Shown one piece after another: positions 1 to 64,000 of a DNA stretch of 64,000 nucleotides; position 1 is the first letter of the stretch, and every line of letters starts with the position of its first letter. The translations under genes were made by a program, and so were the position numbers. The stretch lies in NCBI RefSeq assembly GCF_000621125.1, contig NZ_JHZC01000015.1, forward strand, positions 1 to 64,000, read 5' to 3'. The notes below the pieces were generated by a model. That model had not been told where the DNA came from. It did no database searches and saw only the letters and a program-made list of their open reading frames with translations. The stretch is from Maribacter antarcticus DSM 21422 (lineage in GTDB: Bacteria; Bacteroidota; Bacteroidia; Flavobacteriales; Flavobacteriaceae).

Positions 1-845
1 TTGTTCTGTAATTACATTAGATTTTATAGCCATATGCCATGCAGCAATAATGGTATCCTGTGTTGTTACATTATCGCTCATAGACCAGCCAAGGATTTTT
101 CTACTGAACAAATCAATAATAACAGTTAAAAACATCCAACCCTGTTTGGTTTGAACATAGGTGATCTCCGATACCAAGACCTGGTTGCCCCAAAAACCTT
201 AAAGTCCTGGTTAAGGATATTGGGTGCTATGGGTAGTTGTGTTCGCTGTTTGTCGTAATCTTGAATTTACGTTTCCTTCTGGCAAACAGATTATTGACCC
301 TCATTGCCCTGGCTACCCTGGGTCTTGAGACACGAGGACCTCTTTTTAACAATTCCGCTTTAACGCTAGGAGCGCCATAACTCCCAAAGCTACCTTCGAA
401 AATATAACGGATAGCCGTGGTTATGACCTCTTTTGGATGGACCCCGTCCTAACCAATTGTAATACCCACTTTTACTTACCTTGAACATTTTGCATATCTT
501 CTTAAACTGGAAATTTAAATTTATGGTGTTTTACAAACCTATATTTCTCCAGTCTCCCTAGAAGAAGATGGCCATTGCCTTTTTTAAGATGTCGCGCTCT
601 AGTTCGGCATTCCTTACCCTTTTCTTCCACTCGGCTATTTCTTTTTATTCATCGGTGAATTTGGGGTTGCCCTTGCCTGGGAAACTATGCTTGCCATATA
701 AATTAGGTTCCTTCCGCCAGCGGCTCAATACAGAGGTAGGTATATCCAATTCTCTGCATATTTCCACAACGCTACCACGTGCATAACTCAACGCAATAGC
801 CTTTTCCTTAAAATCTAAGCTGTACTTTCTTTTTTCTATAGACAT
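1..845 (-). pseudogene. Degenerate IS3-family transposase (orfA/orfB), runs off the left edge
   Basis: The minus strand encodes an IS3-type orfA (645-845) with the helix-turn-helix segment ending in LDIPTSVLSRWR. After the TDE at about 645 a TAA stop interrupts the frame, and the normal continuation (KEIAEWKKRVRNAELERD) follows in the same frame, so this is a nonsense mutation. The programmed-frameshift zone and the start of orfB (FVKHHKFKFPV, then KVSKSGYYNWL) are split by further frameshifts. The stretch at 1-190 still reads as the DDE domain (ITYVQTKQGWMFLTVIIDLF). The element is therefore dead. Its orfA is closely related to the remnant at 22.5-23.0 kb. The far end lies outside the window. 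Confidence 0.85.
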
Positions 846-973
846 TTTTCAAAGTTAATTTTAAAAGCAAACACGCTCTTAACTTTATGTCCAGTTAAAT
901 ATAGTACGTCCAGAAAGGTACTGCCGCTACTTCAAGGCCATAGTATTGGGGAGTATTTTGCCGAAAGTCAATT

Positions 974-1723
974 TTATTTAACCCACTCCAAACTATTTTT
1001 CAAAATTGTTTTATACGCTTCAAGTTCATGTGCTCTTTCATCATGGCCCAAGGTATTCCCTATTATTTTTGCCTTGGGATGTTTTACAATCCAGACTGAA
1101 GGATATTCCTCACCCGATTCTAAACCCTTGCTTATTGCTAGTACTTCAATCTCAGCATCAGCATCCTTCTCCCATCTGTAAAGTTCATCAACTATCCTGA
1201 ATTTAGATGGAACACCTTTCATTATTGGGTGATTAGGCTTTACAACTATTACTTCGAATTCTTGTAACGCTTCATGTGAACGAGATCCACCACCAACAAG
1301 CTGTTTGTTATATTCGGGCCAATCTTCCCAGTTGTACCATGTGCTTGGGTGATAAATTAGCATATTCAATTTTCCTGCGTTCACTTTAGAAAAAATTACC
1401 TGTTTTGAAGTTAGATTTAAAGGTTGATTATTAGTGAGCATCAATACGTCAACTGCTGGAATTAATACATCCATTTCATTAGGATTCTCTGTAAAAATAA
1501 CCGTATTCGCACCATTTTCACTTAGTACTTTGCCGTCAACTTCACCAAATAGTTTTTTAAAATTGTGTGAGCCACTTCCTCCTGTGACGGCAATTTTGGC
1601 TGCATCTTTTTTATCGGAAATATAATATCCCGAAGATGCATCGTTTTTATAATCTTTTGGCAATTCTTGAACTTTGCACCCGAAAATCATTCCGAATAAT
1701 AATAAAATCACTGCTTTTTTCAT
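974..1723 (-). CDS. ThuA-like domain lipoprotein
   Basis: 249 aa. The N-terminus is a lipoprotein signal with lipobox IFGC (Cys16), so the mature protein is membrane-anchored and extracytoplasmic. The body matches the ThuA-like (trehalose-utilisation, class I glutamine-amidotransferase-like) fold: an early strand and glycine turn (IAVTGGSGSHNF), a central VDVLMLTNNQ strand, and a late basic/acid patch (HPKAKIIGNTLGHDERAH) typical of these proteins. It is the last gene of the minus-strand operon that starts at 8.8 kb, 70 bp after the propeller/azurin gene. ThuA-like proteins accompany sugar oxidation and uptake loci in Bacteroidota, but their reaction is not established, so I infer only a role in the same catabolic pathway. 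Confidence 0.75.
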   Translation of the reverse strand: MKKAVILLLFGMIFGCKVQELPKDYKNDASSGYYISDKKDAAKIAVTGGSGSHNFKKLFGEVDGKVLSENGANTVIFTENPNEMDVLIPAVDVLMLTNNQPLNLTSKQVIFSKVNAGKLNMLIYHPSTWYNWEDWPEYNKQLVGGGSRSHEALQEFEVIVVKPNHPIMKGVPSKFRIVDELYRWEKDADAEIEVLAISKGLESGEEYPSVWIVKHPKAKIIGNTLGHDERAHELEAYKTILKNSLEWVK

Positions 1724-1795
1724 TTTATATTTAATTTATCGTTCTGCTTTATATTTAATTTGGGCTTTCATTTCACAAATATCACTACTGTAACC

Positions 1796-4489
1796 TTAAT
1801 TAGATTCTGGGGCTGTTACAATAATTACACCTTTCATGAATCGCCAATGACCAGGAAATGTACATACGAAAGGATACGTACCAGGAGTATCGGGCAAGGT
1901 GAAAATTATGGATCCGCTTTCGTTCGGGCCCAACATCTCAGTAGCTCCCAGAACATATCTAGAATTCGGTACATAGGCCATTTTTATGGCATCCGGAGTG
2001 GTAACGAACTTATCTACAATAGACCCGAAAGCCCCCAAGCTTCCCGGAGTCACCACTACAAGATTATGGGGCATTTGGTCGACATTCTCCAATTTGATTT
2101 CTACAGTCTGCCCTGCGACAGCTTGTAACTCCGTTTTGTCAAAGGCCATTTCTTGACTCACCGTTTTTAGATTAAAGGTGACATCAACTTTAATTTTTCC
2201 TATTGTACCAATTCCAACATCGAAGTGCTGACCACCACCTGTATTCTTACAATGAACTGCGATTACATTTTTTCCTTTTTTAAATAATTGATTTTTCTCT
2301 TTATCTAGCTTCATATATTTATAGGCACTATTGGCGCCTTTTTCAGCTATTAAAAGTTGCCCGTTTACATACATTTCGTAATCGTCGTCATACGAGATTT
2401 TTATCACCGCATCCTCTATTTCTTGATTAAGAGTCACTTCTTTGCGTAACCAAATATCGTCAGTGGTCCATTTGGTCTTTGTACGTTCCTCATCGTGGCC
2501 ACCGAACATTCCTTGCCCTTTTTTCCAAGAACCACCTACAAAGTCTACTGACATCCAATTGTCTGCTGGTTTTTCTATGGTATAGCTCCAGATGGTCAAT
2601 TTTTCTTCTGCCGACGGTACTACCATTTCTACGGCCGTAGCATCTACCTCTTCATGGTTTAGCTCCCTAAAATAAACTTTGGTCGCGGCGTTCAACCATT
2701 TATCTGTACTATTGGAATCATCTTTGACCACTTTTTCCATTTCTGTATACAGGGCCGGGGACTCCGGCAATTCACTGGCAGTTAGAATAGCGGCAAGTCG
2801 CAGTTGTGGGTCGGTGTCCGTTAGAAGTCCGGATGAAGCAAGAAGCTCGCTACCTTCGGCCGTTTTAGGCAATAGGGAGATGGCCGCCCTTTTTACTGCA
2901 TATCCTCCGCTTGTCAATGCATTTACTACCGCTTTATCTGCCTCTGTATTATTTGTATTGACCGCTCCAAGGCCATCCAAGGTCCAAAGGGCATGCAATA
3001 CGGTGGCGTTCAGTCCATTTTTATCGGTTTTAGACCGGTCATTGGCCAATGTAATGAGGTCTGGAATCAAGGCGGTTTTTTTACCTTCCACTATCAATCG
3101 CTGTGCCGTGGTGCGCCAGAACAGGTTGTCGCTCTGCAGTCCTCCAAGAAGTGCTTTAGTATCATTTGGATTTAGTTCCGTTATTTCGGAATCGTCACTA
3201 TCATCGTATCTGATGACGTATATTCTGCCATGGCCATAGTCCCTATATTTGTTAAGGTGGGCATTGCCCTCTCCCTTATCGGCATTCCAAATTTGGTTGT
3301 CCATACCCCTTTTATCGGGGTTGTGCTGTATTACCGGATTGTACCAATCTGCCACCCATAGGTTACCGTCCGGACCTGTCTCGGCAAATACCGGTGCGGT
3401 CCAAGCATCGGTGCTAGCAAATATATTACCACCATCGACTTCGATATACCCAGCCCCGTCCTTTACGATTTTGGCCATATGCACCAAATGCCCCGTTGGC
3501 TCGCTTACGTACATCTGGTTCTGGTATTCCTCCGGATAATTTCTTGCGGTGTAGAAATTTGACCCGGCGGCTGCGGTATAACCTCCACGAACATCCACTT
3601 GTTGCAATGGGATGGTATCTGCCGGCGAAATCTCATAGTGTCCCTGTATGAAATCGGCATTCAGGGCCCATGAGGGCATTTTATCCAGATATTCATAATG
3701 TTTTAAGGGTATGCCCACATAACAGGCATGGTTGTTATTGGCGGTAGAGCCGAAAATCTCAAAGTTCTCGTTATAGCCCATGCCCCAAGTATTGTTGTCA
3801 AATTGGCCTATTGGCTCCAAGTAGGAACCATCCCTCCCAAAGCGATAGACACCGCGTTCGAACTTTACAGGTTTGCCTTGGAATTGGTTCTCGAAACCGG
3901 AATAACCCACGGCGCCCCATATCGCATTGTCTATCCCGTATCTTAAACTGGACGGCCCAGCATGGGTATCGAAGGTGCCAAAACCATCAAAGAGCACGGT
4001 GCTCTTGTCCATTTTGTCGTCCCCGTTAGTGTCCTCCAAAAACACCATATCAGGTGCCTGAGCTACAATTACCCCGCCATTGACCAGCACAATTCCGGTA
4101 GATAGGCCTTGCTTCGTAGCAAAATCGGTGAACTTGTCGGCTTTGCCGTCCCCGTTGGTATCCTCACAAATGGTTATGCGGTCACCGCCTACATCGTTGG
4201 CAAGTTCATGCGGGTAATCCTTGGACTGCACCACCCAAAGGCGTCCCCTTTCGTCCCAAGTAAAGGCTATGGGATTGATGATATTGGGTTCCGCCGCAAA
4301 AAGTTCGGCCGTAAACCCTGCCGGAAGCTGTATATGCTTTTGGCTATCTTCCGGACTTAAGGGAACTTGTATCCGAGGGTTTTCCCCATCATACGCCAAG
4401 GCCGGGGGCGGTTCCTTTTCGGTGGTACAGGAGACGAATATATGCGTACCGATTACGAGTACTAACAGCGGTAAAATCGACTTTCTCAT
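1796..4489 (-). CDS. Large lipoprotein: PVC-type dehydrogenase propeller, HEAT-like region, carbohydrate-binding-like fold and C-terminal azurin
   Basis: 897 aa with lipobox FVSC (Cys21). Residues about 55-430 form a beta-propeller like the PVC-type membrane-bound dehydrogenase domain (LPAGFTAELFAAEPNI; acidic loops DTNGDGKADKF and DTNGDDKMDKS). Residues about 430-610 are helical and HEAT-like. Residues about 640-765 resemble a jelly-roll binding domain (DDDYEMYVNGQLL). The last 120 residues are a blue-copper domain with a complete type-1 copper ligand set: His808 (MPHNL), Cys876, His881 and Met885 (CTFPGHWRFM). The combination suggests a periplasmic sugar-type oxidoreductase with its own electron acceptor. 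Many relatives carry a cytochrome c (CXXCH) module instead; no CXXCH is present here, so azurin may replace it. The substrate is unknown. Confidence 0.8.
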   Translation of the reverse strand: MRKSILPLLVLVIGTHIFVSCTTEKEPPPALAYDGENPRIQVPLSPEDSQKHIQLPAGFTAELFAAEPNIINPIAFTWDERGRLWVVQSKDYPHELANDVGGDRITICEDTNGDGKADKFTDFATKQGLSTGIVLVNGGVIVAQAPDMVFLEDTNGDDKMDKSTVLFDGFGTFDTHAGPSSLRYGIDNAIWGAVGYSGFENQFQGKPVKFERGVYRFGRDGSYLEPIGQFDNNTWGMGYNENFEIFGSTANNNHACYVGIPLKHYEYLDKMPSWALNADFIQGHYEISPADTIPLQQVDVRGGYTAAAGSNFYTARNYPEEYQNQMYVSEPTGHLVHMAKIVKDGAGYIEVDGGNIFASTDAWTAPVFAETGPDGNLWVADWYNPVIQHNPDKRGMDNQIWNADKGEGNAHLNKYRDYGHGRIYVIRYDDSDDSEITELNPNDTKALLGGLQSDNLFWRTTAQRLIVEGKKTALIPDLITLANDRSKTDKNGLNATVLHALWTLDGLGAVNTNNTEADKAVVNALTSGGYAVKRAAISLLPKTAEGSELLASSGLLTDTDPQLRLAAILTASELPESPALYTEMEKVVKDDSNSTDKWLNAATKVYFRELNHEEVDATAVEMVVPSAEEKLTIWSYTIEKPADNWMSVDFVGGSWKKGQGMFGGHDEERTKTKWTTDDIWLRKEVTLNQEIEDAVIKISYDDDYEMYVNGQLLIAEKGANSAYKYMKLDKEKNQLFKKGKNVIAVHCKNTGGGQHFDVGIGTIGKIKVDVTFNLKTVSQEMAFDKTELQAVAGQTVEIKLENVDQMPHNLVVVTPGSLGAFGSIVDKFVTTPDAIKMAYVPNSRYVLGATEMLGPNESGSIIFTLPDTPGTYPFVCTFPGHWRFMKGVIIVTAPESN

Positions 4490-4557
4490 TTTTTCTATTT
4501 TTATTTTTCCATTAATGCTTCATTAGGGTCAACACTCCATGTCGTTGTGCTGACAGT

Positions 4558-4965
4558 TTATTTAGATCGATAACCGGAATAAGGTTCTTCATTGCTTACA
4601 TCCAAAGTGCCGGCTCCCCATCCAGCGGGCGGGGAAAGAATGGCGAGAAATTCTAACTCCCCTTCTCCACCATTAAAAGTGGCATGCACCACATCTGCAT
4701 CTATATAAACAGAATCCCCAATTTCCAATATTTGCATTTCATCCTCTATCCATTGCTCTGCTTTTCCTTTTAGGATATAAAGGATTTCATGCATTTTAGG
4801 ATGCCTGTGAAAATCATGGCCGGCACCCTCAGGCACAACGACCTTTACCATATAAGACTCCGCATTTTCTGCACCATCGGGATGGTAGTGCCAATAGTGA
4901 TCGCGGCCAAAGGCCTTCTCGAATAGCATATCTGTTTCTTTTACGAACTTCCAGTTTTTGCTCAT
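4558..4965 (-). CDS. Single-domain cupin
   Basis: 135 aa, cytosolic (no signal peptide). The cupin motif 1 is clear: HDFHRHPKMHE gives candidate metal ligands His53, His55 and His59 or Glu60. Motif 2 supplies His94 (DADVVHATFN). Length and architecture fit small cupin_2 proteins that act as isomerases, epimerases or dioxygenases on sugars and organic acids, or only bind metal. It sits between the TIM-barrel gene and the propeller/azurin gene on the same strand, so it probably acts on an intermediate of the same pathway. The exact reaction cannot be read from sequence. Confidence 0.8.
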   Translation of the reverse strand: MSKNWKFVKETDMLFEKAFGRDHYWHYHPDGAENAESYMVKVVVPEGAGHDFHRHPKMHEILYILKGKAEQWIEDEMQILEIGDSVYIDADVVHATFNGGEGELEFLAILSPPAGWGAGTLDVSNEEPYSGYRSK

Positions 4966-5061
4966 TGGGTACTAGATTTTAGATATGAGACGTGAGGTAT
5001 TATATTTTTGGTAAAATAACTTTAAATCATTGATAGCCATATTATTACAATATCCCATGTC

Positions 5062-5922
5062 TTATAAAGTCAACTTCTTAAATTCTTTTGTCAGGTTCGT
5101 TAAGGAAGCTTCCACTCCCATCCTTTCTAACGAGGATGCTCCTACAAAGCCATGCAGCCCTGTAACATGGTCTAAAGCATAGCGAACATCTTCGGGTGTA
5201 TTTATTGGGCCTCCGTGCGCCAAGAAAAAGGTATCATGGTTCGCTTTTTTGACCGCATCCACAATTTTTTGCGTACGTTCCAACGCTCCGTCCATAGAAA
5301 CCGTGGCTCCCGTAACCCCTATAGACCCACCTACCGTAGTTCCCACATGGGCAATAATTGCGTCGGCACCAGCATCCGCCATTTGTATCGCTTCCTCTGG
5401 TTTGGCCACATAAACAATAGAGAACAAATCCATGCGCGTTGCCAACCGTACCATTTCAACTTCTTTTTCAAAGCCCATCCCTGTTTCTTCAAGCACATTT
5501 CTGAAGTGACCATCTATGATGGAGTGCGTGGGAAAGTTGTTTACCCCAGAAAAACCCATATCCTTTACCTTACTCATAAAGTGCCACATGCGTCTGCGCG
5601 GATCACTACCGTGTACCCCGCATATAACAGGGATTTCCTCTACTACCGGCAACACCTCGAACTCCCCGATTTCCATAGCTACCGCATTGGCATCCCCGTA
5701 GGCCATCATCCCAGCAGTTGAACCGGCACCGGCCATGCGGAATCTACCAGAGTTATAAATAATAATAAGATCTGCACCACCTTTTTCTATGAATTTTGCA
5801 CTGATTCCGGTTCCGGCGCCTGCGGCAATGATTGCTTTCTTTTGATTTACAACTTTTTGTAACCGATCTCTAACTTCCTGTTTTGTGTAAGGGTTTCCCT
5901 TTCCTGTCCATGGATTTGCCAT
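5062..5922 (-). CDS. TIM-barrel protein of the phosphoenolpyruvate-hydrolase-like family (PF09370), Tm-1 partner
   Basis: 286 aa, cytosolic. Features of the family include KAIIAAGAGTGISAKF near the N-terminus, the ADLIIIYNSGRFRM strand, VICGVHGSDPRR, the GADAIIAHVG strand and the C-terminal HGGPINTPEDV and GFVGASSLERM motifs. In plants and fungi this domain is fused behind a UPF0261 domain (tomato Tm-1 arrangement). Here the UPF0261 gene is separate, two genes upstream at 7.5-8.8 kb, with the transporter between them. The start at MANPWTGKGNPY fits the family length. The enzymatic reaction is not firmly established; the family is annotated as PEP-hydrolase-like or IgiC-like, and I infer an organic-acid or sugar-derived substrate. 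Confidence 0.8.
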   Translation of the reverse strand: MANPWTGKGNPYTKQEVRDRLQKVVNQKKAIIAAGAGTGISAKFIEKGGADLIIIYNSGRFRMAGAGSTAGMMAYGDANAVAMEIGEFEVLPVVEEIPVICGVHGSDPRRRMWHFMSKVKDMGFSGVNNFPTHSIIDGHFRNVLEETGMGFEKEVEMVRLATRMDLFSIVYVAKPEEAIQMADAGADAIIAHVGTTVGGSIGVTGATVSMDGALERTQKIVDAVKKANHDTFFLAHGGPINTPEDVRYALDHVTGLHGFVGASSLERMGVEASLTNLTKEFKKLTL

Positions 5923-5967
5923 ATTCTCTTCTTTAGTTTAATGTGTATATAGATTTGTATTCAATTG

Positions 5968-7479
5968 TTATTCTTTTAGTTCTACTTGTGTATAGCCTCC
6001 CCGCTTTTTAAAATAAAGGATTAGAATAAGATATCCGATTGCCATTACCACTGGCAGCACTGCGGTACTGACCAAAGCACGGCCAGCGCCATAAAAGCCG
6101 GCTTGCTCAACCGGTGCCAAGTCTTCGTCCACATGTGTTTTTGCAAGGTTCCACCATTGACTGAGCGCACTTAGATTTTCATTACTTTCCAACTCGTTTC
6201 CCGTACTTTCCCAGCGTTCAATATCGGATGCCAATTGGTCGCCGTCGCTTTTTAAAATGGCTACTTTACTCCCGTCCAGTCCTTTTATCGGTTCAAAAAA
6301 TAAAAAACTGTTTTCATCATCTGCCTTATAACGATCATAGGTGTCCTTGGATTCTATTTCTATCTTTTTGGATGCAAAGTAATCCTGTTTATAGCCAATC
6401 CCGGGACCGCCCAATAGACCTGCGGACAGCATGCCTACGCCCCCAAGAATTCCCATGGTCACGGCACCACCTTTAGGAAAACGCTCCCCGACAACACCCA
6501 ACATGGTTGGCCAAAAAAATGATTTGGCAATCCCATAAATGGTAACGGCGAACACCATTACAAGACCTGTTGTGGAGTTGCCCAAAATATATAGGCCAAC
6601 AGCACCGAAAATAGAACAAACGAATAATAGGCCCAAGGGAGAAATGCGTTCAACTATAGGCCCTGCAAAAAAACGGAGTACGAACATTAGGGCGGATGCA
6701 TAGATAAAAAGCAACACCCCTTTAGTAGGGTTTTGAAGTATATTTCCTGTGATGTTCTGTATCCAACTATCGGTGCCCAGCTCCACATACCCTACCAATA
6801 CCATTAGGAACAAGAGACCTATCAATACCGGGGAGGCGAATTGCCGAAACATTTCCTTATACCTTATACCCGCCGCAATTGTTTCCGATACTGGGAATTT
6901 TTCCTTGAAAATAACAAACCCATAAATAAGTACCGGGATAAGGAAGAAACTCATTAGGACCTCCCATGGCACTAGACCATGAAAGGCAATGGTTAACAAT
7001 CCGCCTAAAATCATACCTCCCGGCCAACCGGCATGAAGGATGTTCAAGTAGTGTGTCTTTTCTTTGGGAAATAAGTTGGCAACTAAAGGATTTATGACCG
7101 ATTCACAGATACCGTTCCCGACTGCAAACAGGAACGTGCCGGAAAAGAGGCACCAATAGGCCGCTTCTTTACCCATAGCATCAAATACAAAAACGGTAAC
7201 GACCGTCACAATCAAAGAGAGAAAGTGGATAATAAAAGCCAGAACCAGTAGGGGTTTATATCCAACACGGTCTACGATAAGACTAAAAAGAATGATTATC
7301 ACCCCAAAACCAACAAAACCTCCTCCTGTAATAGAACCCAGTTCTGTCATTGTAAAGCCGAACTGGTTACCCCAATCAATTAATATTGCTCCCCGTACGG
7401 CAAAGCCTACACCTGCGGCCAAGATAGTAAAAAAACTTGCGAACAGTAATCGGCTTTTACTAACACTACTTTTTTCCAT
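5968..7479 (-). CDS. MFS transporter with a long loop before the last helix
   Basis: 503 aa, with about 12 hydrophobic segments arranged as two six-helix halves. The first helix begins at residue 10. The inter-helix 2-3 loop carries the MFS signature region (VDRVGYKPLLV). Between helix 11 (GILGGVGMLSAGLLGGPGIG) and helix 12 is a hydrophilic insert of about 100 residues, rich in D, E, K and S, which is unusual for a plain MFS sugar/acid symporter. It sits between the Tm-1-like and TIM-barrel genes on the same strand with short gaps, so it most likely imports the substrate of that pathway. The general fold resembles fucose/galactose-type permeases of Bacteroidota. Confidence 0.85.
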   Translation of the reverse strand: MEKSSVSKSRLLFASFFTILAAGVGFAVRGAILIDWGNQFGFTMTELGSITGGGFVGFGVIIILFSLIVDRVGYKPLLVLAFIIHFLSLIVTVVTVFVFDAMGKEAAYWCLFSGTFLFAVGNGICESVINPLVANLFPKEKTHYLNILHAGWPGGMILGGLLTIAFHGLVPWEVLMSFFLIPVLIYGFVIFKEKFPVSETIAAGIRYKEMFRQFASPVLIGLLFLMVLVGYVELGTDSWIQNITGNILQNPTKGVLLFIYASALMFVLRFFAGPIVERISPLGLLFVCSIFGAVGLYILGNSTTGLVMVFAVTIYGIAKSFFWPTMLGVVGERFPKGGAVTMGILGGVGMLSAGLLGGPGIGYKQDYFASKKIEIESKDTYDRYKADDENSFLFFEPIKGLDGSKVAILKSDGDQLASDIERWESTGNELESNENLSALSQWWNLAKTHVDEDLAPVEQAGFYGAGRALVSTAVLPVVMAIGYLILILYFKKRGGYTQVELKE

Positions 7480-7532
7480 TTTGAGTGAATCTAATTGATT
7501 ATTTACAATGGTTTGTTTGTTCTCTTGGTTCT

Positions 7533-8789
7533 TTATATTCCTCTACTTTTATCTATTAATTCTAACAATTCCTTTACTGCATATTCTGCAAAAAGAGCAG
7601 TGTTGATATTTGTGTTTACTTCTACTATTTTGACTGATTTATTTACATTTTTCCTTATCGAATCAAATAATACTTCATCTATTTTAGGGTCATGAAATAC
7701 TTCTCCTTCACCCCCAACTTTTGACAAGCCACCAAGAGGCAATAAAACGGTTACAGGGCCTTTTGCTATATTAATTTTATCAGTAATTATTTTTCCTAAA
7801 ATAGTATTTTCTTCAACATTTGTTCGCATTAGGGTTACATCGGGAGCCCAGCCAAATAAGTCTCTATTCTTATATTTTTCTGGTACAGTTGATAGCGTCC
7901 CAAAATTCACCATATCAATGCAACCTGGTACTACAACTTGCGGTATTCCTAGTTGCCCGGCAGCAGTCAAACGTTCAGGGCCTGAGCTACAAATTCCACC
8001 ACAAAGTTCATCGGCCAATTCAGTAGTTGTTAAATCAAGAATTGCATCAAAAACTCCATCTGAAGTCAACGCTTCCATAGTTGCACCACCGGTACCCACT
8101 GCATGAAAAGCAAGCACATCATATCCTTTTGATTTTAAAACTTGGATACAAGCATCAGCAGCAATCGTGGTATTTCCAAAAACACTAATCGCAATACTAC
8201 CCTTACTAGTATCATCTTTCTGAATGGTTGTTTCCATCATACCATATAAGGCACCTGCAGCCTGACTAATTATAACCCTGCTTATATTATTTAACCCAGC
8301 TACATCAACAATGGAGGGTATTAGAACCACGTCTTTATCTCCCACTTTTTTAGATAAATCTTTAGTAGCCAATGTGCTTATACAAATTTTAGGAATACCA
8401 AATGGAACTGCGTTGATCGCTTTTAGCGTCACAAAAGTTCCACCACCACCACCCATTCCTATAATACCATCTACCTTTCCTTCACCTACTAAATCAGCAA
8501 TAATTGATTCCGCTCCTTTCCCCATTAATTCTAAGGCCAACCCACGGTCATTACCTTCACGTATTTTTGAAAGTTCAGCACCCGCATTTAATGCAACCTT
8601 TTCTGCCCTGAAATTCACAGGAAAAAGGTTGGTTGTTCCCATTACTCCAGTATTTATAGTTATTACCTCGACACCTTTGCTAACTAAACAGGTATACATA
8701 TACTCAAAGTCTGCACCTTTGGTATCGAAACAGCCTACCATAACTACCGTATGATTCTTTGTTTCATATTTATTTGATAGTACTTTCAT
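7533..8789 (-). CDS. Tm-1-like ATP-binding domain protein (UPF0261)
   Basis: 418 aa from the ATG at 8789; an in-frame TTG 18 bases upstream (8807) is less likely. UPF0261 hallmarks: HTVVMVGCFDTKGADF at the N-terminus, the glycine-rich nucleotide-binding loop IIGMGGGGGTFVT, LATKDLSKKVGDKDVVLIPS, the second-half GNTTIAADACIQVL and VLAFHAVGTGGATMEAL, and a C-terminal LLPLGGLSKVGGEGEVFHDP. In tomato Tm-1 this domain binds ATP and blocks tobamovirus replication; bacterial members are metabolic proteins of uncertain reaction paired with PF09370 TIM barrels, as here. It is the first gene of the operon. A dead IS30 copy ends only about 35 bp upstream, which may have removed or replaced the original promoter. 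Confidence 0.85.
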   Translation of the reverse strand: MKVLSNKYETKNHTVVMVGCFDTKGADFEYMYTCLVSKGVEVITINTGVMGTTNLFPVNFRAEKVALNAGAELSKIREGNDRGLALELMGKGAESIIADLVGEGKVDGIIGMGGGGGTFVTLKAINAVPFGIPKICISTLATKDLSKKVGDKDVVLIPSIVDVAGLNNISRVIISQAAGALYGMMETTIQKDDTSKGSIAISVFGNTTIAADACIQVLKSKGYDVLAFHAVGTGGATMEALTSDGVFDAILDLTTTELADELCGGICSSGPERLTAAGQLGIPQVVVPGCIDMVNFGTLSTVPEKYKNRDLFGWAPDVTLMRTNVEENTILGKIITDKINIAKGPVTVLLPLGGLSKVGGEGEVFHDPKIDEVLFDSIRKNVNKSVKIVEVNTNINTALFAEYAVKELLELIDKSRGI

Positions 8790-8825
8790 TTTATTTTTAT
8801 TTTTCAAAAGCTGAAAACGCGGAGT

Positions 8826-9590
8826 TCAACCCATAAGTGCAACAGATTTACTTTTTAGGAATACAATAGGTTTGTTATAATTAAATTTTCTAATTGGTCT
8901 GTAATTTAGTAATCTTTCCACTTCTTTTATTCTTTTGACCGATACTTCTCTCAGGTCGATTTTCTTAGGGAAGAATCTTCTAACGACGCCTATCCTATTC
9001 TCTACCGTTCCTTTGTCCTGTGATGTGTATGGTCTCGTAAAATAGATTTTCACTCTTAGGTCTTCTGCGATTTTAATGTGTTAGGGAACTTCTTTTCCAT
9101 TATCGAAAGTTATGGTCTTTATCCAGGAAGAGCTGAAATTTATGAGTCTCTTGTTCATTTTTTCATACACTTCATCAGCACTTTTACTCTTTAATTTCTC
9201 GAGCATGGTTACAAGGGTCGTTCTATCTGTCATAACCAATAAAGCGGATTTATGATTACTTCCCATCATAAGGTCAACCTCGAAGTCCCCGATACGAAAT
9301 CTTTCCCTAACGACCTTTCGACGTTTGTCTATGCCGACGCGTCCTTTAATCGCACCCCTATTATCCTGGATATTACTGTGCTTTTGTCTGCGTCCGGTGT
9401 GACAATGATATGTCTTGGACTTTGCGTACCAGGCGATATTGCGACCGGCCGTGCGTCAACGTTTAGGGATGTTACGTTTGAGTTCACGACTTATGGCACT
9501 CTTGTTTACACCGATTTGAGCGCTATTTTATCATGTGTCAAGAACTTAGTGTATGCTATTGTTTATGGAGCTTAGCGTAAAAAAAAGCAC
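8826..9590 (-). pseudogene. Degenerate IS30-family transposase
   Basis: Minus-strand reading gives IS30 pieces in order: an HTH (IGVNKSAISRELKRNIPKR, followed by an in-frame TGA), a basic linker, the first catalytic aspartate region (RIGDFEVDLMMGSNHKSAL), ITFDNGKEV (second acidic residue region) and the C-terminal YFTRPYTSQDKGTVENRIG with the last catalytic Glu. A stop between about 9080 and 9054 separates DNGKE from the C-terminal domain, and the N-terminus is frameshifted. Several lesions make it inactive. It lies immediately upstream of the UPF0261 gene in the same orientation. The N-terminal boundary is approximate. Confidence 0.85.
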
Positions 9591-9886
9591 AAACGCTTTG
9601 GAAAGTCTTTATTTGAAATGCTATATACTGTTTTTCTTCTCTTTTTTAAACATAATGAGAACGTTGCACGGCGTTGGATATATTGTATTGATTCCATATC
9701 TATTATGTGCGAAAATTAGTAACACATCCGACCTTAGCCGATAGCATTTGTGACATGCATTTACCCTGCGGGCCACTATTGTTATAAAAATGAGCACAGG
9801 TATCGTTGCACAATTGGGTAAAGACCCAATAAATGGTGTAGTAGTCCTCAAATTTATTTTATGTGTTCGTAGTCCTTTTTTTTAGT
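9591..9886. other. Intergenic stretch without recognisable genes
   Basis: About 300 bp between the IS30 remnant and the kinase gene. Short open frames are present on both strands but have no recognisable domain or convincing start. I see no tRNA, no strong hairpin terminator and no long repeat. It may hold the original 3' end of the nucleoside operon and debris of the IS30 insertion. Confidence 0.4.
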
Positions 9887-10879
9887 TTATACTAGAATTT
9901 CACGTGCTTCCGTTAGTAGGGCTTTACGTACTTCCAGATTAATACCCAATGGTAATTGCGCCAAACCCAGAATACGCCGTAGAATTTCGATGGCCATAAA
10001 TTGTTTACACAAACCCTCATTTAGCGGCGCCAAATCAGTATACATTTTAAGTGCCTTTTCGATTAAGTCTTGGGGTTGAGCAGCCATTTTTAAATGCGCA
10101 AGGGTTACCCCTATCTCAAATTCAGGATCCCCGAAAAACGAAAATTCCGGGTCTATTATCTTAATTCCGTCACTTGTTTTTAACCAACTTCCCGGAAAAT
10201 AATCTCCATGCAATAAAGTCTTACCATCGCTTAAATAGCGGTTCCCTAGTATTTGAACCTTATCGTGTAATATCTTATCCTGCTTAAATTCCTGGCCTAC
10301 ACCCTTTAACCCTGGAAGGATTTCATCGAGGTCAAGACCATTTTCCTTAAGAAAGGGATAAATAAAGATATGCTCATGGTTTAATTTCCGCATTTCTTTG
10401 TTGGGAAGCTTTTTCTCGGTAGTATTAGAATTTATGCTGGTATGGAGTGTCGCTACAAAGGTCATGATTTTTTCCAGTTCCACATCTTCCAAAATTTTGT
10501 CTTTTTGATATAAGAATGAATAATCCACACCATCACCTAAATCCTCTAGGTTGAGCACATGGTTATCATTATCTACTCCCAACAGTTGTGGCATTTGTTC
10601 CCTTAACACATCATGAGCGGACACCAAGGTGTAGAACTCCGCCTCTCGCAGGGCACGCTCTATGGGAGCAGCCACATGGGGATATTTCTCCACATAAGCG
10701 CGACTTTGCTTTATAACGAAACTGCGTTCACCGGTTTTAACCCGAAGCGTAAAATTCATATTTCCCGCGCCGGGGATTTCCACAGCAATTATCATTTCGG
10801 TACCATGTAGCCAACCTTGTCCCTTTAGGTAGGACTCTAATACCGTTTTGTCCGTTGATAACTGTTCCGCTTTTTTCAA
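9887..10879 (-). CDS. Aminoglycoside-phosphotransferase-fold small-molecule kinase, methylthioribose-kinase-like
   Basis: 330 aa, cytosolic. The kinase core is complete: Lys57 in FVIKQ, catalytic loop LLHGDYFPGSW (Asp226) and metal loop IIDPEFSFFGDPEFEIG (Asp243). The DPEFxFxG form of the metal loop is characteristic of 5-methylthioribose kinases and close relatives rather than of true aminoglycoside kinases, which makes a ribose-like sugar the likely phosphate acceptor. It is the last gene of the SusC-SusD-ABC-nucleoside hydrolase operon, 19 bp after the hydrolase. Inferred reaction: phosphorylation of the ribose or modified ribose released by the hydrolase. It is not mtnK in the strict sense, because no mtnA or other salvage gene is nearby. 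Confidence 0.75.
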   Translation of the reverse strand: MKKAEQLSTDKTVLESYLKGQGWLHGTEMIIAVEIPGAGNMNFTLRVKTGERSFVIKQSRAYVEKYPHVAAPIERALREAEFYTLVSAHDVLREQMPQLLGVDNDNHVLNLEDLGDGVDYSFLYQKDKILEDVELEKIMTFVATLHTSINSNTTEKKLPNKEMRKLNHEHIFIYPFLKENGLDLDEILPGLKGVGQEFKQDKILHDKVQILGNRYLSDGKTLLHGDYFPGSWLKTSDGIKIIDPEFSFFGDPEFEIGVTLAHLKMAAQPQDLIEKALKMYTDLAPLNEGLCKQFMAIEILRRILGLAQLPLGINLEVRKALLTEAREILV

Positions 10880-10898
10880 AATTCTTTCTGTTTTCTGT

Positions 10899-11819
10899 TT
10901 ACTTTATAAGGCTGTCCATCAATTTTTGATGATAATCATATACCACATCATAACAATAGGTTACTGGAAACCCAACAGTTTTATCACATATCAAGTACTG
11001 CTTATACGTATTTTCCGGTGTATCCAAAAGCATATCGTTAGCGTGAATTTTTAGATGGGCATTCAGCTCTTCAATAACTAAATCTTCTGGCGCAATCAGG
11101 TAGTGACTTGCCAAGACGTCAAAAGGATTAAAACCGTTATCACCACTCACCAACCATTGTTGCAACCATGGCTGGGATTCTTCTGAAAGCCAATCATTTG
11201 CGGGACGGCCATTTTTTAATTCACCCAAATCCTTGGCCGTAAGCCAGACCTTATTAGAAATTTCAAACGGGCAGAGCACCACTTTTACACCATGCTCGAA
11301 TAGTACCCGAAAGGAATCGTTATCCAAATCGAAATTAAGGTCGGGGGCATGTCTGGATACCGGTTGACCGATTTTAAAGTACGAAGTGGGCGTACGCCTA
11401 CCCGCAACAAGAACTACTTCCTTTATCTGTGATTTTAGCTCTGGATACAGGAGCAATAAAATACCAATATTGGTTGCCGGACCTATCGCCATTATGCTCA
11501 ACACTTCATTTTTTAAGGCTTCTGCCAACGCTTCCACGGCTTCGTTGGTCACTACTTTTTTTAATCTTATTTTTTCTCCAGCACCTTTAAAAACCGGAAT
11601 TTCATAGGGTGCAAATTCAGTTGCCATTTTATTGCAAAGTCTGTAGGCATCATCAATTTTAGTGTTGCCAAAGACTGCACTAATCCCGTGTATCTTAATC
11701 GTATCTGCATAAAAAAGTTGCAGTATGGCGTAACCATCGTCTACATCGCTATAACCTTCTTTATGGTATCTTTTCATCCCTACGGAAAGGTCCGTATCTA
11801 TCCAAACATTTTTTTTCAT
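10899..11819 (-). CDS. Inosine-uridine-preferring nucleoside hydrolase family protein, variant active-site motif
   Basis: 306 aa from the ATG at 11819; the longer frame to 11843 starts with TTG and overlaps the ATPase gene. The nucleoside-hydrolase fold is clear: aspartates at the N-terminus, GNTKIDDAYR, IMAIGPATNIG, ELKSQIKEVVLVAG and a C-terminal NPFDVLASHYL (Asp234). The calcium-binding motif, normally a compact DTDxGxDD, is split here: Asp8 and Asp10 (WIDTD) are separated from Asp27-Asp28 (DVDDG) by an extra segment of about 12 residues. The usual His before the last Asp is replaced by Phe233. This points to a subfamily with altered specificity. It starts just after the ABC ATPase stop codon, so translational coupling is likely. 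Confidence 0.8.
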   Translation of the reverse strand: MKKNVWIDTDLSVGMKRYHKEGYSDVDDGYAILQLFYADTIKIHGISAVFGNTKIDDAYRLCNKMATEFAPYEIPVFKGAGEKIRLKKVVTNEAVEALAEALKNEVLSIMAIGPATNIGILLLLYPELKSQIKEVVLVAGRRTPTSYFKIGQPVSRHAPDLNFDLDNDSFRVLFEHGVKVVLCPFEISNKVWLTAKDLGELKNGRPANDWLSEESQPWLQQWLVSGDNGFNPFDVLASHYLIAPEDLVIEELNAHLKIHANDMLLDTPENTYKQYLICDKTVGFPVTYCYDVVYDYHQKLMDSLIK

Positions 11820-11824
11820 ATCAT

Positions 11825-12544
11825 TTAATTTAGGCTTTCCCAAAAATTAATTTCTTCCTGAACGCCCGTCGTAGTATCGTTTATAAATGCATTTTTGTCT
11901 TCGTAAACCTTAAGGTTTCCCGCTTTCATGAATCCTATTTTATCGCCTATTAATAAAGCTTCCTTCAGGTCATGTGTTATAAAAAGTGAGGTGATATTAT
12001 AAGTTTTGGTCAAATTCTGAAATAGCGTCTGCATCCGTTTTCTAGTTCCTGCATCCAAACTACCAAAAGGTTCATCCAACAATAATAAAGAAGGATTTGT
12101 GATTATTGCGCGCCCAAAAGAAACCCGTTGCCGTTGACCGCCAGAAAGTTGATTAGGCATTTTTGTAGCCTGCCCTTCCAATTCCAAACTGACAATAATT
12201 TTATCCACCTCCTCCGTTATTTTTGCTTGTGGTAATTTCTTTAATCGCAGTCCAAATGCAATATTTTCAAAAGCATTCAAATGAGGAAAAAGAAGGTCTT
12301 CCTGATATAGGTAAACGATATTACGTTTTTCAGGTTTTTTCAAAGTAACTGCTTCTCCTGCCAATAAAACTTCCCCATTATCAGGTTTAACAAGTCCTGC
12401 AATCATCTTCAACATGGTAGTTTTGCCACAACCCGATTTCCCTAAAATACTCAGGGTCTGATGCGCGTCCAAGGTGAAATCCAGATTTTTTACGACCTGT
12501 TCCTTCTTAAAACTTTTAGTAAGATTGCGAACTTCCAGAAACAT
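11825..12544 (-). CDS. ABC transporter ATP-binding protein (YnjD-like)
   Basis: 239 aa. All ABC motifs are intact: Walker A GKSGCGKTT (residues 35-43), signature LSGGQRQRVSFGRAI, Walker B LLLLDEPFGSLD and the switch His in FITHDLKEAL. A Q-loop is present at YLYQEDLLF. Size and sequence fit the small importer ATPases of the YnjD/thiamine/polyamine/iron class. Its start codon overlaps the stop of the upstream permease gene at 12544, showing tight operon coupling. It powers the two permeases encoded upstream. Confidence 0.9.
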   Translation of the reverse strand: MFLEVRNLTKSFKKEQVVKNLDFTLDAHQTLSILGKSGCGKTTMLKMIAGLVKPDNGEVLLAGEAVTLKKPEKRNIVYLYQEDLLFPHLNAFENIAFGLRLKKLPQAKITEEVDKIIVSLELEGQATKMPNQLSGGQRQRVSFGRAIITNPSLLLLDEPFGSLDAGTRKRMQTLFQNLTKTYNITSLFITHDLKEALLIGDKIGFMKAGNLKVYEDKNAFINDTTTGVQEEINFWESLN

Positions 12545-13326
12545 TAAATAGGGTTTTTAAATACATAGCGTTTATTGAAGTACAGTAATATAATAGGCGG
12601 AAAAATCAACAAACAACAGGCCAAAGCGCCATAATAATAATTGGATTCCTTTATGAATAGAAATACCTTGATGGTTAGCGTCTGTACTTTTCCTACGCCT
12701 ATTATAGAGGTTAGGCCATACTCAAACCAAGAAATCAAAAACGTTTGAAAAAAGCACATCAACAACATACTTTTTGCTAATGGTAAAATAACTTTTATGA
12801 ATTTTTGAACTGGACTACCGCCGAGCGTAGCAACCAAATCTTCATAACTGCGGATTTTTTTATTCCAAAAACTACTAAAAAAAAGCAGCGCATAGGGAAA
12901 GGCGATTAAAAACTGTGCAACTATTACACCAGTGATATTGCCAAATAATCCTAGTTTTAAGAAAAAGTAGCTAAGACAGGCCGCGAAAACTACCGGTGCC
13001 AATATATATGGAAAATAGGTCAATAGAGTAAGGACCCGCTTGCGGGGATGGTAATAGACCGTGCGGCTTAACAGAAAGCCTGTAAGGGTAGAAATGATGG
13101 CTACCGAAAGTGATATTATTAAAGAACTAAAAAAACTTTCCAACAATCCTACTTCGGAACCCAATATTGTGTTCCAATTGTTCAGCCCCATGTATTCTGG
13201 TATTAAATCAGGAAAACGCCAACCGCTCATAAATGATAGCAAGACCATAAAAGCGAATGGAAACAGTACTAAAATTACGAACAAACTTAGTATAAAAGGC
13301 TTCCAATTAAGTCTCATAGGCTCCAT
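12544..13326 (-). CDS. ABC transporter permease, second subunit
   Basis: 260 aa, six predicted membrane helices. The conserved inner-membrane permease EAA-type loop is visible as EDLVATLGGSPVQKFIKVILPLAKS, which contacts the ATPase. It overlaps the upstream permease (end 13307) by 20 bp and the ATPase start by one base, so the three genes form one transcript. In E. coli the corresponding YnjC is one double-length permease; here the two halves are separate proteins. Confidence 0.85.
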   Translation of the reverse strand: MEPMRLNWKPFILSLFVILVLFPFAFMVLLSFMSGWRFPDLIPEYMGLNNWNTILGSEVGLLESFFSSLIISLSVAIISTLTGFLLSRTVYYHPRKRVLTLLTYFPYILAPVVFAACLSYFFLKLGLFGNITGVIVAQFLIAFPYALLFFSSFWNKKIRSYEDLVATLGGSPVQKFIKVILPLAKSMLLMCFFQTFLISWFEYGLTSIIGVGKVQTLTIKVFLFIKESNYYYGALACCLLIFPPIILLYFNKRYVFKNPI

Positions 13327-14161
13327 GCTTTTTAGGTAAGAACAACATTATGGCGGCCAATGTAACTATTACCGTGTAGATTACGGCTGCTACGTACCCT
13401 TCGGATATTTTGGTTAAATCATACTGTTTAATCTCGCGAATGATTAGAACCGATAACATCTGTGGCGCTTCTTGTCCTAAAATCAAAGGAATCTCATAGG
13501 CGCCCAGTAAAAAAATAAAATAAAGAACGATAAGTACCCAAGTTTTCTGGAGCAGAATCGGCAAAAACACCTTGCGTACTACTTGATTTTTTTTTGCGCC
13601 TAGCGCCTGCGCGAGAATTGATAATTCTTGAATACGCTCATTTTTATAAACGTTCATAAACAGCAACACAAAAAAAGGCAAGACTATGGTCGTAAAGGCC
13701 AAGATAATACCAATGGCATAGGCATCATTGACCAAGTCTGGAAATTCTACTGTAGTTTCTGTCCATCCCAAATTATAGCTTATTCTAGAGAAAAATCCAC
13801 CCTTGGAGAACAACTGCAACGTAAAAAATGCGGCCACCACACCGGGAATTGCAAGCGGAAGGTAGGAGATATAGGAAAGAAACTTCCTCTCCAACTGATT
13901 TCTGAACTTTAGGATAATCCATAAGGCTCCGCCAACGGAAATAAGTAGGGAAATGAAGGCAATTACAGCACTATAAAGGAAGGATTTAAAAAACTCCCCC
14001 GAAGCAATAACTGCCTTCCAAAACTCTAGGGTAAACCCGGTGTTCACGACCCCGATAATGCCAAAACTATATAAAATTGCATACCCAAAAGCAGCAGCAA
14101 AAGGCACCACACCGATGAGGACAAATAAACCTAGGCTTATATTTTCAGATTTATTTTTCAA
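13307..14161 (-). CDS. ABC transporter permease, first subunit
   Basis: 284 aa with six hydrophobic segments. An EAA-type loop is visible as ELSILAQALGAKKNQVVRKVFLPIL near residue 180. It overlaps the binding-protein gene (stop at 14151) by 11 bp. It pairs with the 260-aa permease downstream to form the importer channel. Family: binding-protein-dependent transport system inner-membrane component, YnjC N-terminal-half-like. Confidence 0.85.
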   Translation of the reverse strand: MKNKSENISLGLFVLIGVVPFAAAFGYAILYSFGIIGVVNTGFTLEFWKAVIASGEFFKSFLYSAVIAFISLLISVGGALWIILKFRNQLERKFLSYISYLPLAIPGVVAAFFTLQLFSKGGFFSRISYNLGWTETTVEFPDLVNDAYAIGIILAFTTIVLPFFVLLFMNVYKNERIQELSILAQALGAKKNQVVRKVFLPILLQKTWVLIVLYFIFLLGAYEIPLILGQEAPQMLSVLIIREIKQYDLTKISEGYVAAVIYTVIVTLAAIMLFLPKKHGAYET

Positions 14162-15374
14162 TCACTTTTGTTCTAAAATCTTCGTATAAACGTATCATAT
14201 ATTCTGGTGCAGGTTCTGCAATGGCATATTCCGAAAGTTCTTCCAGTTTAATACCATATTGGCGACCGGGTGCGTTCTTAAATTTATCCTGCCATTGTTG
14301 TGGTAATTTTTTTACATCCAAGATAGTGTTAGAATCCATCCCGTTGGCCCTGGCCTTTTCAAATTGTGCTTCTGGTGATATCATAAAGTTTATGACCTGC
14401 ATAGCGGCCGCTTTTTCAGTAGCGTTACTTAAAATCCCTAAATAATTGGCGTTCTTTATGGTTCCGTTTTTCCAAGGATATGCTTTTGTGGTATTTGGGT
14501 AAAGGCCACTAGTAACACGTTCTTCAACACCACCTTCACTAAATCCATAGGTTATATTTACTTCACCGTTGGCAAAAAGTTGACTCATTATACTTTGTTC
14601 TTTAGGAAAAGTAGTTCCTTCTTTCCAAAAATACTGTTTATTCCCGTTCACCCAATCCCATAGCTGTCCACTTAGCTTAACATATTTATCTTCATCAAAT
14701 TCGCCATTAAGACTGGTTGGGCTTCCTCCCAATTCCGCAAGGAAACTTTTCATTAGCGTCATACCGGTAAAATCATTGGAAATGGTGAACGTTCCAGGAT
14801 GTTTTTTAATATAGGCTTCCAGTTCATCAAGTGTTGCAGGTGGGTCGTCAGCTTTTGTAGCATCATATACCATCGCAAACTGACCCATGCTCCAGGGAGC
14901 CTCCATACCTTTAATGGGCTGTTGAAAATCAGTACTGACAAACGGGTCATCAAAATTAATGTATTGGCTATTGGGCAGTTTTGATAAAAATGGGCCCCAA
15001 AGGGCATCTATGCTTCTTAATTGAAAAAAGGTCTCACCATTGATCCATACGATATCCACTTGACTTTCGGTAATCCCTGCCTGCCGCTCACTCATCGCCA
15101 GCTGAACAATCTCGGGCCCTTGACCACCACTTATTTGTAGGTTGACACCATACTCTTCCTTTACCGTAGGGATTATATAATTATTAATATACTCATTGAT
15201 GACCGGACTTCCCTGCCACATCATAAAATTGACCGTTTTACCATTGGTCGATTTTGAAATGGTTTCCCAATCTTCGGTTTTTAATGCCTGATTGTCTTTT
15301 TTGTTTTCCGAACCGCAACTTAAAAGTGCTGCACACAATATGACAACTAATACTATTTTCTTAATCATAAACAT
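14151..15374 (-). CDS. ABC transporter substrate-binding lipoprotein (YnjB-like)
   Basis: 407 aa with a lipoprotein signal (lipobox ALLSC). The mature part begins with the YnjB-type sequence SKSTNGKTVNFMMWQG and contains QVDIVWINGETFF, a hinge region, and NYLGILSNATEKAAAMQVINF, all typical of the extracellular solute-binding family that includes E. coli YnjB. It precedes both permeases and the ATPase, so the cassette is complete. The ligand of YnjB itself is not settled; the co-encoded nucleoside hydrolase and kinase suggest a nucleoside-like ligand here. Confidence 0.85.
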   Translation of the reverse strand: MFMIKKIVLVVILCAALLSCGSENKKDNQALKTEDWETISKSTNGKTVNFMMWQGSPVINEYINNYIIPTVKEEYGVNLQISGGQGPEIVQLAMSERQAGITESQVDIVWINGETFFQLRSIDALWGPFLSKLPNSQYINFDDPFVSTDFQQPIKGMEAPWSMGQFAMVYDATKADDPPATLDELEAYIKKHPGTFTISNDFTGMTLMKSFLAELGGSPTSLNGEFDEDKYVKLSGQLWDWVNGNKQYFWKEGTTFPKEQSIMSQLFANGEVNITYGFSEGGVEERVTSGLYPNTTKAYPWKNGTIKNANYLGILSNATEKAAAMQVINFMISPEAQFEKARANGMDSNTILDVKKLPQQWQDKFKNAPGRQYGIKLEELSEYAIAEPAPEYMIRLYEDFRTKVIEK

Positions 15375-15431
15375 CCTATTTTATTTAAAATGCGACCCTG
15401 AAAATTTATCCAAGGTCACAAGTCCAATACT

Positions 15432-16877
15432 TTACATTTCCCACCAATTTTTGATGTTGATATTATCACCTCCTATACGGGATACGGCGGCATCATAATT
15501 TACTTTGTTCGCGGCCTGTTCCGATTCAGGATACAGATATCGTGATGGGTATTGACCATCGTTAAAATTGTCAGACCCTGGCGTTAATGCAGGGATACCC
15601 GTACGCCTAATATTAAACCAAGCCTCATGCCCCACCATAAAAAGGCTGAGCCATTTTTGAGTTAGGATTTTTTCCAAATTTGCGTCCGTATTACCGTTTA
15701 AGGCAATAGCGCCCCTAGTAAAGTAATCCACAGGCACCTCTGTTCCATAATATGCAAAATGAGCCTGTATCGCATTTTGGTAATACGTTTGCGCATCCCC
15801 GGTTATGTAACTCCGTTCTGCTGCCTCTGCCAACGCAAACTGTACTTCTGAATACAACATGATTTGGGCATCTACACCATCTGCCCTAGTCCTAAATCTA
15901 TCGGACATTATGGAAATATCATTAAGAACAATACCCCGCTCGCTAATCGTTTGGGTACTCAGGCCATTTGGTAACCCCTTAAATTCAGGATTGCCTGCAA
16001 GAACACTCTCTGGTGTAGGATTAAAGAAAACTGCAATTCTGGGGTCATCCCAACCCTTTAGAATGGTCTCAACGGTTTCGCTCATTTTCAAGCCTTGATA
16101 AATACCTGTAGAAGCGCTAAACAATGGGAATTGGTTTGGTGCCCCACCTAGATAGGGTACTATCGCATTGTCTTCATTTGATTGCAAAAGTAAATTTTCA
16201 TCTGCTAATTGTTGCAGTTTACTAAAATCCGTTAATCGTTTACTAATACGCATACGAAAACGCACCTGAAGGGAATTGGAAAAACGTACCCATTTAGAAA
16301 GGTCATTACCGAACATGATATCTCCACGGATACTTTCGCTGGTATTCTGTAAAAGTGCAGATGCAGCTTCTAACTTAGCCAAAATCCCATTTTCCGGGTT
16401 GGTGTAGATACTTTCCTGCGTATCGTAAACCGGTGTAAAATTTAGGGCTTCGAATTTTATAGCTTCACTAAAGGGAACATCTCCCCATATATCAGTAAGT
16501 TGTGAAAAAAGATAGCCTCTTAAAATATCCGCTACACCATCGTAGGCATCGTTATATCCAGGTAAGGTTTTCATGGTCTCCAAGTCGGTCAGAAGTCCAT
16601 AAATGAGGTTCCAGTATCCACTGTTCCCCCCTAATTCATATCTGTCTATGCGCTCAAACTCAACATCCGCATTAAATTGTGCCAAATAATTATTCAGTCT
16701 TAATCCTTGATTATAAGTATTCTCATTGGTTTCCGCCGCAATAACGTTGGTCAACAAAAATTCTGGACTTACTTCCTGTGGAGCGTTTGGATTATCGTTA
16801 ATGGAATCAAAATCCTCCGTGCAGTTCGTAAAGAAAAGACAGGGTAAGAAAATCGATAAAAGTTGTAGATTTTTCAT
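15432..16877 (-). CDS. SusD/RagB-family nutrient-binding outer-membrane lipoprotein
   Basis: 481 aa with a lipobox (FFTNC). The sequence fits the SusD-like_2 subfamily: NDNPNAPQEVSPEFLLTNV at the mature N-terminus, SQLTDIWGDVPFSEAI, a TPR-like helical core, VQFALAEAAER, and the C-terminal ILTQKWLSLFMVGHEAWF followed by GIPALTPG. SusD proteins cap the TonB-dependent barrel and capture substrate at the cell surface. The gene lies 10 bp after its SusC partner and 57 bp before the ABC binding protein. Confidence 0.9.
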   Translation of the reverse strand: MKNLQLLSIFLPCLFFTNCTEDFDSINDNPNAPQEVSPEFLLTNVIAAETNENTYNQGLRLNNYLAQFNADVEFERIDRYELGGNSGYWNLIYGLLTDLETMKTLPGYNDAYDGVADILRGYLFSQLTDIWGDVPFSEAIKFEALNFTPVYDTQESIYTNPENGILAKLEAASALLQNTSESIRGDIMFGNDLSKWVRFSNSLQVRFRMRISKRLTDFSKLQQLADENLLLQSNEDNAIVPYLGGAPNQFPLFSASTGIYQGLKMSETVETILKGWDDPRIAVFFNPTPESVLAGNPEFKGLPNGLSTQTISERGIVLNDISIMSDRFRTRADGVDAQIMLYSEVQFALAEAAERSYITGDAQTYYQNAIQAHFAYYGTEVPVDYFTRGAIALNGNTDANLEKILTQKWLSLFMVGHEAWFNIRRTGIPALTPGSDNFNDGQYPSRYLYPESEQAANKVNYDAAVSRIGGDNINIKNWWEM

Positions 16878-16887
16878 TGGAATATTC

Positions 16888-19800
16888 TTAAAAATTTGTT
16901 TTTAGGCTTACACCAAAACTTCTAGTTGATGGGTACGAAAAGTCATCCACACCATACACGATATTACGTTCTTGTAGGGCATTGAGCTCCGGGTCAAAAT
17001 GTGGATTCTCCGTAAATAACAATAGGTTACTACCGATAAGACCTATTTTTAAATTCTCAACGCGTAGGTTTTTTGCTATTTTTTCGGGAAATGTATAGTA
17101 AACACTTAGTTGTCTAAGTTTTACATAAGAAGCATCATAAAGTGCACTGGCCTCATTACCACGATCATAAAATGCATTGTTGAACGTACTCGCAGCAACA
17201 GCCGTGGTATTTGGAGCGTACTGAGGATTTTCTGTAGTACCCACGTTTACCACACCATTACCGATTACACCGTTACCATCCACAAATTGGGTGGTATCCA
17301 AACCACCTTCACGACCCAATAATGTTTCTTGTAACACACCAGAAGTACTTCCCAAGGCTTTTATACGCGAAACGATGGTACCACCTTGTCGCCAATCGAA
17401 CAACATGGTAAAATCAAAGTTTTTGTACGAAAAACTGTTGTTGAAACCTATGGAGAAATCCGGGTTATAATTACCTAGTTTGCGAAGGTTCCCATCTTGT
17501 ATAGGTAAACCGTTTGCACCATAAAGATCTTGACCATTAATTTGCACAAAACCCGTACCATACATATCGCCTACCCTCCCACCTTCACGGGCAATATAGA
17601 AAACCGTATTAGAGCCACCACTTCCTGAAAATACACTTGCCGTAGCCGTTACAAATTGGTCTACCCCTTCCGGAAGTTCTGTTACCACACTTCTAAATGT
17701 GCTGAAATTTAAGGCCGTATTCCATGTGAAATCTGCGTTTTTAATAGGTGATGCGTTTAACATCAATTCTATTCCTCGCGTTCTTATTTTACCTCCATTC
17801 TCATTAAAACTTGCAAATCCGCTGGAATTAGATACTGGTCTAGAAATAATCTGGTCTTTACTGACATTTTGATATACAGAACCCTCAAACTGTATCCTAC
17901 CATTTAAAAACCATGCCTCAACGCCACCTTCATAGGCGTCTAAACGCTCTGGTTTAAGATTTGTATTCTTCAATACCGTTTCATTGGTTACCCTAAAGTT
18001 AGAGCCATAATTACCATTGAATTGAAAGGTTTGGGTATTCTGAAAAGGATCTGTATCATTCCCTACAGATGCCACACTTAATCTGAATTTTAAGAACGAA
18101 ATTGGGTCAGGAAGTTCTAAACTTTCTGAAGCAATGTAACTTAGACCTCCGGAATAATACCCAAAAGAATTACTGCCTTCTGGCAAAGTACTGCTCCAAT
18201 CATTGCGATAGGTTAAATCGATATATAATTCACTTAGATAATTAAAATTAGCCGTTCCGTACACACTGTTAATCCGTTTGTTAAAATTCTCACTGTTGCC
18301 TTGCAAAGGGGCTCTTGAGTTCGCTAAAGTATAAATCTCTGGCAAGGCAAGTTGGGAAGCTTCCGCATAGGCATAGTGAATTTTTTGATCTAAACGGTTG
18401 GCACCCGCCGTAAGGGAATACTCCCAATTACTATTTATTTTATTGTTGTATACAAATAAAAAATCTGTGTTCATTTCCGTAAAACGGATATTATCTTCCC
18501 TATAGGACCCAAAAGGGTTTGCATTGGTACTCACTGCCCTTCTAAATTCCCTATTGTCGTTATAGGTATCTAGTCCTGTCCGCACCTTTAGAGAAAGATG
18601 TTCAGAGAAATCATAGGTTGCGGATACATTTCCCAAAACGCGGTTCTTAGTATAACTATTCGTGTTTTCGTTTAGGGTAAGATATGGGTTGGTCAACCAC
18701 AGATAGTTAATATCGAAATGTTGACGGCCCACCTGGCCAGCCTGCCAATAATCCTTTAGAGCAGCAATATTTGTTTGGCGACCTGTCCAATTAAAACCAT
18801 ATAGTACATTCTCGTACCCGTAGCCCAAATTTGGACGATTACCGCTACGGGTATTGATGTAATTTACAAAGGTGTTTACCTTAAGATTTTCAGTTAAAAC
18901 CTGGTCAAGGCTCAATGCTAGTCCATCCCGTTTAAGATCTGTATTCGGTAAAATTCCTTCATTGCGCAAATTGCTGTAGGAGATTCTAGTACTCCCCTTG
19001 TCACTTGTATTACTAATCGCAATATTGTTTTGATAGGTGATACCCGTATTAAAAAAGTCTTTAACATTATCCGGTCTTGACACCCAAGGTGTAGGTGTTA
19101 TGTCCGTATACGAACCGTCTGGAAATGTGCGGGCAATTACATCGCCACCACGCACAGGATTGCCATTTATATCTACCGATTGACTATCGAATTGTGGAAT
19201 TAGAAGGCCAGTATTCAAACGTGGGCCATAGCTACTGATGCCCCCATCACCTATACCTGCGCCTACTCCGTTTTGAAATGCGTAGTTACCATTTGAGCCC
19301 AAACCGTATACATTCTGATAATCCGGTAGTGTTAGCAAGGTTTCAATAGTGAAATTACTATTGATACTTACCCCAAAACCTTTGGCCCGGTTTCCTCGTT
19401 TTGTAGTAATCAGCACTACCCCATTTGCAGCACGTGCTCCATAGAGGGCAGCTGAACCAGCACCTTTAAGGATGGAAATGGATTGAATATCGTCCGGACT
19501 AAATTCTGAACCTCCATTACCAAAATCGACCTCTTGTAAAGCTCCATTGTTGGCAAGATCACTTGTAATCTGTTCATTGCTAATCGGTACACCGTCTACT
19601 ACAAATAAAGGTTGATTGCTACCACTAAGGGAATTCTCACCACGAATTACAATTCTCGAAGAAGAGCCGACGCCGCTAGATCCATTGGTAATCTGTACAC
19701 CCGCTACTTGACCGGCCAAACTATTAACCAGATTTGTTTGTGAAACTGTTGTCAGTTTTTCAGAGTTTACCGTAGATACGGATGACACGAGAGCTCGTCT

Positions 19801-20139
19801 TGCCCGTGCTATACCTAAAGCGGTGACCACCACCTCGTCCAACTGTTCTTGGGAAGGGAATAAAGTGAGTTCGTTTGGCACATTACCCCTCACAACTTGA
19901 AAATTCAGCGTGCTAAATCCGATAGAAGAAATTTGAAGCGTAAAATCATCCAAGCTTGTTGTCAGACTGAAGGATCCATTTTCATCTGTAGTGGTATAAT
20001 TTAGAGTTCCTTCTTCGTATACAGCCGCATAAGGTATAGGTTGACCACTAGTATCTATAATTCTTGAATTATAGGTGTTTTGTTGTGCATACAGGGATAG
20101 TACAAATAATTGCATTGAAGCAATCAGTATTGATTTCAT
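16888..20139 (-). CDS. SusC/RagA-family TonB-linked outer-membrane transporter
   Basis: 1083 aa. A Sec signal ends near LSLYAQ, followed by a carboxypeptidase-regulatory-like repeat (residues about 25-95), the TonB-box/plug junction LDEVVVTALGIARARRALV, a plug domain with the RVVIRG-type motif (SRIVIRGENSLSG) and the conserved ILKGAGSAALYGARAANGV, then the 22-strand barrel ending in GVSLKTNF. It lacks an STN domain, so it is not of the FecR-signalling type. It heads the operon with SusD, the ABC importer and two enzymes. The upstream 77 bp contain an inverted repeat. Confidence 0.9.
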   Translation of the reverse strand: MKSILIASMQLFVLSLYAQQNTYNSRIIDTSGQPIPYAAVYEEGTLNYTTTDENGSFSLTTSLDDFTLQISSIGFSTLNFQVVRGNVPNELTLFPSQEQLDEVVVTALGIARARRALVSSVSTVNSEKLTTVSQTNLVNSLAGQVAGVQITNGSSGVGSSSRIVIRGENSLSGSNQPLFVVDGVPISNEQITSDLANNGALQEVDFGNGGSEFSPDDIQSISILKGAGSAALYGARAANGVVLITTKRGNRAKGFGVSINSNFTIETLLTLPDYQNVYGLGSNGNYAFQNGVGAGIGDGGISSYGPRLNTGLLIPQFDSQSVDINGNPVRGGDVIARTFPDGSYTDITPTPWVSRPDNVKDFFNTGITYQNNIAISNTSDKGSTRISYSNLRNEGILPNTDLKRDGLALSLDQVLTENLKVNTFVNYINTRSGNRPNLGYGYENVLYGFNWTGRQTNIAALKDYWQAGQVGRQHFDINYLWLTNPYLTLNENTNSYTKNRVLGNVSATYDFSEHLSLKVRTGLDTYNDNREFRRAVSTNANPFGSYREDNIRFTEMNTDFLFVYNNKINSNWEYSLTAGANRLDQKIHYAYAEASQLALPEIYTLANSRAPLQGNSENFNKRINSVYGTANFNYLSELYIDLTYRNDWSSTLPEGSNSFGYYSGGLSYIASESLELPDPISFLKFRLSVASVGNDTDPFQNTQTFQFNGNYGSNFRVTNETVLKNTNLKPERLDAYEGGVEAWFLNGRIQFEGSVYQNVSKDQIISRPVSNSSGFASFNENGGKIRTRGIELMLNASPIKNADFTWNTALNFSTFRSVVTELPEGVDQFVTATASVFSGSGGSNTVFYIAREGGRVGDMYGTGFVQINGQDLYGANGLPIQDGNLRKLGNYNPDFSIGFNNSFSYKNFDFTMLFDWRQGGTIVSRIKALGSTSGVLQETLLGREGGLDTTQFVDGNGVIGNGVVNVGTTENPQYAPNTTAVAASTFNNAFYDRGNEASALYDASYVKLRQLSVYYTFPEKIAKNLRVENLKIGLIGSNLLLFTENPHFDPELNALQERNIVYGVDDFSYPSTRSFGVSLKTNF

Positions 20140-20166
20140 AGGTCCTTTAGTTAAATTACTCGAATA

Positions 20167-20195
20167 TGCAGTTTATTATAAAAACGATAACTGCA
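20167..20195. promoter_or_regulatory. Inverted repeat upstream of susC, possible operator or 5' RNA hairpin
   Basis: Seven-base arms TGCAGTT and AACTGCA, perfectly complementary, are separated by 15 bases in the 77-bp gap between the DUF2064 stop and the susC start. On the minus strand it is not followed by a T-run, so it is not a standard terminator for the DUF2064 gene. It could be an operator or leader hairpin for the transport operon. Confidence 0.35.
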
Positions 20196-20215
20196 AAAAA
20201 ATGATACGGAAGTAA

Positions 20216-20914
20216 TTAAACTGTTGGTGGTGCTCTAAGACCTACATAAGAATATCGGTTAGAAGACGGTATAAAATCATGGGAAATTGGAAAGTCGTTT
20301 TTTACAGATGCAATAATCGCGCGGAGGTACCTACTTAAAACTGTCCTTGAATTATTTTTAGCATAATAACGTGCATCCTTACGGGAATCAATATCAGTTA
20401 GTTCACAAAGTACATCAAATTTGATTTTTTGAGAGTCAACATAATTTTTAAGAACCTTTTTTAGGTTCGATGTTTGCCATGGCAGTTGCAAAAATACTTT
20501 TTTATCGAAAACATCCCTATTGATGCCTAACAGATAAAAACCCCCATCCCTGGATGGCCCAATAACCAATTTTTTAGTACTTAATTTTTGTATTGCTTCC
20601 TGTAGCAATCGAACACTAAGATCAGGGCAATCATTACCAATTGAAACTACATTTTTATAACCTGCATCAAAGAGTTTTTGAAAGGCGTTAGTAAATCGTG
20701 AGGAAAAACAACCCCCAGTTTGCTGGCGTTCGTCTATCCAAAAAACATCGATACCACTTTGCATCGCGAGCTTTCTAGTCTGTTCAATTAAAATATTGAA
20801 AAAAGTGGTATTCTCTTCTCTGGAATTTTTGTCAAAAAAGTACTTCCTTTCTATTTCCTTCTCTGCTGAAAGGGAAAAAACTAATAAGGCAGTATCTTTT
20901 TGATTCAAATTCAT
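20216..20914 (-). CDS. DUF2064 (TIGR04282-type) glycosyltransferase-like protein
   Basis: 232 aa, cytosolic. Family motifs: VVSIGNDCPDLS (nucleotide-sugar/metal site), LVIGPSRDGGFYLLGI and ELTDIDSRKDA. This GT-A-fold family was first named rSAM/selenodomain-associated transferase 1 and is now annotated in arsenosugar-biosynthesis loci. A 39-codon remnant of a flavin disulfide oxidoreductase sits divergently upstream. No arsM, arsS or second glycosyltransferase is seen, so the locus looks broken and this gene may be an orphan. It is on the same strand as susC, 77 bp upstream. Confidence 0.75.
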   Translation of the reverse strand: MNLNQKDTALLVFSLSAEKEIERKYFFDKNSREENTTFFNILIEQTRKLAMQSGIDVFWIDERQQTGGCFSSRFTNAFQKLFDAGYKNVVSIGNDCPDLSVRLLQEAIQKLSTKKLVIGPSRDGGFYLLGINRDVFDKKVFLQLPWQTSNLKKVLKNYVDSQKIKFDVLCELTDIDSRKDARYYAKNNSRTVLSRYLRAIIASVKNDFPISHDFIPSSNRYSYVGLRAPPTV

Positions 20915-21158
20915 TTAACAGCAATTCCTTTCAAGACTTTCAGATTTCGAAAGTAAAACATTTAGTTGGACAACGAGTACTTTTTAGTACTAACGAGAAT
21001 TTTAATAAAAGGTTTTAGTACACATCGAAATTTCAGAAATAGAGCGTTTTTAACTAAAATTAGATTTCCATTGTTAATCCAACAAAGTAAAAATCCATCA
21101 ACAAAAAATATTAATTTGTAAGGTTCTTAAATGATGATACAAATATTACATTTTTTAA

Positions 21159-21278
21159 ATGAAAAATAACGGATTTGACTTAATCGTCATTGGTACAGAA
21201 TCTGCAGGATTAGGCTCTGCTTTAGGCATGCTCAAAATGGGTATGAAAGTGTTGATGGTTGACGCTCTAAAACCCTGA
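21159..21278 (+). pseudogene. N-terminal fragment of an FAD-dependent pyridine-nucleotide oxidoreductase
   Basis: 39 codons from an ATG: a beta-alpha-beta dinucleotide-binding start (FDLIVIGTESAGLGSALGM, then KVLMVDA) that stops at a TGA just after the second strand. Functional homologues continue for over 400 residues. The usual glycine in GTGSAG is Glu here, a further sign of decay. After the stop nothing of the family is recognisable. It lies divergent from the DUF2064 gene. Confidence 0.7.
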
Positions 21279-21288
21279 CTTAAAAATA

Positions 21289-21507
21289 TTGGACTTACAT
21301 TACTCCCTTTGGACAATCTCTTTGCTTGTCATAGCGTTTCTTGCCTTTAAGGTTTCCGGAACAGACGAGCTTCGTGAAGAATCGTTTTCCAAAGGACGGC
21401 AAGAGGCCATAAAAAACCTTAGGGATTATTTCGATGAATATCCGTCGCATTATAAAGAGTATGAACAATGGCTCAAAAAAAGGGATAGTGTTTCAAATCA
21501 AAAGTAG
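21289..21507 (+). CDS. Small hypothetical membrane-anchored protein, or gene fragment
   Basis: 72 codons starting only from TTG. It has one N-terminal hydrophobic segment (LWTISLLVIAFLAF) followed by a charged helical tail (FSKGRQEAIKNLRDYFDEY). It follows the truncated oxidoreductase by 10 bp. No family recognised. It may be the 3' end of a deleted gene; weak support as a real gene. Confidence 0.3.
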   Translation: MDLHYSLWTISLLVIAFLAFKVSGTDELREESFSKGRQEAIKNLRDYFDEYPSHYKEYEQWLKKRDSVSNQK

Positions 21508-21723
21508 CGTGCGCCTTATTTCGATTTTACTTTACGCTTATCTGCCGGAACACTATAAAATCGAAACAGGAACCGTGTATAGGTAAGTTATGGTAAGATT
21601 TGGAGACAACCTATTTACATCCTCAAGAAAAGCCCACCCTAATTGGTTTTGATATCAAATATCACCAAATCTATTCATTAAAAAGAGTACGCCGAAAATA
21701 ATTGATTTGTGTTACCTAGAATT

Positions 21724-21756
21724 AAAAAAGCCGACTCATAACAGTCGGCTTTCCGG
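21724..21756 (-). terminator. Rho-independent terminator after the tRNA-Leu 3' end
   Basis: Read on the minus strand, AAAGCCGACTG, a short loop, then AGTCGGCTTTTTT form an 8-9 bp stem followed by a T-run. It lies just downstream of the tRNA-Leu 3' half, as expected for the terminator of an intact tRNA gene. Confidence 0.75.
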
Positions 21757-21759
21757 TTG

Positions 21760-21808
21760 TACAGGCGGAGAGACTCGAACTCTCACACCGTAAGGCACTA
21801 GATTCTAA
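21760..21808 (-). tRNA. 3' half of tRNA-Leu(TAG), probable integration (att) site
   Basis: Read on the minus strand: the anticodon-loop end TTAGAA, the 3' anticodon stem TCTAG, a class II variable arm, a perfect T-arm (GAGAG, TTCGAGT, CTCTC), the acceptor 3' strand CGCCTGT and discriminator A. The D-arm and 5' acceptor strand (expected ACAGGCG) are absent from the next 60 bases, so this is only the 3' half, broken at the anticodon loop. This breakpoint is where tyrosine recombinases commonly integrate. A recombinase fragment lies 65 bp away and the native-looking terminator is on the other side. The gene is not functional here. Confidence 0.75.
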
Positions 21809-21872
21809 TGTAGTTCGCAACTCTAAAACTCTTATTAATTTTACAAAAGTCTAAAAAGCTACAATGCTGCTG

Positions 21873-22496
21873 CTAAGAATTCAAAACAGCATCCAAGGCA
21901 TCATCGGCATCCTTATGTATAAAATTTGCCTGATATAGAATCGTAGTTTTCAAAGCGCTATGGTGATATAGTTTTTGTAAAAGGGAAGGCGAGATGGCAT
22001 CTCCTGCAATATTCCTGAACGAATGGCGGGCAATATGATAGGTTAGGTTTTTGTTAACCCCACATTTTTCGGTAATCTCCTTTAGGTATTTGTTAAGTAC
22101 AGTGGTTCCATTACGGCTCTTAATAAATACATCTCGCTTGTTATTGGGATTCGCTTTTTTTAAATAAGGGAAAATATAATCGGCATTTGACCCATTTGAC
22201 GGTCTATAATACTCCAATATCTCCTTAGCTTGTTCCGGAACTTTAAAGCTCACAGGCTTTTCGTTTTTGTTCATGGTATAATAAAGGCGGCCGTCCAAGA
22301 GGTCTGACCATTTCTTTTGTAGCACATCCAAAATCTGGATTCTTACAAAATAATAGGAGAACAACCAAACATTACGGGTGTGCCACATGGCAAAATCTTT
22401 CTTCAATACCACATTTTCAATAAGTTTTATTTCTTCTCTTGTCAGTCCGATTTTTTGTGTTGGCTTTATTTGGACTTGCAACAAAAAAGTAGACAA
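21873..22496 (-). pseudogene. Tyrosine recombinase (integrase) C-terminal fragment
   Basis: 207 codons with no ATG start (first codon TTG). Catalytic-domain residues are present: Arg52 (VRIQILDVLQ), His154-x-x-Arg157 (HIARHSF), His178 or His179 (LYHHSALKT) and nucleophile Tyr188 (ILYQANF). The N-terminal SAM-like core-binding domain of about 180-200 residues is missing; its place is taken by an IS3 remnant starting about 20 bp upstream. The gene points at the tRNA-Leu half, the usual arrangement for an integrase next to its attachment site. Probably inactive. Confidence 0.75.
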
Positions 22497-22520
22497 TTTA
22501 GATAATAGTCATGCTGCTAT

Positions 22521-23022
22521 TTGTTAATTGTACATTTCGGTTTCAAATTCCTCTATGGTTTTATACCCCAATATGGAGTGCATCCTTCTTCTGTTGTACC
22601 AAGTTTCTATCCATTGAAAGACAGATAGCTCGCCTTCCAATCTAAGTCCATAGCTATGTTTGTATACCTATTCTACCTTTAAGCTCTTAAAAAATGATTC
22701 TGCCACCGCATTGTCCCAACAATTACCTTTTCTACGCATACTTTGTTTTACCAATCCACCATAACTTTTAATGATATCCGTAAATCTTTTCTTCAACTCG
22801 GCAATCTCACGTTGCGCGTCCGTGAGTTTCGGGTTCCCCTTACCCAGAAAACTGTTCTTCCCATAGGCACCCGATTCCCTGCGCCAGCGATTCAATACGG
22901 ATGTCGGTATATCCAGCTCCCTGCATATCTCTGCAACACGACCACGTGCATAACTTAGTTCCACAGCTTTTCCCTTGAACTCTACAGTGTAATCTCTCTT
23001 TTGTTCTTTCTGATTTATATCC
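22521..23022 (-). pseudogene. IS3-family internal-deletion derivative
   Basis: The frame 22668-22964 joins orfA (ELSYARGRVAEICRELDI, LNRWRRE, KGNPKLTDAQREIAELKK) directly to the end of orfB (GGLVKQSMRRKGNCWDNAV, AESFFKSLKVE), removing most of the DDE domain including its first two acidic residues. A TAG follows KVE, after which the normal orfB C-terminus (QWIETWYNRRRMHS, LGYKTIEEFETEMYN) continues in frame to about 22525. No ATG precedes orfA. It is a non-autonomous relic inserted into the integrase gene. Confidence 0.8.
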
Positions 23023-23187
23023 TAAAAGTTAAGGAATCAAACTTAAGAAGTATAAAAATAATAAGGGTTTTGTACTAAATCGAAAGTTAGTGCATCTTAA
23101 TAAAATTCACCAAACTGAAAAGTAAGTGCATTTTTAATCCCTTACTATTCTTACACTAAACGTTGGCAATTATTAAACTAATAACTC

Positions 23188-24107
23188 ATGAAAAAAATAA
23201 AGAATTACGCATCATTTTAATTACAACTTGTTTGCTATCCAGTTGTAATCAAAAGGTTTTATCTCTATCTCAAAAAGTTCCAGACACTATCCCTCAATTA
23301 TTTGCACCGTCTATAGTGAACACATTCAGTATCGAATTAAATGGTGTATTTAATTCCTCCTTTTAGGAGTTCTTTTTTTCGTGAAAAATTGGCAAGAAGA
23401 AAGTAATACATCACTCTGAATTGGTTGACGATACTTGGTCTTCTCCAAAGCCAATGTATATGTTTCCTAATTCAGATTTTGAAATTTGGGCTGTTGGTAT
23501 GACAATCACACAAGATGGTAATACCATGTTTTTCCTTGGAATCAACCCAGAGAATCAAGTGGATAGAGCATCACCAGATATTTATACAAGTAAAAAGATT
23601 AAAGGTAAATGGCAACTACCAACAAGAGTAGGCGAACCTATTACAACAGATGAATACTTAGAATCATATCCAACGGTGGTCGCAGATGGTAGTTTGTATT
23701 TCACATCTAACAGACCTGGTGGAGTTAGCAAAATGGATATTTATAGAGCTCAATATTTAAGAGCTGGAAAATTTGACACTCCGGTTAGTATTGGTCCTGT
23801 TGTAAATTCGGAATTAGGTTCAGGAGATACTTTTGTGTCATCTGATGAAAGTTATTTAAGCAAACGTGCCGAAGCAGCAGGAATGTATGTGTCTTTCAAA
23901 AAAAATGATGCGTGGCAGACTCCTGTTTACTTGAGTGAACTTATCAATACAAAATAGTTGGATTTTTGTCCGTATATGACTCCAGATAATAAATATTTTT
24001 TCTTCTCTAGAAGATACAGCGACCCTATTAGTAGTGGATGGCGTGGCACTACTAAAGGAGAATTTTATTGGGTAGATGCAAGTATTATTTTCAAAGAAAA
24101 GAAATAA
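23188..24107 (+). pseudogene. Decayed PD40/TolB-like repeat lipoprotein
   Basis: Starts at an ATG with a lipoprotein signal (LITTCLLSSC after a frameshift). The main open part, 23421-23957, carries WD40-like PD40 repeats (SPDIYTSKKIKGKWQLPT, YPTVVADGSLYFTSNRPGG, DIYRAQY, SSDESYL). Lesions: a frameshift in the signal region, a disrupted stretch with TGA around 23360-23400, and a TAG at 23955 after which DFCPYMTPDNKYFFFS continues in frame to 24107. At least three lesions make it a pseudogene. Such proteins are periplasmic or surface proteins of unknown ligand. Confidence 0.75.
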
Positions 24108-24221
24108 AACAAGTGCTCAATCAACGCAAAAAATATTTTACAATAACGTTGTGCGTCATGAAACACGATAAGTATAAATTGAGAAATTGAAAAACGAGAA
24201 AGCTGAAAACCAACTAATATT

Positions 24222-24690
24222 ATGAGAAAATCAGCCCCTTTTTAAACAAATAGCCTTACTATTTACACTTTGTATTTTAGTCATTGGAGTTCAAAGTTGT
24301 AATGAAAAGCCGAAAGAAAAAGAAGAGGCCGTTACAACTCCCAAGACAGAAATTACTTCTTCTCAATTAAGTATGGCAACTAATGAAATTTACGGTAAAG
24401 AACTTGAATATGAATTTACGGACTATGTGACAATTGACCTTACGTATGGTTCCGACACAAAACTATATTGAATTGAAAGAGAATCAAAAGCGGCTGCCAA
24501 TGAGGAAATTAGCATAATTCATTTCAATAAGCATACTATAATGGAAGGCTGGAATGAAAGCGACGGAACTAAAGTTTCATTATACTCAGATTTCGCAACT
24601 GGAAAAACATATGGATATCAATTCTTTAGTGATGGCAGAATCAGAGATTTGATAGGTACTATCAGATTGAAAAGTGAGGGTAAGAAATAA
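24222..24690 (+). pseudogene. Decayed lipoprotein with MoaF-like domain
   Basis: From the ATG a frameshift follows within ten codons, then a lipoprotein signal (LLFTLCILVIGVQSC). The mature part contains GKELEYEFTDYVTIDLTYG and a C-terminal FATGKTYGYQFFSDGRI, resembling the small MoaF-related beta-barrel domain. A TGA at 24469-24471 (after TKLY, likely from TGG) breaks it in the middle. It follows the PD40 pseudogene and appears equally decayed. The domain call is tentative. Confidence 0.55.
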
Positions 24691-24834
24691 AAACACGAAC
24701 GCGCGACAAAACTTATCCGCAATGCCATGGGGACAAATGTGTTTTGCAAAACCTTAGCGTTAATATGTGGCAAAAAGCAAAATCATCTTCTGGGCTTACC
24801 CTATAAAAGACTTACTACAGGAACACCATACCAT

Positions 24835-27138
24835 TTAGTTTCCTCTAAATATTTTAAAAACCAAATCCTTGCTTAGTTGTTGTCCCTTTGCTTTTTCACG
24901 AATAGAATCGTAGCTAAACCGAAAATTGCAGCCCATTTTATATTGGCTACAACCATACGCAGTTTTTCCCTTAATAATAGTTCCTTTGTTACATTTTGGA
25001 CAGCTATTTTCTTCGGAAGACCTTGCCGAAACAGGAACACTTTTCGTGTTTAATTGTCTTTTAGGTTCTAATATTAGTTTAAAATTTTCATCAAGTCTAA
25101 CAAGTCCTTCCACAAGGGAATTATTAACTTTAAAGCCCTTTAAATTTACCGTCGACCCTTTTTGTAACAGTCTAATGTACTGTTTTTCTGAAATGGTTTT
25201 ACTTTCAAATATAAATGGAATAACAAAATCGCAATGCTGTTTAAATTCTGAACAACCATAAGCAGATTTTCCTTTAAGAATAGCACCATTCTTACATTTA
25301 GGACATTTTTCAGATGCTATTCCCGTTGTTTTCTTCACTGCTTTTTTCTTTACGCCTCCAAGCCTATTATGTACTGCTGAAATATTAGCCTTATTAGTTT
25401 CGCTTCTCACTTCATAAACCAAACGATCTACCATTTGTTTCATTTGCTTGATAAAAATCCCGGCACTAAATGTTCCTTTTTCAATGTCTTTTAACTGCTT
25501 TTCCCATTTACCAGTGAGCTCTGCAGATTTTAATAATTCATTTTGAATGGCACCTATTAATTGAATACCAGTAACTGTTGGGATTACTTGCTTTTTATTT
25601 CGTTTTATATATTTTCTACGGAATAAAGTTTCAATAATATTAGCACGTGTAGAAGGCCGGCCAATGCCGTTTTCCTTCATGATTTCACGAAGTTCATCAT
25701 CATCAATCTGTTTTCCTGCGGTTTCCATAGCGCGCAGCAGTGAGGCCTCGGTAAATTGGTTTGGTGGTTTGGTTTGCTTTTCTAAAAACGACGGTTTGTG
25801 TGGTCCTTTTTCGCCTTTTTTAAATGTTGGTAACATTCCTTTTATTGACGAGGTGGGGGTCTCAAACACAATTCTCCATCCTTTTTCTAAAATCTCTTTC
25901 CCTGTGGTTTTAAACTTTATTTTTTCAGCTCTTCCAATAACGGTCGTATTAGATACATTACAATCTGGATAAAATACAGCAATAAAACGAAGCACAATAA
26001 TATCGTAAACCTGTTGCTGATTGTATTGTAAGTTAATTTGAAAACCTGTTGGAATAATAGCGTGGTGATCTGTAATTTTACTGTCGTCGAAAACCTTTTT
26101 TGTTTTCTTTATTTTTTTACCCAGTAGCGACTGCGTTAATGTGCTGTATTTAGTTAATTTTTTTAATATTCCCGCTACTTTTGGGTACACATCATTTGGT
26201 AAAAATGTGGTATCTACTCTAGGGTAGGTCACTACTTTTTTCTCGTATAATTGCTGTACAATCTTCAATGTTTCGTCTGCAGTAAAACCAAACTTCGTAT
26301 TACAATAGACCTGTAAACCTGTCAAATCAAATAGCCTTGGAGCATATTCATTACCTGCTTTTTTTACAGTAGAAATAATTTCGAAATCGTATTCTTTTAC
26401 AATTTCCGCCAGTTTCTCTCCATCTCCGACTTTAAGAAAACGCCCTTCTTCGTAGCTAAATAACGTATCGCGGTAGAGCGTTTGCAATTCCCAATAAGGT
26501 TGTGGTTTAAAATTTTCTATCTCCTTAAACCGATTAACTAACATAGCTAATGTTGGTGTTTGAACACGACCTACTGATAATACTTGTTTATAGCCCCCAT
26601 GTTTTAGCGTATATAAACGGGTTGCATTCATACCTAAAAGCCAATCTCCAATGGCACGAGAAAAACCTGCATAATATAAATTATCGTAATCTGCAGATGG
26701 TTTTAGGTTTTTAAAACCATCTTTAATGGCTTCGGTTGTAAGCGAAGAAATCCAAAGCCTTTCGACCTTACCTTTATAATCTGCTTGATTTAAAACCCAG
26801 CGTTGTATTAATTCTCCTTCTTGCCCAGCATCACCGCAGTTTATAACAACAGCTGCTTTATCGAATAGTTGTTTTATAATTTTAAACTGTTTTCGAATAC
26901 CAGAATCTTTAGCTACTTTGGTTTCAAAGTGTTCTGGTAACATTGGTAAATTGTTTAAATCCCAACTTTTCCAATGCGGTTTGTAATCGTTTGGCTCCTT
27001 TAGCGTGCAAAGATGCCCAAAAGTATACGTTACAGCATAGCCATTGCCTTCATAATATCCATCACGTTTGGTGGTAGCTCCAAGAACGGAAGCAATTTCT
27101 CGTGCTACAGATGGTTTTTCGGCAATACAGACTTTCAT
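24835..27138 (-). CDS. topB: DNA topoisomerase III
   Basis: 767 aa, type IA topoisomerase. The Toprim domain spans about residues 1-145 (Glu7 in CIAEKPS; DAGQEGEL at 103-110), then a core with GWLLGMN-type and VLSVGRVQTPTLAML motifs, the catalytic Tyr305 (VVTYPRVDTTFL) and ATLLRAME-type (ASLLRAMETAGKQI) and GIGRPSTRANII motifs. The C-terminus adds two Zn-finger repeats (CPKCKNGAILKGKSAYGC and CPKCNKGTIIKGKTAYGC). It relaxes and decatenates single-stranded DNA in the cytosol. Located about 3 kb inside the integrase/att scar; TopB homologues are common both on chromosomes and in Bacteroidota conjugative elements, so its origin is open. Confidence 0.95.
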   Translation of the reverse strand: MKVCIAEKPSVAREIASVLGATTKRDGYYEGNGYAVTYTFGHLCTLKEPNDYKPHWKSWDLNNLPMLPEHFETKVAKDSGIRKQFKIIKQLFDKAAVVINCGDAGQEGELIQRWVLNQADYKGKVERLWISSLTTEAIKDGFKNLKPSADYDNLYYAGFSRAIGDWLLGMNATRLYTLKHGGYKQVLSVGRVQTPTLAMLVNRFKEIENFKPQPYWELQTLYRDTLFSYEEGRFLKVGDGEKLAEIVKEYDFEIISTVKKAGNEYAPRLFDLTGLQVYCNTKFGFTADETLKIVQQLYEKKVVTYPRVDTTFLPNDVYPKVAGILKKLTKYSTLTQSLLGKKIKKTKKVFDDSKITDHHAIIPTGFQINLQYNQQQVYDIIVLRFIAVFYPDCNVSNTTVIGRAEKIKFKTTGKEILEKGWRIVFETPTSSIKGMLPTFKKGEKGPHKPSFLEKQTKPPNQFTEASLLRAMETAGKQIDDDELREIMKENGIGRPSTRANIIETLFRRKYIKRNKKQVIPTVTGIQLIGAIQNELLKSAELTGKWEKQLKDIEKGTFSAGIFIKQMKQMVDRLVYEVRSETNKANISAVHNRLGGVKKKAVKKTTGIASEKCPKCKNGAILKGKSAYGCSEFKQHCDFVIPFIFESKTISEKQYIRLLQKGSTVNLKGFKVNNSLVEGLVRLDENFKLILEPKRQLNTKSVPVSARSSEENSCPKCNKGTIIKGKTAYGCSQYKMGCNFRFSYDSIREKAKGQQLSKDLVFKIFRGN

Positions 27139-27310
27139 TTTATATATTAAAATTTAAAGATTTGTAATACGATTATAGACTTTATGGTTATTATATTTTG
27201 TAGAACTTTTTATGTTACCCTTTCCTTAAACTTTGGCAACGTCCTTAACATATGCTTGTATTAATGACATTATACGTATTGGTGTTACCTGGTTTTAGCT
27301 TTTTAAGCAC

Positions 27311-28735
27311 CTATTTTCGATAATCCAAAGCCGGTTTTCTATCTCCTAATAAAGCTTCGTATTTGAAATCAGGACCTCTTCTTTCGTTGAACTCAGCTCT
27401 CACTCCATCTAATATTTTAGGTGATTTGTAAATATCAATTGCCGTTAATGCTAATGTTTTTGCAGCAACAAGCATCCCTTTGAACCCAATACCAGTTCCG
27501 CCTGCAGCGACCGCTTGCCAGCTATGAGGTGGTGTTCCTGGTACCCAAGTTGCTGTTCTAACTGCAGCCGTTGGAGCATTCCAACTTACATCTCCTGTAT
27601 CGGCAGAGGCTTTTCCGTAGGTAAACACCATTGGCTTAATAATCTTAGCACTTTCAATTGGTTCGGGCGCTCCCAATGTTTTTTGTATTTCTTTAGCAAA
27701 AGCTAACTCTTCTCGTGTGTAGTCTACTCCTCCTACCAGGGTCATGTTGGCATGCATTAAAGTTGCTAGTGCTTTATTTGGTAATCTTTCATAGGTACCT
27801 CCAATAATTTCATAGGTCATGGTTGTTTCTGTGCCCATAGCTGAACCTTCAGCTGCCTTAACAACCCGATTCCAAACGGCTCTAACTTCATCTCTATTGG
27901 CATTGCGAACCACATAATATACTTCTGCTTCTTCTGGTACAATATTAGGAGCATCGCCACCCTTTGTAATCACATAGTGAATGCGTGTAGATTCTGTAGT
28001 GTGCTCTCGTAACATATTCACCAAATCGTTCATTCCCTCTACGCCATCTAATGCAGAACGTCCTAGTTCTGGAGCAGCGGCTGCGTGAGATGAGCTGCCT
28101 TTAAATCGAAATTTTCCTGATATTGTTGCTAGGTTAGTACCAGGGTTAGACGTATTCTCGTCGCCAGGATGCCAAGAAACAATCGCATCTATATCATTAA
28201 AAAGTCCTGCGCGTACCATATAAACTTTTCCCGAACCACCTTCCTCGGCTGGGGTACCATAAAATCGTATAGTTCCTGATTTTCCTGAAGTTTTTAACCA
28301 ATCTTTTACTGCAATAGCCGCGGCCATAGAGCCGGTTCCAAATAGATGATGTCCACATGCCTGACCAGGAGCATCAACAACTCTTGCTTTTTTAAACGGT
28401 TCAGCTGCCTGTGACATGCCTGGGAGCGCATCAAACTCTCCTAAAATACCAATTACCGGAGTGCCTGAGCCGTAAGTAGCAGTAAAGGCTGTAGGTATAT
28501 TCGCCACTCCTTTTTCAATTTTAAACCCTTCCTTTTCTAGCTCTTTTTGTAATAGTGCAGAGCTATTTTCCTCGAGGTATCCCAATTCCGGCTTCTCCCA
28601 TAGTTGCTTTGCAATGGTGGTATACTGATTTTGTTTTGAATCTATGGTGCTGATTACCTTTTTCTTATCATTTTGAGCTATTGATAGGGAAGGAATAAAA
28701 GCAAACAGCAATACTACTAGTAAAATTTTTTTCAT
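27311..28735 (-). CDS. Secreted M20-family amidohydrolase (AbgB/aminobenzoyl-glutamate-hydrolase-like)
   Basis: 474 aa with a Sec signal peptide (cleavage near SLSIAQ). The M20D peptidase fold is evident: IGILGEFDALPGMSQ, the metal-site Cys/His region GQACGHHLFGTGSM, EEGGSGKVYMVRAG with catalytic Glu-Glu, the dimerisation domain with SSHAAAAPELGRSALDG, and C-terminal GTPPHSWQAVAAGGTGIG. The Cys-Gly-His-His motif is typical of the amidohydrolase subfamily that cleaves N-acyl amino acids or p-aminobenzoyl-glutamate. It is monocistronic. Periplasmic scavenging of acyl-amino acids is inferred. Confidence 0.9.
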   Translation of the reverse strand: MKKILLVVLLFAFIPSLSIAQNDKKKVISTIDSKQNQYTTIAKQLWEKPELGYLEENSSALLQKELEKEGFKIEKGVANIPTAFTATYGSGTPVIGILGEFDALPGMSQAAEPFKKARVVDAPGQACGHHLFGTGSMAAAIAVKDWLKTSGKSGTIRFYGTPAEEGGSGKVYMVRAGLFNDIDAIVSWHPGDENTSNPGTNLATISGKFRFKGSSSHAAAAPELGRSALDGVEGMNDLVNMLREHTTESTRIHYVITKGGDAPNIVPEEAEVYYVVRNANRDEVRAVWNRVVKAAEGSAMGTETTMTYEIIGGTYERLPNKALATLMHANMTLVGGVDYTREELAFAKEIQKTLGAPEPIESAKIIKPMVFTYGKASADTGDVSWNAPTAAVRTATWVPGTPPHSWQAVAAGGTGIGFKGMLVAAKTLALTAIDIYKSPKILDGVRAEFNERRGPDFKYEALLGDRKPALDYRK

Positions 28736-28825
28736 TTTTGGATGATTTTGATCGTTAAATATTTGGACGTTTTGTGTGTTTTCCCAAGTAGAAATAAATC
28801 TATTATATGTTAAGTTAAGGAATCC

Positions 28826-28960
28826 CCTTATTTAAACTTTCAAGGAAGATAATAAAAATAGGATAACACAAAGAACGCTTTACAAAAGGTGCTTTCTATA
28901 GAGAGTTTATATAAGCATCCAAAACACTTTTATAATAGCTTACGAAAGTTTAAATAAAGG
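28826..28960. repeat. MITE-like element with inverted ends, copy A of a dispersed repeat
   Basis: Ends are 16-17 bp inverted arms: CCTTATTTAAACTTTC at 28826-28841 and GAAAGTTTAAATAAAGG at 28944-28960. The core at 28841-28891 (AAGGAAGATAATAAAAATAG, then GATAACACAAAGAAC) is repeated with few changes at 40.69 and 56.38 kb. No coding capacity. It occupies much of the gap between the amidohydrolase gene and the IS1182 element. Confidence 0.6.
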
Positions 28961-29049
28961 TCAAAATGTAAACTATTTAATTGATAAGGTGAATTAAACT
29001 TTATAAACTCAATGAATGTGTGATTGTGAAAATGTTCAATTAAACAACC

Positions 29050-30718
29050 GTGGCTGTTGCAGAACTCCAATAAATATAAATTCTTGCTTTCATAAATGTG
29101 CGAAAATTCGTAAATTAAAGGTATGCAAGGCAGAAATAATTATACCAAAAAACTCTTCCTCAGCTTCCGGTTATCGGACCGGATTCCAAAGGAAAATCTT
29201 TACAGAAGACTCCGTGAAAAGCTTGACCTAAGTTTTCTTTATAAGGAAACGAAGGAACTCTATGGTAAGACCGGTAACCCCTCTATCGATCCCGTGGTCT
29301 TTTTTAAGCTACTGATCACAGGATACCTTGAGAACATAACCTCCGATCGAAAACTGGTGGAACATTGCTGCATGCGAATGGACGTGCTCTACTTTCTTGG
29401 TTTTGAAATAGATGAAGATCTACCATGGCATTTAACGATAAGCAGAACGAGGCAACTTTATCCTTCATCCCTTTTTGAGACATTGTTCAGCAAGGTATTT
29501 GCCCTGTGTGTCGACAGCGGAATGGTATCCGGCCATACCCAGGCGGTAGATTCTGCCCCGATAAAGGCGAACGCATCCATGGAAAGCGTAGTGCCGAAAA
29601 TGCCGGCGACCCCCATGGACGACCACTTGAAAAAGGTGTCGGAAGAAAATCAGGAAACTGCGAAAAAGCATTTGGGAACCGTATCGCCCGCGCGTGTCTC
29701 CGCTCCCGAGCATGAGTTGAAGCGCGTGGAGAAACACCACCGAAACCTGAGGGACAGTCCGGTACGCCCTGCCGGTGCGTCCCACAAAAAAGCAAGGCTA
29801 CTCAGTAACAAGACGCACTATAATCCCCACGACCCGGATGCCCGTATATCGGTAAAGCCGGGCAAGGCCAGAAAGCTGAACTACCATTGCAGTATGGCGG
29901 TGGATACCGCGGAAGGTGTCATCTCCCATATCCAAGCCGACTTTACCGATGGCAGGGACAGCCAGTACCTGATCGATATTAGCCTCCAGGTCCAGGACCG
30001 TTTAAGGAAGAACGAGCTTGTAATGACAGATCTGCTAGCGGACGCAGGTTATTCCAATGGCGCCAACTACGATTTTCTCGAACAAAGGAAGGTTGCCGGG
30101 TGGATACCCGTCTTCGGGAGATATAAACCTAAAATAAAAGGTTTTCCCTACAACAGGGAAAAGGACGAATATAGATGCCCGATGAACAGGCCCTTGCCCT
30201 TCAAGGGATTCCATACCAACCGGGACAGTAGCGTACTGAAAAGCTACTGGGCAGCGCCGAAAGATTGCAAGGTCTGCCCCATGAAATCCCAATGCGTGCC
30301 AAATTCAAAATGCAAAAAAATCTCCAAAACAATCTATGACGAACAATACTTGAGAGCCTACGCCCGACAGCACAGTGACAGGGGCAAGCGGATGAAAAAG
30401 ATTAGACAAAGTACGGTGGAGCCAGTGTTCGGCAGCCTGACACAGTTCTACGGCCTACGGAAAATAGGCGTACTGGGCAAGGCCGGTGCACATAAGGTCA
30501 TGCTCATGGCCGCAATTGCCTTCAACCTGAAAAAATACCTGAAGAAAGGGGGAGGGAAACCCTCCATTGGTATTTTCAGTACGGTTATGCATACCTTCCG
30601 AGCCTATATGAACATTTTTATCGGGCAGATCCAACCAAGACCCATTCTCCAAAAGGCTCCGTAAAAACAGCCTGCCCGGGTCAATATCTTACGCACATAG
30701 CACTTCTGCAACGGCCAC
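29050..30718 (+). mobile_element. IS1182-family insertion sequence, apparently intact
   Basis: A 1.67-kb unit bounded by 15-bp inverted repeats with one mismatch: GTGGCTGTTGCAGAA at 29050-29064 and the complement of GTGGCCGTTGCAGAA at 30704-30718. One transposase gene fills it. The interior is visibly more GC-rich than the flanks. I could not identify a convincing target duplication. Confidence 0.8.
29123..30664 (+). CDS. IS1182-family transposase
   Basis: 513 aa, full length. N-terminal domain (YRRLREKLDLSFLY, GNPSIDPVVFFKLLITGYL) typical of IS1182/IS1380-like DDE enzymes; first catalytic Asp region VSGHTQAVDSAPIKANAS; second LLADAGYSNGANYDF; a four-Cys zinc-like cluster CKVCPMKSQC; last acidic region RQSTVEPVFGSL. 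No stops or frameshifts. Codon use is richer in G/C-ending codons than the host genes, which suggests recent arrival. The start at MQGRNNYTKK fits the family. Confidence 0.9.
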   Translation: MQGRNNYTKKLFLSFRLSDRIPKENLYRRLREKLDLSFLYKETKELYGKTGNPSIDPVVFFKLLITGYLENITSDRKLVEHCCMRMDVLYFLGFEIDEDLPWHLTISRTRQLYPSSLFETLFSKVFALCVDSGMVSGHTQAVDSAPIKANASMESVVPKMPATPMDDHLKKVSEENQETAKKHLGTVSPARVSAPEHELKRVEKHHRNLRDSPVRPAGASHKKARLLSNKTHYNPHDPDARISVKPGKARKLNYHCSMAVDTAEGVISHIQADFTDGRDSQYLIDISLQVQDRLRKNELVMTDLLADAGYSNGANYDFLEQRKVAGWIPVFGRYKPKIKGFPYNREKDEYRCPMNRPLPFKGFHTNRDSSVLKSYWAAPKDCKVCPMKSQCVPNSKCKKISKTIYDEQYLRAYARQHSDRGKRMKKIRQSTVEPVFGSLTQFYGLRKIGVLGKAGAHKVMLMAAIAFNLKKYLKKGGGKPSIGIFSTVMHTFRAYMNIFIGQIQPRPILQKAP

Positions 30719-31007
30719 CCACCTTTAATTAGACTTTACAGTTAAAAGAAAGAAACAACCTTTTGTGCATTGGTAACGACGGTTCATATGAACTTTTTTA
30801 GTTCTGTAAAAGGTGCATCAAGAGAACGACTAATGGAATTCCAAACATTTCTTTAAAGTACTTCCGAATTTTGCCCTTAAAAATGGCCGTTCTCCCAGAC
30901 TACTCTTAGGTATTTAAAAAAGCGCAGTTTTCACTGCACTTTTCAAACTAAACTAACTCCAACTGAAAATTTATAGCAATAGAATTAACCTTACCAATCG
31001 ACGGACT
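30719..31007. other. Gap between IS1182 and the glycerophosphodiesterase operon
   Basis: No gene is recognisable. It contains the terminator listed separately (30916-30944). The remaining sequence shows no repeats or tRNA-like structure. Confidence 0.5.
30916..30944 (-). terminator. Strong Rho-independent terminator of the GDPD operon
   Basis: On the minus strand AAGTGCAGT, loop GAAA, ACTGCGCTTTTTT: a near-perfect 8-9 bp stem with a GAAA tetraloop and T6 tail, 64 bp after the stop codon of the last glycerophosphodiesterase gene. Confidence 0.8.
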
Positions 31008-31922
31008 TTATTCATTACGAAGACCTTTTTGCTCCAAGTATTTCAATAATTCATCAGGCCTATCGGTCATAACCGCTGTGGCGCCTTTTTCAACGAGCCA
31101 GCCCCACGCTTTTTCAGGCCCCTCTAACATTGCGAGTTCATCCGTTTTTCCTGCACACAGTTCGTCCCATAAGGCAATTGCCAAAAACCCGTCATTATCC
31201 TTTTTTAAATCCTTAATCATCTTAAAGGTTTCCACTTCCGTATTATCAAACAAAGTTTCGTAATAAAAAGGGTTGATAGTCGTTTCAAACTTTTCGCGAT
31301 AAGATCTGACATCCTTGTTCTCAGACCAAAGTTTAGGCATGTAAATAATACGGTCCATCAAACTTCCGTATTTTTCCCGCATGACATCAAAATCGTCGTT
31401 ACCTTTGAAGATAGCATGGTCTATAGTCCCAGTTCTTTTTAGGACCTCATAAGCTTCTTTCACCCATCTACTCTCTGTTTTGTCCAGATTGACCATGACT
31501 TTTCCCTTGACCATCATCATTACTTCCTCCAATGTCGGCACCTGCTGCCTAGAATGTTTCACGCCTGCCGCATTCTTCAAGCGAAACTTTCTGATTTGGT
31601 CCAACGTAAGTTCGTCCACATTTCCATTTCCATTGGTAGTTCGATTCACGGTCTCATCATGCATAGCGATCAAATGACCATCTTTGGTTAGCCTAAAATC
31701 CAACTCGATGATGTCAACACCGAGATCAATACATCTTTGAATCGCCTGCAAACTATTTTCTGGCGCGTAGCGCCAATCTCCTCTATGCGAAACGGCCAGA
31801 ATATATTCGTTTGAAGGATTTTTCAGATGCTCCAAAATTTTAGCGGCTCTATGCTGTTCTTGTGTATATACTAATGAGCTAAATAGAAGGTTTACTACCA
31901 ACAGCGATATTATTTTTTTCAT
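31008..31922 (-). CDS. Secreted glycerophosphodiester phosphodiesterase, first copy
   Basis: 304 aa from MKKIISLLV (a longer frame adds six residues from 31940). Sec signal peptide ending near LVYTQ. GDPD catalytic motifs: AVSHRGDWRYAPENS (catalytic His-Arg), DIIELDFRLTKDGHLIAMHD (Glu and Asp metal ligands, second catalytic His) and TTNGNGNVDELT. A late MTDRPDELLKYL matches the family C-terminus. It hydrolyses glycerophosphodiesters to an alcohol and glycerol-3-phosphate in the periplasm. Last gene of the SusCD operon, 133 bp after a paralogue. Confidence 0.9.
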   Translation of the reverse strand: MKKIISLLVVNLLFSSLVYTQEQHRAAKILEHLKNPSNEYILAVSHRGDWRYAPENSLQAIQRCIDLGVDIIELDFRLTKDGHLIAMHDETVNRTTNGNGNVDELTLDQIRKFRLKNAAGVKHSRQQVPTLEEVMMMVKGKVMVNLDKTESRWVKEAYEVLKRTGTIDHAIFKGNDDFDVMREKYGSLMDRIIYMPKLWSENKDVRSYREKFETTINPFYYETLFDNTEVETFKMIKDLKKDNDGFLAIALWDELCAGKTDELAMLEGPEKAWGWLVEKGATAVMTDRPDELLKYLEQKGLRNE

Positions 31923-32055
31923 ATTTGATACTTTAATCATTAGAATTCTCTGATGCTCTGCATCGGAGGTATTAGAGGAAAGTTTGAAAACGGTTGGTTT
32001 TCATAAAATATTAAACTTTGTTCCGTTGAATACCTCGATGGCTCTGCCTCGAAGA

Positions 32056-33012
32056 TTATTTATGAAGGTTTTTACTCCGTAAATAATCCAATAAAACTTG
32101 TGGACGATCCGTCTGAATGATATCTATATTATTATTTATGAACCAGTCATATATCGTTTGATCTAAAACTGCCCTTTCGTCGTCATGTCCGCCGTTATGT
32201 TGTGGCCAAAGCGAGTTGACCCAAACACTAGATCCCTTTTCCCGGATTTCATCAAATTGTTCAATAAAGGCAATTGTGTCCTGCGGAACGGTAAATTCAA
32301 AGGCTACAGGCACGCTGTCCTTCAAATAATCTTCAACCATCCTTGGAGCATCGGGATTGGCCAAGCGTACAATGGGCATGAAGTACACCTTATCCAAGTA
32401 TTGGCCAAATTCCTTTTCTACTTCGTTTCTGGTCTTTGCTCCCTTAATAATCACCTGATTTACAGTACCTGTCTTTTGGGCAACTTTAAAGCACTTGTCA
32501 AATATCTCGTAGCTTTTGTCCAGATTTACCAAGATTTTATCTTTAGTGATTACGAGTGCTTCTTCTAGCGTTGGTATTTTATGAGATGTACTGTGTCCGA
32601 TTCCATCTTGCAAATCTAGCGTTTGTAAGTACTCCCATGTCAATTCTGAAACATTGCCCTTTCCAGTAGTTGTCCTATCGATAGCTTCATCATGCATCAG
32701 AATCAAAACGCCATCCTTCGTTTCCCTAACATCAATCTCTACCATATCGACACCCATTTTAATACAGTTTTCGATAGCCTGTAAAGAATTCTCAGGAGCA
32801 TTTCTCCAGTCTCCGCGATGCGCTACGACCATAACCTGATTATTGTTGGAATCTTCCAGGTTTGCAATCAAACTATCTATAGAAATTAAATGATTTGTAT
32901 TTTTTTCCACTAGAACGGTACTCTCGTCCAATACTTTATTATTTTTTTCCTGTTTACAGGAAAGAGACAATCCTACCAACAACAAATTAAAACTTAGAAC
33001 AATGAATTTCAT
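32056..33012 (-). CDS. Glycerophosphodiester phosphodiesterase lipoprotein, second copy
   Basis: 318 aa starting at MKFIVLSFN; the upstream frame to 33060 lacks a signal and is unlikely. Lipobox LSLSC near residue 19 predicts membrane anchoring. Motifs VVAHRGDWRNAPENS, DMVEIDVRETKDGVLILMHD and TTTGKGNVSELT are intact; the C-terminus IIQTDRPQVLLDYL parallels its neighbour. The two are clear paralogues but differ through the middle, which suggests different headgroup preference. It lies directly after susD. Confidence 0.9.
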   Translation of the reverse strand: MKFIVLSFNLLLVGLSLSCKQEKNNKVLDESTVLVEKNTNHLISIDSLIANLEDSNNNQVMVVAHRGDWRNAPENSLQAIENCIKMGVDMVEIDVRETKDGVLILMHDEAIDRTTTGKGNVSELTWEYLQTLDLQDGIGHSTSHKIPTLEEALVITKDKILVNLDKSYEIFDKCFKVAQKTGTVNQVIIKGAKTRNEVEKEFGQYLDKVYFMPIVRLANPDAPRMVEDYLKDSVPVAFEFTVPQDTIAFIEQFDEIREKGSSVWVNSLWPQHNGGHDDERAVLDQTIYDWFINNNIDIIQTDRPQVLLDYLRSKNLHK

Positions 33013-33070
33013 ATGGGTGTTTTTTAAGAAGAGGGAGCGCATGTTTTGATACGCTCCCATCTTTAGAAAA

Positions 33071-34489
33071 TTAGTATCCAGGGTTTTGGTTGATTACGTC
33101 AGGGTCGGTATCTATTTGACTCTGTGGAATTGGAAGTACCAACTTGTTATCGTCAATAGAAACACTAGCCCCGGTACTGGCAAAAAAAGCGTTCATGACC
33201 GTTACAGCACTTCCATATCGCTTCAGGTCTAACCAACGATGTCCTTCTCCTATGAGCTCAAAGCGACGTTCTTGTCGTATAGCTGACTGCACATCCGCTA
33301 GAGTGGATGCCGTAGTTGCTGCCAGACCTGCTCTTGTTCTTACCGTATTCAATTGTTCGATAGCTTCTGCTGTTCGCCCGTTCTCGTTCAGGGCCTCGGC
33401 ATATTTCAAAAGCACATCCGCATATCTAATGATCAGATGATCACTACCCCCATCGTTAGCTCCGGTCGCGGAAACCTCATATTTGGTAGAATAGTAAAAT
33501 GGATTCGCACCCGTATCAACACCGACGTAATCGTTCAAGCGAGTATCCTCCGCTTCAAAGGAATCAATAAACGCTTGTGTGGGTAAGTTATGGCCTTTGG
33601 CGTTCGCTGCAGTACCCGATGGTCGAAATTGAGAACCAGCAGGACTTCCTTCAAGTTGCCCATCAACATTGAAGCCGCTTGTAAATTGGACTTCGAACAA
33701 AATTTCCGAGTTACCTTCATTAGCTACACCGAATATCTCTGATGTGCTTGGTACAAGCGCATAAGCATTTGAGCTAACTACCGCCTCTAAACTAGTCAAT
33801 GCTCCACCGAAATTACCTTGTGTCAATTGTACATCACCGAACAAGGCCTGCGCCGCGCCTTTTGCAGGTCTTCCCATTTCTTTTTCAACAGGAAGGTTTT
33901 GAACGGCATCCGACAAATCAATTTCGATTTGCGCATACACGGCAGTAGAAATTGTCCGACCTTGTCCAAAATAATCAAAAGGGCTAGTCGTTTCCTCAAT
34001 CACCAAGGGAACATCTCCATATAAGCGGACTAAATTAAAGTATAGCAATGCACGGACAAACTTCATCTCACCGATTCTTTTTGTCTTTAACGAAGCGTCC
34101 CCATATTCAATAGCTGTGATTCGGTTCAGTACCACATTGGTTCTTTGGATACCTTCGTAGGACTCTCTCCAAATATCGGCCACCAAATCGTTTCCGGGAT
34201 TGGTTGAAAAATCGTCGAGCTGACCAAAACGGCCACCATCGTTCGCAGCGATTTCCTCAAAGGAATCCTCGCCGGAAATTTCACCTACCCCAATCAAATC
34301 AAGGCCATAAAGCCCTCCGGTCTGTAGTTGTGCATAAACACCTATGATTGCACTTTCCAGCTCCTGTTCATTAGAGTAAAAGTTATTTGCGGCCTTTTCG
34401 GTAATCGGCACTATCTCTAGTTCGCTCTCGCATGAAGAGAATCCAAATAAGACTATGAGTGTCAGAAATATATTTTTAGCAGATTTCAT
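33071..34489 (-). CDS. SusD/RagB-family outer-membrane lipoprotein
   Basis: 472 aa with lipobox FSSC. Canonical SusD architecture: NNFYSNEQELESAIIGVYA, RTNVVLNRI, GEMKFVRALLYFNLVRLYGDVPLV, PAKGAAQALFGDVQL, DHLIIRYADVLLKYAEALNENG, LNTVRTRAGL and ERRFELIGEGHRWLDLKRYG. It forms the surface lid of the SusC barrel encoded 20 bp upstream. Substrate inferred from the downstream phosphodiesterases: a glycerophosphodiester or glycerol-phosphate polymer. Confidence 0.95.
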   Translation of the reverse strand: MKSAKNIFLTLIVLFGFSSCESELEIVPITEKAANNFYSNEQELESAIIGVYAQLQTGGLYGLDLIGVGEISGEDSFEEIAANDGGRFGQLDDFSTNPGNDLVADIWRESYEGIQRTNVVLNRITAIEYGDASLKTKRIGEMKFVRALLYFNLVRLYGDVPLVIEETTSPFDYFGQGRTISTAVYAQIEIDLSDAVQNLPVEKEMGRPAKGAAQALFGDVQLTQGNFGGALTSLEAVVSSNAYALVPSTSEIFGVANEGNSEILFEVQFTSGFNVDGQLEGSPAGSQFRPSGTAANAKGHNLPTQAFIDSFEAEDTRLNDYVGVDTGANPFYYSTKYEVSATGANDGGSDHLIIRYADVLLKYAEALNENGRTAEAIEQLNTVRTRAGLAATTASTLADVQSAIRQERRFELIGEGHRWLDLKRYGSAVTVMNAFFASTGASVSIDDNKLVLPIPQSQIDTDPDVINQNPGY

Positions 34490-34509
34490 TTTCTTTTGTT
34501 TTTTTTAAT

Positions 34510-37500
34510 TTAAAATTTAAGGTTCAATCCAAGAGCGACAAAACGGGTCAAAGGACTGGTAGAATTAATCCAGCCCCTTGTCAGTGCCTGTTTTCTATTG
34601 CTACCGGTATCCAAGCCATCTGGGTTATAGCCCCTGAATTTTGAGCTATTGAAAATATTGTTCCCTGTCAAATAAATCCGAAAGGAATCGATTCCCATAT
34701 ATTTCGTGACACCATCATTAAAGTTATAACCCAGTTGTAGGCTCCGTAGTCTAAAATAGTCCGCGTCCAAAACCGCAAGACTGGAAGCTCTTGTGATTCT
34801 ACCCGCCGAGGAAAAACTAGAAAAATCAGGCCTTCTTAAAAACCCATCTGGGTTGCTGTCACTAAAATAATTATCGACGTAATATTGTGTCGGCACAAAA
34901 AAACCTTCACCACTTTCCGCATCATAAACCATATTGTCTGCAGCCTTTCTGCCTTCAACCCCCGTAAATTGGGCGCTTAAGTCAAACCCCTTATAACCTA
35001 CCGTAAAACCGAATCCATAAGTAAAATCCGGATTGTAGTCACCAAGTGTAACCCTATCATCAGGAGTAATCTCACCGTCGCCATCGGCATCCCTAACAAT
35101 ATAATCACCTACTTCCGTTCCGGCCAAAGGAATGACAGCGGCCGCATCGATTGACGCCTGTTCTTTGTAAACCCCTATAATATCGTAGGTATAAAACTCT
35201 GCAATACTCCCACCTACTTTTGTTAGAAAATCCATACCTCCATTATTCGCTATAATCTGCTCTTGACCTTCACCTAAGGCCAAGACCTCGTTCTCATTAG
35301 TACTAATGTTCGCATTGAAACCGATGCTGAAATCACCCATTTCAAAATTGCTTCCGCGAACTTCTAATTCGAAGCCCTTGTTTTCGAGTTCGCCAATGTT
35401 CTGAAGAGATTGTGAGAAACCCGACTGTTGTGGTACAGGAACTTCCAATAACAAATCTGAAGTTTTGGAATTATAATACTCCGCAGTAAAAAATAATTTA
35501 TTTTGAAAAAATCCTAAATCCAAACCTATGTTCAATGCGGTATTGGTTTCCCATGATAGATCTGGGTTTGGTGAGGTTCGAGTGTAAGCACCTGGAACCA
35601 ATTGGCCATCAAGGACGTAATTGTCCGGGTCGGTTAATGCAATGGAACCAAAGTCGCCTATTTGGTTATTTCCCGTCTGTCCCCAACTAGCCCGTAATTT
35701 GGTAAACCCTACAAAACCATCCTGTGGAAAGAAACTTTCGTTGCTTAAGGTCCATCCTGCGGATACAGAAGCAAAATTCCCATATTTGGTATTAGCCCCG
35801 AATCGAGATGAGCCATCCCTTCTAAAGGAGCCTGATAAGGAATACTTGCCATCATAATCATATTGTAATCGGCTATAATAGGATTCAAGGGCCCATTTAC
35901 TCCTTCTAGTAACCGCTGAAGGATTAGTCGCCCCAGCAATATTTCGTAAATTATTATCAGCAAAATTATTGCTCTCCAATCTGGTATTAAATGAGCTTTC
36001 CTCTTGATAACTAAACCCGAACAACGCATCAAAATTATGCTTGCCAATAGTTCCGTTATAGGTTAAAATATTCTCAGTAATGTAGTTTTCCCTTCTTGCA
36101 TTATTCTCGAATGCCTGCGCAAGATTGTTTGCTACGGGGGTTCTATAGTTTCCTATGCTAGAAGGAGCGAAGAATTCCGTAAAAATAGTATTATAGTCGC
36201 CTCCAAAAGAAGTTTTAAACTTCAAACCGTTCCAAACGTCGACTTCTACAAATGTACTTCCAAATATCCTAAAGCGGCGCTCAAAAAAATCAGTTAAACC
36301 TACCTTAGCTATTGTGTTTTCAGAAATGGGTCCATCCCAATTATCATTGTTGTCGTCAATTTGATTTGCAATGGCAAAAGAACCATCCGGATTATAAATT
36401 GGATAGTACGGATGCATAAGTACCGCTGCATAACTGGGGTCGGGTTGCTGTCCTGCGCCGGTCCCATGTGAAGACCAACCTCTCTCTCCAGTTGGGTTTG
36501 AATTGACCATAGAAATATTGGAAGTGATTCCAAAACGGACACGATCACTTATCTGAGAATTTAGCTGTATGTTGTTCGTATAGCGTTTGTAATCAGAGTC
36601 AACAATGATGTTTTCTTGGTTTAGATACCCAAAAGAAACCGAGTAATTTGTTTTTTCCGTACCTCCGCTTAGATTTATATAATGGTTCTGCTGGGATGCA
36701 GTTCTAAACGTTGCATCGAGCCAATCTGTATTGATGAGCCCTTGCTGGCCATCCAAATAACCCTGAAGAAAACCTTGGACCCTGCTACGTTTTCCACCTC
36801 CATTAGCATCCCTTGTGGCGTTATCGTCGGTAATACTTCTTCCCGGCCCACCGGAAACATAACCGAAATTCCGTGCATCATTGTCGAAAAGAGCCGTGTC
36901 ATAAGCATCTGCCAATTCAAAATTATCGATGCGGTCTTGAAAACCGTAATAGGTATCATATGCAACTTTAAGTACACCTTGTTTCCCTTTTTTTGTCGTA
37001 ATAAGAATTACCCCGTTAGAAGCTCTTGATCCGTAGATAGCTGCCGATGCGGCATCTTTCAAAATGTTGATCGATTCAATATCCTGATTATTTATGGAAC
37101 TAAAGGAAGAACCTTCTGACAATGGGTTACCATCGACCACAATCAACGGGTTAGTGCCTGCCGTTAATGTGTTTAAACCCCTGATTTGTATTACGGAGTT
37201 CTCTCCTGGGTTCTTGCCATTCCCTACCACTTGTACCCCCGCAACATTACCGGAAAGTGCCTGTTCAAAATTGGCTGATGAAAAAGTGTTCAGTTTTTTG
37301 GTCTCAATCTTGGAAACAGCCCCGTTGAACTTTTCCTTTGTCGTGGTACCATAACCGATAACGACCACCCCGTCCAACTGACCTGTATCCGATTGTAGTT
37401 GAACGTTAATACTACTTTGACCGTTTACCGGAATATCTTGGGTTGAATATCCTAAATAGGAAACTTCAAGTATGGCATAAGCACTGGAAACTTGAATCGT

Positions 37501-37968
37501 GTAATTTCCGTCAAAATCGGAAATGACCCCATTTGTTGTACCTTTCTCTACTATACTTGCTCCAGGGAGGGGTTGTCCAAGTTCATCGGTAACGATACCT
37601 TCAATAGAACTTTGCTGCAATCCTATTTGAATAGCTGTGTTGTTCTTTGCGATGCGTATATTATCGCCTTTGATATCATATTGAAATTCAGCTTTCTTTG
37701 AAAGTATATTAAGTATTATATCTAGGGAGCTGTTCTTATATATTACATCATAGGTTTCCTTTTTATCGATTACATATTGTCCATATGTGAAACCGTATTC
37801 AGTCTTTTTATCGAGTTCAGAAAAAATTTCGGACAATTTAGCATTTTTTAGTTTTATGCTTACTTTTACTTCCTTTGAATTTGTGACACCTGAAGCATAA
37901 AGCGGATTTGTGATGCTCAGGACAAAAAATAAAAGGAAAGGTCTTAAAACGTATTTTTTTAAATTCAT
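34510..37968 (-). CDS. SusC/RagA-family TonB-dependent transporter with STN signalling domain
   Basis: 1152 aa. Sec signal (ending near NPLYASG), then a secretin/TonB N-terminal short domain at about residues 35-105 (VSIKLKNAKLSEIFSELDKK), a carboxypeptidase-regulatory-like repeat, the TonB box/plug with GVVVIGYGTTTKEKFNGAV, ILKDAASAAIYGSRASNGV and a barrel ending RFVALGLNLKF. The STN domain is what contacts the FecR-type anti-sigma factor encoded immediately upstream, so substrate binding should release the ECF sigma factor. Confidence 0.95.
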   Translation of the reverse strand: MNLKKYVLRPFLLFFVLSITNPLYASGVTNSKEVKVSIKLKNAKLSEIFSELDKKTEYGFTYGQYVIDKKETYDVIYKNSSLDIILNILSKKAEFQYDIKGDNIRIAKNNTAIQIGLQQSSIEGIVTDELGQPLPGASIVEKGTTNGVISDFDGNYTIQVSSAYAILEVSYLGYSTQDIPVNGQSSINVQLQSDTGQLDGVVVIGYGTTTKEKFNGAVSKIETKKLNTFSSANFEQALSGNVAGVQVVGNGKNPGENSVIQIRGLNTLTAGTNPLIVVDGNPLSEGSSFSSINNQDIESINILKDAASAAIYGSRASNGVILITTKKGKQGVLKVAYDTYYGFQDRIDNFELADAYDTALFDNDARNFGYVSGGPGRSITDDNATRDANGGGKRSRVQGFLQGYLDGQQGLINTDWLDATFRTASQQNHYINLSGGTEKTNYSVSFGYLNQENIIVDSDYKRYTNNIQLNSQISDRVRFGITSNISMVNSNPTGERGWSSHGTGAGQQPDPSYAAVLMHPYYPIYNPDGSFAIANQIDDNNDNWDGPISENTIAKVGLTDFFERRFRIFGSTFVEVDVWNGLKFKTSFGGDYNTIFTEFFAPSSIGNYRTPVANNLAQAFENNARRENYITENILTYNGTIGKHNFDALFGFSYQEESSFNTRLESNNFADNNLRNIAGATNPSAVTRRSKWALESYYSRLQYDYDGKYSLSGSFRRDGSSRFGANTKYGNFASVSAGWTLSNESFFPQDGFVGFTKLRASWGQTGNNQIGDFGSIALTDPDNYVLDGQLVPGAYTRTSPNPDLSWETNTALNIGLDLGFFQNKLFFTAEYYNSKTSDLLLEVPVPQQSGFSQSLQNIGELENKGFELEVRGSNFEMGDFSIGFNANISTNENEVLALGEGQEQIIANNGGMDFLTKVGGSIAEFYTYDIIGVYKEQASIDAAAVIPLAGTEVGDYIVRDADGDGEITPDDRVTLGDYNPDFTYGFGFTVGYKGFDLSAQFTGVEGRKAADNMVYDAESGEGFFVPTQYYVDNYFSDSNPDGFLRRPDFSSFSSAGRITRASSLAVLDADYFRLRSLQLGYNFNDGVTKYMGIDSFRIYLTGNNIFNSSKFRGYNPDGLDTGSNRKQALTRGWINSTSPLTRFVALGLNLKF

Positions 37969-38010
37969 TTTTTAAGTGTTGTTTTGTTTGATATTCGACG
38001 CTTATTCTGG

Positions 38011-38034
38011 AAGAGCCTGTTACAGCAGGCTCTT
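38011..38034. promoter_or_regulatory. Perfect hairpin between fecR-like and susC genes
   Basis: A 9-bp perfect inverted repeat (AAGAGCCTG, loop of six, CAGGCTCTT) in the 72-bp gap. No T-run follows on the minus strand, so it may be a weak attenuator, an RNA-processing site that separates regulator from transporter mRNA levels, or an operator. Confidence 0.45.
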
Positions 38035-38040
38035 CCTATT

Positions 38041-38955
38041 TTATCTCAATTTTACTTCTATCATATTTTTCTTTGTTTTGGTTATTTTCAATTCGTTTAT
38101 ATAGTTGATATTTTCTAGTATTGTTTGCAGATTTTGTGTTGGCCCAAGACTAATGGTCATCCGGTTATTCTTGGCCTTTTCGTTATAAAACTGAACTTTG
38201 ACCCCATATCTATAGGTAAGGAACTCCGCCACTTCCCCCATACTCACACCTTCTAATTTGATGATGTTTTTATACCAAGATGTAAATAGTTTATGATTCA
38301 AATTACTGGTTCGAAATACTTTTGATGTCGCGGAATACGTACTTCTTTGATTTGATTTTAGCTTAACGGTCTTATTCTTGTACGACACTTCAACAACCCC
38401 AGTTGCCACGGTTACACTTATCAATGTATCACGCTCAGAGATATTGAAACTAGTTCCTAACACGCTTGTTTCTAGACCTTCGGTTTCAACGATAAAAGGT
38501 TTGTCCTCATTTCTAGTAATATTGAAAAAGGCCTCTCCATCGAGTTCTAGATAACGGATTCCATTTTGATCGTTATTAAATCGAATACTACTATTTCTAT
38601 TAAGAGTGACTATACTACCATCTTTGAGTTCGACAATTCTGAAGGAGTTGGAATTATTGGTTACTACTAATATATCCTGATTGGTCACGAAATAAATAAA
38701 AATTCCGACTCCTAGAAGTATAGCGACGGAGGCAGCGAAACCAATCCATGACCTATTTTTTCTTACTATATGTTTCTTGATGTTGGAATAGACATCCCTT
38801 TGGACCTCTGATTTTTCAATATCGCTTTTAAAAACCCCGTCCTTATACTCCGATAGGGAAAATACCTCATATTCGGAAAGTACTTTTTCTTCTTCTGGAG
38901 AGATTCTGCCCTCTATAAATTTATCCAGAAGTTCTCTGAATTCTCTATCGGTCAT
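38041..38955 (-). CDS. FecR-family anti-sigma factor
   Basis: 304 aa if started at MTDREFRELLDKFIEG (38955). The longer frame from 39036 overlaps the sigma gene and adds an atypical hydrophobic head. N-terminal cytosolic anti-sigma helix region, one membrane helix (IGFAASVAILLGVGIFIYFV), then the FecR beta-helical domain (VELKDGSIVTLNRNSSIRF, LDGEAFFNITRNEDKPFIVE, VLGTSFNI) and the C-terminal STN-binding domain (GVSMGEVAEFLTYRYGVKV). It holds the neighbouring sigma factor until the SusC STN domain signals. Confidence 0.9.
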   Translation of the reverse strand: MTDREFRELLDKFIEGRISPEEEKVLSEYEVFSLSEYKDGVFKSDIEKSEVQRDVYSNIKKHIVRKNRSWIGFAASVAILLGVGIFIYFVTNQDILVVTNNSNSFRIVELKDGSIVTLNRNSSIRFNNDQNGIRYLELDGEAFFNITRNEDKPFIVETEGLETSVLGTSFNISERDTLISVTVATGVVEVSYKNKTVKLKSNQRSTYSATSKVFRTSNLNHKLFTSWYKNIIKLEGVSMGEVAEFLTYRYGVKVQFYNEKAKNNRMTISLGPTQNLQTILENINYINELKITKTKKNMIEVKLR

Positions 38956-39019
38956 ACCTTTGCTTCTAAAACTATATACCATAAGTATGGCAACACACGT
39001 AAAATAAAATGGGTTTTTT

Positions 39020-39601
39020 TTAAAAAAAGGTCGCAAGTATAAGTGCCAAGGGGATAACTATTTGGCTCTTTACCATTCTAATTGCATTTGAGACATGGGT
39101 TTCTACCGTCCGTTGAGAAATTCCTAGTTTTTTCGATATTTCTGCATTTTTAAGTCCTTTATTACGGCTTAAAACGAAGACTTCTTGACATTTTTTAGGT
39201 AGGTTCTCAACCGCTTTTCTAATTTTCGACTTCGTATCTTCTTCATATAGCTTTTGTAAAATGCCGTCATTTTCCGAAGCCTGAATCGACTCCAAAAATT
39301 CATGTGGAATACGTATTGTTTTCGAATCCCTAAGATGCTTATACACCTGAAAACGAGTAGCTCTCAAAATATAAGCCTCGATATTTTCATTATCAATTTG
39401 CGTTCTTCGAATCCAAATACTTATCCATATTTCTTGAACAATGTCCCTGGATAGTGAACTGTCCTTCAATATAGCATAAGCAAGTGAATACATTTTTTCC
39501 CATAGCCGGTCGTATAAAATCTTTAATGCGTATTCGTCCGAACGTTTTATCCGATGCATCAATTCTTCTGACGGGACCCTGTTTTTTTTCGCTTTTAGCA
39601 T
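39020..39601 (-). CDS. ECF RNA polymerase sigma-70 factor (FecI/SigZ-like)
   Basis: 193 aa. Region 2 (YALKILYDRLWEKMYSLAYA, SRDIVQEIWISIWIRR) and region 4 (LPKKCQEVFVLSRNKGLKNA, EISKKLGISQRTVETHVSNA) are both clear. Bacteroidota FecI type, first gene of the operon with FecR, SusC, SusD and two phosphodiesterases. Expected to drive the susC promoter after release by FecR. Confidence 0.9.
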   Translation of the reverse strand: MLKAKKNRVPSEELMHRIKRSDEYALKILYDRLWEKMYSLAYAILKDSSLSRDIVQEIWISIWIRRTQIDNENIEAYILRATRFQVYKHLRDSKTIRIPHEFLESIQASENDGILQKLYEEDTKSKIRKAVENLPKKCQEVFVLSRNKGLKNAEISKKLGISQRTVETHVSNAIRMVKSQIVIPLALILATFF

Positions 39602-40639
39602 ACTACGAAGGAAGATAAAAGTGCAGTAATCAAGATTAACTAAAAGTAAATCTTTGGTTAAATTTTAGGAGTCCTTAAAAAATTGATTATCAATTGTTAA
39701 CCTAGGCATTATTATAGCTTAACACTTTTATTTATAAGCATTCCGAACTTTACAAATTCAAAGTAATCTTTGAGTTAGCTAGTCTTAAAAGTCGATGGGT
39801 AGTTTCATCGGCTTTTGTCGTTATTCAAAGTTTAATCTATAAAATATTTTTGGTTAGTGTCAAACCAATTTTCTGCTATTGAGAATGCTTCTTTTAGTGC
39901 TGAATGATTGTCGTATCCATATGCCGAAATCCTGTCGTTGGTCAATGAGAAAGCCTTTTGGATAACTTATGGTCCTGCACCCTCTAGTAGGGCTCGAATT
40001 CTTCATATTTATCGGACAATATGTGAAATTATAAAGGGTAAATTAATAATGTCCCCTTATTCTTCCCAAGGACAGAGTTCAAAAAAATCAAATTTTCGAC
40101 AACTGGTATTATTTGGCCCAAGATAGAATCTAGTCGGTTGTGCTATTATTACAAATTGAATTGGAAAGAAATTGATTGTTTTCTCGTTGTCCCACAAAAC
40201 CATCGTTTTTTGGACCTGATTATTTATCTAGTATTTAAGTTTAATCTTTAAGCACAACTAGAAAATTCAAATAAACCTTAATACCACTTAATTGAACTAG
40301 TATGATTAAACCCACCCACAATTAAACCTTCCCAAAACACGAACTAGTGTACTTATAATTTAAAGAAACTTCAATAGTTGTGTCGAGATGATTATTCCGA
40401 TGGGTACCATGCTAGGGTTTTGCTTTTCTACATAATAATGCATACTGCCTTTAAATAAATTATATAATGATTACTACTTTATGTATACATCTTCTTGATG
40501 CGATACGGCATAAAATAGATACTAACGGGCAACACAAAAGATAAGAGTTTAGTGTAGTCAAATAATTATATATCCTATCTATTGTAAATTATACGTATCT
40601 GTTAGCAGATACTCGGGCGATGACTAAATCAAATTCCTA

Positions 40640-40738
40640 CTAACTGATTTTGAAAATGATTTAATGACTTTGTTCTTTACACGTTTTAAGGAAGATAATA
40701 AAAATGGGATAACACAAAGAACTCCTTACAAAAGGTGG
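40640..40738. repeat. Dispersed repeat copy B; its first half matches the repeat at 49.9 kb
   Basis: The first 50 bases (CTAACTGATTTTGAAAATGA and following, to TTTTAAGGA at 40692) match 49874-49926 with few differences. The second half (GAAGATAATAAAAATGGGAT and on) matches the core at 28841-28891 and 56377-56419. It is the left flank of the TetR island. Confidence 0.65.
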
Positions 40739-40940
40739 ATGCTGTGAAGCGTACTGATTGGTTTTTTAAAAAGGATATTTTAATGTAGGTTTAAATACAC
40801 TCTAGTTTTAGAAAGATAGTCTGATAAGAGTACCCTTTATTAGCCCCACCTTTAAGTAATTGTCTTTCTGTACGTCTAAATCCACCACGAATCTCTAAAA
40901 AACCACCAAATATAGATAGTTAAATTTAAGTTAAAAATAT

Positions 40941-40954
40941 ACAGACCTGTCTGT
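40941..40954. promoter_or_regulatory. Palindromic operator 1, upstream of tetR
   Basis: ACAGACCTGTCTGT: perfect 6-bp half-sites with a 2-bp centre, 43 bp before the regulator start at 40984. The same palindrome occurs at 41566, 41634 and 43742. Probable autoregulatory binding site of the adjacent TetR protein. Confidence 0.75.
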
Positions 40955-40983
40955 TTATTTAAATTATGTTCTATATTTATCCT

Positions 40984-41544
40984 ATGAGAAAATTAGGTGT
41001 AAAAGAACGTGTCATTGAAACAGCTTCAGATTTGTTCTATAACCAAGGGTATAACCAGACAGGTATAAATCAGATTATAGATGAGGCAGGCGTTGCCAAA
41101 GCTAGCATGTACCAACATTTTAGATCTAAGGAAGATATTGCTGTAGCCTATTTAATTGCCAGACATACCATGTGGATGGGAAAATTAGACGAGTGTGTTG
41201 CCAAAGAGAAAAGTCCCAAAAGTAAAGTTATTTGCGTTTTTACTTATCTAACGGAGTGGTTGACAGAAGTCGATTTCAGAGGCTGTGGATGGCAAAATAT
41301 CATTACTGACCTTCCTACAGATCATAATAAAATTAAGGATCAGGCCATATATCATAAAAACGAACTGAGGGGCTGGTTACAAAAAGAACTCAGTAAAGAA
41401 AAAGAATTCACTAACAAAGAAGCCAAAGAATTGGGCGACGAAGTTATGGTTTTGATTGAAGGGGCGATTATTCTTTCGCAAATTCAAAAAGATACTTGGC
41501 CAATTGTGACCGCAAAAAAGGCATGTAAAAAAATATTGGCATAA
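40984..41544 (+). CDS. TetR/AcrR-family transcriptional regulator
   Basis: 186 aa from the second Met (MRKLGVKERVIETA); an ATG at 40966 would add six residues. N-terminal HTH: FYNQGYNQTGINQIIDEAGV followed by AKASMYQHFRSKEDIAVAYL, the classic TetR DNA-recognition pattern. The C-terminal ligand domain includes FRGCGWQNIITDLP with a Cys and resembles TetR_C groups linked to electrophile or hydrophobic-ligand sensing. Inferred repressor of the cluster that follows, with operators on both sides of its gene. Confidence 0.9.
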   Translation: MRKLGVKERVIETASDLFYNQGYNQTGINQIIDEAGVAKASMYQHFRSKEDIAVAYLIARHTMWMGKLDECVAKEKSPKSKVICVFTYLTEWLTEVDFRGCGWQNIITDLPTDHNKIKDQAIYHKNELRGWLQKELSKEKEFTNKEAKELGDEVMVLIEGAIILSQIQKDTWPIVTAKKACKKILA

Positions 41545-41565
41545 ATATTTTTTTTTACTATTTAA

Positions 41566-41579
41566 ACAGACTTGTCTGT
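41566..41579. promoter_or_regulatory. Palindromic operator 2
   Basis: ACAGACTTGTCTGT, 21 bp after the tetR stop, in the promoter region of the downstream cluster. Identical half-sites to operator 1. Confidence 0.75.
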
Positions 41580-41633
41580 ACGTATTTATCAGGATGTATT
41601 AAATTTAAAATTAGAGAAGAATAATTCAAATAA

Positions 41634-41647
41634 ACAGACTTGTCTGT
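41634..41647. promoter_or_regulatory. Palindromic operator 3
   Basis: ACAGACTTGTCTGT, 68 bp downstream of operator 2 centre to centre and 65 bp before the DUF1348 start. The paired sites in one promoter region suggest cooperative repression of the cluster. Confidence 0.75.
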
Positions 41648-41711
41648 ATTGTGTGTAAATTTAAGAGGTATTAATTACACATCATATAGTTAGGTCCTTA
41701 CTAAAATAAAA

Positions 41712-42119
41712 ATGAAAAAGATAGTCCCTCCTTTTACAAAGGAAACAGCAGCACAAAAAGTTCAAGCAGCAGAAGATGCTTGGAATAGCAAGAATTCAGA
41801 AAAGGTTTCCCTAGCCTATACCCTAGATTCAAAATGGAGAAATAGAGATTTATTCTTTACTGGTAGGCAAGCCATAGTTGAATTCCTATCCGATAAGTGG
41901 AACAAGGAACTATACTATAAACTTAGAAAGCACCTATGGTCTTTCACGGATAATAGAATATCCGTCCGATTCGAATACGAATGGCAACATGCCAAAACTG
42001 GACAATGGTACAGAACCCATGGAAACGAGCATTGGGAATTCGATTCAGAAGGTCTAATGTGTATTCGGGACATGAGTGCAAACGATGTTAAAATCAACAA
42101 GTTGAAACGAAAATTTTAA
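41712..42119 (+). CDS. NTF2-like protein of the DUF1348 family
   Basis: 135 aa, cytosolic, full length. DUF1348 hallmarks throughout: [89 protein letters not shown]2-like alpha+beta barrels bind small hydrophobic ligands or act as isomerases/hydrolases; no reaction is known for this family. First structural gene after the two operators, so tightly regulated by the TetR protein. Confidence 0.9.
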
Positions 42120-42148
42120 TTCAATACTAATCTAAAACATAATTACAA

Positions 42149-42703
42149 ATGAAAACGTTACAACCTTTACCCTTTGAAGAAGCAAATGTAGCTTCACAAG
42201 CCCTCTTTACCGATGTAAAGAGCAAAATCGGAATGCTTCCGAACTTATACGCCGCCATGGGTGTGTCAGATAAACTTTTAGGCGGATTTCTCAACTTCAC
42301 AGAAACCCTAAAAAGTGGGGAGTTCTCTGCTAAAGAGTACGAAGCCATCGCTCTAGCAACTTCGCAAGCCAATGGATGTGCTTACTGCTTATCGGCACAC
42401 ACTGCTATAGGTAAAATGAATGGCTTTACTGAAGATGAAACGCTAGCGTTAAGAACGAACACCATTTCCAATGAGAAATTAAACGCTTTGGTAAGCTTGG
42501 CAAGTGACTTTGTAAATACGAAAGGTCATCCATCTAAATCCTATATCAATACTTTTTTTAATACAGGATTTAACAAACCAGCATTTGCAGAATTAATCGC
42601 AATTGTGTCTTTAATAACAATTACAAACACGATTTTTCATAATGGTGGCTTCGAAATTGATTTTCCTAAAGCACAAAACATAGAACAATTACAAGAAGTT
42701 TAA
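42149..42703 (+). CDS. Carboxymuconolactone decarboxylase/AhpD-family protein, first copy
   Basis: 184 aa. The AhpD-type redox motif NGCAYCLSAHTAIGK (Cys-x-x-Cys with His four residues on) is intact, as is the IGMLPNLYAAMG start seen in peroxidase-related CMD proteins. Such proteins reduce peroxides or act as disulfide reductants. 29 bp after the DUF1348 gene; a paralogue lies at 45.3 kb. Confidence 0.9.
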   Translation: MKTLQPLPFEEANVASQALFTDVKSKIGMLPNLYAAMGVSDKLLGGFLNFTETLKSGEFSAKEYEAIALATSQANGCAYCLSAHTAIGKMNGFTEDETLALRTNTISNEKLNALVSLASDFVNTKGHPSKSYINTFFNTGFNKPAFAELIAIVSLITITNTIFHNGGFEIDFPKAQNIEQLQEV

Positions 42704-42723
42704 TTAGAAATAAATTTAAAATA

Positions 42724-43458
42724 ATGAAAACAAAAATCACAAAAGTATTGCTTACACTAGTTGTAACAATACTATCAAGTTCAAGTTTTTTCGCACAATT
42801 ACCAGATCCAGGATTTACAATTGATGGAGTAACTGCTATAGTAATTACAGATCCTCAAAACGACTTTTTAAGTCCAAACGGAGTCACGTGGGGAGTGGTA
42901 GGAGAAAGCGTTACAAAAAATAATACAGTAGATAATTTAGAATCCTTATTCAAATTAGCAGAGGCTAATGGCATTAAAGTTTTTATTTCTCCACATTACT
43001 ATTACAAACATGACCATTCATGGCAGTTTGAAGGTGCACTAGAAACCTTAATGCACAATATAAACATGTTTGATAGGGGAGATCAGTTGAATAAAGAGGG
43101 ATTTGAAGAATCGGGAGCAGACTTTTTAGAGAGATATAAGAAATACATAGAAAAAGATTTTGTGACTGTTGTAGGACCTCATAAAGTTTATGGTCCAGAA
43201 CAAAACGATTTAAGCTTGCAACTAAGAAAGCAAAAAATAGACAAAGTGATTTTAGCAGGAATGTCTGGAAACCTTTGTGTTGAATCACACATGAGAGAAC
43301 TTTTAGAAGATGGATTTGAAGTTGCCGTTGTTGGAGATGCAACTGCCTCAGCTATTATTCCAGGGTATGATGGAAACGCTGCTGCTCAAACTAATTTTCG
43401 CTTCATCGCGAGTCATGTTTACACTACTGAAGAGTTAAAAAAAGAGTTTAAGAATTAA
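42724..43458 (+). CDS. Secreted isochorismatase-family cysteine hydrolase
   Basis: 244 aa with a Sec signal peptide ending near SSFFAQ. Isochorismatase fold: Asp43 region VIVITDPQNDFL, a central cis-peptide region, and nucleophile Cys185 in AGMSGNLCVESHM. The family cleaves vinyl ethers or amides (nicotinamidase-like). Secretion is unusual for it and implies an exogenous substrate. 20 bp after the CMD gene in the same operon. Confidence 0.85.
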   Translation: MKTKITKVLLTLVVTILSSSSFFAQLPDPGFTIDGVTAIVITDPQNDFLSPNGVTWGVVGESVTKNNTVDNLESLFKLAEANGIKVFISPHYYYKHDHSWQFEGALETLMHNINMFDRGDQLNKEGFEESGADFLERYKKYIEKDFVTVVGPHKVYGPEQNDLSLQLRKQKIDKVILAGMSGNLCVESHMRELLEDGFEVAVVGDATASAIIPGYDGNAAAQTNFRFIASHVYTTEELKKEFKN

Positions 43459-43483
43459 TTAATAACCATAAAAATCAAATACC

Positions 43484-44470
43484 ATGAAAACAATTGTTAA
43501 ATCATTAATTGGAACAGCCTTACTGGTAGTATTGGCTCTAGGAGTTTATTCCTTTAGATCTGTTGAACCATCAATCATAGAAAAATCTATGTTGAATAAC
43601 GAAAGTTCAAAAACAGCATATAAATCTATAAAAGTAAAAGATGTAAATATTTTTTATCGCGAAGCTGGTGATGTAAATAAACCAACTATTTTATTATTAC
43701 ACGGTTACCCAACATCGTCTCATATGTTTCGAAATCTAATAACAGACCTGTCTGTACGTTATCACGTACTCGCACCGGATTATCCCGGGTTTGGTAGAAG
43801 CGACCAGCCTATGATGAAAGACTTTGACTATACATTTGATAATATGGCCCTTATAATTGAAAGCTTTCTGGCGGAACTGGAAGTTGAAAAATATAGTATT
43901 TATTTAATGGATTATGGTGCACCAATTGGGTTTAGAATTGCTGCAAAATATCCTAAAAAAGTACAATCGCTAATTATTCAAAATGGCAATGCATATGATG
44001 AAGGCTTGAAAGACTTCTGGATTCCTATTAAAAAATATTGGAACGACTATACAATTGAAAACGGTAAACCATTAGAAGGATTTCACTTACCAGATGGCTT
44101 AAAATGGCAATATACGCATGGCGTTCAGGATGCATCCAAAATAAGCCCAGACAACTGGACCATAGATTTGCAACATTTAACAAGAGCTGAAAATAATGAG
44201 ATTCAATTGGCTATGTTTTATGATTACAGAACCAACGTACCATTATATCCAGAATGGCAACAATATTTTAGAGATCATCAACCACCAACATTGATTGTTT
44301 GGGGTAAAAATGATTACATATTCCCTGCAGATGGTGCTTATCCTTACAAAAAAGATTTAAAGAATCTCGAATTTCATTTATTGGATACAGGTCATTTTGC
44401 GCTTGAAGAAAAGGGTGACGAGATTGCCAATTATATCCTTAGATTTTTAAAGAAAAACAACATTAAATAA
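43484..44470 (+). CDS. Alpha/beta hydrolase of the haloalkane dehalogenase/epoxide hydrolase type
   Basis: 328 aa with an N-terminal signal or anchor (LIGTALLVVLALGVYSF). Catalytic elements: oxyanion HG at 73-74 (LLHGYPTSSHMF), nucleophile Asp143 (YLMDYGAPIGF), an acid near Asp277 (GKNDYIF) and base His304 (DTGHFALEE). An Asp nucleophile in a xDxGxP setting is the hallmark of dehalogenases and epoxide hydrolases rather than esterases. Location outside the cytosol suggests detoxification of an external electrophile. Operator 4 lies inside this gene and encodes the TDLSVRY stretch. Confidence 0.85.
   Translation: MKTIVKSLIGTALLVVLALGVYSFRSVEPSIIEKSMLNNESSKTAYKSIKVKDVNIFYREAGDVNKPTILLLHGYPTSSHMFRNLITDLSVRYHVLAPDYPGFGRSDQPMMKDFDYTFDNMALIIESFLAELEVEKYSIYLMDYGAPIGFRIAAKYPKKVQSLIIQNGNAYDEGLKDFWIPIKKYWNDYTIENGKPLEGFHLPDGLKWQYTHGVQDASKISPDNWTIDLQHLTRAENNEIQLAMFYDYRTNVPLYPEWQQYFRDHQPPTLIVWGKNDYIFPADGAYPYKKDLKNLEFHLLDTGHFALEEKGDEIANYILRFLKKNNIK
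43742..43755. promoter_or_regulatory. Palindromic operator 4, inside the alpha/beta hydrolase gene
   Basis: ACAGACCTGTCTGT, identical to operator 1, located within codons 87-91 of the hydrolase gene. It is about 2.1 kb from operators 2 and 3, a distance that would allow DNA looping or a roadblock. It could also be partly coincidental, as it is constrained by coding. Confidence 0.55.
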
Positions 44471-44579
44471 TGGTGTGATTCGTTGTTTTTAATACTAGTT
44501 TATATGTTAAAAAATTGAAATTAATAGGAACACTAAAGCTGGCAATCACATTGAATAATATCATTTAAAAAAAGAAAAA

Positions 44580-45005
44580 ATGAAAACAATTAATTGGAAA
44601 AAGGCAATACTAGCGGGAGTTTTAGGAACTATATTATTTGATGTCGTTGGATTATTGATTACAGGGACTTGGTGGGACATACCTACTATCTTGGGCACCA
44701 AAACCGGATTGGGATTGGCATACGGAGTGGCAGGACATTATGGGAATGGAGTCCTATTGGCCATTCTCTTCGCCGGGATAGCACCATCACTTTGGGGGCC
44801 AAAATGGGTAAGACCAATTATTTTTGTAACAGGTGAAATGATAGCTTTAGTATGGCTATTTATGCTTCCGCTATTAGGAGCAGGAGTCGCAGGAATAGAC
44901 ATGAATCCCATGATGCCCGTAATTACGTTACTACGCCATTTAGCATATGCGGTACCACTATTCTTTCTAATCCAGTACGATTATAAGGCCATTATACGCA
45001 ATTAA
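44580..45005 (+). CDS. Small four-helix membrane protein of unknown function
   Basis: 141 aa with about four hydrophobic segments (AILAGVLGTILFDVVGLLI, GNGVLLAILFAGIAP, IIFVTGEMIALVWLFMLPLL, LLRHLAYAVPLFFLI). No catalytic motif or family recognised with confidence. Located in the TetR-controlled cluster after the hydrolase gene, followed by a hairpin, so it may close a first transcription unit. Confidence 0.75.
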   Translation: MKTINWKKAILAGVLGTILFDVVGLLITGTWWDIPTILGTKTGLGLAYGVAGHYGNGVLLAILFAGIAPSLWGPKWVRPIIFVTGEMIALVWLFMLPLLGAGVAGIDMNPMMPVITLLRHLAYAVPLFFLIQYDYKAIIRN

Positions 45006-45008
45006 AAA

Positions 45009-45056
45009 TAGGGAGTATTAGGGTATTAAATATTCCTAGTACTCCTAAATTTAAAT
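45009..45056. terminator. Hairpin following the membrane-protein gene
   Basis: GGGAGTATTAGGGTATT and AATATTCCTAGTACTCC form a long, slightly imperfect stem just after the stop codon. No strong T-run follows, so termination may be partial. Between it and the next gene (45058-45263) is an open frame without a start codon, containing LLAAKNYERSKKVILLG, perhaps a gene remnant. Confidence 0.45.
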
Positions 45057-45275
45057 AAAAAGAGGACGTCTAGCAACAAAGCAAAAAGAATTACGAAATG
45101 GTTTTTACATCGAAATAAGAAATCGAATGCGGTTGTGAAAATTAGAAGAGATAATAAGCACCAAATGTTACTTGCTGCCAAGAATTATGAACGAAGTAAA
45201 AAAGTTATCCTGTTAGGTGAGATTAAAAACAGGAAACTCATAAACCAACAAAATATAAATTAATCAAAAAAGACG

Positions 45276-45851
45276 ATGAATACTAGTAAGACAATCACTT
45301 TAGAACCAAAAACAATTGAAAACTCAGATTCAATATCTAGTGAGATTCTAAAAACTGCGCAAAAACAAATGGGAATGATTCCCAACATGTATGCAGGTAT
45401 GGCAAATAACACAGCTTTATTAGAGGGTTATTTTTATGCATACAAATCATTTAGAGCAAATTCAGGATTTTCATCACGAGAGCAAGAAGTTGTCTTCCTT
45501 TCTGTGGCTTATGAAAATGATTGTGATTATTGTATGGCTGCGCATAGTTTTGTTGCGGACAATTGGAGTAAAGTACCTGTTGAAGTAACAAATGCTATTA
45601 GAAGTAATTCAGAAGTCCCGAATGAAAAGCTGAAAGCATTGAGCATATTTTCAAGACAGATGACAGCAAAAAGAGGCCTTCCTTCTGAAGATGATATTAC
45701 TAATTTTCTAAGTGCTGGTTATACTGAAGAAAACATTTTAGGCGTAATTTCTGGCATAGGTGTTAAAACCATGAGTAATTATTTTAATCATGTGTATAAA
45801 ACACCAGTTGATGATCCTTTTTCTAGTAGAGTTTGGAAAAAGCCAAATTAA
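45276..45851 (+). CDS. Carboxymuconolactone decarboxylase/AhpD-family protein, second copy
   Basis: 191 aa. Redox motif YENDCDYCMAAHSFVAD (Cys-x-x-Cys, His) intact, and MGMIPNMYAGMA near the N-terminus parallels the first copy. The two are paralogues sharing order and motif but little detail, so they are an old duplication or separately acquired. Likely peroxidase or thiol-reductant role. Confidence 0.9.
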   Translation: MNTSKTITLEPKTIENSDSISSEILKTAQKQMGMIPNMYAGMANNTALLEGYFYAYKSFRANSGFSSREQEVVFLSVAYENDCDYCMAAHSFVADNWSKVPVEVTNAIRSNSEVPNEKLKALSIFSRQMTAKRGLPSEDDITNFLSAGYTEENILGVISGIGVKTMSNYFNHVYKTPVDDPFSSRVWKKPN

Positions 45852-45894
45852 TAAAAAAGAGAAGATAAATAAAACTTAATTTATTACAAGGATC

Positions 45895-47319
45895 ATGAAA
45901 TTAAAATTTTTATTATTTCTATTATCGGTTATCATTTTAAATAGTTGTAAAAACGTTAGTAATCCAAGTATAACTGATGTATCAAGAATTACCAATAATC
46001 AAACTCTGATAGATTCTTTGATGAAGGTGTCCTATGAACGTGGTGTTTTTAATGGAAATATCCTCGTAGCAAAGAACAATAAAATAATATATCAAAATGA
46101 GTTTGGATATTCAGATAGCTCAAAATCAAAAGAGCTTAATCCAAACTCAATATTTAACCTTGGATCTATAGGGAAAGAATTCAACGCTGTCGCTATAATG
46201 ATGCTAAAAGAAAAAGGATTACTTAATCTAGATGATAAAATCTCGAAATTTGAAATGCATCTTCCAGAATGGTCAAATACTATAAGTATAAATCATCTTC
46301 TTCAGTATACTAGTGGATTGCCAAGAGTGAATTGGAGGAGTGTTAAAAATGAGAAAGACATTTTTGTTGATTTAAGCAAGATTAAACAGTTGAAATTTAA
46401 ACCTGGTTCTGGTTATACTTATAGTATTAATAATATTATTCTTCAAAGAAAAATTATTGAAAAAGTATCAGGAATGAGTTTCATTGATTTTGTACAGTCA
46501 AACATTCTTAGTCCAAGTAATATGAAAGATGCTCTTATTGACCCAAGAAGTGATAACCCTCAATTGGCAACACCATTTAATAATGATTTCATTAATGATA
46601 AGCCAATGGATATTGAAATCACAGGTTGGGTTCATCCTACTGTAAATGATATGTACAATTGGATTGTAAGTTTACATTCTGGAAAGTTAATTTCTGAAGA
46701 ATCTTTAAATCAATTATTCAATTCGTTCTCTGAAAGTAGCGAAGCAGCATTAGGAGGTGGAAAATTTAAAAACAATAGGTTACTTATTCATCAACATCAA
46801 GGGTCATCTTTCAACTACGAATCTTTTATCCATTATAATGCAAAAGAAGATTTGGTAATCGTTTTAATGACCAATAATAAAAATTTTAAACTACGGGAAA
46901 TTGCTGAATCCATTGAAAATATTTCGAAAGGAAATTCCTTTTTAACACCTCAAAAGTCTGTTTATCTTACGATAAGACAAAAATGCTATGATGATGTAAA
47001 TGAAGGGATACAATTCTATAAAACCTTAAAAAACAACTATCCAGACACGTATAATTTTTCAAATGAAACTGAATTAAATCGAGTAGGTTATAAATTAGTT
47101 GAGAAAAATCAGATCGAAGACGCAATTGAAATCTTTACACTGAATGCACATATTTTCCCTAAAAGTAGTAACGCATTTGACAGTCTAGCGGAAGCCTATG
47201 GATTGTTTGGAATGACTTCTGAATCCCTAAAAAATTATAAAATTTCGCTAAGACTCAATCCGAATAATATAAACGCAAAAAAACAAATAGAAAGGCTTAA
47301 AGAGAGTTTTAAAAATTAA
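45895..47319 (+). CDS. Serine hydrolase (beta-lactamase/penicillin-binding class C fold) lipoprotein with C-terminal TPR
   Basis: 474 aa, lipobox LNSC (Cys18). Active-site Ser91-x-x-Lys94 (NLGSIGKEF) is intact. The second motif is YTYSIN: the usual Tyr-x-Asn is Tyr176-Ser-Ile, a substitution that argues against a true beta-lactamase and for an esterase or peptidase variant. Residues about 390-470 contain TPR-like helices (NAFDSLAEAYGLFGMTSESL). Located in the periplasm or on the surface; same operon as the second CMD gene. Confidence 0.85.
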   Translation: MKLKFLLFLLSVIILNSCKNVSNPSITDVSRITNNQTLIDSLMKVSYERGVFNGNILVAKNNKIIYQNEFGYSDSSKSKELNPNSIFNLGSIGKEFNAVAIMMLKEKGLLNLDDKISKFEMHLPEWSNTISINHLLQYTSGLPRVNWRSVKNEKDIFVDLSKIKQLKFKPGSGYTYSINNIILQRKIIEKVSGMSFIDFVQSNILSPSNMKDALIDPRSDNPQLATPFNNDFINDKPMDIEITGWVHPTVNDMYNWIVSLHSGKLISEESLNQLFNSFSESSEAALGGGKFKNNRLLIHQHQGSSFNYESFIHYNAKEDLVIVLMTNNKNFKLREIAESIENISKGNSFLTPQKSVYLTIRQKCYDDVNEGIQFYKTLKNNYPDTYNFSNETELNRVGYKLVEKNQIEDAIEIFTLNAHIFPKSSNAFDSLAEAYGLFGMTSESLKNYKISLRLNPNNINAKKQIERLKESFKN

Positions 47320-47334
47320 AAGAGAATAAATAAG

Positions 47335-47946
47335 ATGGCTAAAAACTTTGCAGAAATAGCATTTACAGATGCGGTTAAAAAATTACAGGAAAAGTACGGT
47401 AGTCGCAAGAGCTATGAACGTATGGAAAGATTTAGTGTGATTGATGGATTGACTGATAATGAGATGACATTCATTGAAAACCGGGACAGTTTTTATTTGG
47501 CCTCCATAGGAGTCAAAGAATTTCCATACGTACAACATCGCGGAGGCCCAAAAGGATTCTTAAAAGTGCTAGATACAAAACGCATCGGTTTTATTGATTT
47601 TATTGGAAATAGACAATACGTTTCTGTGGGTAATATGGCAACCAATACTAATGTGTCTCTTATTATGATTGATTATCCTTCTAGGTCACGATTAAAAATA
47701 TTCGCTAAAGCAGAGATTGTTGAGCTTGATGATACTTCTGAATTATTTAAAACATTAAATCTAGAGAACTACAAGTTTCGTCCAGAACGAATGATGGTGT
47801 TTCATATCGAAGCCTACGATTGGAACTGTCCCCAGCATATTACACCACGATATACTACTGAGGAAATTGAAGCCGCTTTTTTACCACAACAAAAATATAT
47901 TGCTTCATTAGAGCAAGAAAATAAAGCGCTAAAACAAAAACGATGA
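47335..47946 (+). CDS. Pyridoxamine 5'-phosphate oxidase-like flavin-binding protein
   Basis: 203 aa, cytosolic. Split-barrel flavin-binding fold: TFIENRDSFYLASIGVKEF, VQHRGGPKGFLKVLDTKRI, FIDFIGNRQYVSVGN, RLKIFAKAEIVEL and the C-terminal NCPQHITPRYT. The family (PNPOx-like, alternatively general stress flavoproteins) binds FMN or heme and reduces small electrophiles. Its stop overlaps the ATG of the CPBP gene by four bases, so the two are translationally coupled. Confidence 0.9.
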   Translation: MAKNFAEIAFTDAVKKLQEKYGSRKSYERMERFSVIDGLTDNEMTFIENRDSFYLASIGVKEFPYVQHRGGPKGFLKVLDTKRIGFIDFIGNRQYVSVGNMATNTNVSLIMIDYPSRSRLKIFAKAEIVELDDTSELFKTLNLENYKFRPERMMVFHIEAYDWNCPQHITPRYTTEEIEAAFLPQQKYIASLEQENKALKQKR

Positions 47947-48647
47947 AAACTAAATCATATTTATATCTTGGATTAATTGTCTTATTAACAATTTCATTAG
48001 TCGTTATCAGTCATGGACTTGATGGAGTTGTTTTATTTAAAAGTCTTTCTGTACCAATTAACAAACAGATTTTATACCAGACAACAACCTTACTTATTTC
48101 AGTTTTTCTTTTACTTGTTTTAAAATCAGTTAAGAAAAATGAATTTAAAGCATACTTTAGAAAAGGGGATGTTTCTGCCAAAATTTATCCAGAACCTTAT
48201 GTTGGTATTAACCCAAAACCGAATGAAAACTGGTCTCATGTAGGAAAAAATTTGGCAATTGTTATTACTTTGGTAACTGCAATAATAATCTATTTCCAGA
48301 TTATTCATGAAAGTCAAATTAAGTTTATAAGCTTATTTAAAATCTTACCAATAAGTATCCTTTTTGCTTTAACAAATTCATTTGTTGAAGAAGTAATTAC
48401 AAGGTTTAGTGTTGTCGTTACTTTAAAAAATATAATATCTGATAAATATATTTCAATAATATCAGGGGTGATTTTCGGGACTGTTCACTTTTGGGGAAAT
48501 CCTGGAGGATTTGTAGGGCTTCTAGTTGCCGGTTTTTTAGGTTGGTTTTTAGCGAAATCAATGTTAGAAACCAAAGGTATTTTTTGGGCTTGGTTCATAC
48601 ATTTTTTACAAGATATTGTCATCATTACAGCATTATTAAGCATCTAA
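47943..48647 (+). CDS. CPBP-family intramembrane glutamic endopeptidase
   Basis: 234 aa, multi-spanning. Conserved motif 1 EEVITR (Glu-Glu-x-x-x-Arg), motif 2 VIFGTVHFW (His) and a third HFLQDIV. These Rce1/CAAX-like proteases cleave membrane substrates and in bacteria serve in bacteriocin self-immunity or maturation. It overlaps the flavoprotein gene by four bases. In this context a resistance or immunity role is plausible but not shown. Confidence 0.85.
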   Translation: MKTKSYLYLGLIVLLTISLVVISHGLDGVVLFKSLSVPINKQILYQTTTLLISVFLLLVLKSVKKNEFKAYFRKGDVSAKIYPEPYVGINPKPNENWSHVGKNLAIVITLVTAIIIYFQIIHESQIKFISLFKILPISILFALTNSFVEEVITRFSVVVTLKNIISDKYISIISGVIFGTVHFWGNPGGFVGLLVAGFLGWFLAKSMLETKGIFWAWFIHFLQDIVIITALLSI

Positions 48648-48802
48648 CAGCGTTAGAGAAAAAAATAATAAATAATGAAACCAGTGCCTGAAAAAATCTT
48701 GTTATTCTCAACAAAAAACAAATAAAGCTTATGATCACATTGAATATAGAATTATTTGAGTGAACGTTAAAAGAACAGTTAAAAACTAAATAACATGTAA
48801 TC

Positions 48803-49810
48803 ATGAATAAAATGAAAATAGCAATTAACGGAATGGGACGCATCGGAAGAGCTGCCCTAAAAGTAATAGTAGCAACACCAGAATTAGAATTGGTAGCAGT
48901 GAATGATATCGTTTCAGTAGAAAATATAGCGTATCTGCTAAAATATGATTCGGTATATGGAATATATGAAAAGGAAGTGTCGCACGACGAAAATAATCTT
49001 ATCATAAATGGTAAAAAAATTCAGTTCAATGCTGTTCGCAATCCAGAAGAACTGCCTTGGAAAGAAAACAATATTGATGTGGTCATAGAAAGTACAGGTT
49101 TTTTCACCTCTAATGAAGATGCAGAAAAACATATCAAAGCAGGAGCTAAAACGGTCATTATTTCTGCACCCACAAAAAGTGAAGACATTCCTACAGTAGT
49201 ACATGGGGTAAACTCAAAAGATGGCAAGACCAGTATTTTTTCATGTGCAAGTTGTACGACCAATAACATCAGTCCGGTAGTTGAAGTTTTGGGTCGTAGA
49301 ATAGGAATTAAAAAAGCCATAATGACAACGGTACATGCCTATACCGCTTCCCAAAGTATTGTAGACGGGCCCTCTGAAAAGAACTTAAGAATGGGGCGTG
49401 CGGGCGCGGCCAATATTATACCAACAGCAACAGGTGCAGCCATTGCAACGACTAAGGCTCTACCCCAATATGCAGGAAAATTTGATGGCATAGCACTTCG
49501 TGTTCCAATTCCTGTTGGGTCTATTTCAGATTTGACTTTTGTGACAGAACGACGTGTAACTGTGGAGGAAATCAACACTATTTTTGAGGAGGAATCCAAA
49601 ACAAGCCGGTATACCAATATATTGAACACCACAACAGAACCAATCGTCTCTTCTGATATTGTCAAGAGTCCGTTTGCATCGACCGTAGATTTGAATATGA
49701 CGCGTGTTGTGGATGGCGATTTGCTAAAAGTAATGACTTGGTACGACAATGAATGGGGATTTACAAATCAAATGATCCGGCAGATTTTAGAAATAAAACA
49801 GACTATTTAA
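48803..49810 (+). CDS. gap: Type I glyceraldehyde-3-phosphate dehydrogenase, accessory copy
   Basis: 335 aa, full length. Rossmann start AINGMGRIGRAAL, catalytic Cys151 in the loop SCASCTTNNISP, His178 (TTVHAYTASQ), NIIPTATGAA and WYDNEWGF at the C-terminus. The usual loop SNASCTTNC is changed at two positions: Asn148 to Cys and Cys155 to Asn, adding a second cysteine three residues before the nucleophile. The gene is the last of the TetR cluster, not in a glycolytic context. Either an inhibitor-tolerant second GAPDH or an enzyme with a modified substrate. The exact function is not determined by sequence. Confidence 0.85.
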   Translation: MNKMKIAINGMGRIGRAALKVIVATPELELVAVNDIVSVENIAYLLKYDSVYGIYEKEVSHDENNLIINGKKIQFNAVRNPEELPWKENNIDVVIESTGFFTSNEDAEKHIKAGAKTVIISAPTKSEDIPTVVHGVNSKDGKTSIFSCASCTTNNISPVVEVLGRRIGIKKAIMTTVHAYTASQSIVDGPSEKNLRMGRAGAANIIPTATGAAIATTKALPQYAGKFDGIALRVPIPVGSISDLTFVTERRVTVEEINTIFEEESKTSRYTNILNTTTEPIVSSDIVKSPFASTVDLNMTRVVDGDLLKVMTWYDNEWGFTNQMIRQILEIKQTI

Positions 49811-49817
49811 AGCACAA

Positions 49818-49865
49818 ATGAAAAATTTAATAATAATTACATTCACTTTAGTTGTAGCACGATAA
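49818..49865 (+). pseudogene. Truncated gene start: signal peptide only
   Basis: Seven bases after the GAPDH stop an ATG opens a 15-codon frame coding a hydrophobic signal-peptide start (MKNLIIITFTLVVA) ending at TAA. Nine bases later the right-hand direct repeat begins. It looks like the head of the next operon gene, cut off at a recombination junction. Confidence 0.5.
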
Positions 49866-49873
49866 GGATTTGG

Positions 49874-49926
49874 CTAATTGATTTTGAAAACTATTTAATG
49901 ACATTGTTCTTTAAGCGTTTCAAGGA
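49874..49926. repeat. Direct repeat D, right flank of the TetR island
   Basis: CTAATTGATTTTGAAAACTA and the following bases up to CAAGGA match 40640-40692 with few mismatches in the same orientation. The similarity ends exactly at the junction where copies A, B and C continue into the AAGATAATAAAAAT core. Together with copy B it brackets the 9-kb cluster. Confidence 0.6.
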
Positions 49927-50225
49927 ATTATGTTAACCAGAATTCCGATATGTTCCCTAGCTACTGAGGGTAAACGTAGTCACAATTGAATATGTTGATT
50001 GAGTCCAATTTCAAACAGGACTTCAAAATATCCTCATTTAACCTATCGGGACACGGTATTAATATTAGCTCCCTAAATAATCTAAAGTGCATTAATAGTA
50101 AATGAAAGTGCACTTTCTTCATTCGCCCCATCCTCTACTTCATTAATATAATAGTATTAGTTTTCATAACTGAGTGTTTAACTATTGTTTATGATAGTAA
50201 TACTTTCAAAATAAAATTTGTTTGT

Positions 50226-50233
50226 TATCTTTG
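50226..50233 (+). promoter_or_regulatory. Bacteroidota-type -7 promoter element for the carbonic anhydrase
   Basis: TATCTTTG fits the TAnnTTTG consensus of Bacteroidota, 21 bp before the ATG at 50255. It supports that start over the in-frame ATG at 50222. Confidence 0.5.
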
Positions 50234-50254
50234 ACATTATTAAACACATGCCTT

Positions 50255-50986
50255 ATGAAAAAACAATTCCTTACTATCACAAGTATAATGACCATGTCCA
50301 TTAATCTTGCTGCCCACCAGGATTTATTCCAAACTATTGAAATTAATCGTGACCGTATTCTTGTTGAGGAGATACTCACAGAGGCCGAACAGGCATCCCT
50401 AACTCCTTTAGATGTTTTAAACAGCTTAGCTGCAGGCAACGAGCGATTTGTAGGTAACGACCTAACCGCAAGGGATCACTCCTTTCAGGTTAGAGAAAGC
50501 GCTGATTCTCAATTCCCCAAAGCAATTGTGCTATCGTGTGTCGATAGCAGAGTGCCCGTAGAGGATGTTTTTGACAAGGGTATAGGGGATATATTTGTAG
50601 CAAGGGTTGCTGGTAATTTTATAAACGATGATATCCTTGGTAGTATGGAATTTGCCACTAAAGTTTCCGGAGCAAAGCTAATATTGGTACTAGGCCATGA
50701 GAATTGTGGCGCCATTCATGCTGCGATAGATGGTGCAGAATTAGGGCATATTACTAAGATGTTGGAGAACATAATGCCCGCTGTAGAAATTTCCACAATA
50801 GCGAACGGTCCAAGGTCTTCAAAAAATAGGCTTCTTGTTCATGAGGTGGTGGAAAACAATGTAAGAAACGCACTCCAGAAAATCAAAAAAGAAAGCAGTA
50901 TCCTTAGTACTATGTTCGAGAAAGGAGAAATCGATATCAAAGGCGCAGTATATGATATGGATACTGGGGTTGTTATTTTTCTGTAA
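50255..50986 (+). CDS. Periplasmic beta-class carbonic anhydrase
   Basis: 243 aa from MKKQFLTITS. Sec signal peptide. Zinc site complete: Cys95-x-Asp97-x-Arg99 (SCVDSRVPVEDV), His148 and Cys151 (GHENCGAI). It interconverts CO2 and bicarbonate; periplasmic beta enzymes of this kind support carbon or pH balance and bicarbonate uptake. Stand-alone gene with its own promoter element. Confidence 0.9.
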   Translation: MKKQFLTITSIMTMSINLAAHQDLFQTIEINRDRILVEEILTEAEQASLTPLDVLNSLAAGNERFVGNDLTARDHSFQVRESADSQFPKAIVLSCVDSRVPVEDVFDKGIGDIFVARVAGNFINDDILGSMEFATKVSGAKLILVLGHENCGAIHAAIDGAELGHITKMLENIMPAVEISTIANGPRSSKNRLLVHEVVENNVRNALQKIKKESSILSTMFEKGEIDIKGAVYDMDTGVVIFL

Positions 50987-51155
50987 GAATGAGACGTAAC
51001 AACGTGTACCGTTTGAAGGGTTATTTCAAACTTTTGGTTCAACAAAATTTATTGTTCTCCCCATGGCAAGAGTCAGTTGATTTGAGTTAGATTTTATAGT
51101 GGATATTTAGAACAATATATCCTTTTTTTTAAGCCACTAACCTAAAACTATTATT

Positions 51156-51806
51156 ATGATAAAATATCAATTACTATTATTATTCGTTTTTGTCTCATTT
51201 ATTAAAGATGGAGCGGCCCAATCAAAGTTGGCTTCAAATCAATTTAAAAAAGAATTCTCTAATTTAGAAGAGGCATTAAAGAATCCTGAAAATGTTTACA
51301 GGATTGACTTGAGCAATCAAAATTTAAAATTCTCAGACACTATTTGGTCAAAATTTACGAACCTTGAATATTTGAGTCTAAAGAATGATCACCTTAAAAA
51401 AATTCCCGCCGGTATTGGTTATTTAAAAAACCTTAAAGTACTAGATTTAAGTGGCAACGATTTTAAAGTTTTACCATCAACTTTCAGCAACTTAACAAAG
51501 TTGCAGGAACTATTTCTGAACGATGATAAAAATTTTAAGTTTAAAAAAAACATCTCCATTCTGAGCAGGTTACCAAACTTAAGATCTCTCCACGTTGAAA
51601 ATGATGGGCTAAAGTCATTACCTAAGGATATATTCAAGCTAAGTCATTTAGAATCATTGTACCTCAATAATAACGAATTCAAACAAATTCCAATTGAATT
51701 GAGTGGCCTAGAAAATTTACTATTCTTAGATTTTCATGATAATAAATTCAAGCTATCCTCTCAAAATATACAAAACCAAAATTTTGGTTACAAGATTAGG
51801 TTTTAG
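51156..51806 (+). CDS. Secreted leucine-rich repeat protein
   Basis: 216 aa with a Sec signal (LFVFVSFIKDGAAQ). Five or six LRR units at about residues 50-200 (LEYLSLKNDHLKKIPAGIG, LKVLDLSGNDFKVLPSTF, LQELFLN, LESLYLNNNEFKQIPIEL, LLFLDFHDNKFKL). Likely a surface or periplasmic protein-interaction module. Its partner is unknown. Confidence 0.85.
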   Translation: MIKYQLLLLFVFVSFIKDGAAQSKLASNQFKKEFSNLEEALKNPENVYRIDLSNQNLKFSDTIWSKFTNLEYLSLKNDHLKKIPAGIGYLKNLKVLDLSGNDFKVLPSTFSNLTKLQELFLNDDKNFKFKKNISILSRLPNLRSLHVENDGLKSLPKDIFKLSHLESLYLNNNEFKQIPIELSGLENLLFLDFHDNKFKLSSQNIQNQNFGYKIRF

Positions 51807-52660
51807 TTCGTCTAAATAGTCTTAAGAGGTTATTGCGAAAAGAAGCGCAGCGCATACTTTCGTTTATCAACTGGGTACAGATTATAATTTACTCAAAGAC
51901 TATCGGGTTTTAGAAAGATGTCCTCTAAAAGACAATAGTCGTTAATTATTGACTACTTGATTTAGAATGATCTGTGGCTATGTTTTTCAATATAACATCA
52001 ATACTATATAGCTATAGTAATTGATAAGATGCTACTTATTAACACCCTCTGCATCTTAATTCAATTATACCAAGTGGATAAAGTTGTACGATAAGTAACC
52101 CATGACAATTTAAACAAAGGATGCCGAATAATTTTGATTCCCAAGGTCAAAGAAATAGAACAGGAAAGCGGTTAGAAAAAGATGAAAGTGCATTGGAAGC
52201 TATAGTTCTCTATAACGCTAATATCTATCAAAATTTTGAAGGTAGCTTTCCTTATCAAATACTGGAAATACTATAGCGTAAGAAAAATTATGGACTAACC
52301 AAATAAGAGTTTTAGAAAAAGTTATCTTTGTTTTTGATTCACTTATTTCGACATAGATAATTGACAATCAACAAAATACGCAATAATTTAAAGAGGCCTT
52401 AGATAGGACAAAAGTATAAATGGCGAAATTCAAATAAAGGAAGAGCTAATACACTATGTTGCTAAACCTAAACATACTTTAAGGTTTACATATCTTTATG
52501 AAGATGTAATCACAAGGTTTAATTTCAAAATTTTTTGATATGAACTTGAATGGTATTATTTCCACATATTTTGTAAAATCATAAGGAGTCAATTTTTTAG
52601 TGTTTGCGAAAACACACTCGAAATGGCTTCAGTTCTGAATCCAAATTAAATAACAGCATA
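51807..52660. other. Intergenic region, possible decayed coding DNA
   Basis: About 850 bp. Only a 51-codon frame at 52121-52276 (start MPNNFDSQGQRNR) is of note. The next 200 bases read as protein-like pieces broken by several stops (WTNQIRVLEKVIFVFDSLI), which suggests a pseudogene I cannot name. A motif like the MITE arm (TTTAAACAAAGG) precedes the frame at 52120. Confidence 0.35.
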
Positions 52661-53374
52661 ATGAAAAAAACATATGTACTCATTGTATTACTCTTATCTA
52701 TTTTTTTAGTGCACGCTCAGAATACAACTGATTTCTTTTCAAAGTCTGATATGTTTTTTAAGACCAATGTAAAAAATGGTAGGGTTACTTATAAAAGTAT
52801 TAAGGATAGTCCGGAACCACTGAACGAATTAATTCAAATTGCCAAAGGAATTTCAGTAGATAAAATAAATCTGGACGAGTATCAGGCATTCTGGATTAAC
52901 GGGTATAACCTTTCGGTAATTAAAGGAATAATAGCAAATTATCCCCTAAAATCACCTTTAGATATTGATGGGTTTTTCGATAAAATTAAATATGATATTG
53001 GAGGGAAAAATATCACTCTTAACGATATGGAACACCAATTGTTAGAAGACAATTATTCCAAAGACCCACGCATGCACTTTGCTCTTGTTTGTGCCGGTTT
53101 AGGGTGTCCGCCTATAATTGACGAAGCCTATACGCCCACGAGATTGAATTCACAATTGGCTAGACAAACACAAAAAGCCTTGAATGACCCAAATTTCATT
53201 CAAGTAAGCAAAAATAAAGTAAAGATTTCACAGATTTTTATTTGGTACAAGAGTGATTTTAATCCTGATGGAAAGGTGACCGATTTTATTAACAGATACA
53301 AATCTGAAAAATTACCTAAAAATATAAAAGTGTCTTATTATCCGTACGACTGGACGTTAAACGACTTTGAATAA
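52661..53374 (+). CDS. Secreted DUF547 protein
   Basis: 237 aa starting at MKKTYVLIVL; the upstream ATG at 52604 adds 19 non-signal residues. Sec signal ending near LVHAQ. DUF547 hallmarks: DEYQAFWINGYNLSVIKGII, ITLNDMEHQLL, DPRMHFALVCAGLGCPP, PTRLNSQLARQTQKALND and IFIWYKSDF. The Cys/His-containing CAGLGCPP core suggests a hydrolase-like active site, but the function is not established. Confidence 0.9.
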   Translation: MKKTYVLIVLLLSIFLVHAQNTTDFFSKSDMFFKTNVKNGRVTYKSIKDSPEPLNELIQIAKGISVDKINLDEYQAFWINGYNLSVIKGIIANYPLKSPLDIDGFFDKIKYDIGGKNITLNDMEHQLLEDNYSKDPRMHFALVCAGLGCPPIIDEAYTPTRLNSQLARQTQKALNDPNFIQVSKNKVKISQIFIWYKSDFNPDGKVTDFINRYKSEKLPKNIKVSYYPYDWTLNDFE

Positions 53375-53450
53375 ATTTTAATTCATTACGGTGGTAAGGT
53401 ATTCATATTGCCATTCCAAAAATTTAAATAAAGGATTACTTATAATTCAT

Positions 53451-53515
53451 TGTAGCTGAATGGCTAGGAAACAATCCACAAGAGGTTTAATAGTGGTTCG
53501 ATTCCCTTCGATGCC
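53451..53515 (+). other. tRNA-like remnant 1
   Basis: TAGCTGAATGGCTAGG resembles a D-arm, and GTGGTTCGATTCCC a T-arm, spaced as in a tRNA. The T-stem has a mismatch and no complementary 5' acceptor strand is found. Degenerate at best. Confidence 0.3.
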
Positions 53516-53976
53516 TTGAGATGAATTAGGCACCTTTAAATGAATTTAAAATCAGCGATTCAATTTGGATAATCGTTACAATAGCATTGTAATTTCTGAT
53601 TCTACTTCGAAAGCCTGTTATTGTCTCATCAACAATTGGAGCATAAAATTTTTGATGTAAAGAAACTCATACCGCTGTATAATTATTCAATACATTTTAT
53701 AATACGAACTAAAAATAAGATACGGCTTATGGTTTAATAAAAGTCTAGGCTTCCTGAAAATATGAAATTGTTAGTCCTATTATACAAGGTTTAATTGAAC
53801 TAGTATAATTAATCACACTAGTCATTAAACTTTTAAAAAAACCTATGCATTTTCTACTTCGATAATCTATACAAATACTTATTTTTAGGTTATAACAAAT
53901 CAATAATCAGCGAATACGATACCGTATACGGTTTTCATAGAAAAGGTAGTAAAATATCGTGTTTTGGGAGCTTTTT

Positions 53977-54023
53977 TCAAACTCAGAACCTGAAGATTAC
54001 TGGTTCGAGTCCAATTCCCGCTA
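53977..54023 (+). other. tRNA 3'-half-like remnant 2
   Basis: ACTGG, TTCGAGT, CCAAT form a T-arm with one mismatch, followed by TCCCGCT plus A as acceptor 3' strand. The matching 5' part (AGCGGGA) is not present upstream. It may be a second att-type scar or a decayed tRNA; the isoacceptor cannot be assigned. Confidence 0.4.
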
Positions 54024-54055
54024 CAAAGCTTAACGCCAATATCTACGTGTATACC

Positions 54056-54625
54056 TTACCAGTGACCCGTTCCCATTTCCCCTTTAAAAGGTCCAACCAA
54101 GTCAGGAGTAATCCAACCAGCATAAAATTCACTGTCCTGCGCCACTGCTCGTTCCCCATCTATATAACATTCAAGATGCTGAGGATAGAATGCTATATGA
54201 TTTTCCAATGCTGTAAATTCTGGAAAAGGTTTCGTGTACGACCAAGCCACTGGGCGGTCAGGCTTCGTTTTTAAAGCCCAGTAAATCGCTTTCCCCTTCC
54301 ATTCGCACATTGACGTCTTTACGGGTATTCTTACAAATGCACTCATGTCAATATCACACTCGGGAATATAATAAGTTGGTGGGCTAGCCGTCTCTAGAAC
54401 TGCTAGAGAATTGTGAGAATCTGTAATTTTTTTCCCTTCGTATTTGACTACTATTGGTTTACTCATTCTTTCAATAATAGGTGGACGTGGAAAATCCCAA
54501 ACAGACCGCTGCCCTTTTTTTGGCTCTATGGCAAAAGGTGGTCTTTTAGTACCCGTATTACCCCAGCTTTTACGAGCCTTTTGCAACCAATTTAATTCCG
54601 ATTTACGTTTCTCATTTAACCCCAT
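54056..54625 (-). CDS. DUF427 protein
   Basis: 189 aa, cytosolic. Diagnostic DUF427 motifs: TSMCEWKGKAIYWAL, AWSYTKPFPEF, HIAFYPQHLECYIDGE and GWITPDLVGPFKGEMGTGHW. A longer N-terminus with a basic segment (KRKSELNWLQKARKSWGNTG) precedes the domain. The family is widespread and of unknown biochemical function. Confidence 0.85.
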   Translation of the reverse strand: MGLNEKRKSELNWLQKARKSWGNTGTKRPPFAIEPKKGQRSVWDFPRPPIIERMSKPIVVKYEGKKITDSHNSLAVLETASPPTYYIPECDIDMSAFVRIPVKTSMCEWKGKAIYWALKTKPDRPVAWSYTKPFPEFTALENHIAFYPQHLECYIDGERAVAQDSEFYAGWITPDLVGPFKGEMGTGHW

Positions 54626-54828
54626 ATATTCAGTTTAAACCTTTCATCCTTTTTTTAAGTTTTTAATTTTATCTTGGCTCGCTGACATAATGTCCTAACT
54701 AATATTTGATTTAATGCTCAGCCACGTTTAAAGTTAGTAAACTCTAATTTTAAACTTTCTGGTTTAACAGCAGCAGGTCACCTTTTACAACCAAGTTTAA
54801 ATTCTATCTACATTAGTACCGTTAAAAT

Positions 54829-56022
54829 TCATTCCGCTGCCTTAATTTTAATCCAAACCATTCTATGGTCCGAACTGGATTTCCTATCCAACATTAAATC
54901 ATGTAATACCTCTCCTTGAACGGGCCAAAAAACACCACAATCCACTACGTTTAAGTCAATAGATGGAAGAACATAATCTGCTCTTAATTTCCAAAGCGCG
55001 GTGTGGTATTTTCCACTTTCATTAGTTGGGCTTAAGCGCTCACCGCCTTTGCTAGAAGGGTTGATTTTATGGTTCACTCTTGGATGGCTCAATAAATCCC
55101 CTATTCCGCTTCTAATGGAACTGCCTTCATCCGGTGAAGAATTTAAATCTCCCATAATCACAAAGGACGTATCACCTAAAGCTCCCTTTTTACCAAGATC
55201 ATCGTAAATATAAGAGCTACCTTCATTATCGATATAGTCTCTCCAAAATCTAATTTCATCGTGATTCCTTTTACCATTTCTATCTTCTTCTCCATCAAAG
55301 CCAGGTGGAGTAGGATGACTGGCAAGTACATGTATAGTTTGATCGCCGAATTTTATGGGTACATCCCAATGAGATTTTGACGAAAGCCGAAATTTCTGCC
55401 AAGCTTCCGGACTATAAAAATTATCGCTATCAACTGTACTTGTTTTCAAATAATCAGGCATGTCTTTCCACTTGAAAAGTTGAAATGTGCGGATGTTCTC
55501 CTTGTCGATTGGAAACTTAGAAAGCAATACCATTCCATAATGACCTAGATACCTTCCATAACCATAGGCATCGTTCCCGTTTCCTTCAAATTTTCCATCT
55601 CCATTGAGATCAAACGGTGTTGCAACACCTGTGTTAAAAGTTGAATAGTAATAATAAGGATAGTCTATTGCCTCCGTATCTCCATGCCCTAAGTTCAAAT
55701 ATTCCTTAATGAATTTTTCTATACCCTCTTCAGGATTTTCGATATAGTCAAATTCATTTAGCAGAATTACATCTGGCCTTTTTGTTTGTATAATCTTTGC
55801 AATATTTATAATATGTTGGCTAGTCCCTTTTGAAAGCTTATCTTTTAATATCTGGGATGAGACACCATCGGCACCCCTACCAAGGTAGTTCTCGGATTCC
55901 ATACTTACGTTGAAGGTTGCAAACGTCAGATAGCTTGGTTCGTTTCCAATGGTTATATTCTTACATTGAACAATAACAAAGACCAAGCATAAACAAGCCA
56001 CTACATATTTAAAACGCATCAT
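54829..56022 (-). CDS. Endonuclease/exonuclease/phosphatase-fold lipoprotein
   Basis: 397 aa from the double Met at 56022 (MMRFKYVVACLCLV), giving lipobox VIVQC; the upstream frame to 56130 is not needed. EEP-fold motifs: LTFATFNVSMES, PDVILLNEFDY (metal Glu), HVLASHPTPPGFDG, FVIMGDLNSSPDEGS and SSDHRMVWIKI (C-terminal Asp-His). Extracytoplasmic, with long loops, so a phosphodiesterase or nuclease acting on external substrate. No operon partner. Confidence 0.85.
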   Translation of the reverse strand: MMRFKYVVACLCLVFVIVQCKNITIGNEPSYLTFATFNVSMESENYLGRGADGVSSQILKDKLSKGTSQHIINIAKIIQTKRPDVILLNEFDYIENPEEGIEKFIKEYLNLGHGDTEAIDYPYYYYSTFNTGVATPFDLNGDGKFEGNGNDAYGYGRYLGHYGMVLLSKFPIDKENIRTFQLFKWKDMPDYLKTSTVDSDNFYSPEAWQKFRLSSKSHWDVPIKFGDQTIHVLASHPTPPGFDGEEDRNGKRNHDEIRFWRDYIDNEGSSYIYDDLGKKGALGDTSFVIMGDLNSSPDEGSSIRSGIGDLLSHPRVNHKINPSSKGGERLSPTNESGKYHTALWKLRADYVLPSIDLNVVDCGVFWPVQGEVLHDLMLDRKSSSDHRMVWIKIKAAE

Positions 56023-56360
56023 TCCTATTAATAAGATTACCAGTCTACAATAGTACACTTTTACAAACTTTTCCAAATCATTAATTATACTAAAAGCTTT
56101 CCTACTCTTCCTTTTAAAATAGAGCAACAAAGGGTTAACGAATACTACGTTTTTTCATCTCTAAGTTGATCTATGCATCCTATATTTATACTTTTCCTAT
56201 AACGTATTGTACTACCCAATATCTTCTTGGGAATAATTCATAAAATCCTCTACAATATTAAATATAACGTTCTTATTTAAGAATAAACTTATCCTCTCAG
56301 GTTCTTCGGGGGGAACCTATGATTGCAATCTTTTATAGACACTTTTTTAATCTAACCCAA

Positions 56361-56419
56361 CCTTTATTTAAACTCTCAAGAAAGATAATAAAAATAGGAT
56401 AACACAAAGAACTCTTTAT
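56361..56419. repeat. Dispersed repeat copy C
   Basis: Left arm CCTTTATTTAAACTCTC, then the core AAGAAAGATAATAAAAATAG and GATAACACAAAGAACTC, matching copies A and B. The right half is replaced by an IS3 transposase tail. Confidence 0.65.
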
Positions 56420-56421
56420 CA

Positions 56422-56481
56422 AGAATGCACTCCAACTTGGGGTATAAAACCATAGCGGAATTTAAAATAGAAATATGTAAT
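56422..56481 (+). pseudogene. IS3 orfB C-terminal fragment
   Basis: Twenty codons reading RMHSNLGYKTIAEFKIEICN, homologous to the end of the IS3 remnant at 22.5 kb (MHS, LGYKTIEEFETEMYN). Only the 3' tail is left. Confidence 0.7.
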
Positions 56482-56866
56482 CAAAATATACCAGTATGAC
56501 CCTTATCAAATTACTCAAGTTTTTGTTTCAAGTACACGTCTGTAAAATTTAATATTTGAGACGGTAAATAGTCGCTGCAAGCTGACTCTATTGTTACAAG
56601 TAAATTTTTAGCGTTTATGACAAGTGCAAAATGAAGCTCTTGGAACAATAAAACAGTCATCTAAATGTACTTTCAAAAAAACTATGCGAACTCGATTACC
56701 TTTTTTAATTAATAATTGTATTAAACAATACTTAAGAATGGAAGGGGTTGGGTACTTCTAAATTTGATTACAGTCATACTAAAAATTGAGATTAAAACCC
56801 CGTTTTTATAACATAGTAGCCATGCACGGTATTGATAATAAGCAACCTAAACAGTTTTTGGTATAA

Positions 56867-58472
56867 ATGATATTTAACCTAGGCAAAAAAAGGAGTGAAA
56901 AATTAAAAACATCACTTAGTGAAATTAAAGAGGGTTCTTTTGATTTTGAAATGATTGAGAAATACTTTGAGAACAAAGATAATTCTGAGGTATTTCACAT
57001 TTTATCAGATAAGACTTGTGATGATTTGGATTCTGAAAAATTGTTCTGTTTTCTTGACAGAACAAACGCAAGAATTGGCCAATAGTTTTTGTATCATAAG
57101 CTGAAAACGATTTCTTCAAACACAAAGAATAGTAAACCCAATGAAGAAATTATTTCGATATTTACACAAGATGCCGTTTTTAGAGTGAAAATTCAACGAG
57201 AATTGACACCGTTAAATGACTTCAAAACATCCTATGTGTCCTCTCTTTTTCAAGAGAAACATATACCTCCTCCAAAATATTTTTTCATTTTCCAATTATT
57301 GTCATTTGCGAGCATATTGCTTTTGGCATTACTTCCGTTTAATTTTTAATTCATTTTCGCCCTTATTTGGATTTTTGTAATTAACCTTGGAATCCATTTT
57401 TGGAATAAGAAAAATTTATTCAAATACTTGCAATCAATTAAGCAGTTGTTGCGACTTAATCACAATGCCTCTTCCATTCATAAAGAAGTACTTTTAAGTA
57501 GGATTAATACTGATTTAGCCCAATCAGTCAGGGTAATACATCAGGTTAGGAATCGGATGTTGTTTTTTTAGCTAGAGGGGAAACTGCAAGGGGATTTAGC
57601 CGTTATATTCTGGAGTACGTTTGAACTCGTAAAACCGCTCTTCCTTTTAGAACCAATTCTACTATTCGCAGTTTTAAAACGATTACATACAAAACGTAAG
57701 GAAATCGAAGCCGTTTTTTCATTTATTGGAGAAGTAGATTCGTTAATTCCCATTGCCTCCTTAAGAAAAGGGAGTCATTTGTTTTGCATACCTAAAATCA
57801 ATAAAGAAGACATTAAGATTATCGCGGAGGAAATATACCATCCTTTAATTCAAAATTGTATAACCCATACCATTTCGGTTTCAGACAAATCAATCCTTCT
57901 GACAGGTTCCAATATGTCGGGGAAAACAACTTTTATTAGAAGTGTCGGTTTAAACCTAATCCCTGGTTTAACAATAAACATCTATTTTGCCAAAGCAATT
58001 ACCTTACCGATGATGCGGATATACTCCGCTATTCGGATACGTGACGACTTAATAAACGATAAAAGTTACTATTTCGAGGAGGTACGCACCATTAAAGAGG
58101 TGCTTGAAAAAAGTAGGGAAGGTAAACCAGACCTTTTCCTACTCGATGAGATTTTCAAAGGCACAAATACGGTAGAGAGAATCGCCGGCGGTAAAGCAAC
58201 ACTATCTTATTTAGCGCAAAAAAACAACCTAGTCTTTGTGTCTACGCGTGATATTGAACTAACAGATATGCTAAAAGATTCATATGAATTATATCATTTC
58301 AGCGAAAATATAAACCAGAAAACCGTTGATTTCCATTTTAAATTAAAAAAAGCAATGCCTTAAAATTCTTGAAATAAACGATTACCCAGATAGCTTAATC
58401 AAAGAGGCAAATGAAATTCCAATAGTACTTGATAAGCATATGCAAAAGGATGAGCTTTCACTTCTGGATTAG
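56867..58472 (+). pseudogene. MutS-like (domain V) membrane ATPase pseudogene
   Basis: One frame for about 500 codons interrupted by stops near 57083, 57347 and 57569, and a frameshift near 58363. Before the lesions a hydrophobic hairpin is present (FFIFQLLSFASILLLALLPF). The 3' part holds the MutS-type ATPase: Walker A ILLTGSNMSGKTTFIR, Walker B LFLLDEIFKGTNTVER and the tail NDYPDSLIKEAN after the frameshift. Intact relatives in Bacteroidota are about 600 aa DNA-mismatch-repair-like membrane ATPases of unknown role. Not functional here. Confidence 0.8.
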
Positions 58473-58581
58473 CTCCCGAATAGCTTACTTTTAAGCTAAA
58501 TGACACTAAGGTGACACCTAACTGTCGTAATAAAAGCCCTGGAGAACTGCTAGCTTTGCACCAACAGAAAACTGTAACCCA

Positions 58582-60339
58582 ATGGAAACTCCATCACTTG
58601 GAAATAATCTTATTTACCAAAGAAAACTGAAAGGTTATTCACAAGAAGAACTTTCGCAAAAAACAGAAGTGACTATACGCACTATTCAACGGATAGAAAA
58701 GGGTACTGTAAATCCGCACCTGCAAACCGTAAAACTACTAGCCGCTGCCTTATCTATAAATATAGATGACCTACTCGTACTAGAAAACCCTAAAAAAGAA
58801 TCTATACAGCAGAAATGGCTACTCCTAATGCACGGCACACCATTATTGGGGTTTCTGTTGCCCTTTTGTAATGTATTGTTTCCGCTGTTCCTTTGGATTC
58901 ACAAAAGAGAGGATAATTCCCTTTACGACGAACATGGCACCCGTATTATAAATTTTCATATCACCGTATTAATACTTTATATTCTTTCCTTTGTAGCATT
59001 AATTACTATTGAAAAATGGGGGTTTATATTCTTTATACTCGTAATCCCAACATGTGTTTTAATTGTTATAGCTAATATTATTTATGCGGTAAAGGAGCAT
59101 AAATGTTACTATCCCCTAGCCATTCCTTTTTTAAAGTTCAAAAAACAAAAAGTAAACAAGGTGCTTTTATTACTTCCATTTGCCTTTGTAGTTATAAGTT
59201 GTCAAACTTCGATGAAGGAAGGTATTACCCGTTTGGACGGAACAATGATTTCCGCAGATTCCTTAACCCATAAAATAGACCAGTTGCTAACAGATGCAAA
59301 GGTACACGGAATGGCAATTTCTGTATTTAATAAAAACACACCTGTATACCAAAAAATCTTCGGTTATAGCGATTACCCTAATAAAATACCACTTACCGAT
59401 TCTACAAATATTTACGGGGCTTCCTTAAGCAAAGCAGTCTTCAGTATTTTGGTAATGGCCTTAGTGGAAGAAGGCGTAATCAATCTGGATACGCCACTCG
59501 AGAGTTATCTGCCAAAGAAAATATATGAATATGAACCACAGACCCGATGGCACGACGACTTTTGCGATTTAAAAAAAGATAGCCTTTACCAAAAGATCAC
59601 GGCTCGTATGTGCCTTGCCCATACTACTGGATTTCCAAATTGGAGGTGGATAGAAAAAGACCAAAAACTTAAAACTCATAGTACACCCGGGACCAAATAC
59701 AGCTATAGTGGCGAGGGTTTCGTCTATTTACAGGTAGTTTTAGAAAAATTGTCCGGTATGGGCCTGGAGGAGCTTGCACAGGAAAGGGTTTTTGAACCCT
59801 TAGGGATGAAAGCCTCCAGTTACCAATGGAATCCCAAATTTGAAAAGGATTATGCCTTCGGTCATAAAACAGATGGGGGAAAATATGAAAAGGACAAGGA
59901 TAACGAACCTCGTGGTGGTAGTACTTTAGAAACAACAGCCTTAGACTACGCTACATTCTTGGAGGCCATACTTCATAAAAAAATCGTATCCGTAGCTTCC
60001 TATACAGAAATTTTCTCTCCCCATATACGGATTACATCATCTGCTCAGTTCGGAGTTGGAACTGCTATCAAGACCGATAAATATGATCCTATTAACCTTA
60101 GTTACGGCCTAGGATGGGGCTATTTAAAAACACCGTTTGGCAAAGGAGTATTCAAGGAAGGGAGCGGAAACGGATTTCAACATTATTCAATTTTGTTTCC
60201 AGAAATAGGCATAGGAATTATGATCATGACCAATAGCGATAATGGAAAAAGCATCTTTAAGGAACTATTGGAAGTGGCAATAAAAGACACCTTTACCCCT
60301 TGGGAATGGGAGAATTACATCCCCTATAATGAATTATAA
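58582..60339 (+). CDS. Fusion: XRE helix-turn-helix, membrane helices, serine hydrolase (beta-lactamase fold)
   Basis: 585 aa in one uninterrupted frame. Residues 8-62 form an XRE/HTH_3 domain (LKGYSQEELSQKTEVTIRTI). Residues 84-170 hold three hydrophobic stretches like DUF4870 proteins (GFLLPFCNVLFPLFLWIHK, then INFHITVLILYILS). A fourth segment (VLLLLPFAFVVISC, 194-207) looks like a lipoprotein signal with lipobox VISC. Residues 225-580 are a class C-like serine hydrolase with Ser281-x-x-Lys284 (GASLSKAVF) and Tyr-x-Gly-type motif (YSYSGEG). It appears to join a membrane HTH regulator with an extracytoplasmic hydrolase, perhaps as a one-component sensor. Confidence 0.85.
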   Translation: METPSLGNNLIYQRKLKGYSQEELSQKTEVTIRTIQRIEKGTVNPHLQTVKLLAAALSINIDDLLVLENPKKESIQQKWLLLMHGTPLLGFLLPFCNVLFPLFLWIHKREDNSLYDEHGTRIINFHITVLILYILSFVALITIEKWGFIFFILVIPTCVLIVIANIIYAVKEHKCYYPLAIPFLKFKKQKVNKVLLLLPFAFVVISCQTSMKEGITRLDGTMISADSLTHKIDQLLTDAKVHGMAISVFNKNTPVYQKIFGYSDYPNKIPLTDSTNIYGASLSKAVFSILVMALVEEGVINLDTPLESYLPKKIYEYEPQTRWHDDFCDLKKDSLYQKITARMCLAHTTGFPNWRWIEKDQKLKTHSTPGTKYSYSGEGFVYLQVVLEKLSGMGLEELAQERVFEPLGMKASSYQWNPKFEKDYAFGHKTDGGKYEKDKDNEPRGGSTLETTALDYATFLEAILHKKIVSVASYTEIFSPHIRITSSAQFGVGTAIKTDKYDPINLSYGLGWGYLKTPFGKGVFKEGSGNGFQHYSILFPEIGIGIMIMTNSDNGKSIFKELLEVAIKDTFTPWEWENYIPYNEL

Positions 60340-60529
60340 TTTCCTTCTATAGAAGAAAGTCCGAGTAGCATTGATTTAGGTGCTATAAAACGAACACTTG
60401 TTGCTAATTTAGAGAAATTTAAAAACTACAGCGCAGGATTAAACCCACCTTTAATTGAGCTTTCAAAAACTAAAGGGCAAAGGTCATTTGTTAAATAGCC
60501 TGAAATACTATGTTTATTTCTTTGAAAAA

Positions 60530-62220
60530 TTAAGAGACTGGCGGTAAATCCATCACCTCCTCAATTCTATTAAACGGGTCATCTGGATTGAAAGGTTTAA
60601 ATACGAAACCATTCATACCACTTTGAAAAATCTTATTTTTTACTTCGAGAAATACCGAGGCGGATAGCACAATTATAGGTAGCGTGGTATTGAATTTTCT
60701 GATTTCGATTGCAGAAGTGTAACCGTCCATTACCGGCATCTGTATATCCATTAGGACTACATCATAACTGTTTTTCCTCACCATATTAATGGCCATTAAA
60801 CCCTCAAAAGAATCGTCCACAAACAAATCTGCCTTCTCCAATACTTGTTTGCAAACCATTATATTGATTTTGTTATCCTCTACCAACAATATTCTTATGC
60901 CTTTTAGATTGCGCTCTTTTTCTCCGGAGTTATGGTCCAACCCCCCAATAGAAGCCGGGCGCAACTCTAAATCAAAGTAAAAACGACTTCCAATCCCTAC
61001 ATCACCTTCAATTTTGACTGTTGAGCCCTTGGCTTCCACTACGCTTTTAACTATGGGCAGGCCAAGCCCTGTGCCACCATAAAAACGATTTGTACTTATG
61101 GAGGCCTGAGTAAATGGTTGCCCTATATTTTCCAATTGTTCTTGTGCAATACCGAATCCAGTATCCATGACCTCAATACGAACAAGTATGTTTCCCTTTT
61201 TGTCCTCCTGATTTGAAACTTTTAAAATCACACTTCCTTTTTCTGTAAACTTTATGGCGTTGGAGACTATATTATTCATCGCCTGATTGAAACGGTCTAT
61301 ATCCAACCAGACTCTTGGAAAGTCTTTACCAATTTGCAATTATAAAGACTTTCCTTTCTTAAAACAACCAGGCTCATGAATCTATTTTATTTGCTTTACA
61401 GCTGCTAGTATATCCCTAGGAATTGGATTGAGTTTGATTCCGCTAGACTCCATTTTGCTAAAATCCAACACGTTGATCAGTAAGTTCAGTACTATTTTTC
61501 CCGAGTAGTTTAATGCCTCTATGTTGTCCTGTTGATTCTTTCTTGGGTTTATATCTCCTAAGTAAGATGTCAGAGCGTCCAATAATCGTATTAAGTGGCG
61601 TCCGAATCTCATGGCTCATCATAGTTAAAAATTTGGTCTTTGCATTAGATGCTTCAACGGCTTTTTCCCGTTCACTATGTATGCTCGAATAGAATTGGAG
61701 ATTACTGACAAAAAAAATACCAACTGATATGTAATACGAATTGCAGTGGTGATAATGGAAATTGGATAACTGTATCTTCCAGCAGATAAGACATCCATCT
61801 GTGTACTGGTAAATAGGTTAAAATCCGTAAAGTACAGAAGAAACCAAAGTACCATGGATAGTACCGGAAAAATCATGATATAGATTTTTTCCCTTCTAAA
61901 TAAAAAAAACACAAAAGGCAGTCCCATGGCAAACATTAATATAAACTCGACGCTTTCGGCCTTTCCGATGAAAGAAGAAGCTATGGCAACGCATAAATTA
62001 AAAGTGACGAGATAAATCTAACGAGCCAAAGTTAGGTTTCCCCTCTTGGGGATAATCGCCGCTAATATAGATAGAGGTACGGTAACTCCAATATAATTGC
62101 TCAATTCGTGCAAATCCAAACTTCGTGCTAAAAAAAACCATAGTATCGAAATAACCATGGTCAAAAGGGAAAGTTTGAATACTAGTTTTACTCTACGCTT
62201 AGAGAATTCAACATAATTTA
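60530..62220 (-). pseudogene. Hybrid sensor histidine kinase, frameshifted
   Basis: Minus strand. Upstream part: membrane-spanning sensor (FKLSLLTMVISILWFFLAR) broken by an in-frame TAG near 62020; then 61625-61936 with more membrane helices; a frameshift; HisKA-like helix at 61382-61612 ([32 protein letters not shown]); a second break; then HATPase (DIDRFNQAMNNIVSNAIKF, MDTGFGIAQEQLENIG, YGGTGLGLPIVKS) and a receiver domain (LLVEDNKINIMVC, DVVLMDIQMPVMDGYTS, KPF) at 60530-61339. The histidine of the phosphorylation helix lies in the disrupted zone. At least three lesions. Confidence 0.75.
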
Positions 62221-63010
62221 AAATAATTGATATGTATTAAATATAAAAGTTGACCAACTTCTTCGATGACGATAAGCTAGGTATACAATTAGGGCTTTAC
62301 CCAACAAAACCTTGTGTTTTAATACTTTTATATCTCATAGGTATTAAGCTTCTAAAAATCAACCGATAAGCGGCAAAGGGATATCTTATGATGTCCGTAG
62401 TGATAGTAGCAGGATATAAAATCAAGTCCCTAATTTTAATAGCTTATAATCATAATTTTTGTACAGGTACTACATTCCAATTTTGACTTCTTTAACCATT
62501 GTTTTTTAGGTAGTTAATTCTTTTAAAAATACTTATACCCTTCAAAAATATATATTAAGATCATGTTACCAAACTAATGAAGAGTGATGCTTGACCTTCT
62601 TATCTTCCTTATGGGTTAGGTGGGTTAATTCGATATATTGATTCGTATATTGTCTTTGTACCTGGTGGCGAAAATGATGTGCTACTTTTCTCGGATACTT
62701 ATTTTTCATATCATCAATTTAAACATATATGTGTAGGAAATTTCTTATTTTATATTCTGAAATTCATTTACATATAAACAAAAGCAGCGAGAAGTGTAGT
62801 GAACAATCCCATATAGGACTAGTCGAGTAGAGCTTTTATTGTGGATTAAATTTCCAAAAATTTCAGAAAAGGCTTGCGCTAATAAATTGGACATAGACGT
62901 TCAATTAAAGCTGTTTTCACTTGAATAATTTAGGATAATAAATCCTAGCTTTATCTAAATTTTTAAAAATACTAAATAAGTAAAACAGCAACTATTTTTA
63001 GTTTAGCTCA
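62221..63010. other. Intergenic region, nothing recognised
   Basis: About 790 bp, AT-rich, between the decayed kinase and selD. No domain, tRNA, repeat or strong terminator seen on either strand. Confidence 0.5.
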
Positions 63011-64000
63011 CTATTCTTTGTCATTTATATAAATCGCTGATTCTGATATTTCTATAAGTTCTCCTATTGGTTCAGCAAAAAGACCCTTACTTTTTAGAAT
63101 TGATTCAACTTTTTGAGAAGCCTCTTTTTTGACAGCAATTAATAACCCTCCACTGGTTTGTGGGTCACATAAGATATATCGTTGTTTTTTATCTTCAATT
63201 TTAAGCTTGTGACCGTAGCTTTCCCAATTTCTTATGGTTCCACCGGGGATACATTTTTTATCAAGATAGCCATGAATCTCTTTGAAAATTGGTACTTTGT
63301 TATAATTAACAATGGCAGATACATTACTAGCTTCACACACCTCAAGTAAATGTCCAATAAGTCCGAACCCAGTTACATCGGTTAAAGCTGTTATTTCGTC
63401 AATTTCTGAAAGAATCATTCCAACATCATTTAAAACTATCATTGAGTTAGCAGCAATATCTTTATGTTCTTCCTCAAGAACACCTTTCTTTTGTGCAGTA
63501 GCCAAAATGCCAATACCTAAAGGTTTGGTTAGATAAAGAATGCTTCCTGCCTGTGCTTTATCATTTCGTTTTAAATTAGAGATTGCAACCGACCCAGTAA
63601 CTGCGAGCCCAAAAATAGGTTCTGGATTATCAATACTATGACCACCTGCAAGCAGTATTCCTGCATCTGAGCATGCTTTCCTACCACCTTCCATTACCTG
63701 AGCAGCAACTTCAGGAGCTATTTTATCAATGGGCCAACCTAGAATTGCAATCGCCATTAATGGCTTACCTCCCATAGCATATACATCGCTGATAGCATTC
63801 GTAGCAGCTATTCTTCCAAAAGTGAAAGGGTCGTCTACGATGGGCATGAAAAAATCTGTGGTACTGATGACACCAATTCCATTTCCCATATCGTATACCG
63901 CAGCATCGTCTCTCGTATCGTTACCCACTAGAAGACGTGCGTCTTCAACCTGAGGAGCGCTAGACGCTAATATGGTAGTTAATACCTTAGGTGATATTTT
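63011..64000 (-). CDS. selD: Selenide, water dikinase (selenophosphate synthetase), N-terminus beyond window
   Basis: 330 residues visible, open to the window edge. SelD features: [13 protein letters not shown] at the edge (the catalytic Cys or Sec lies just outside), [67 protein letters not shown] and [26 protein letters not shown]. It makes selenophosphate from selenide and ATP for selenouridine tRNA or selenocysteine. Whether the catalytic residue is Cys or Sec cannot be seen. Confidence 0.95.

Follow-up and report, generated by a model that had tools for sequence, protein, structure and literature searches.

In Bacteroides thetaiotaomicron, the ribose-utilisation locus Rus (BT2803-2809) is listed with a TonB receptor, a SusD protein, a nucleoside hydrolase and a ribokinase. 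A SusCD-hydrolase-kinase route is thus not new in principle. In salvage of 5'-deoxyadenosine or methylthioadenosine, a nucleosidase plus a kinase is a described entry (PMC6079011). Arsenosugars are given as the dominant arsenic species of marine algae (PMC7345539). No described gene for bacterial arsenosugar uptake was found among the papers listed in searches of open-licence literature. Here, we describe an operon in a 64-kb window (the whole stretch of DNA analysed) that, in our tentative view, scavenges an arsenosugar-type riboside.

Gene content of the operon

The initial annotation named eight genes, from a SusC channel to a methylthioribose-kinase-like enzyme. All eight are open reading frames where it had put them, on one strand, and Pfam and NCBIfam bear out the families (Table 1). 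The Pfam assignments are CarbopepD_reg_2/Plug/TonB barrel, SusD-like_2, SBP_bac_8, two BPD_transp_1, ABC_tran, IU_nuc_hydro and APH. The genes do overlap or lie nearly contiguous, with intergenic gaps from SusC onward of 10, 57, -11, -20, -1, -19 and 19 bases (negative values are overlaps). Two parts of the operon had been overlooked: a DUF2064 gene, a conserved member 76 bases upstream of SusC, and a radical-SAM remnant after the kinase. Hence, the system first described as complete has all the named genes but carries a broken copy of a radical-SAM gene present in some relatives.

Table 1. Features of the operon and its downstream flank.
Feature	Position	Strand	Evidence
DUF2064, transport-associated subfamily without K-T/S-R-L motif, first gene of operon	20216..20914	-	PF09837 84 bits; TIGR04282 104.5 bits, below cut-off 134
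SusC/RagA TonB-dependent outer-membrane channel	16888..20139	-	TIGR04056 607 bits, cut-off 368
SusD lipoprotein, SusD-like_2	15432..16877	-	Pfam PF12771 309 bits
YnjB-type ABC substrate-binding lipoprotein (SBP)	14151..15374	-	NF008633 345 bits, cut-off 203
ABC permease 1	13307..14161	-	PF00528
ABC permease 2	12544..13326	-	PF00528
ABC ATPase	11825..12544	-	PF00005
Nucleoside-hydrolase-fold riboside hydrolase (NH), without export signal	10899..11843	-	PF01156
Methylthioribose-kinase-like sugar kinase	9887..10879	-	PF01636; TIGR01767 108 bits, below cut-off
Radical-SAM (rSAM23) gene remnant	9748..9852	-	35 aa, 63% identity to L040 residues 5-39
Transposase-like remnant, ends approximate	8840..9300	-	three-frame translation of 8830-9620, read by eye

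The radical-SAM remnant matched locus L040 at E 3e-12 when two short stretches were searched. The third cysteine of its CxxxCxxC motif is replaced by Phe and the frame breaks afterwards. The gene is open in L004, the nearest relative. Downstream of the remnant lies the transposase-like one, presumably IS30. The SBP falls in the PRK11622 substrate-binding family (NF008633), which we take to be YnjB. Its Cys20 is invariant in 20 aligned sequences, and a PDB sequence search with the SBP gave no match. A likeness of the + strand near 21200 to an FAD oxidoreductase, noted by eye, had no tblastn hit and is not put forward.

Recurrence across Bacteroidota

A search found 52 loci. Two were dropped, L054 (28% identical, E 2e-8) and L055 (21%, 4e-7). 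The gene set recurs, in several gene orders, in the remaining 50 Bacteroidota loci. Hence, chance is excluded. SusC and SusD are each present in 46 loci, DUF2064 in 44, the kinase in 36 and the SBP with the permeases in 28. The radical-SAM gene accompanies the kinase in nine. The kinase is missing from 14 loci and the SBP and permeases from 22, and in L010, and apparently in L019, a different TonB receptor replaces SusCD; these points count against the role proposed below. By its own criterion, the initial annotation would fail if the SusCD pair did not keep company with the ABC and hydrolase genes in other genomes. For SusCD and the hydrolase it withstands this check, as they occur together in 46 of 50 loci, on the same strand and within 10.5 kb; the ABC genes are tied more loosely (28 of 50). 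Genome-wide searches covered the 48 genomes with an NH operon, L042 and L049 being left out, or 49 with the window's genome added.

The hydrolase and the kinase

NH belongs to the IU_nuc_hydro superfamily (PF01156, 98.2 bits against a cut-off of 34.2). Foldseek and VIA-align make the nucleoside-hydrolase fold clear, with no other family among the matches listed. Residues D16, D35/D36, GPATN and D242 align with RihA; the aligned aspartates and GPxTN presumably form the Ca-binding site. Compared with RihA, NH has no HGxxGL base loop, has FD in place of HD before the last active-site Asp, and carries a 13-residue insert after DTD. It also misses the RihA, RihC and ribosylpyrimidine nucleosidase cut-offs. 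Hence, NH is not of the canonical nucleobase-recognising RihA/B/C type. With neither the base loop nor its His, ordinary nucleosides look unlikely as substrates. Translation probably starts at an ATG near 11819, since database entry P0121 (identity 100%, query coverage 97%) is 306 aa long.

Among PDB sequences the kinase matches only 2OLC, a methylthioribose (MTR) kinase, and 2PYW, listed as uncharacterized, which we take to be a plant MTR kinase. Its HGD...DPEF motif and C-terminal twin arginine (RRxxGLA) align with both and are invariant in 16 sequences. It scores 108.4 bits against the equivalog cut-off of 275 (TIGR01767) and so is not assigned as an S-methyl-5-thioribose kinase. A Pfam scan of ten proteins found no PfkB-type ribokinase; the operon kinase is of APH/MTRK type.

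These two enzymes bear on two alternatives. The operon might scavenge ordinary nucleosides or ribose. The clear fold of NH and the parts listed for Rus are consistent with this, but the kinase is MTRK-like rather than PfkB-type and the NH base loop and His are lost. We consider this improbable. To our knowledge Rus has no link to the arsenosugar radical-SAM enzyme ArsS, which likewise counts against it. Alternatively, 5'-deoxyadenosine or methylthioadenosine could be salvaged through a kinase, an isomerase and an aldolase (the DHAP shunt or methionine salvage). The kinase family and the nucleosidase-plus-kinase entry both fit. However, searches for PF01008, the MtnA-type isomerase family, came up empty in 48 of the 49 genomes, the window's included, whereas 9 of 14 controls gave a match. 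Nor is there an aldolase among the operon genes. This explanation is largely refuted and very improbable.

The hydrolase export signal and the ABC importer

An NH export signal is found in 21 of the 22 loci where no SBP or permease was found, and in none of the 31 loci with SBP and permeases (about 29 distinct, as L123 and L124 are most likely repeats of L018 and L043). The exception, L009, has neither SBP and permeases nor signal. Signal calls followed a simple in-house hydrophobicity rule rather than a trained predictor. Three that the script had overlooked, in L033, L049 and L120, were added by eye; L027 and L031, with the ABC ATPase only, were kept apart. That the signal tracks absence of the importer suggests that the importer probably carries the substrate of NH. 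An independent-pairs sign test had three well-supported pairs, too few for significance (median p 0.25).

In two database NH proteins the export signal visibly comes from the product of an operon neighbour, in P0129 from the SBP (57% over 63 columns, 5e-24) and in P0130 from SusC (66% over 44, 9e-21), both judged on the protein sequence alone. The likeness of NH and SBP signals is weaker in loci known to lack the ABC genes, namely L006 (49% over 47, 6e-6) and L041 (50% over 20, 5e-4). Whatever the substrate, the covariation points to the cargo of the ABC importer.

Association with ArsS

The DUF2064 protein of the window is not classed as a TIGR04282 arsenosugar glycosyltransferase. Besides scoring below the cut-off, it lacks the N-terminal motif and falls in a separate clade. 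DUF2064 proteins of the operon and of ArsS clusters form one clade (55 rows without KTRL, against 17 canonical rows with it). ArsS is clustered with short DUF2064, SusC and SusD in 5 of 18 ArsS stretches (L104, L108, L111, L114 and L116), and also on contig C5 of the window's genome. The SusDs of L104 and L108 branch next to those of NH operons; the window SusD is 50% identical to them, and 42% is the highest identity it reaches with any other SusD of its own genome. One chromosomal slot (TetR, x, c15) is occupied by the NH operon in nine named loci and by ArsS in the window's genome, L105, L109 and L112.

Across the order, 30 of 246 genomes have canonical DUF2064. Every genome with short DUF2064 (17) or ArsS (22) belongs to these 30, and only two of the 30 have neither. 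The 48 NH-operon genomes contain TIGR04282 in 45 cases, TIGR04283 in 46 and ArsS in 11; with the window's genome added, AsSugarArsM exceeds its cut-off in 9 of 49, all ArsS-positive. These counts ignore relatedness. Only Synechococcus elongatus, of 14 control genomes, matches ArsS and TIGR04283 at E 1e-40. In favour of an arsenosugar, genome G133 has a kinase paralogue within a TIGR04283-DUF547-PNP-TIGR04282-rhodanese cluster, and its NH operon has no kinase.

Other observations count against an arsenosugar. Canonical DUF2064 occurs in 19 of 38 same-family genomes without NH (hand count), the operon itself has no arsenic-specific gene, and we saw no experimental evidence behind the arsenosugar names of TIGR04282 and TIGR04283. 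Furthermore, NH-fold enzymes are known for N-ribosides, whereas algal arsenosugars are O-ribosides. AsSugarArsM was not found in the window's genome, where ArsS is present, nor in the S. elongatus control.

The substrate could instead be another 5-modified riboside that contains no arsenic. The TIGR04282/TIGR04283/PNP branch would then be a general riboside-glycosylation route, merely fed by ArsS in some genomes. Consistent with this, 37 of 48 NH-operon genomes lack ArsS and 34 of those 37 keep TIGR04282. The few genomes with AsSugarArsM, the operon without an arsenic gene and the radical-SAM gene of no assigned role beside the kinase also agree. Conversely, DUF2064-SusC-SusD and the chromosomal slot are repeatedly common to ArsS, and we judge this alternative rather unlikely.

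Proposed role

We favour, at somewhat less than even probability, a TonB/SusCD-plus-ABC scavenging operon for a 5-position-modified ribofuranoside; the likeliest candidate is an arsenosugar-type (dimethylarsinoyl) riboside or the corresponding nucleoside. Passage of the riboside through the outer membrane would fall to SusD and SusC, and the YnjB-type importer would bring it intact into the cytosol. NH would then cut the glycosidic bond, and the kinase would phosphorylate the released sugar at C1. The product would be of the kind that a purine nucleoside phosphorylase would make in ArsS clusters, and the sugar-1-phosphate would enter the 'arsenosugar' branch formed by TIGR04282 and TIGR04283. 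Organisms that lack ArsM and ArsS would thus obtain the intermediate from outside. DUF2064 and the radical-SAM protein may also have a part. The initial annotation had proposed a dedicated route for nucleosides or modified nucleosides. A single outer-membrane-to-cytosol riboside route with cleavage and sugar phosphorylation is retained, and modified nucleosides are possible substrates; ordinary nucleosides are disfavoured by the altered NH site, the MTR-type kinase and the module common to ArsS clusters.

A more specific and more doubtful proposal is dedicated uptake and reuse of arsenosugars, the dimethylarsinoyl ribosides that are the chief organoarsenicals of marine algae. Bacteroidota lacking ArsM and ArsS would take up the intact molecule, cleave it and phosphorylate its sugar at C1, so that of the arsenosugar pathway they would need just the later half, with NH plus kinase replacing the phosphorylase. 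In lineages that lost the ABC importer, the hydrolase would have become periplasmic, in some cases by capturing a signal peptide. If true, the operon would be a concrete, testable set of genes for arsenosugar uptake by bacteria in the marine arsenic cycle, and DUF2064 paralogues, a YnjB-type importer and an unnamed NH subfamily would gain a function. Salvage of queuosine, thiamine or alpha-ribazole was considered and set aside, as the DUF2064/ArsS association points elsewhere.

Comparison with known systems

The ArsS cluster (DUF2064-SusC-SusD-symporter-phosphoesterase) resembles the operon in its transport-associated DUF2064 and SusCD and, in several genomes, shares its slot. It has ArsS, a TIGR04169 protein and symporter-like and metallophosphoesterase-like proteins where the operon has ABC, NH and kinase genes. 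An arsenosugar substrate for the operon does not account for the importer genes in the ArsS cluster.

The enterobacterial YnjBCD importer has the same kinds of component: an SBP above the PRK11622 cut-off, two permeases and an ATPase. We know of no further shared part, nor of an established YnjBCD substrate. Salvage of 5-deoxyribose (DrdK-DrdI-DrdA) and the MTR kinase of methionine salvage share the kinase family and the nucleosidase-plus-kinase logic. Unlike them, the operon has no isomerase or aldolase.

Rus, as described, is like the operon in bringing together in one locus a TonB receptor and SusD, a nucleoside hydrolase, a sugar kinase and an inner-membrane transporter. The operon has the Rus-like pairing of SusCD with a nucleoside hydrolase but not the PfkB-type ribokinase. 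Rus is described with a ribokinase and a single-gene transporter, where the operon has its MTRK-like kinase and ABC importer. The operon further differs by DUF2064, by the remodelled aglycone site of its NH and, in some members, by a radical-SAM gene.

Organisation of the operon

The initial annotation listed SusC, SusD, an ABC importer, a nucleoside hydrolase and a methylthioribose-kinase-like enzyme. All are present on the minus strand, but a DUF2064 gene upstream of SusC had been overlooked. Intergenic gaps measure -20 to 76 bases, the largest separating DUF2064 from the SusC start. Some relatives retain a radical-SAM gene, rSAM23, after the kinase. In the window remnant, Phe replaces the third cysteine of the cluster motif, after which the reading frame is disrupted; a transposase-like remnant lies beyond. 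In L004, the closest locus in the hydrolase tree, rSAM23 is open at the same position. This comparison indicates that the window operon has lost its former last gene.

Features of the operon in the window
Feature	Position	Strand	Remark
DUF2064	20914-20216	-	First gene in transcription order
SusC	20139-16888	-	
SusD	16877-15432	-	
Substrate-binding lipoprotein (SBP), YnjB-type, of ABC importer	15374-14151	-	Followed by two permeases
ATPase of ABC importer	ending 11825	-	Follows the permeases
Nucleoside-hydrolase-fold enzyme (NH)	11843-10899	-	
Kinase	10879-9887	-	Last intact gene
rSAM23 remnant	9852-9748	-	35 residues, directly after kinase; 63% identity to radical-SAM protein
Transposase-like remnant	about 8840-9300		3' of rSAM23 remnant

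Upstream of the operon (21873-22964) are a phage-integrase-family fragment (PF00589, 32 bits) and, identified by eye, a short transposase-like frame. A PEP_hydrolase-like protein, an MFS transporter and a UPF0261 protein are encoded in succession on the minus strand at 5062-8807. The region 31008-37968 encodes two GDPD+DUF4996 proteins, and a SusD-family protein (33071-34489) with a neighbouring 1152-aa frame (34510-37968), a putative SusC by position.

The gene set recurs despite rearrangement

Scanning genome contigs yielded 52 loci. Removing weak L054 and L055 left 50 Bacteroidota loci, MAGs included. Partners were counted on the NH strand within 10.5 kb. SusC and SusD each accompany NH in 46 loci, DUF2064 in 44 (45 under looser clustering), the kinase in 36 and rSAM23 in 9. 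Hence, the expected co-occurrence holds for SusCD, but the ABC importer is a looser partner (SBP and both permeases in 28/50). Gene order can be DUF2064-SusC-SusD-ABC-NH-kinase, DUF2064-ABC-NH-kinase-SusC-SusD or ABC-NH-kinase-rSAM-DUF2064-SusC-SusD. Conservation of the set through such rearrangement argues for joint function.

Other receptors also occur. L010 has a different TonB receptor (Pfam OMP_b-brl_4) instead of SusCD, and L019 has a frame of equal length at the SusCD place. Variants L119 and L120 combine DUF2064, a 991-aa receptor-like protein, a kinase at 46-49% and, at 31-32%, a more distantly related NH. A further variant (L121, 1780-9571) encodes DUF2064, a 1016-aa receptor-like protein, YnjB-type ABC genes and rSAM23; no match for NH or kinase was found there.

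Predicted activities of NH and the kinase

All structure-match rows shown for the NH AlphaFold2 model (pLDDT 88.6) are nucleoside hydrolases. Aligned with E. coli RihA, NH retains the Ca-site aspartates, GPxTN and the ribose-site Asn. In NH, 'AEFN' has D in place of E, Phe replaces the His that precedes the last Asp, the HGxxGL base loop is missing and 13 residues are inserted after DTD. Hence, NH looks like a competent riboside hydrolase in which the aglycone site has been rebuilt.

Searching the PDB with the kinase profile found two sequences: 2OLC, a methylthioribose (MTR) kinase, and 2PYW, listed as uncharacterized, which we take to be a plant MTR kinase. HGD, DPEF and the twin Arg are retained. 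DrdK, an MTR kinase relative, is described as converting 5-deoxyribose to its 1-phosphate and also accepting 5-methylthioribose (PMC6079011). The next step of such pathways uses a PF01008 isomerase. No PF01008 match was found in 48/49 NH-operon genomes, M. antarcticus included; matches occurred in 9/14 control genomes. The missing isomerase implies that a sugar 1-phosphate must go elsewhere.

In G133, the NH operon lacks the kinase. A paralogue (MTRK 129 bits, cut-off 275) lies in a TIGR04283-DUF547-PNP-TIGR04282-rhodanese cluster, adjoining an ADP-ribosylglycohydrolase-like lipoprotein (52 bits, below cut-off). In L122, the entire NH operon adjoins rhodanese, TIGR04282, TIGR04283 and DUF547 homologues. 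The ADP-ribosylglycohydrolase-like lipoprotein at L125 9528-10829 (52 bits, below cut-off), paired with an MTRK-like kinase within a TIGR04282/TIGR04283 cluster, may represent another riboside hydrolase family with these neighbours.

NH export signals alternate with the ABC importer

We called export signals by a simple hydrophobicity rule in 55 loci: the 50 plus L119, L120, L122, L123 and L124 (L123 and L124 are most likely repeats of L018 and L043). None of the 31 loci with SBP and permeases has an export signal on NH. Where neither was found, 21/22 have one; the script called 18 of these, and L033, L049 and L120 were called by eye. The sole exception is L009. Two Pricia loci retain only the ATPase of the ABC genes, and NH lacks an export signal. 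On the NH tree, ABC state changed at least 5 times and export state at least 6. Independent pairs on well-supported branches were concordant in 2.9/3 on average and opposed in 0, too few for significance. The most parsimonious explanation is that NH has to be where its substrate arrives, in the cytosol if the ABC importer delivers it and otherwise in the periplasm.

Two NHs, known here as database proteins alone, resemble products of signal-peptide capture inside an operon. The first 59 residues of P0129 resemble the signal peptide of the SBP and the start of its mature part (57% identity, 5e-24). The first 44 of P0130 resemble the corresponding part of SusC (66%, 9e-21).

A module shared with ArsS clusters

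M. antarcticus carries a second DUF2064-SusC-SusD operon (contig C5, 188101-197400). It includes the arsenosugar radical-SAM enzyme ArsS (TIGR04167, 431 bits, cut-off 300), a symporter-like protein (TIGR00813 below cut-off) and a phosphoesterase/TIGR04169 protein. Among 18 ArsS stretches fetched from other genomes of the order, five have DUF2064-SusC-SusD in one cluster with ArsS (L104, L108, L111, L114, L116). Four have DUF2064 without recognised SusCD (L103, L107, L109, L113), and neither was found in nine. A purine nucleoside phosphorylase homologue is present in 10/18. One chromosomal slot holds the NH operon in nine Zobellia, Cellulophaga and Maribacter loci, and ArsS in M. antarcticus, L105, L109 and L112.

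Transport-associated DUF2064s of NH and ArsS operons form a single clade (55 rows) without K-T/S-R-L, apart from 17 canonical rows with that motif. In the SusD tree, the sequences of L104 and L108 group beside NH-operon SusDs (50% identity to the window SusD); the remaining ArsS-cluster SusDs, including that of C5 (40%), branch apart. The best other M. antarcticus SusD (contig C4, 42%) has no DUF2064 nearby.

Across 246 genomes of the order, ArsS exceeded its cut-off in 22, and canonical DUF2064 was found in 30, short DUF2064 (without the motif) in 17 and NH (E up to 1e-60) in 4. All ArsS, short-DUF2064 and NH genomes fall inside the canonical set. For short DUF2064 (17/17) the hypergeometric probability is 2e-18, relatedness ignored. 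ArsS or short DUF2064 occurs in 28/30 canonical genomes; of the eight without ArsS, six have short DUF2064 and two (G014, G026) do not.

In 48 NH-operon genomes (L042 and L049 left out), the late 'arsenosugar' families TIGR04282 and TIGR04283 exceeded cut-off in 45 and 46, and ArsS in 11. Canonical DUF2064 occurs in 19/38 same-family genomes without NH (hand count; against 45/48, Fisher 4e-6, with two different detectors and relatedness uncorrected). Hence, part of the enrichment reflects a trait of the family. Arsenosugar ArsM (NF038099) exceeded cut-off in 9/49 genomes (the 48 plus M. antarcticus), every one ArsS-positive; G268 and G274 gave weak matches below cut-off. M. antarcticus has ArsS, and no NF038099 ArsM was found there. 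NF038099 had no match in 14 control genomes, S. elongatus included.

Proposed role

The ArsM/ArsS front half, on the one hand, and the NH operon, on the other, look like two alternative ways of supplying a common back half. The phosphorylase homologue in ArsS stretches could yield sugar-1-phosphate directly; starting from an imported riboside, NH and the kinase would arrive at this type of product. In arsenosugar biosynthesis, a radical SAM enzyme, named ArsS in the paper's title, is described as adenosylating arsenic (PMC12159101), and in Synechocystis ArsS is described as working together with ArsM (PMC8552651). Known marine nucleosides include 5'-deoxy-5'-dimethylarsinyladenosine, and the major arsenic forms in marine algae are dimethylarsinylribosides (PMC4278203). 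Hence, we propose a scavenging role for the operon, with arsenosugar-type ribosides as its substrates; the arsenic step is inferred from association. Another 5-modified riboside as substrate fits almost as well. Among the matches listed from open-licence literature, none ties Flavobacteria genomes or SusD to arsenosugars or to the operon gene set. The nearest system described there is Rus, the ribose-utilisation locus of Bacteroides thetaiotaomicron.
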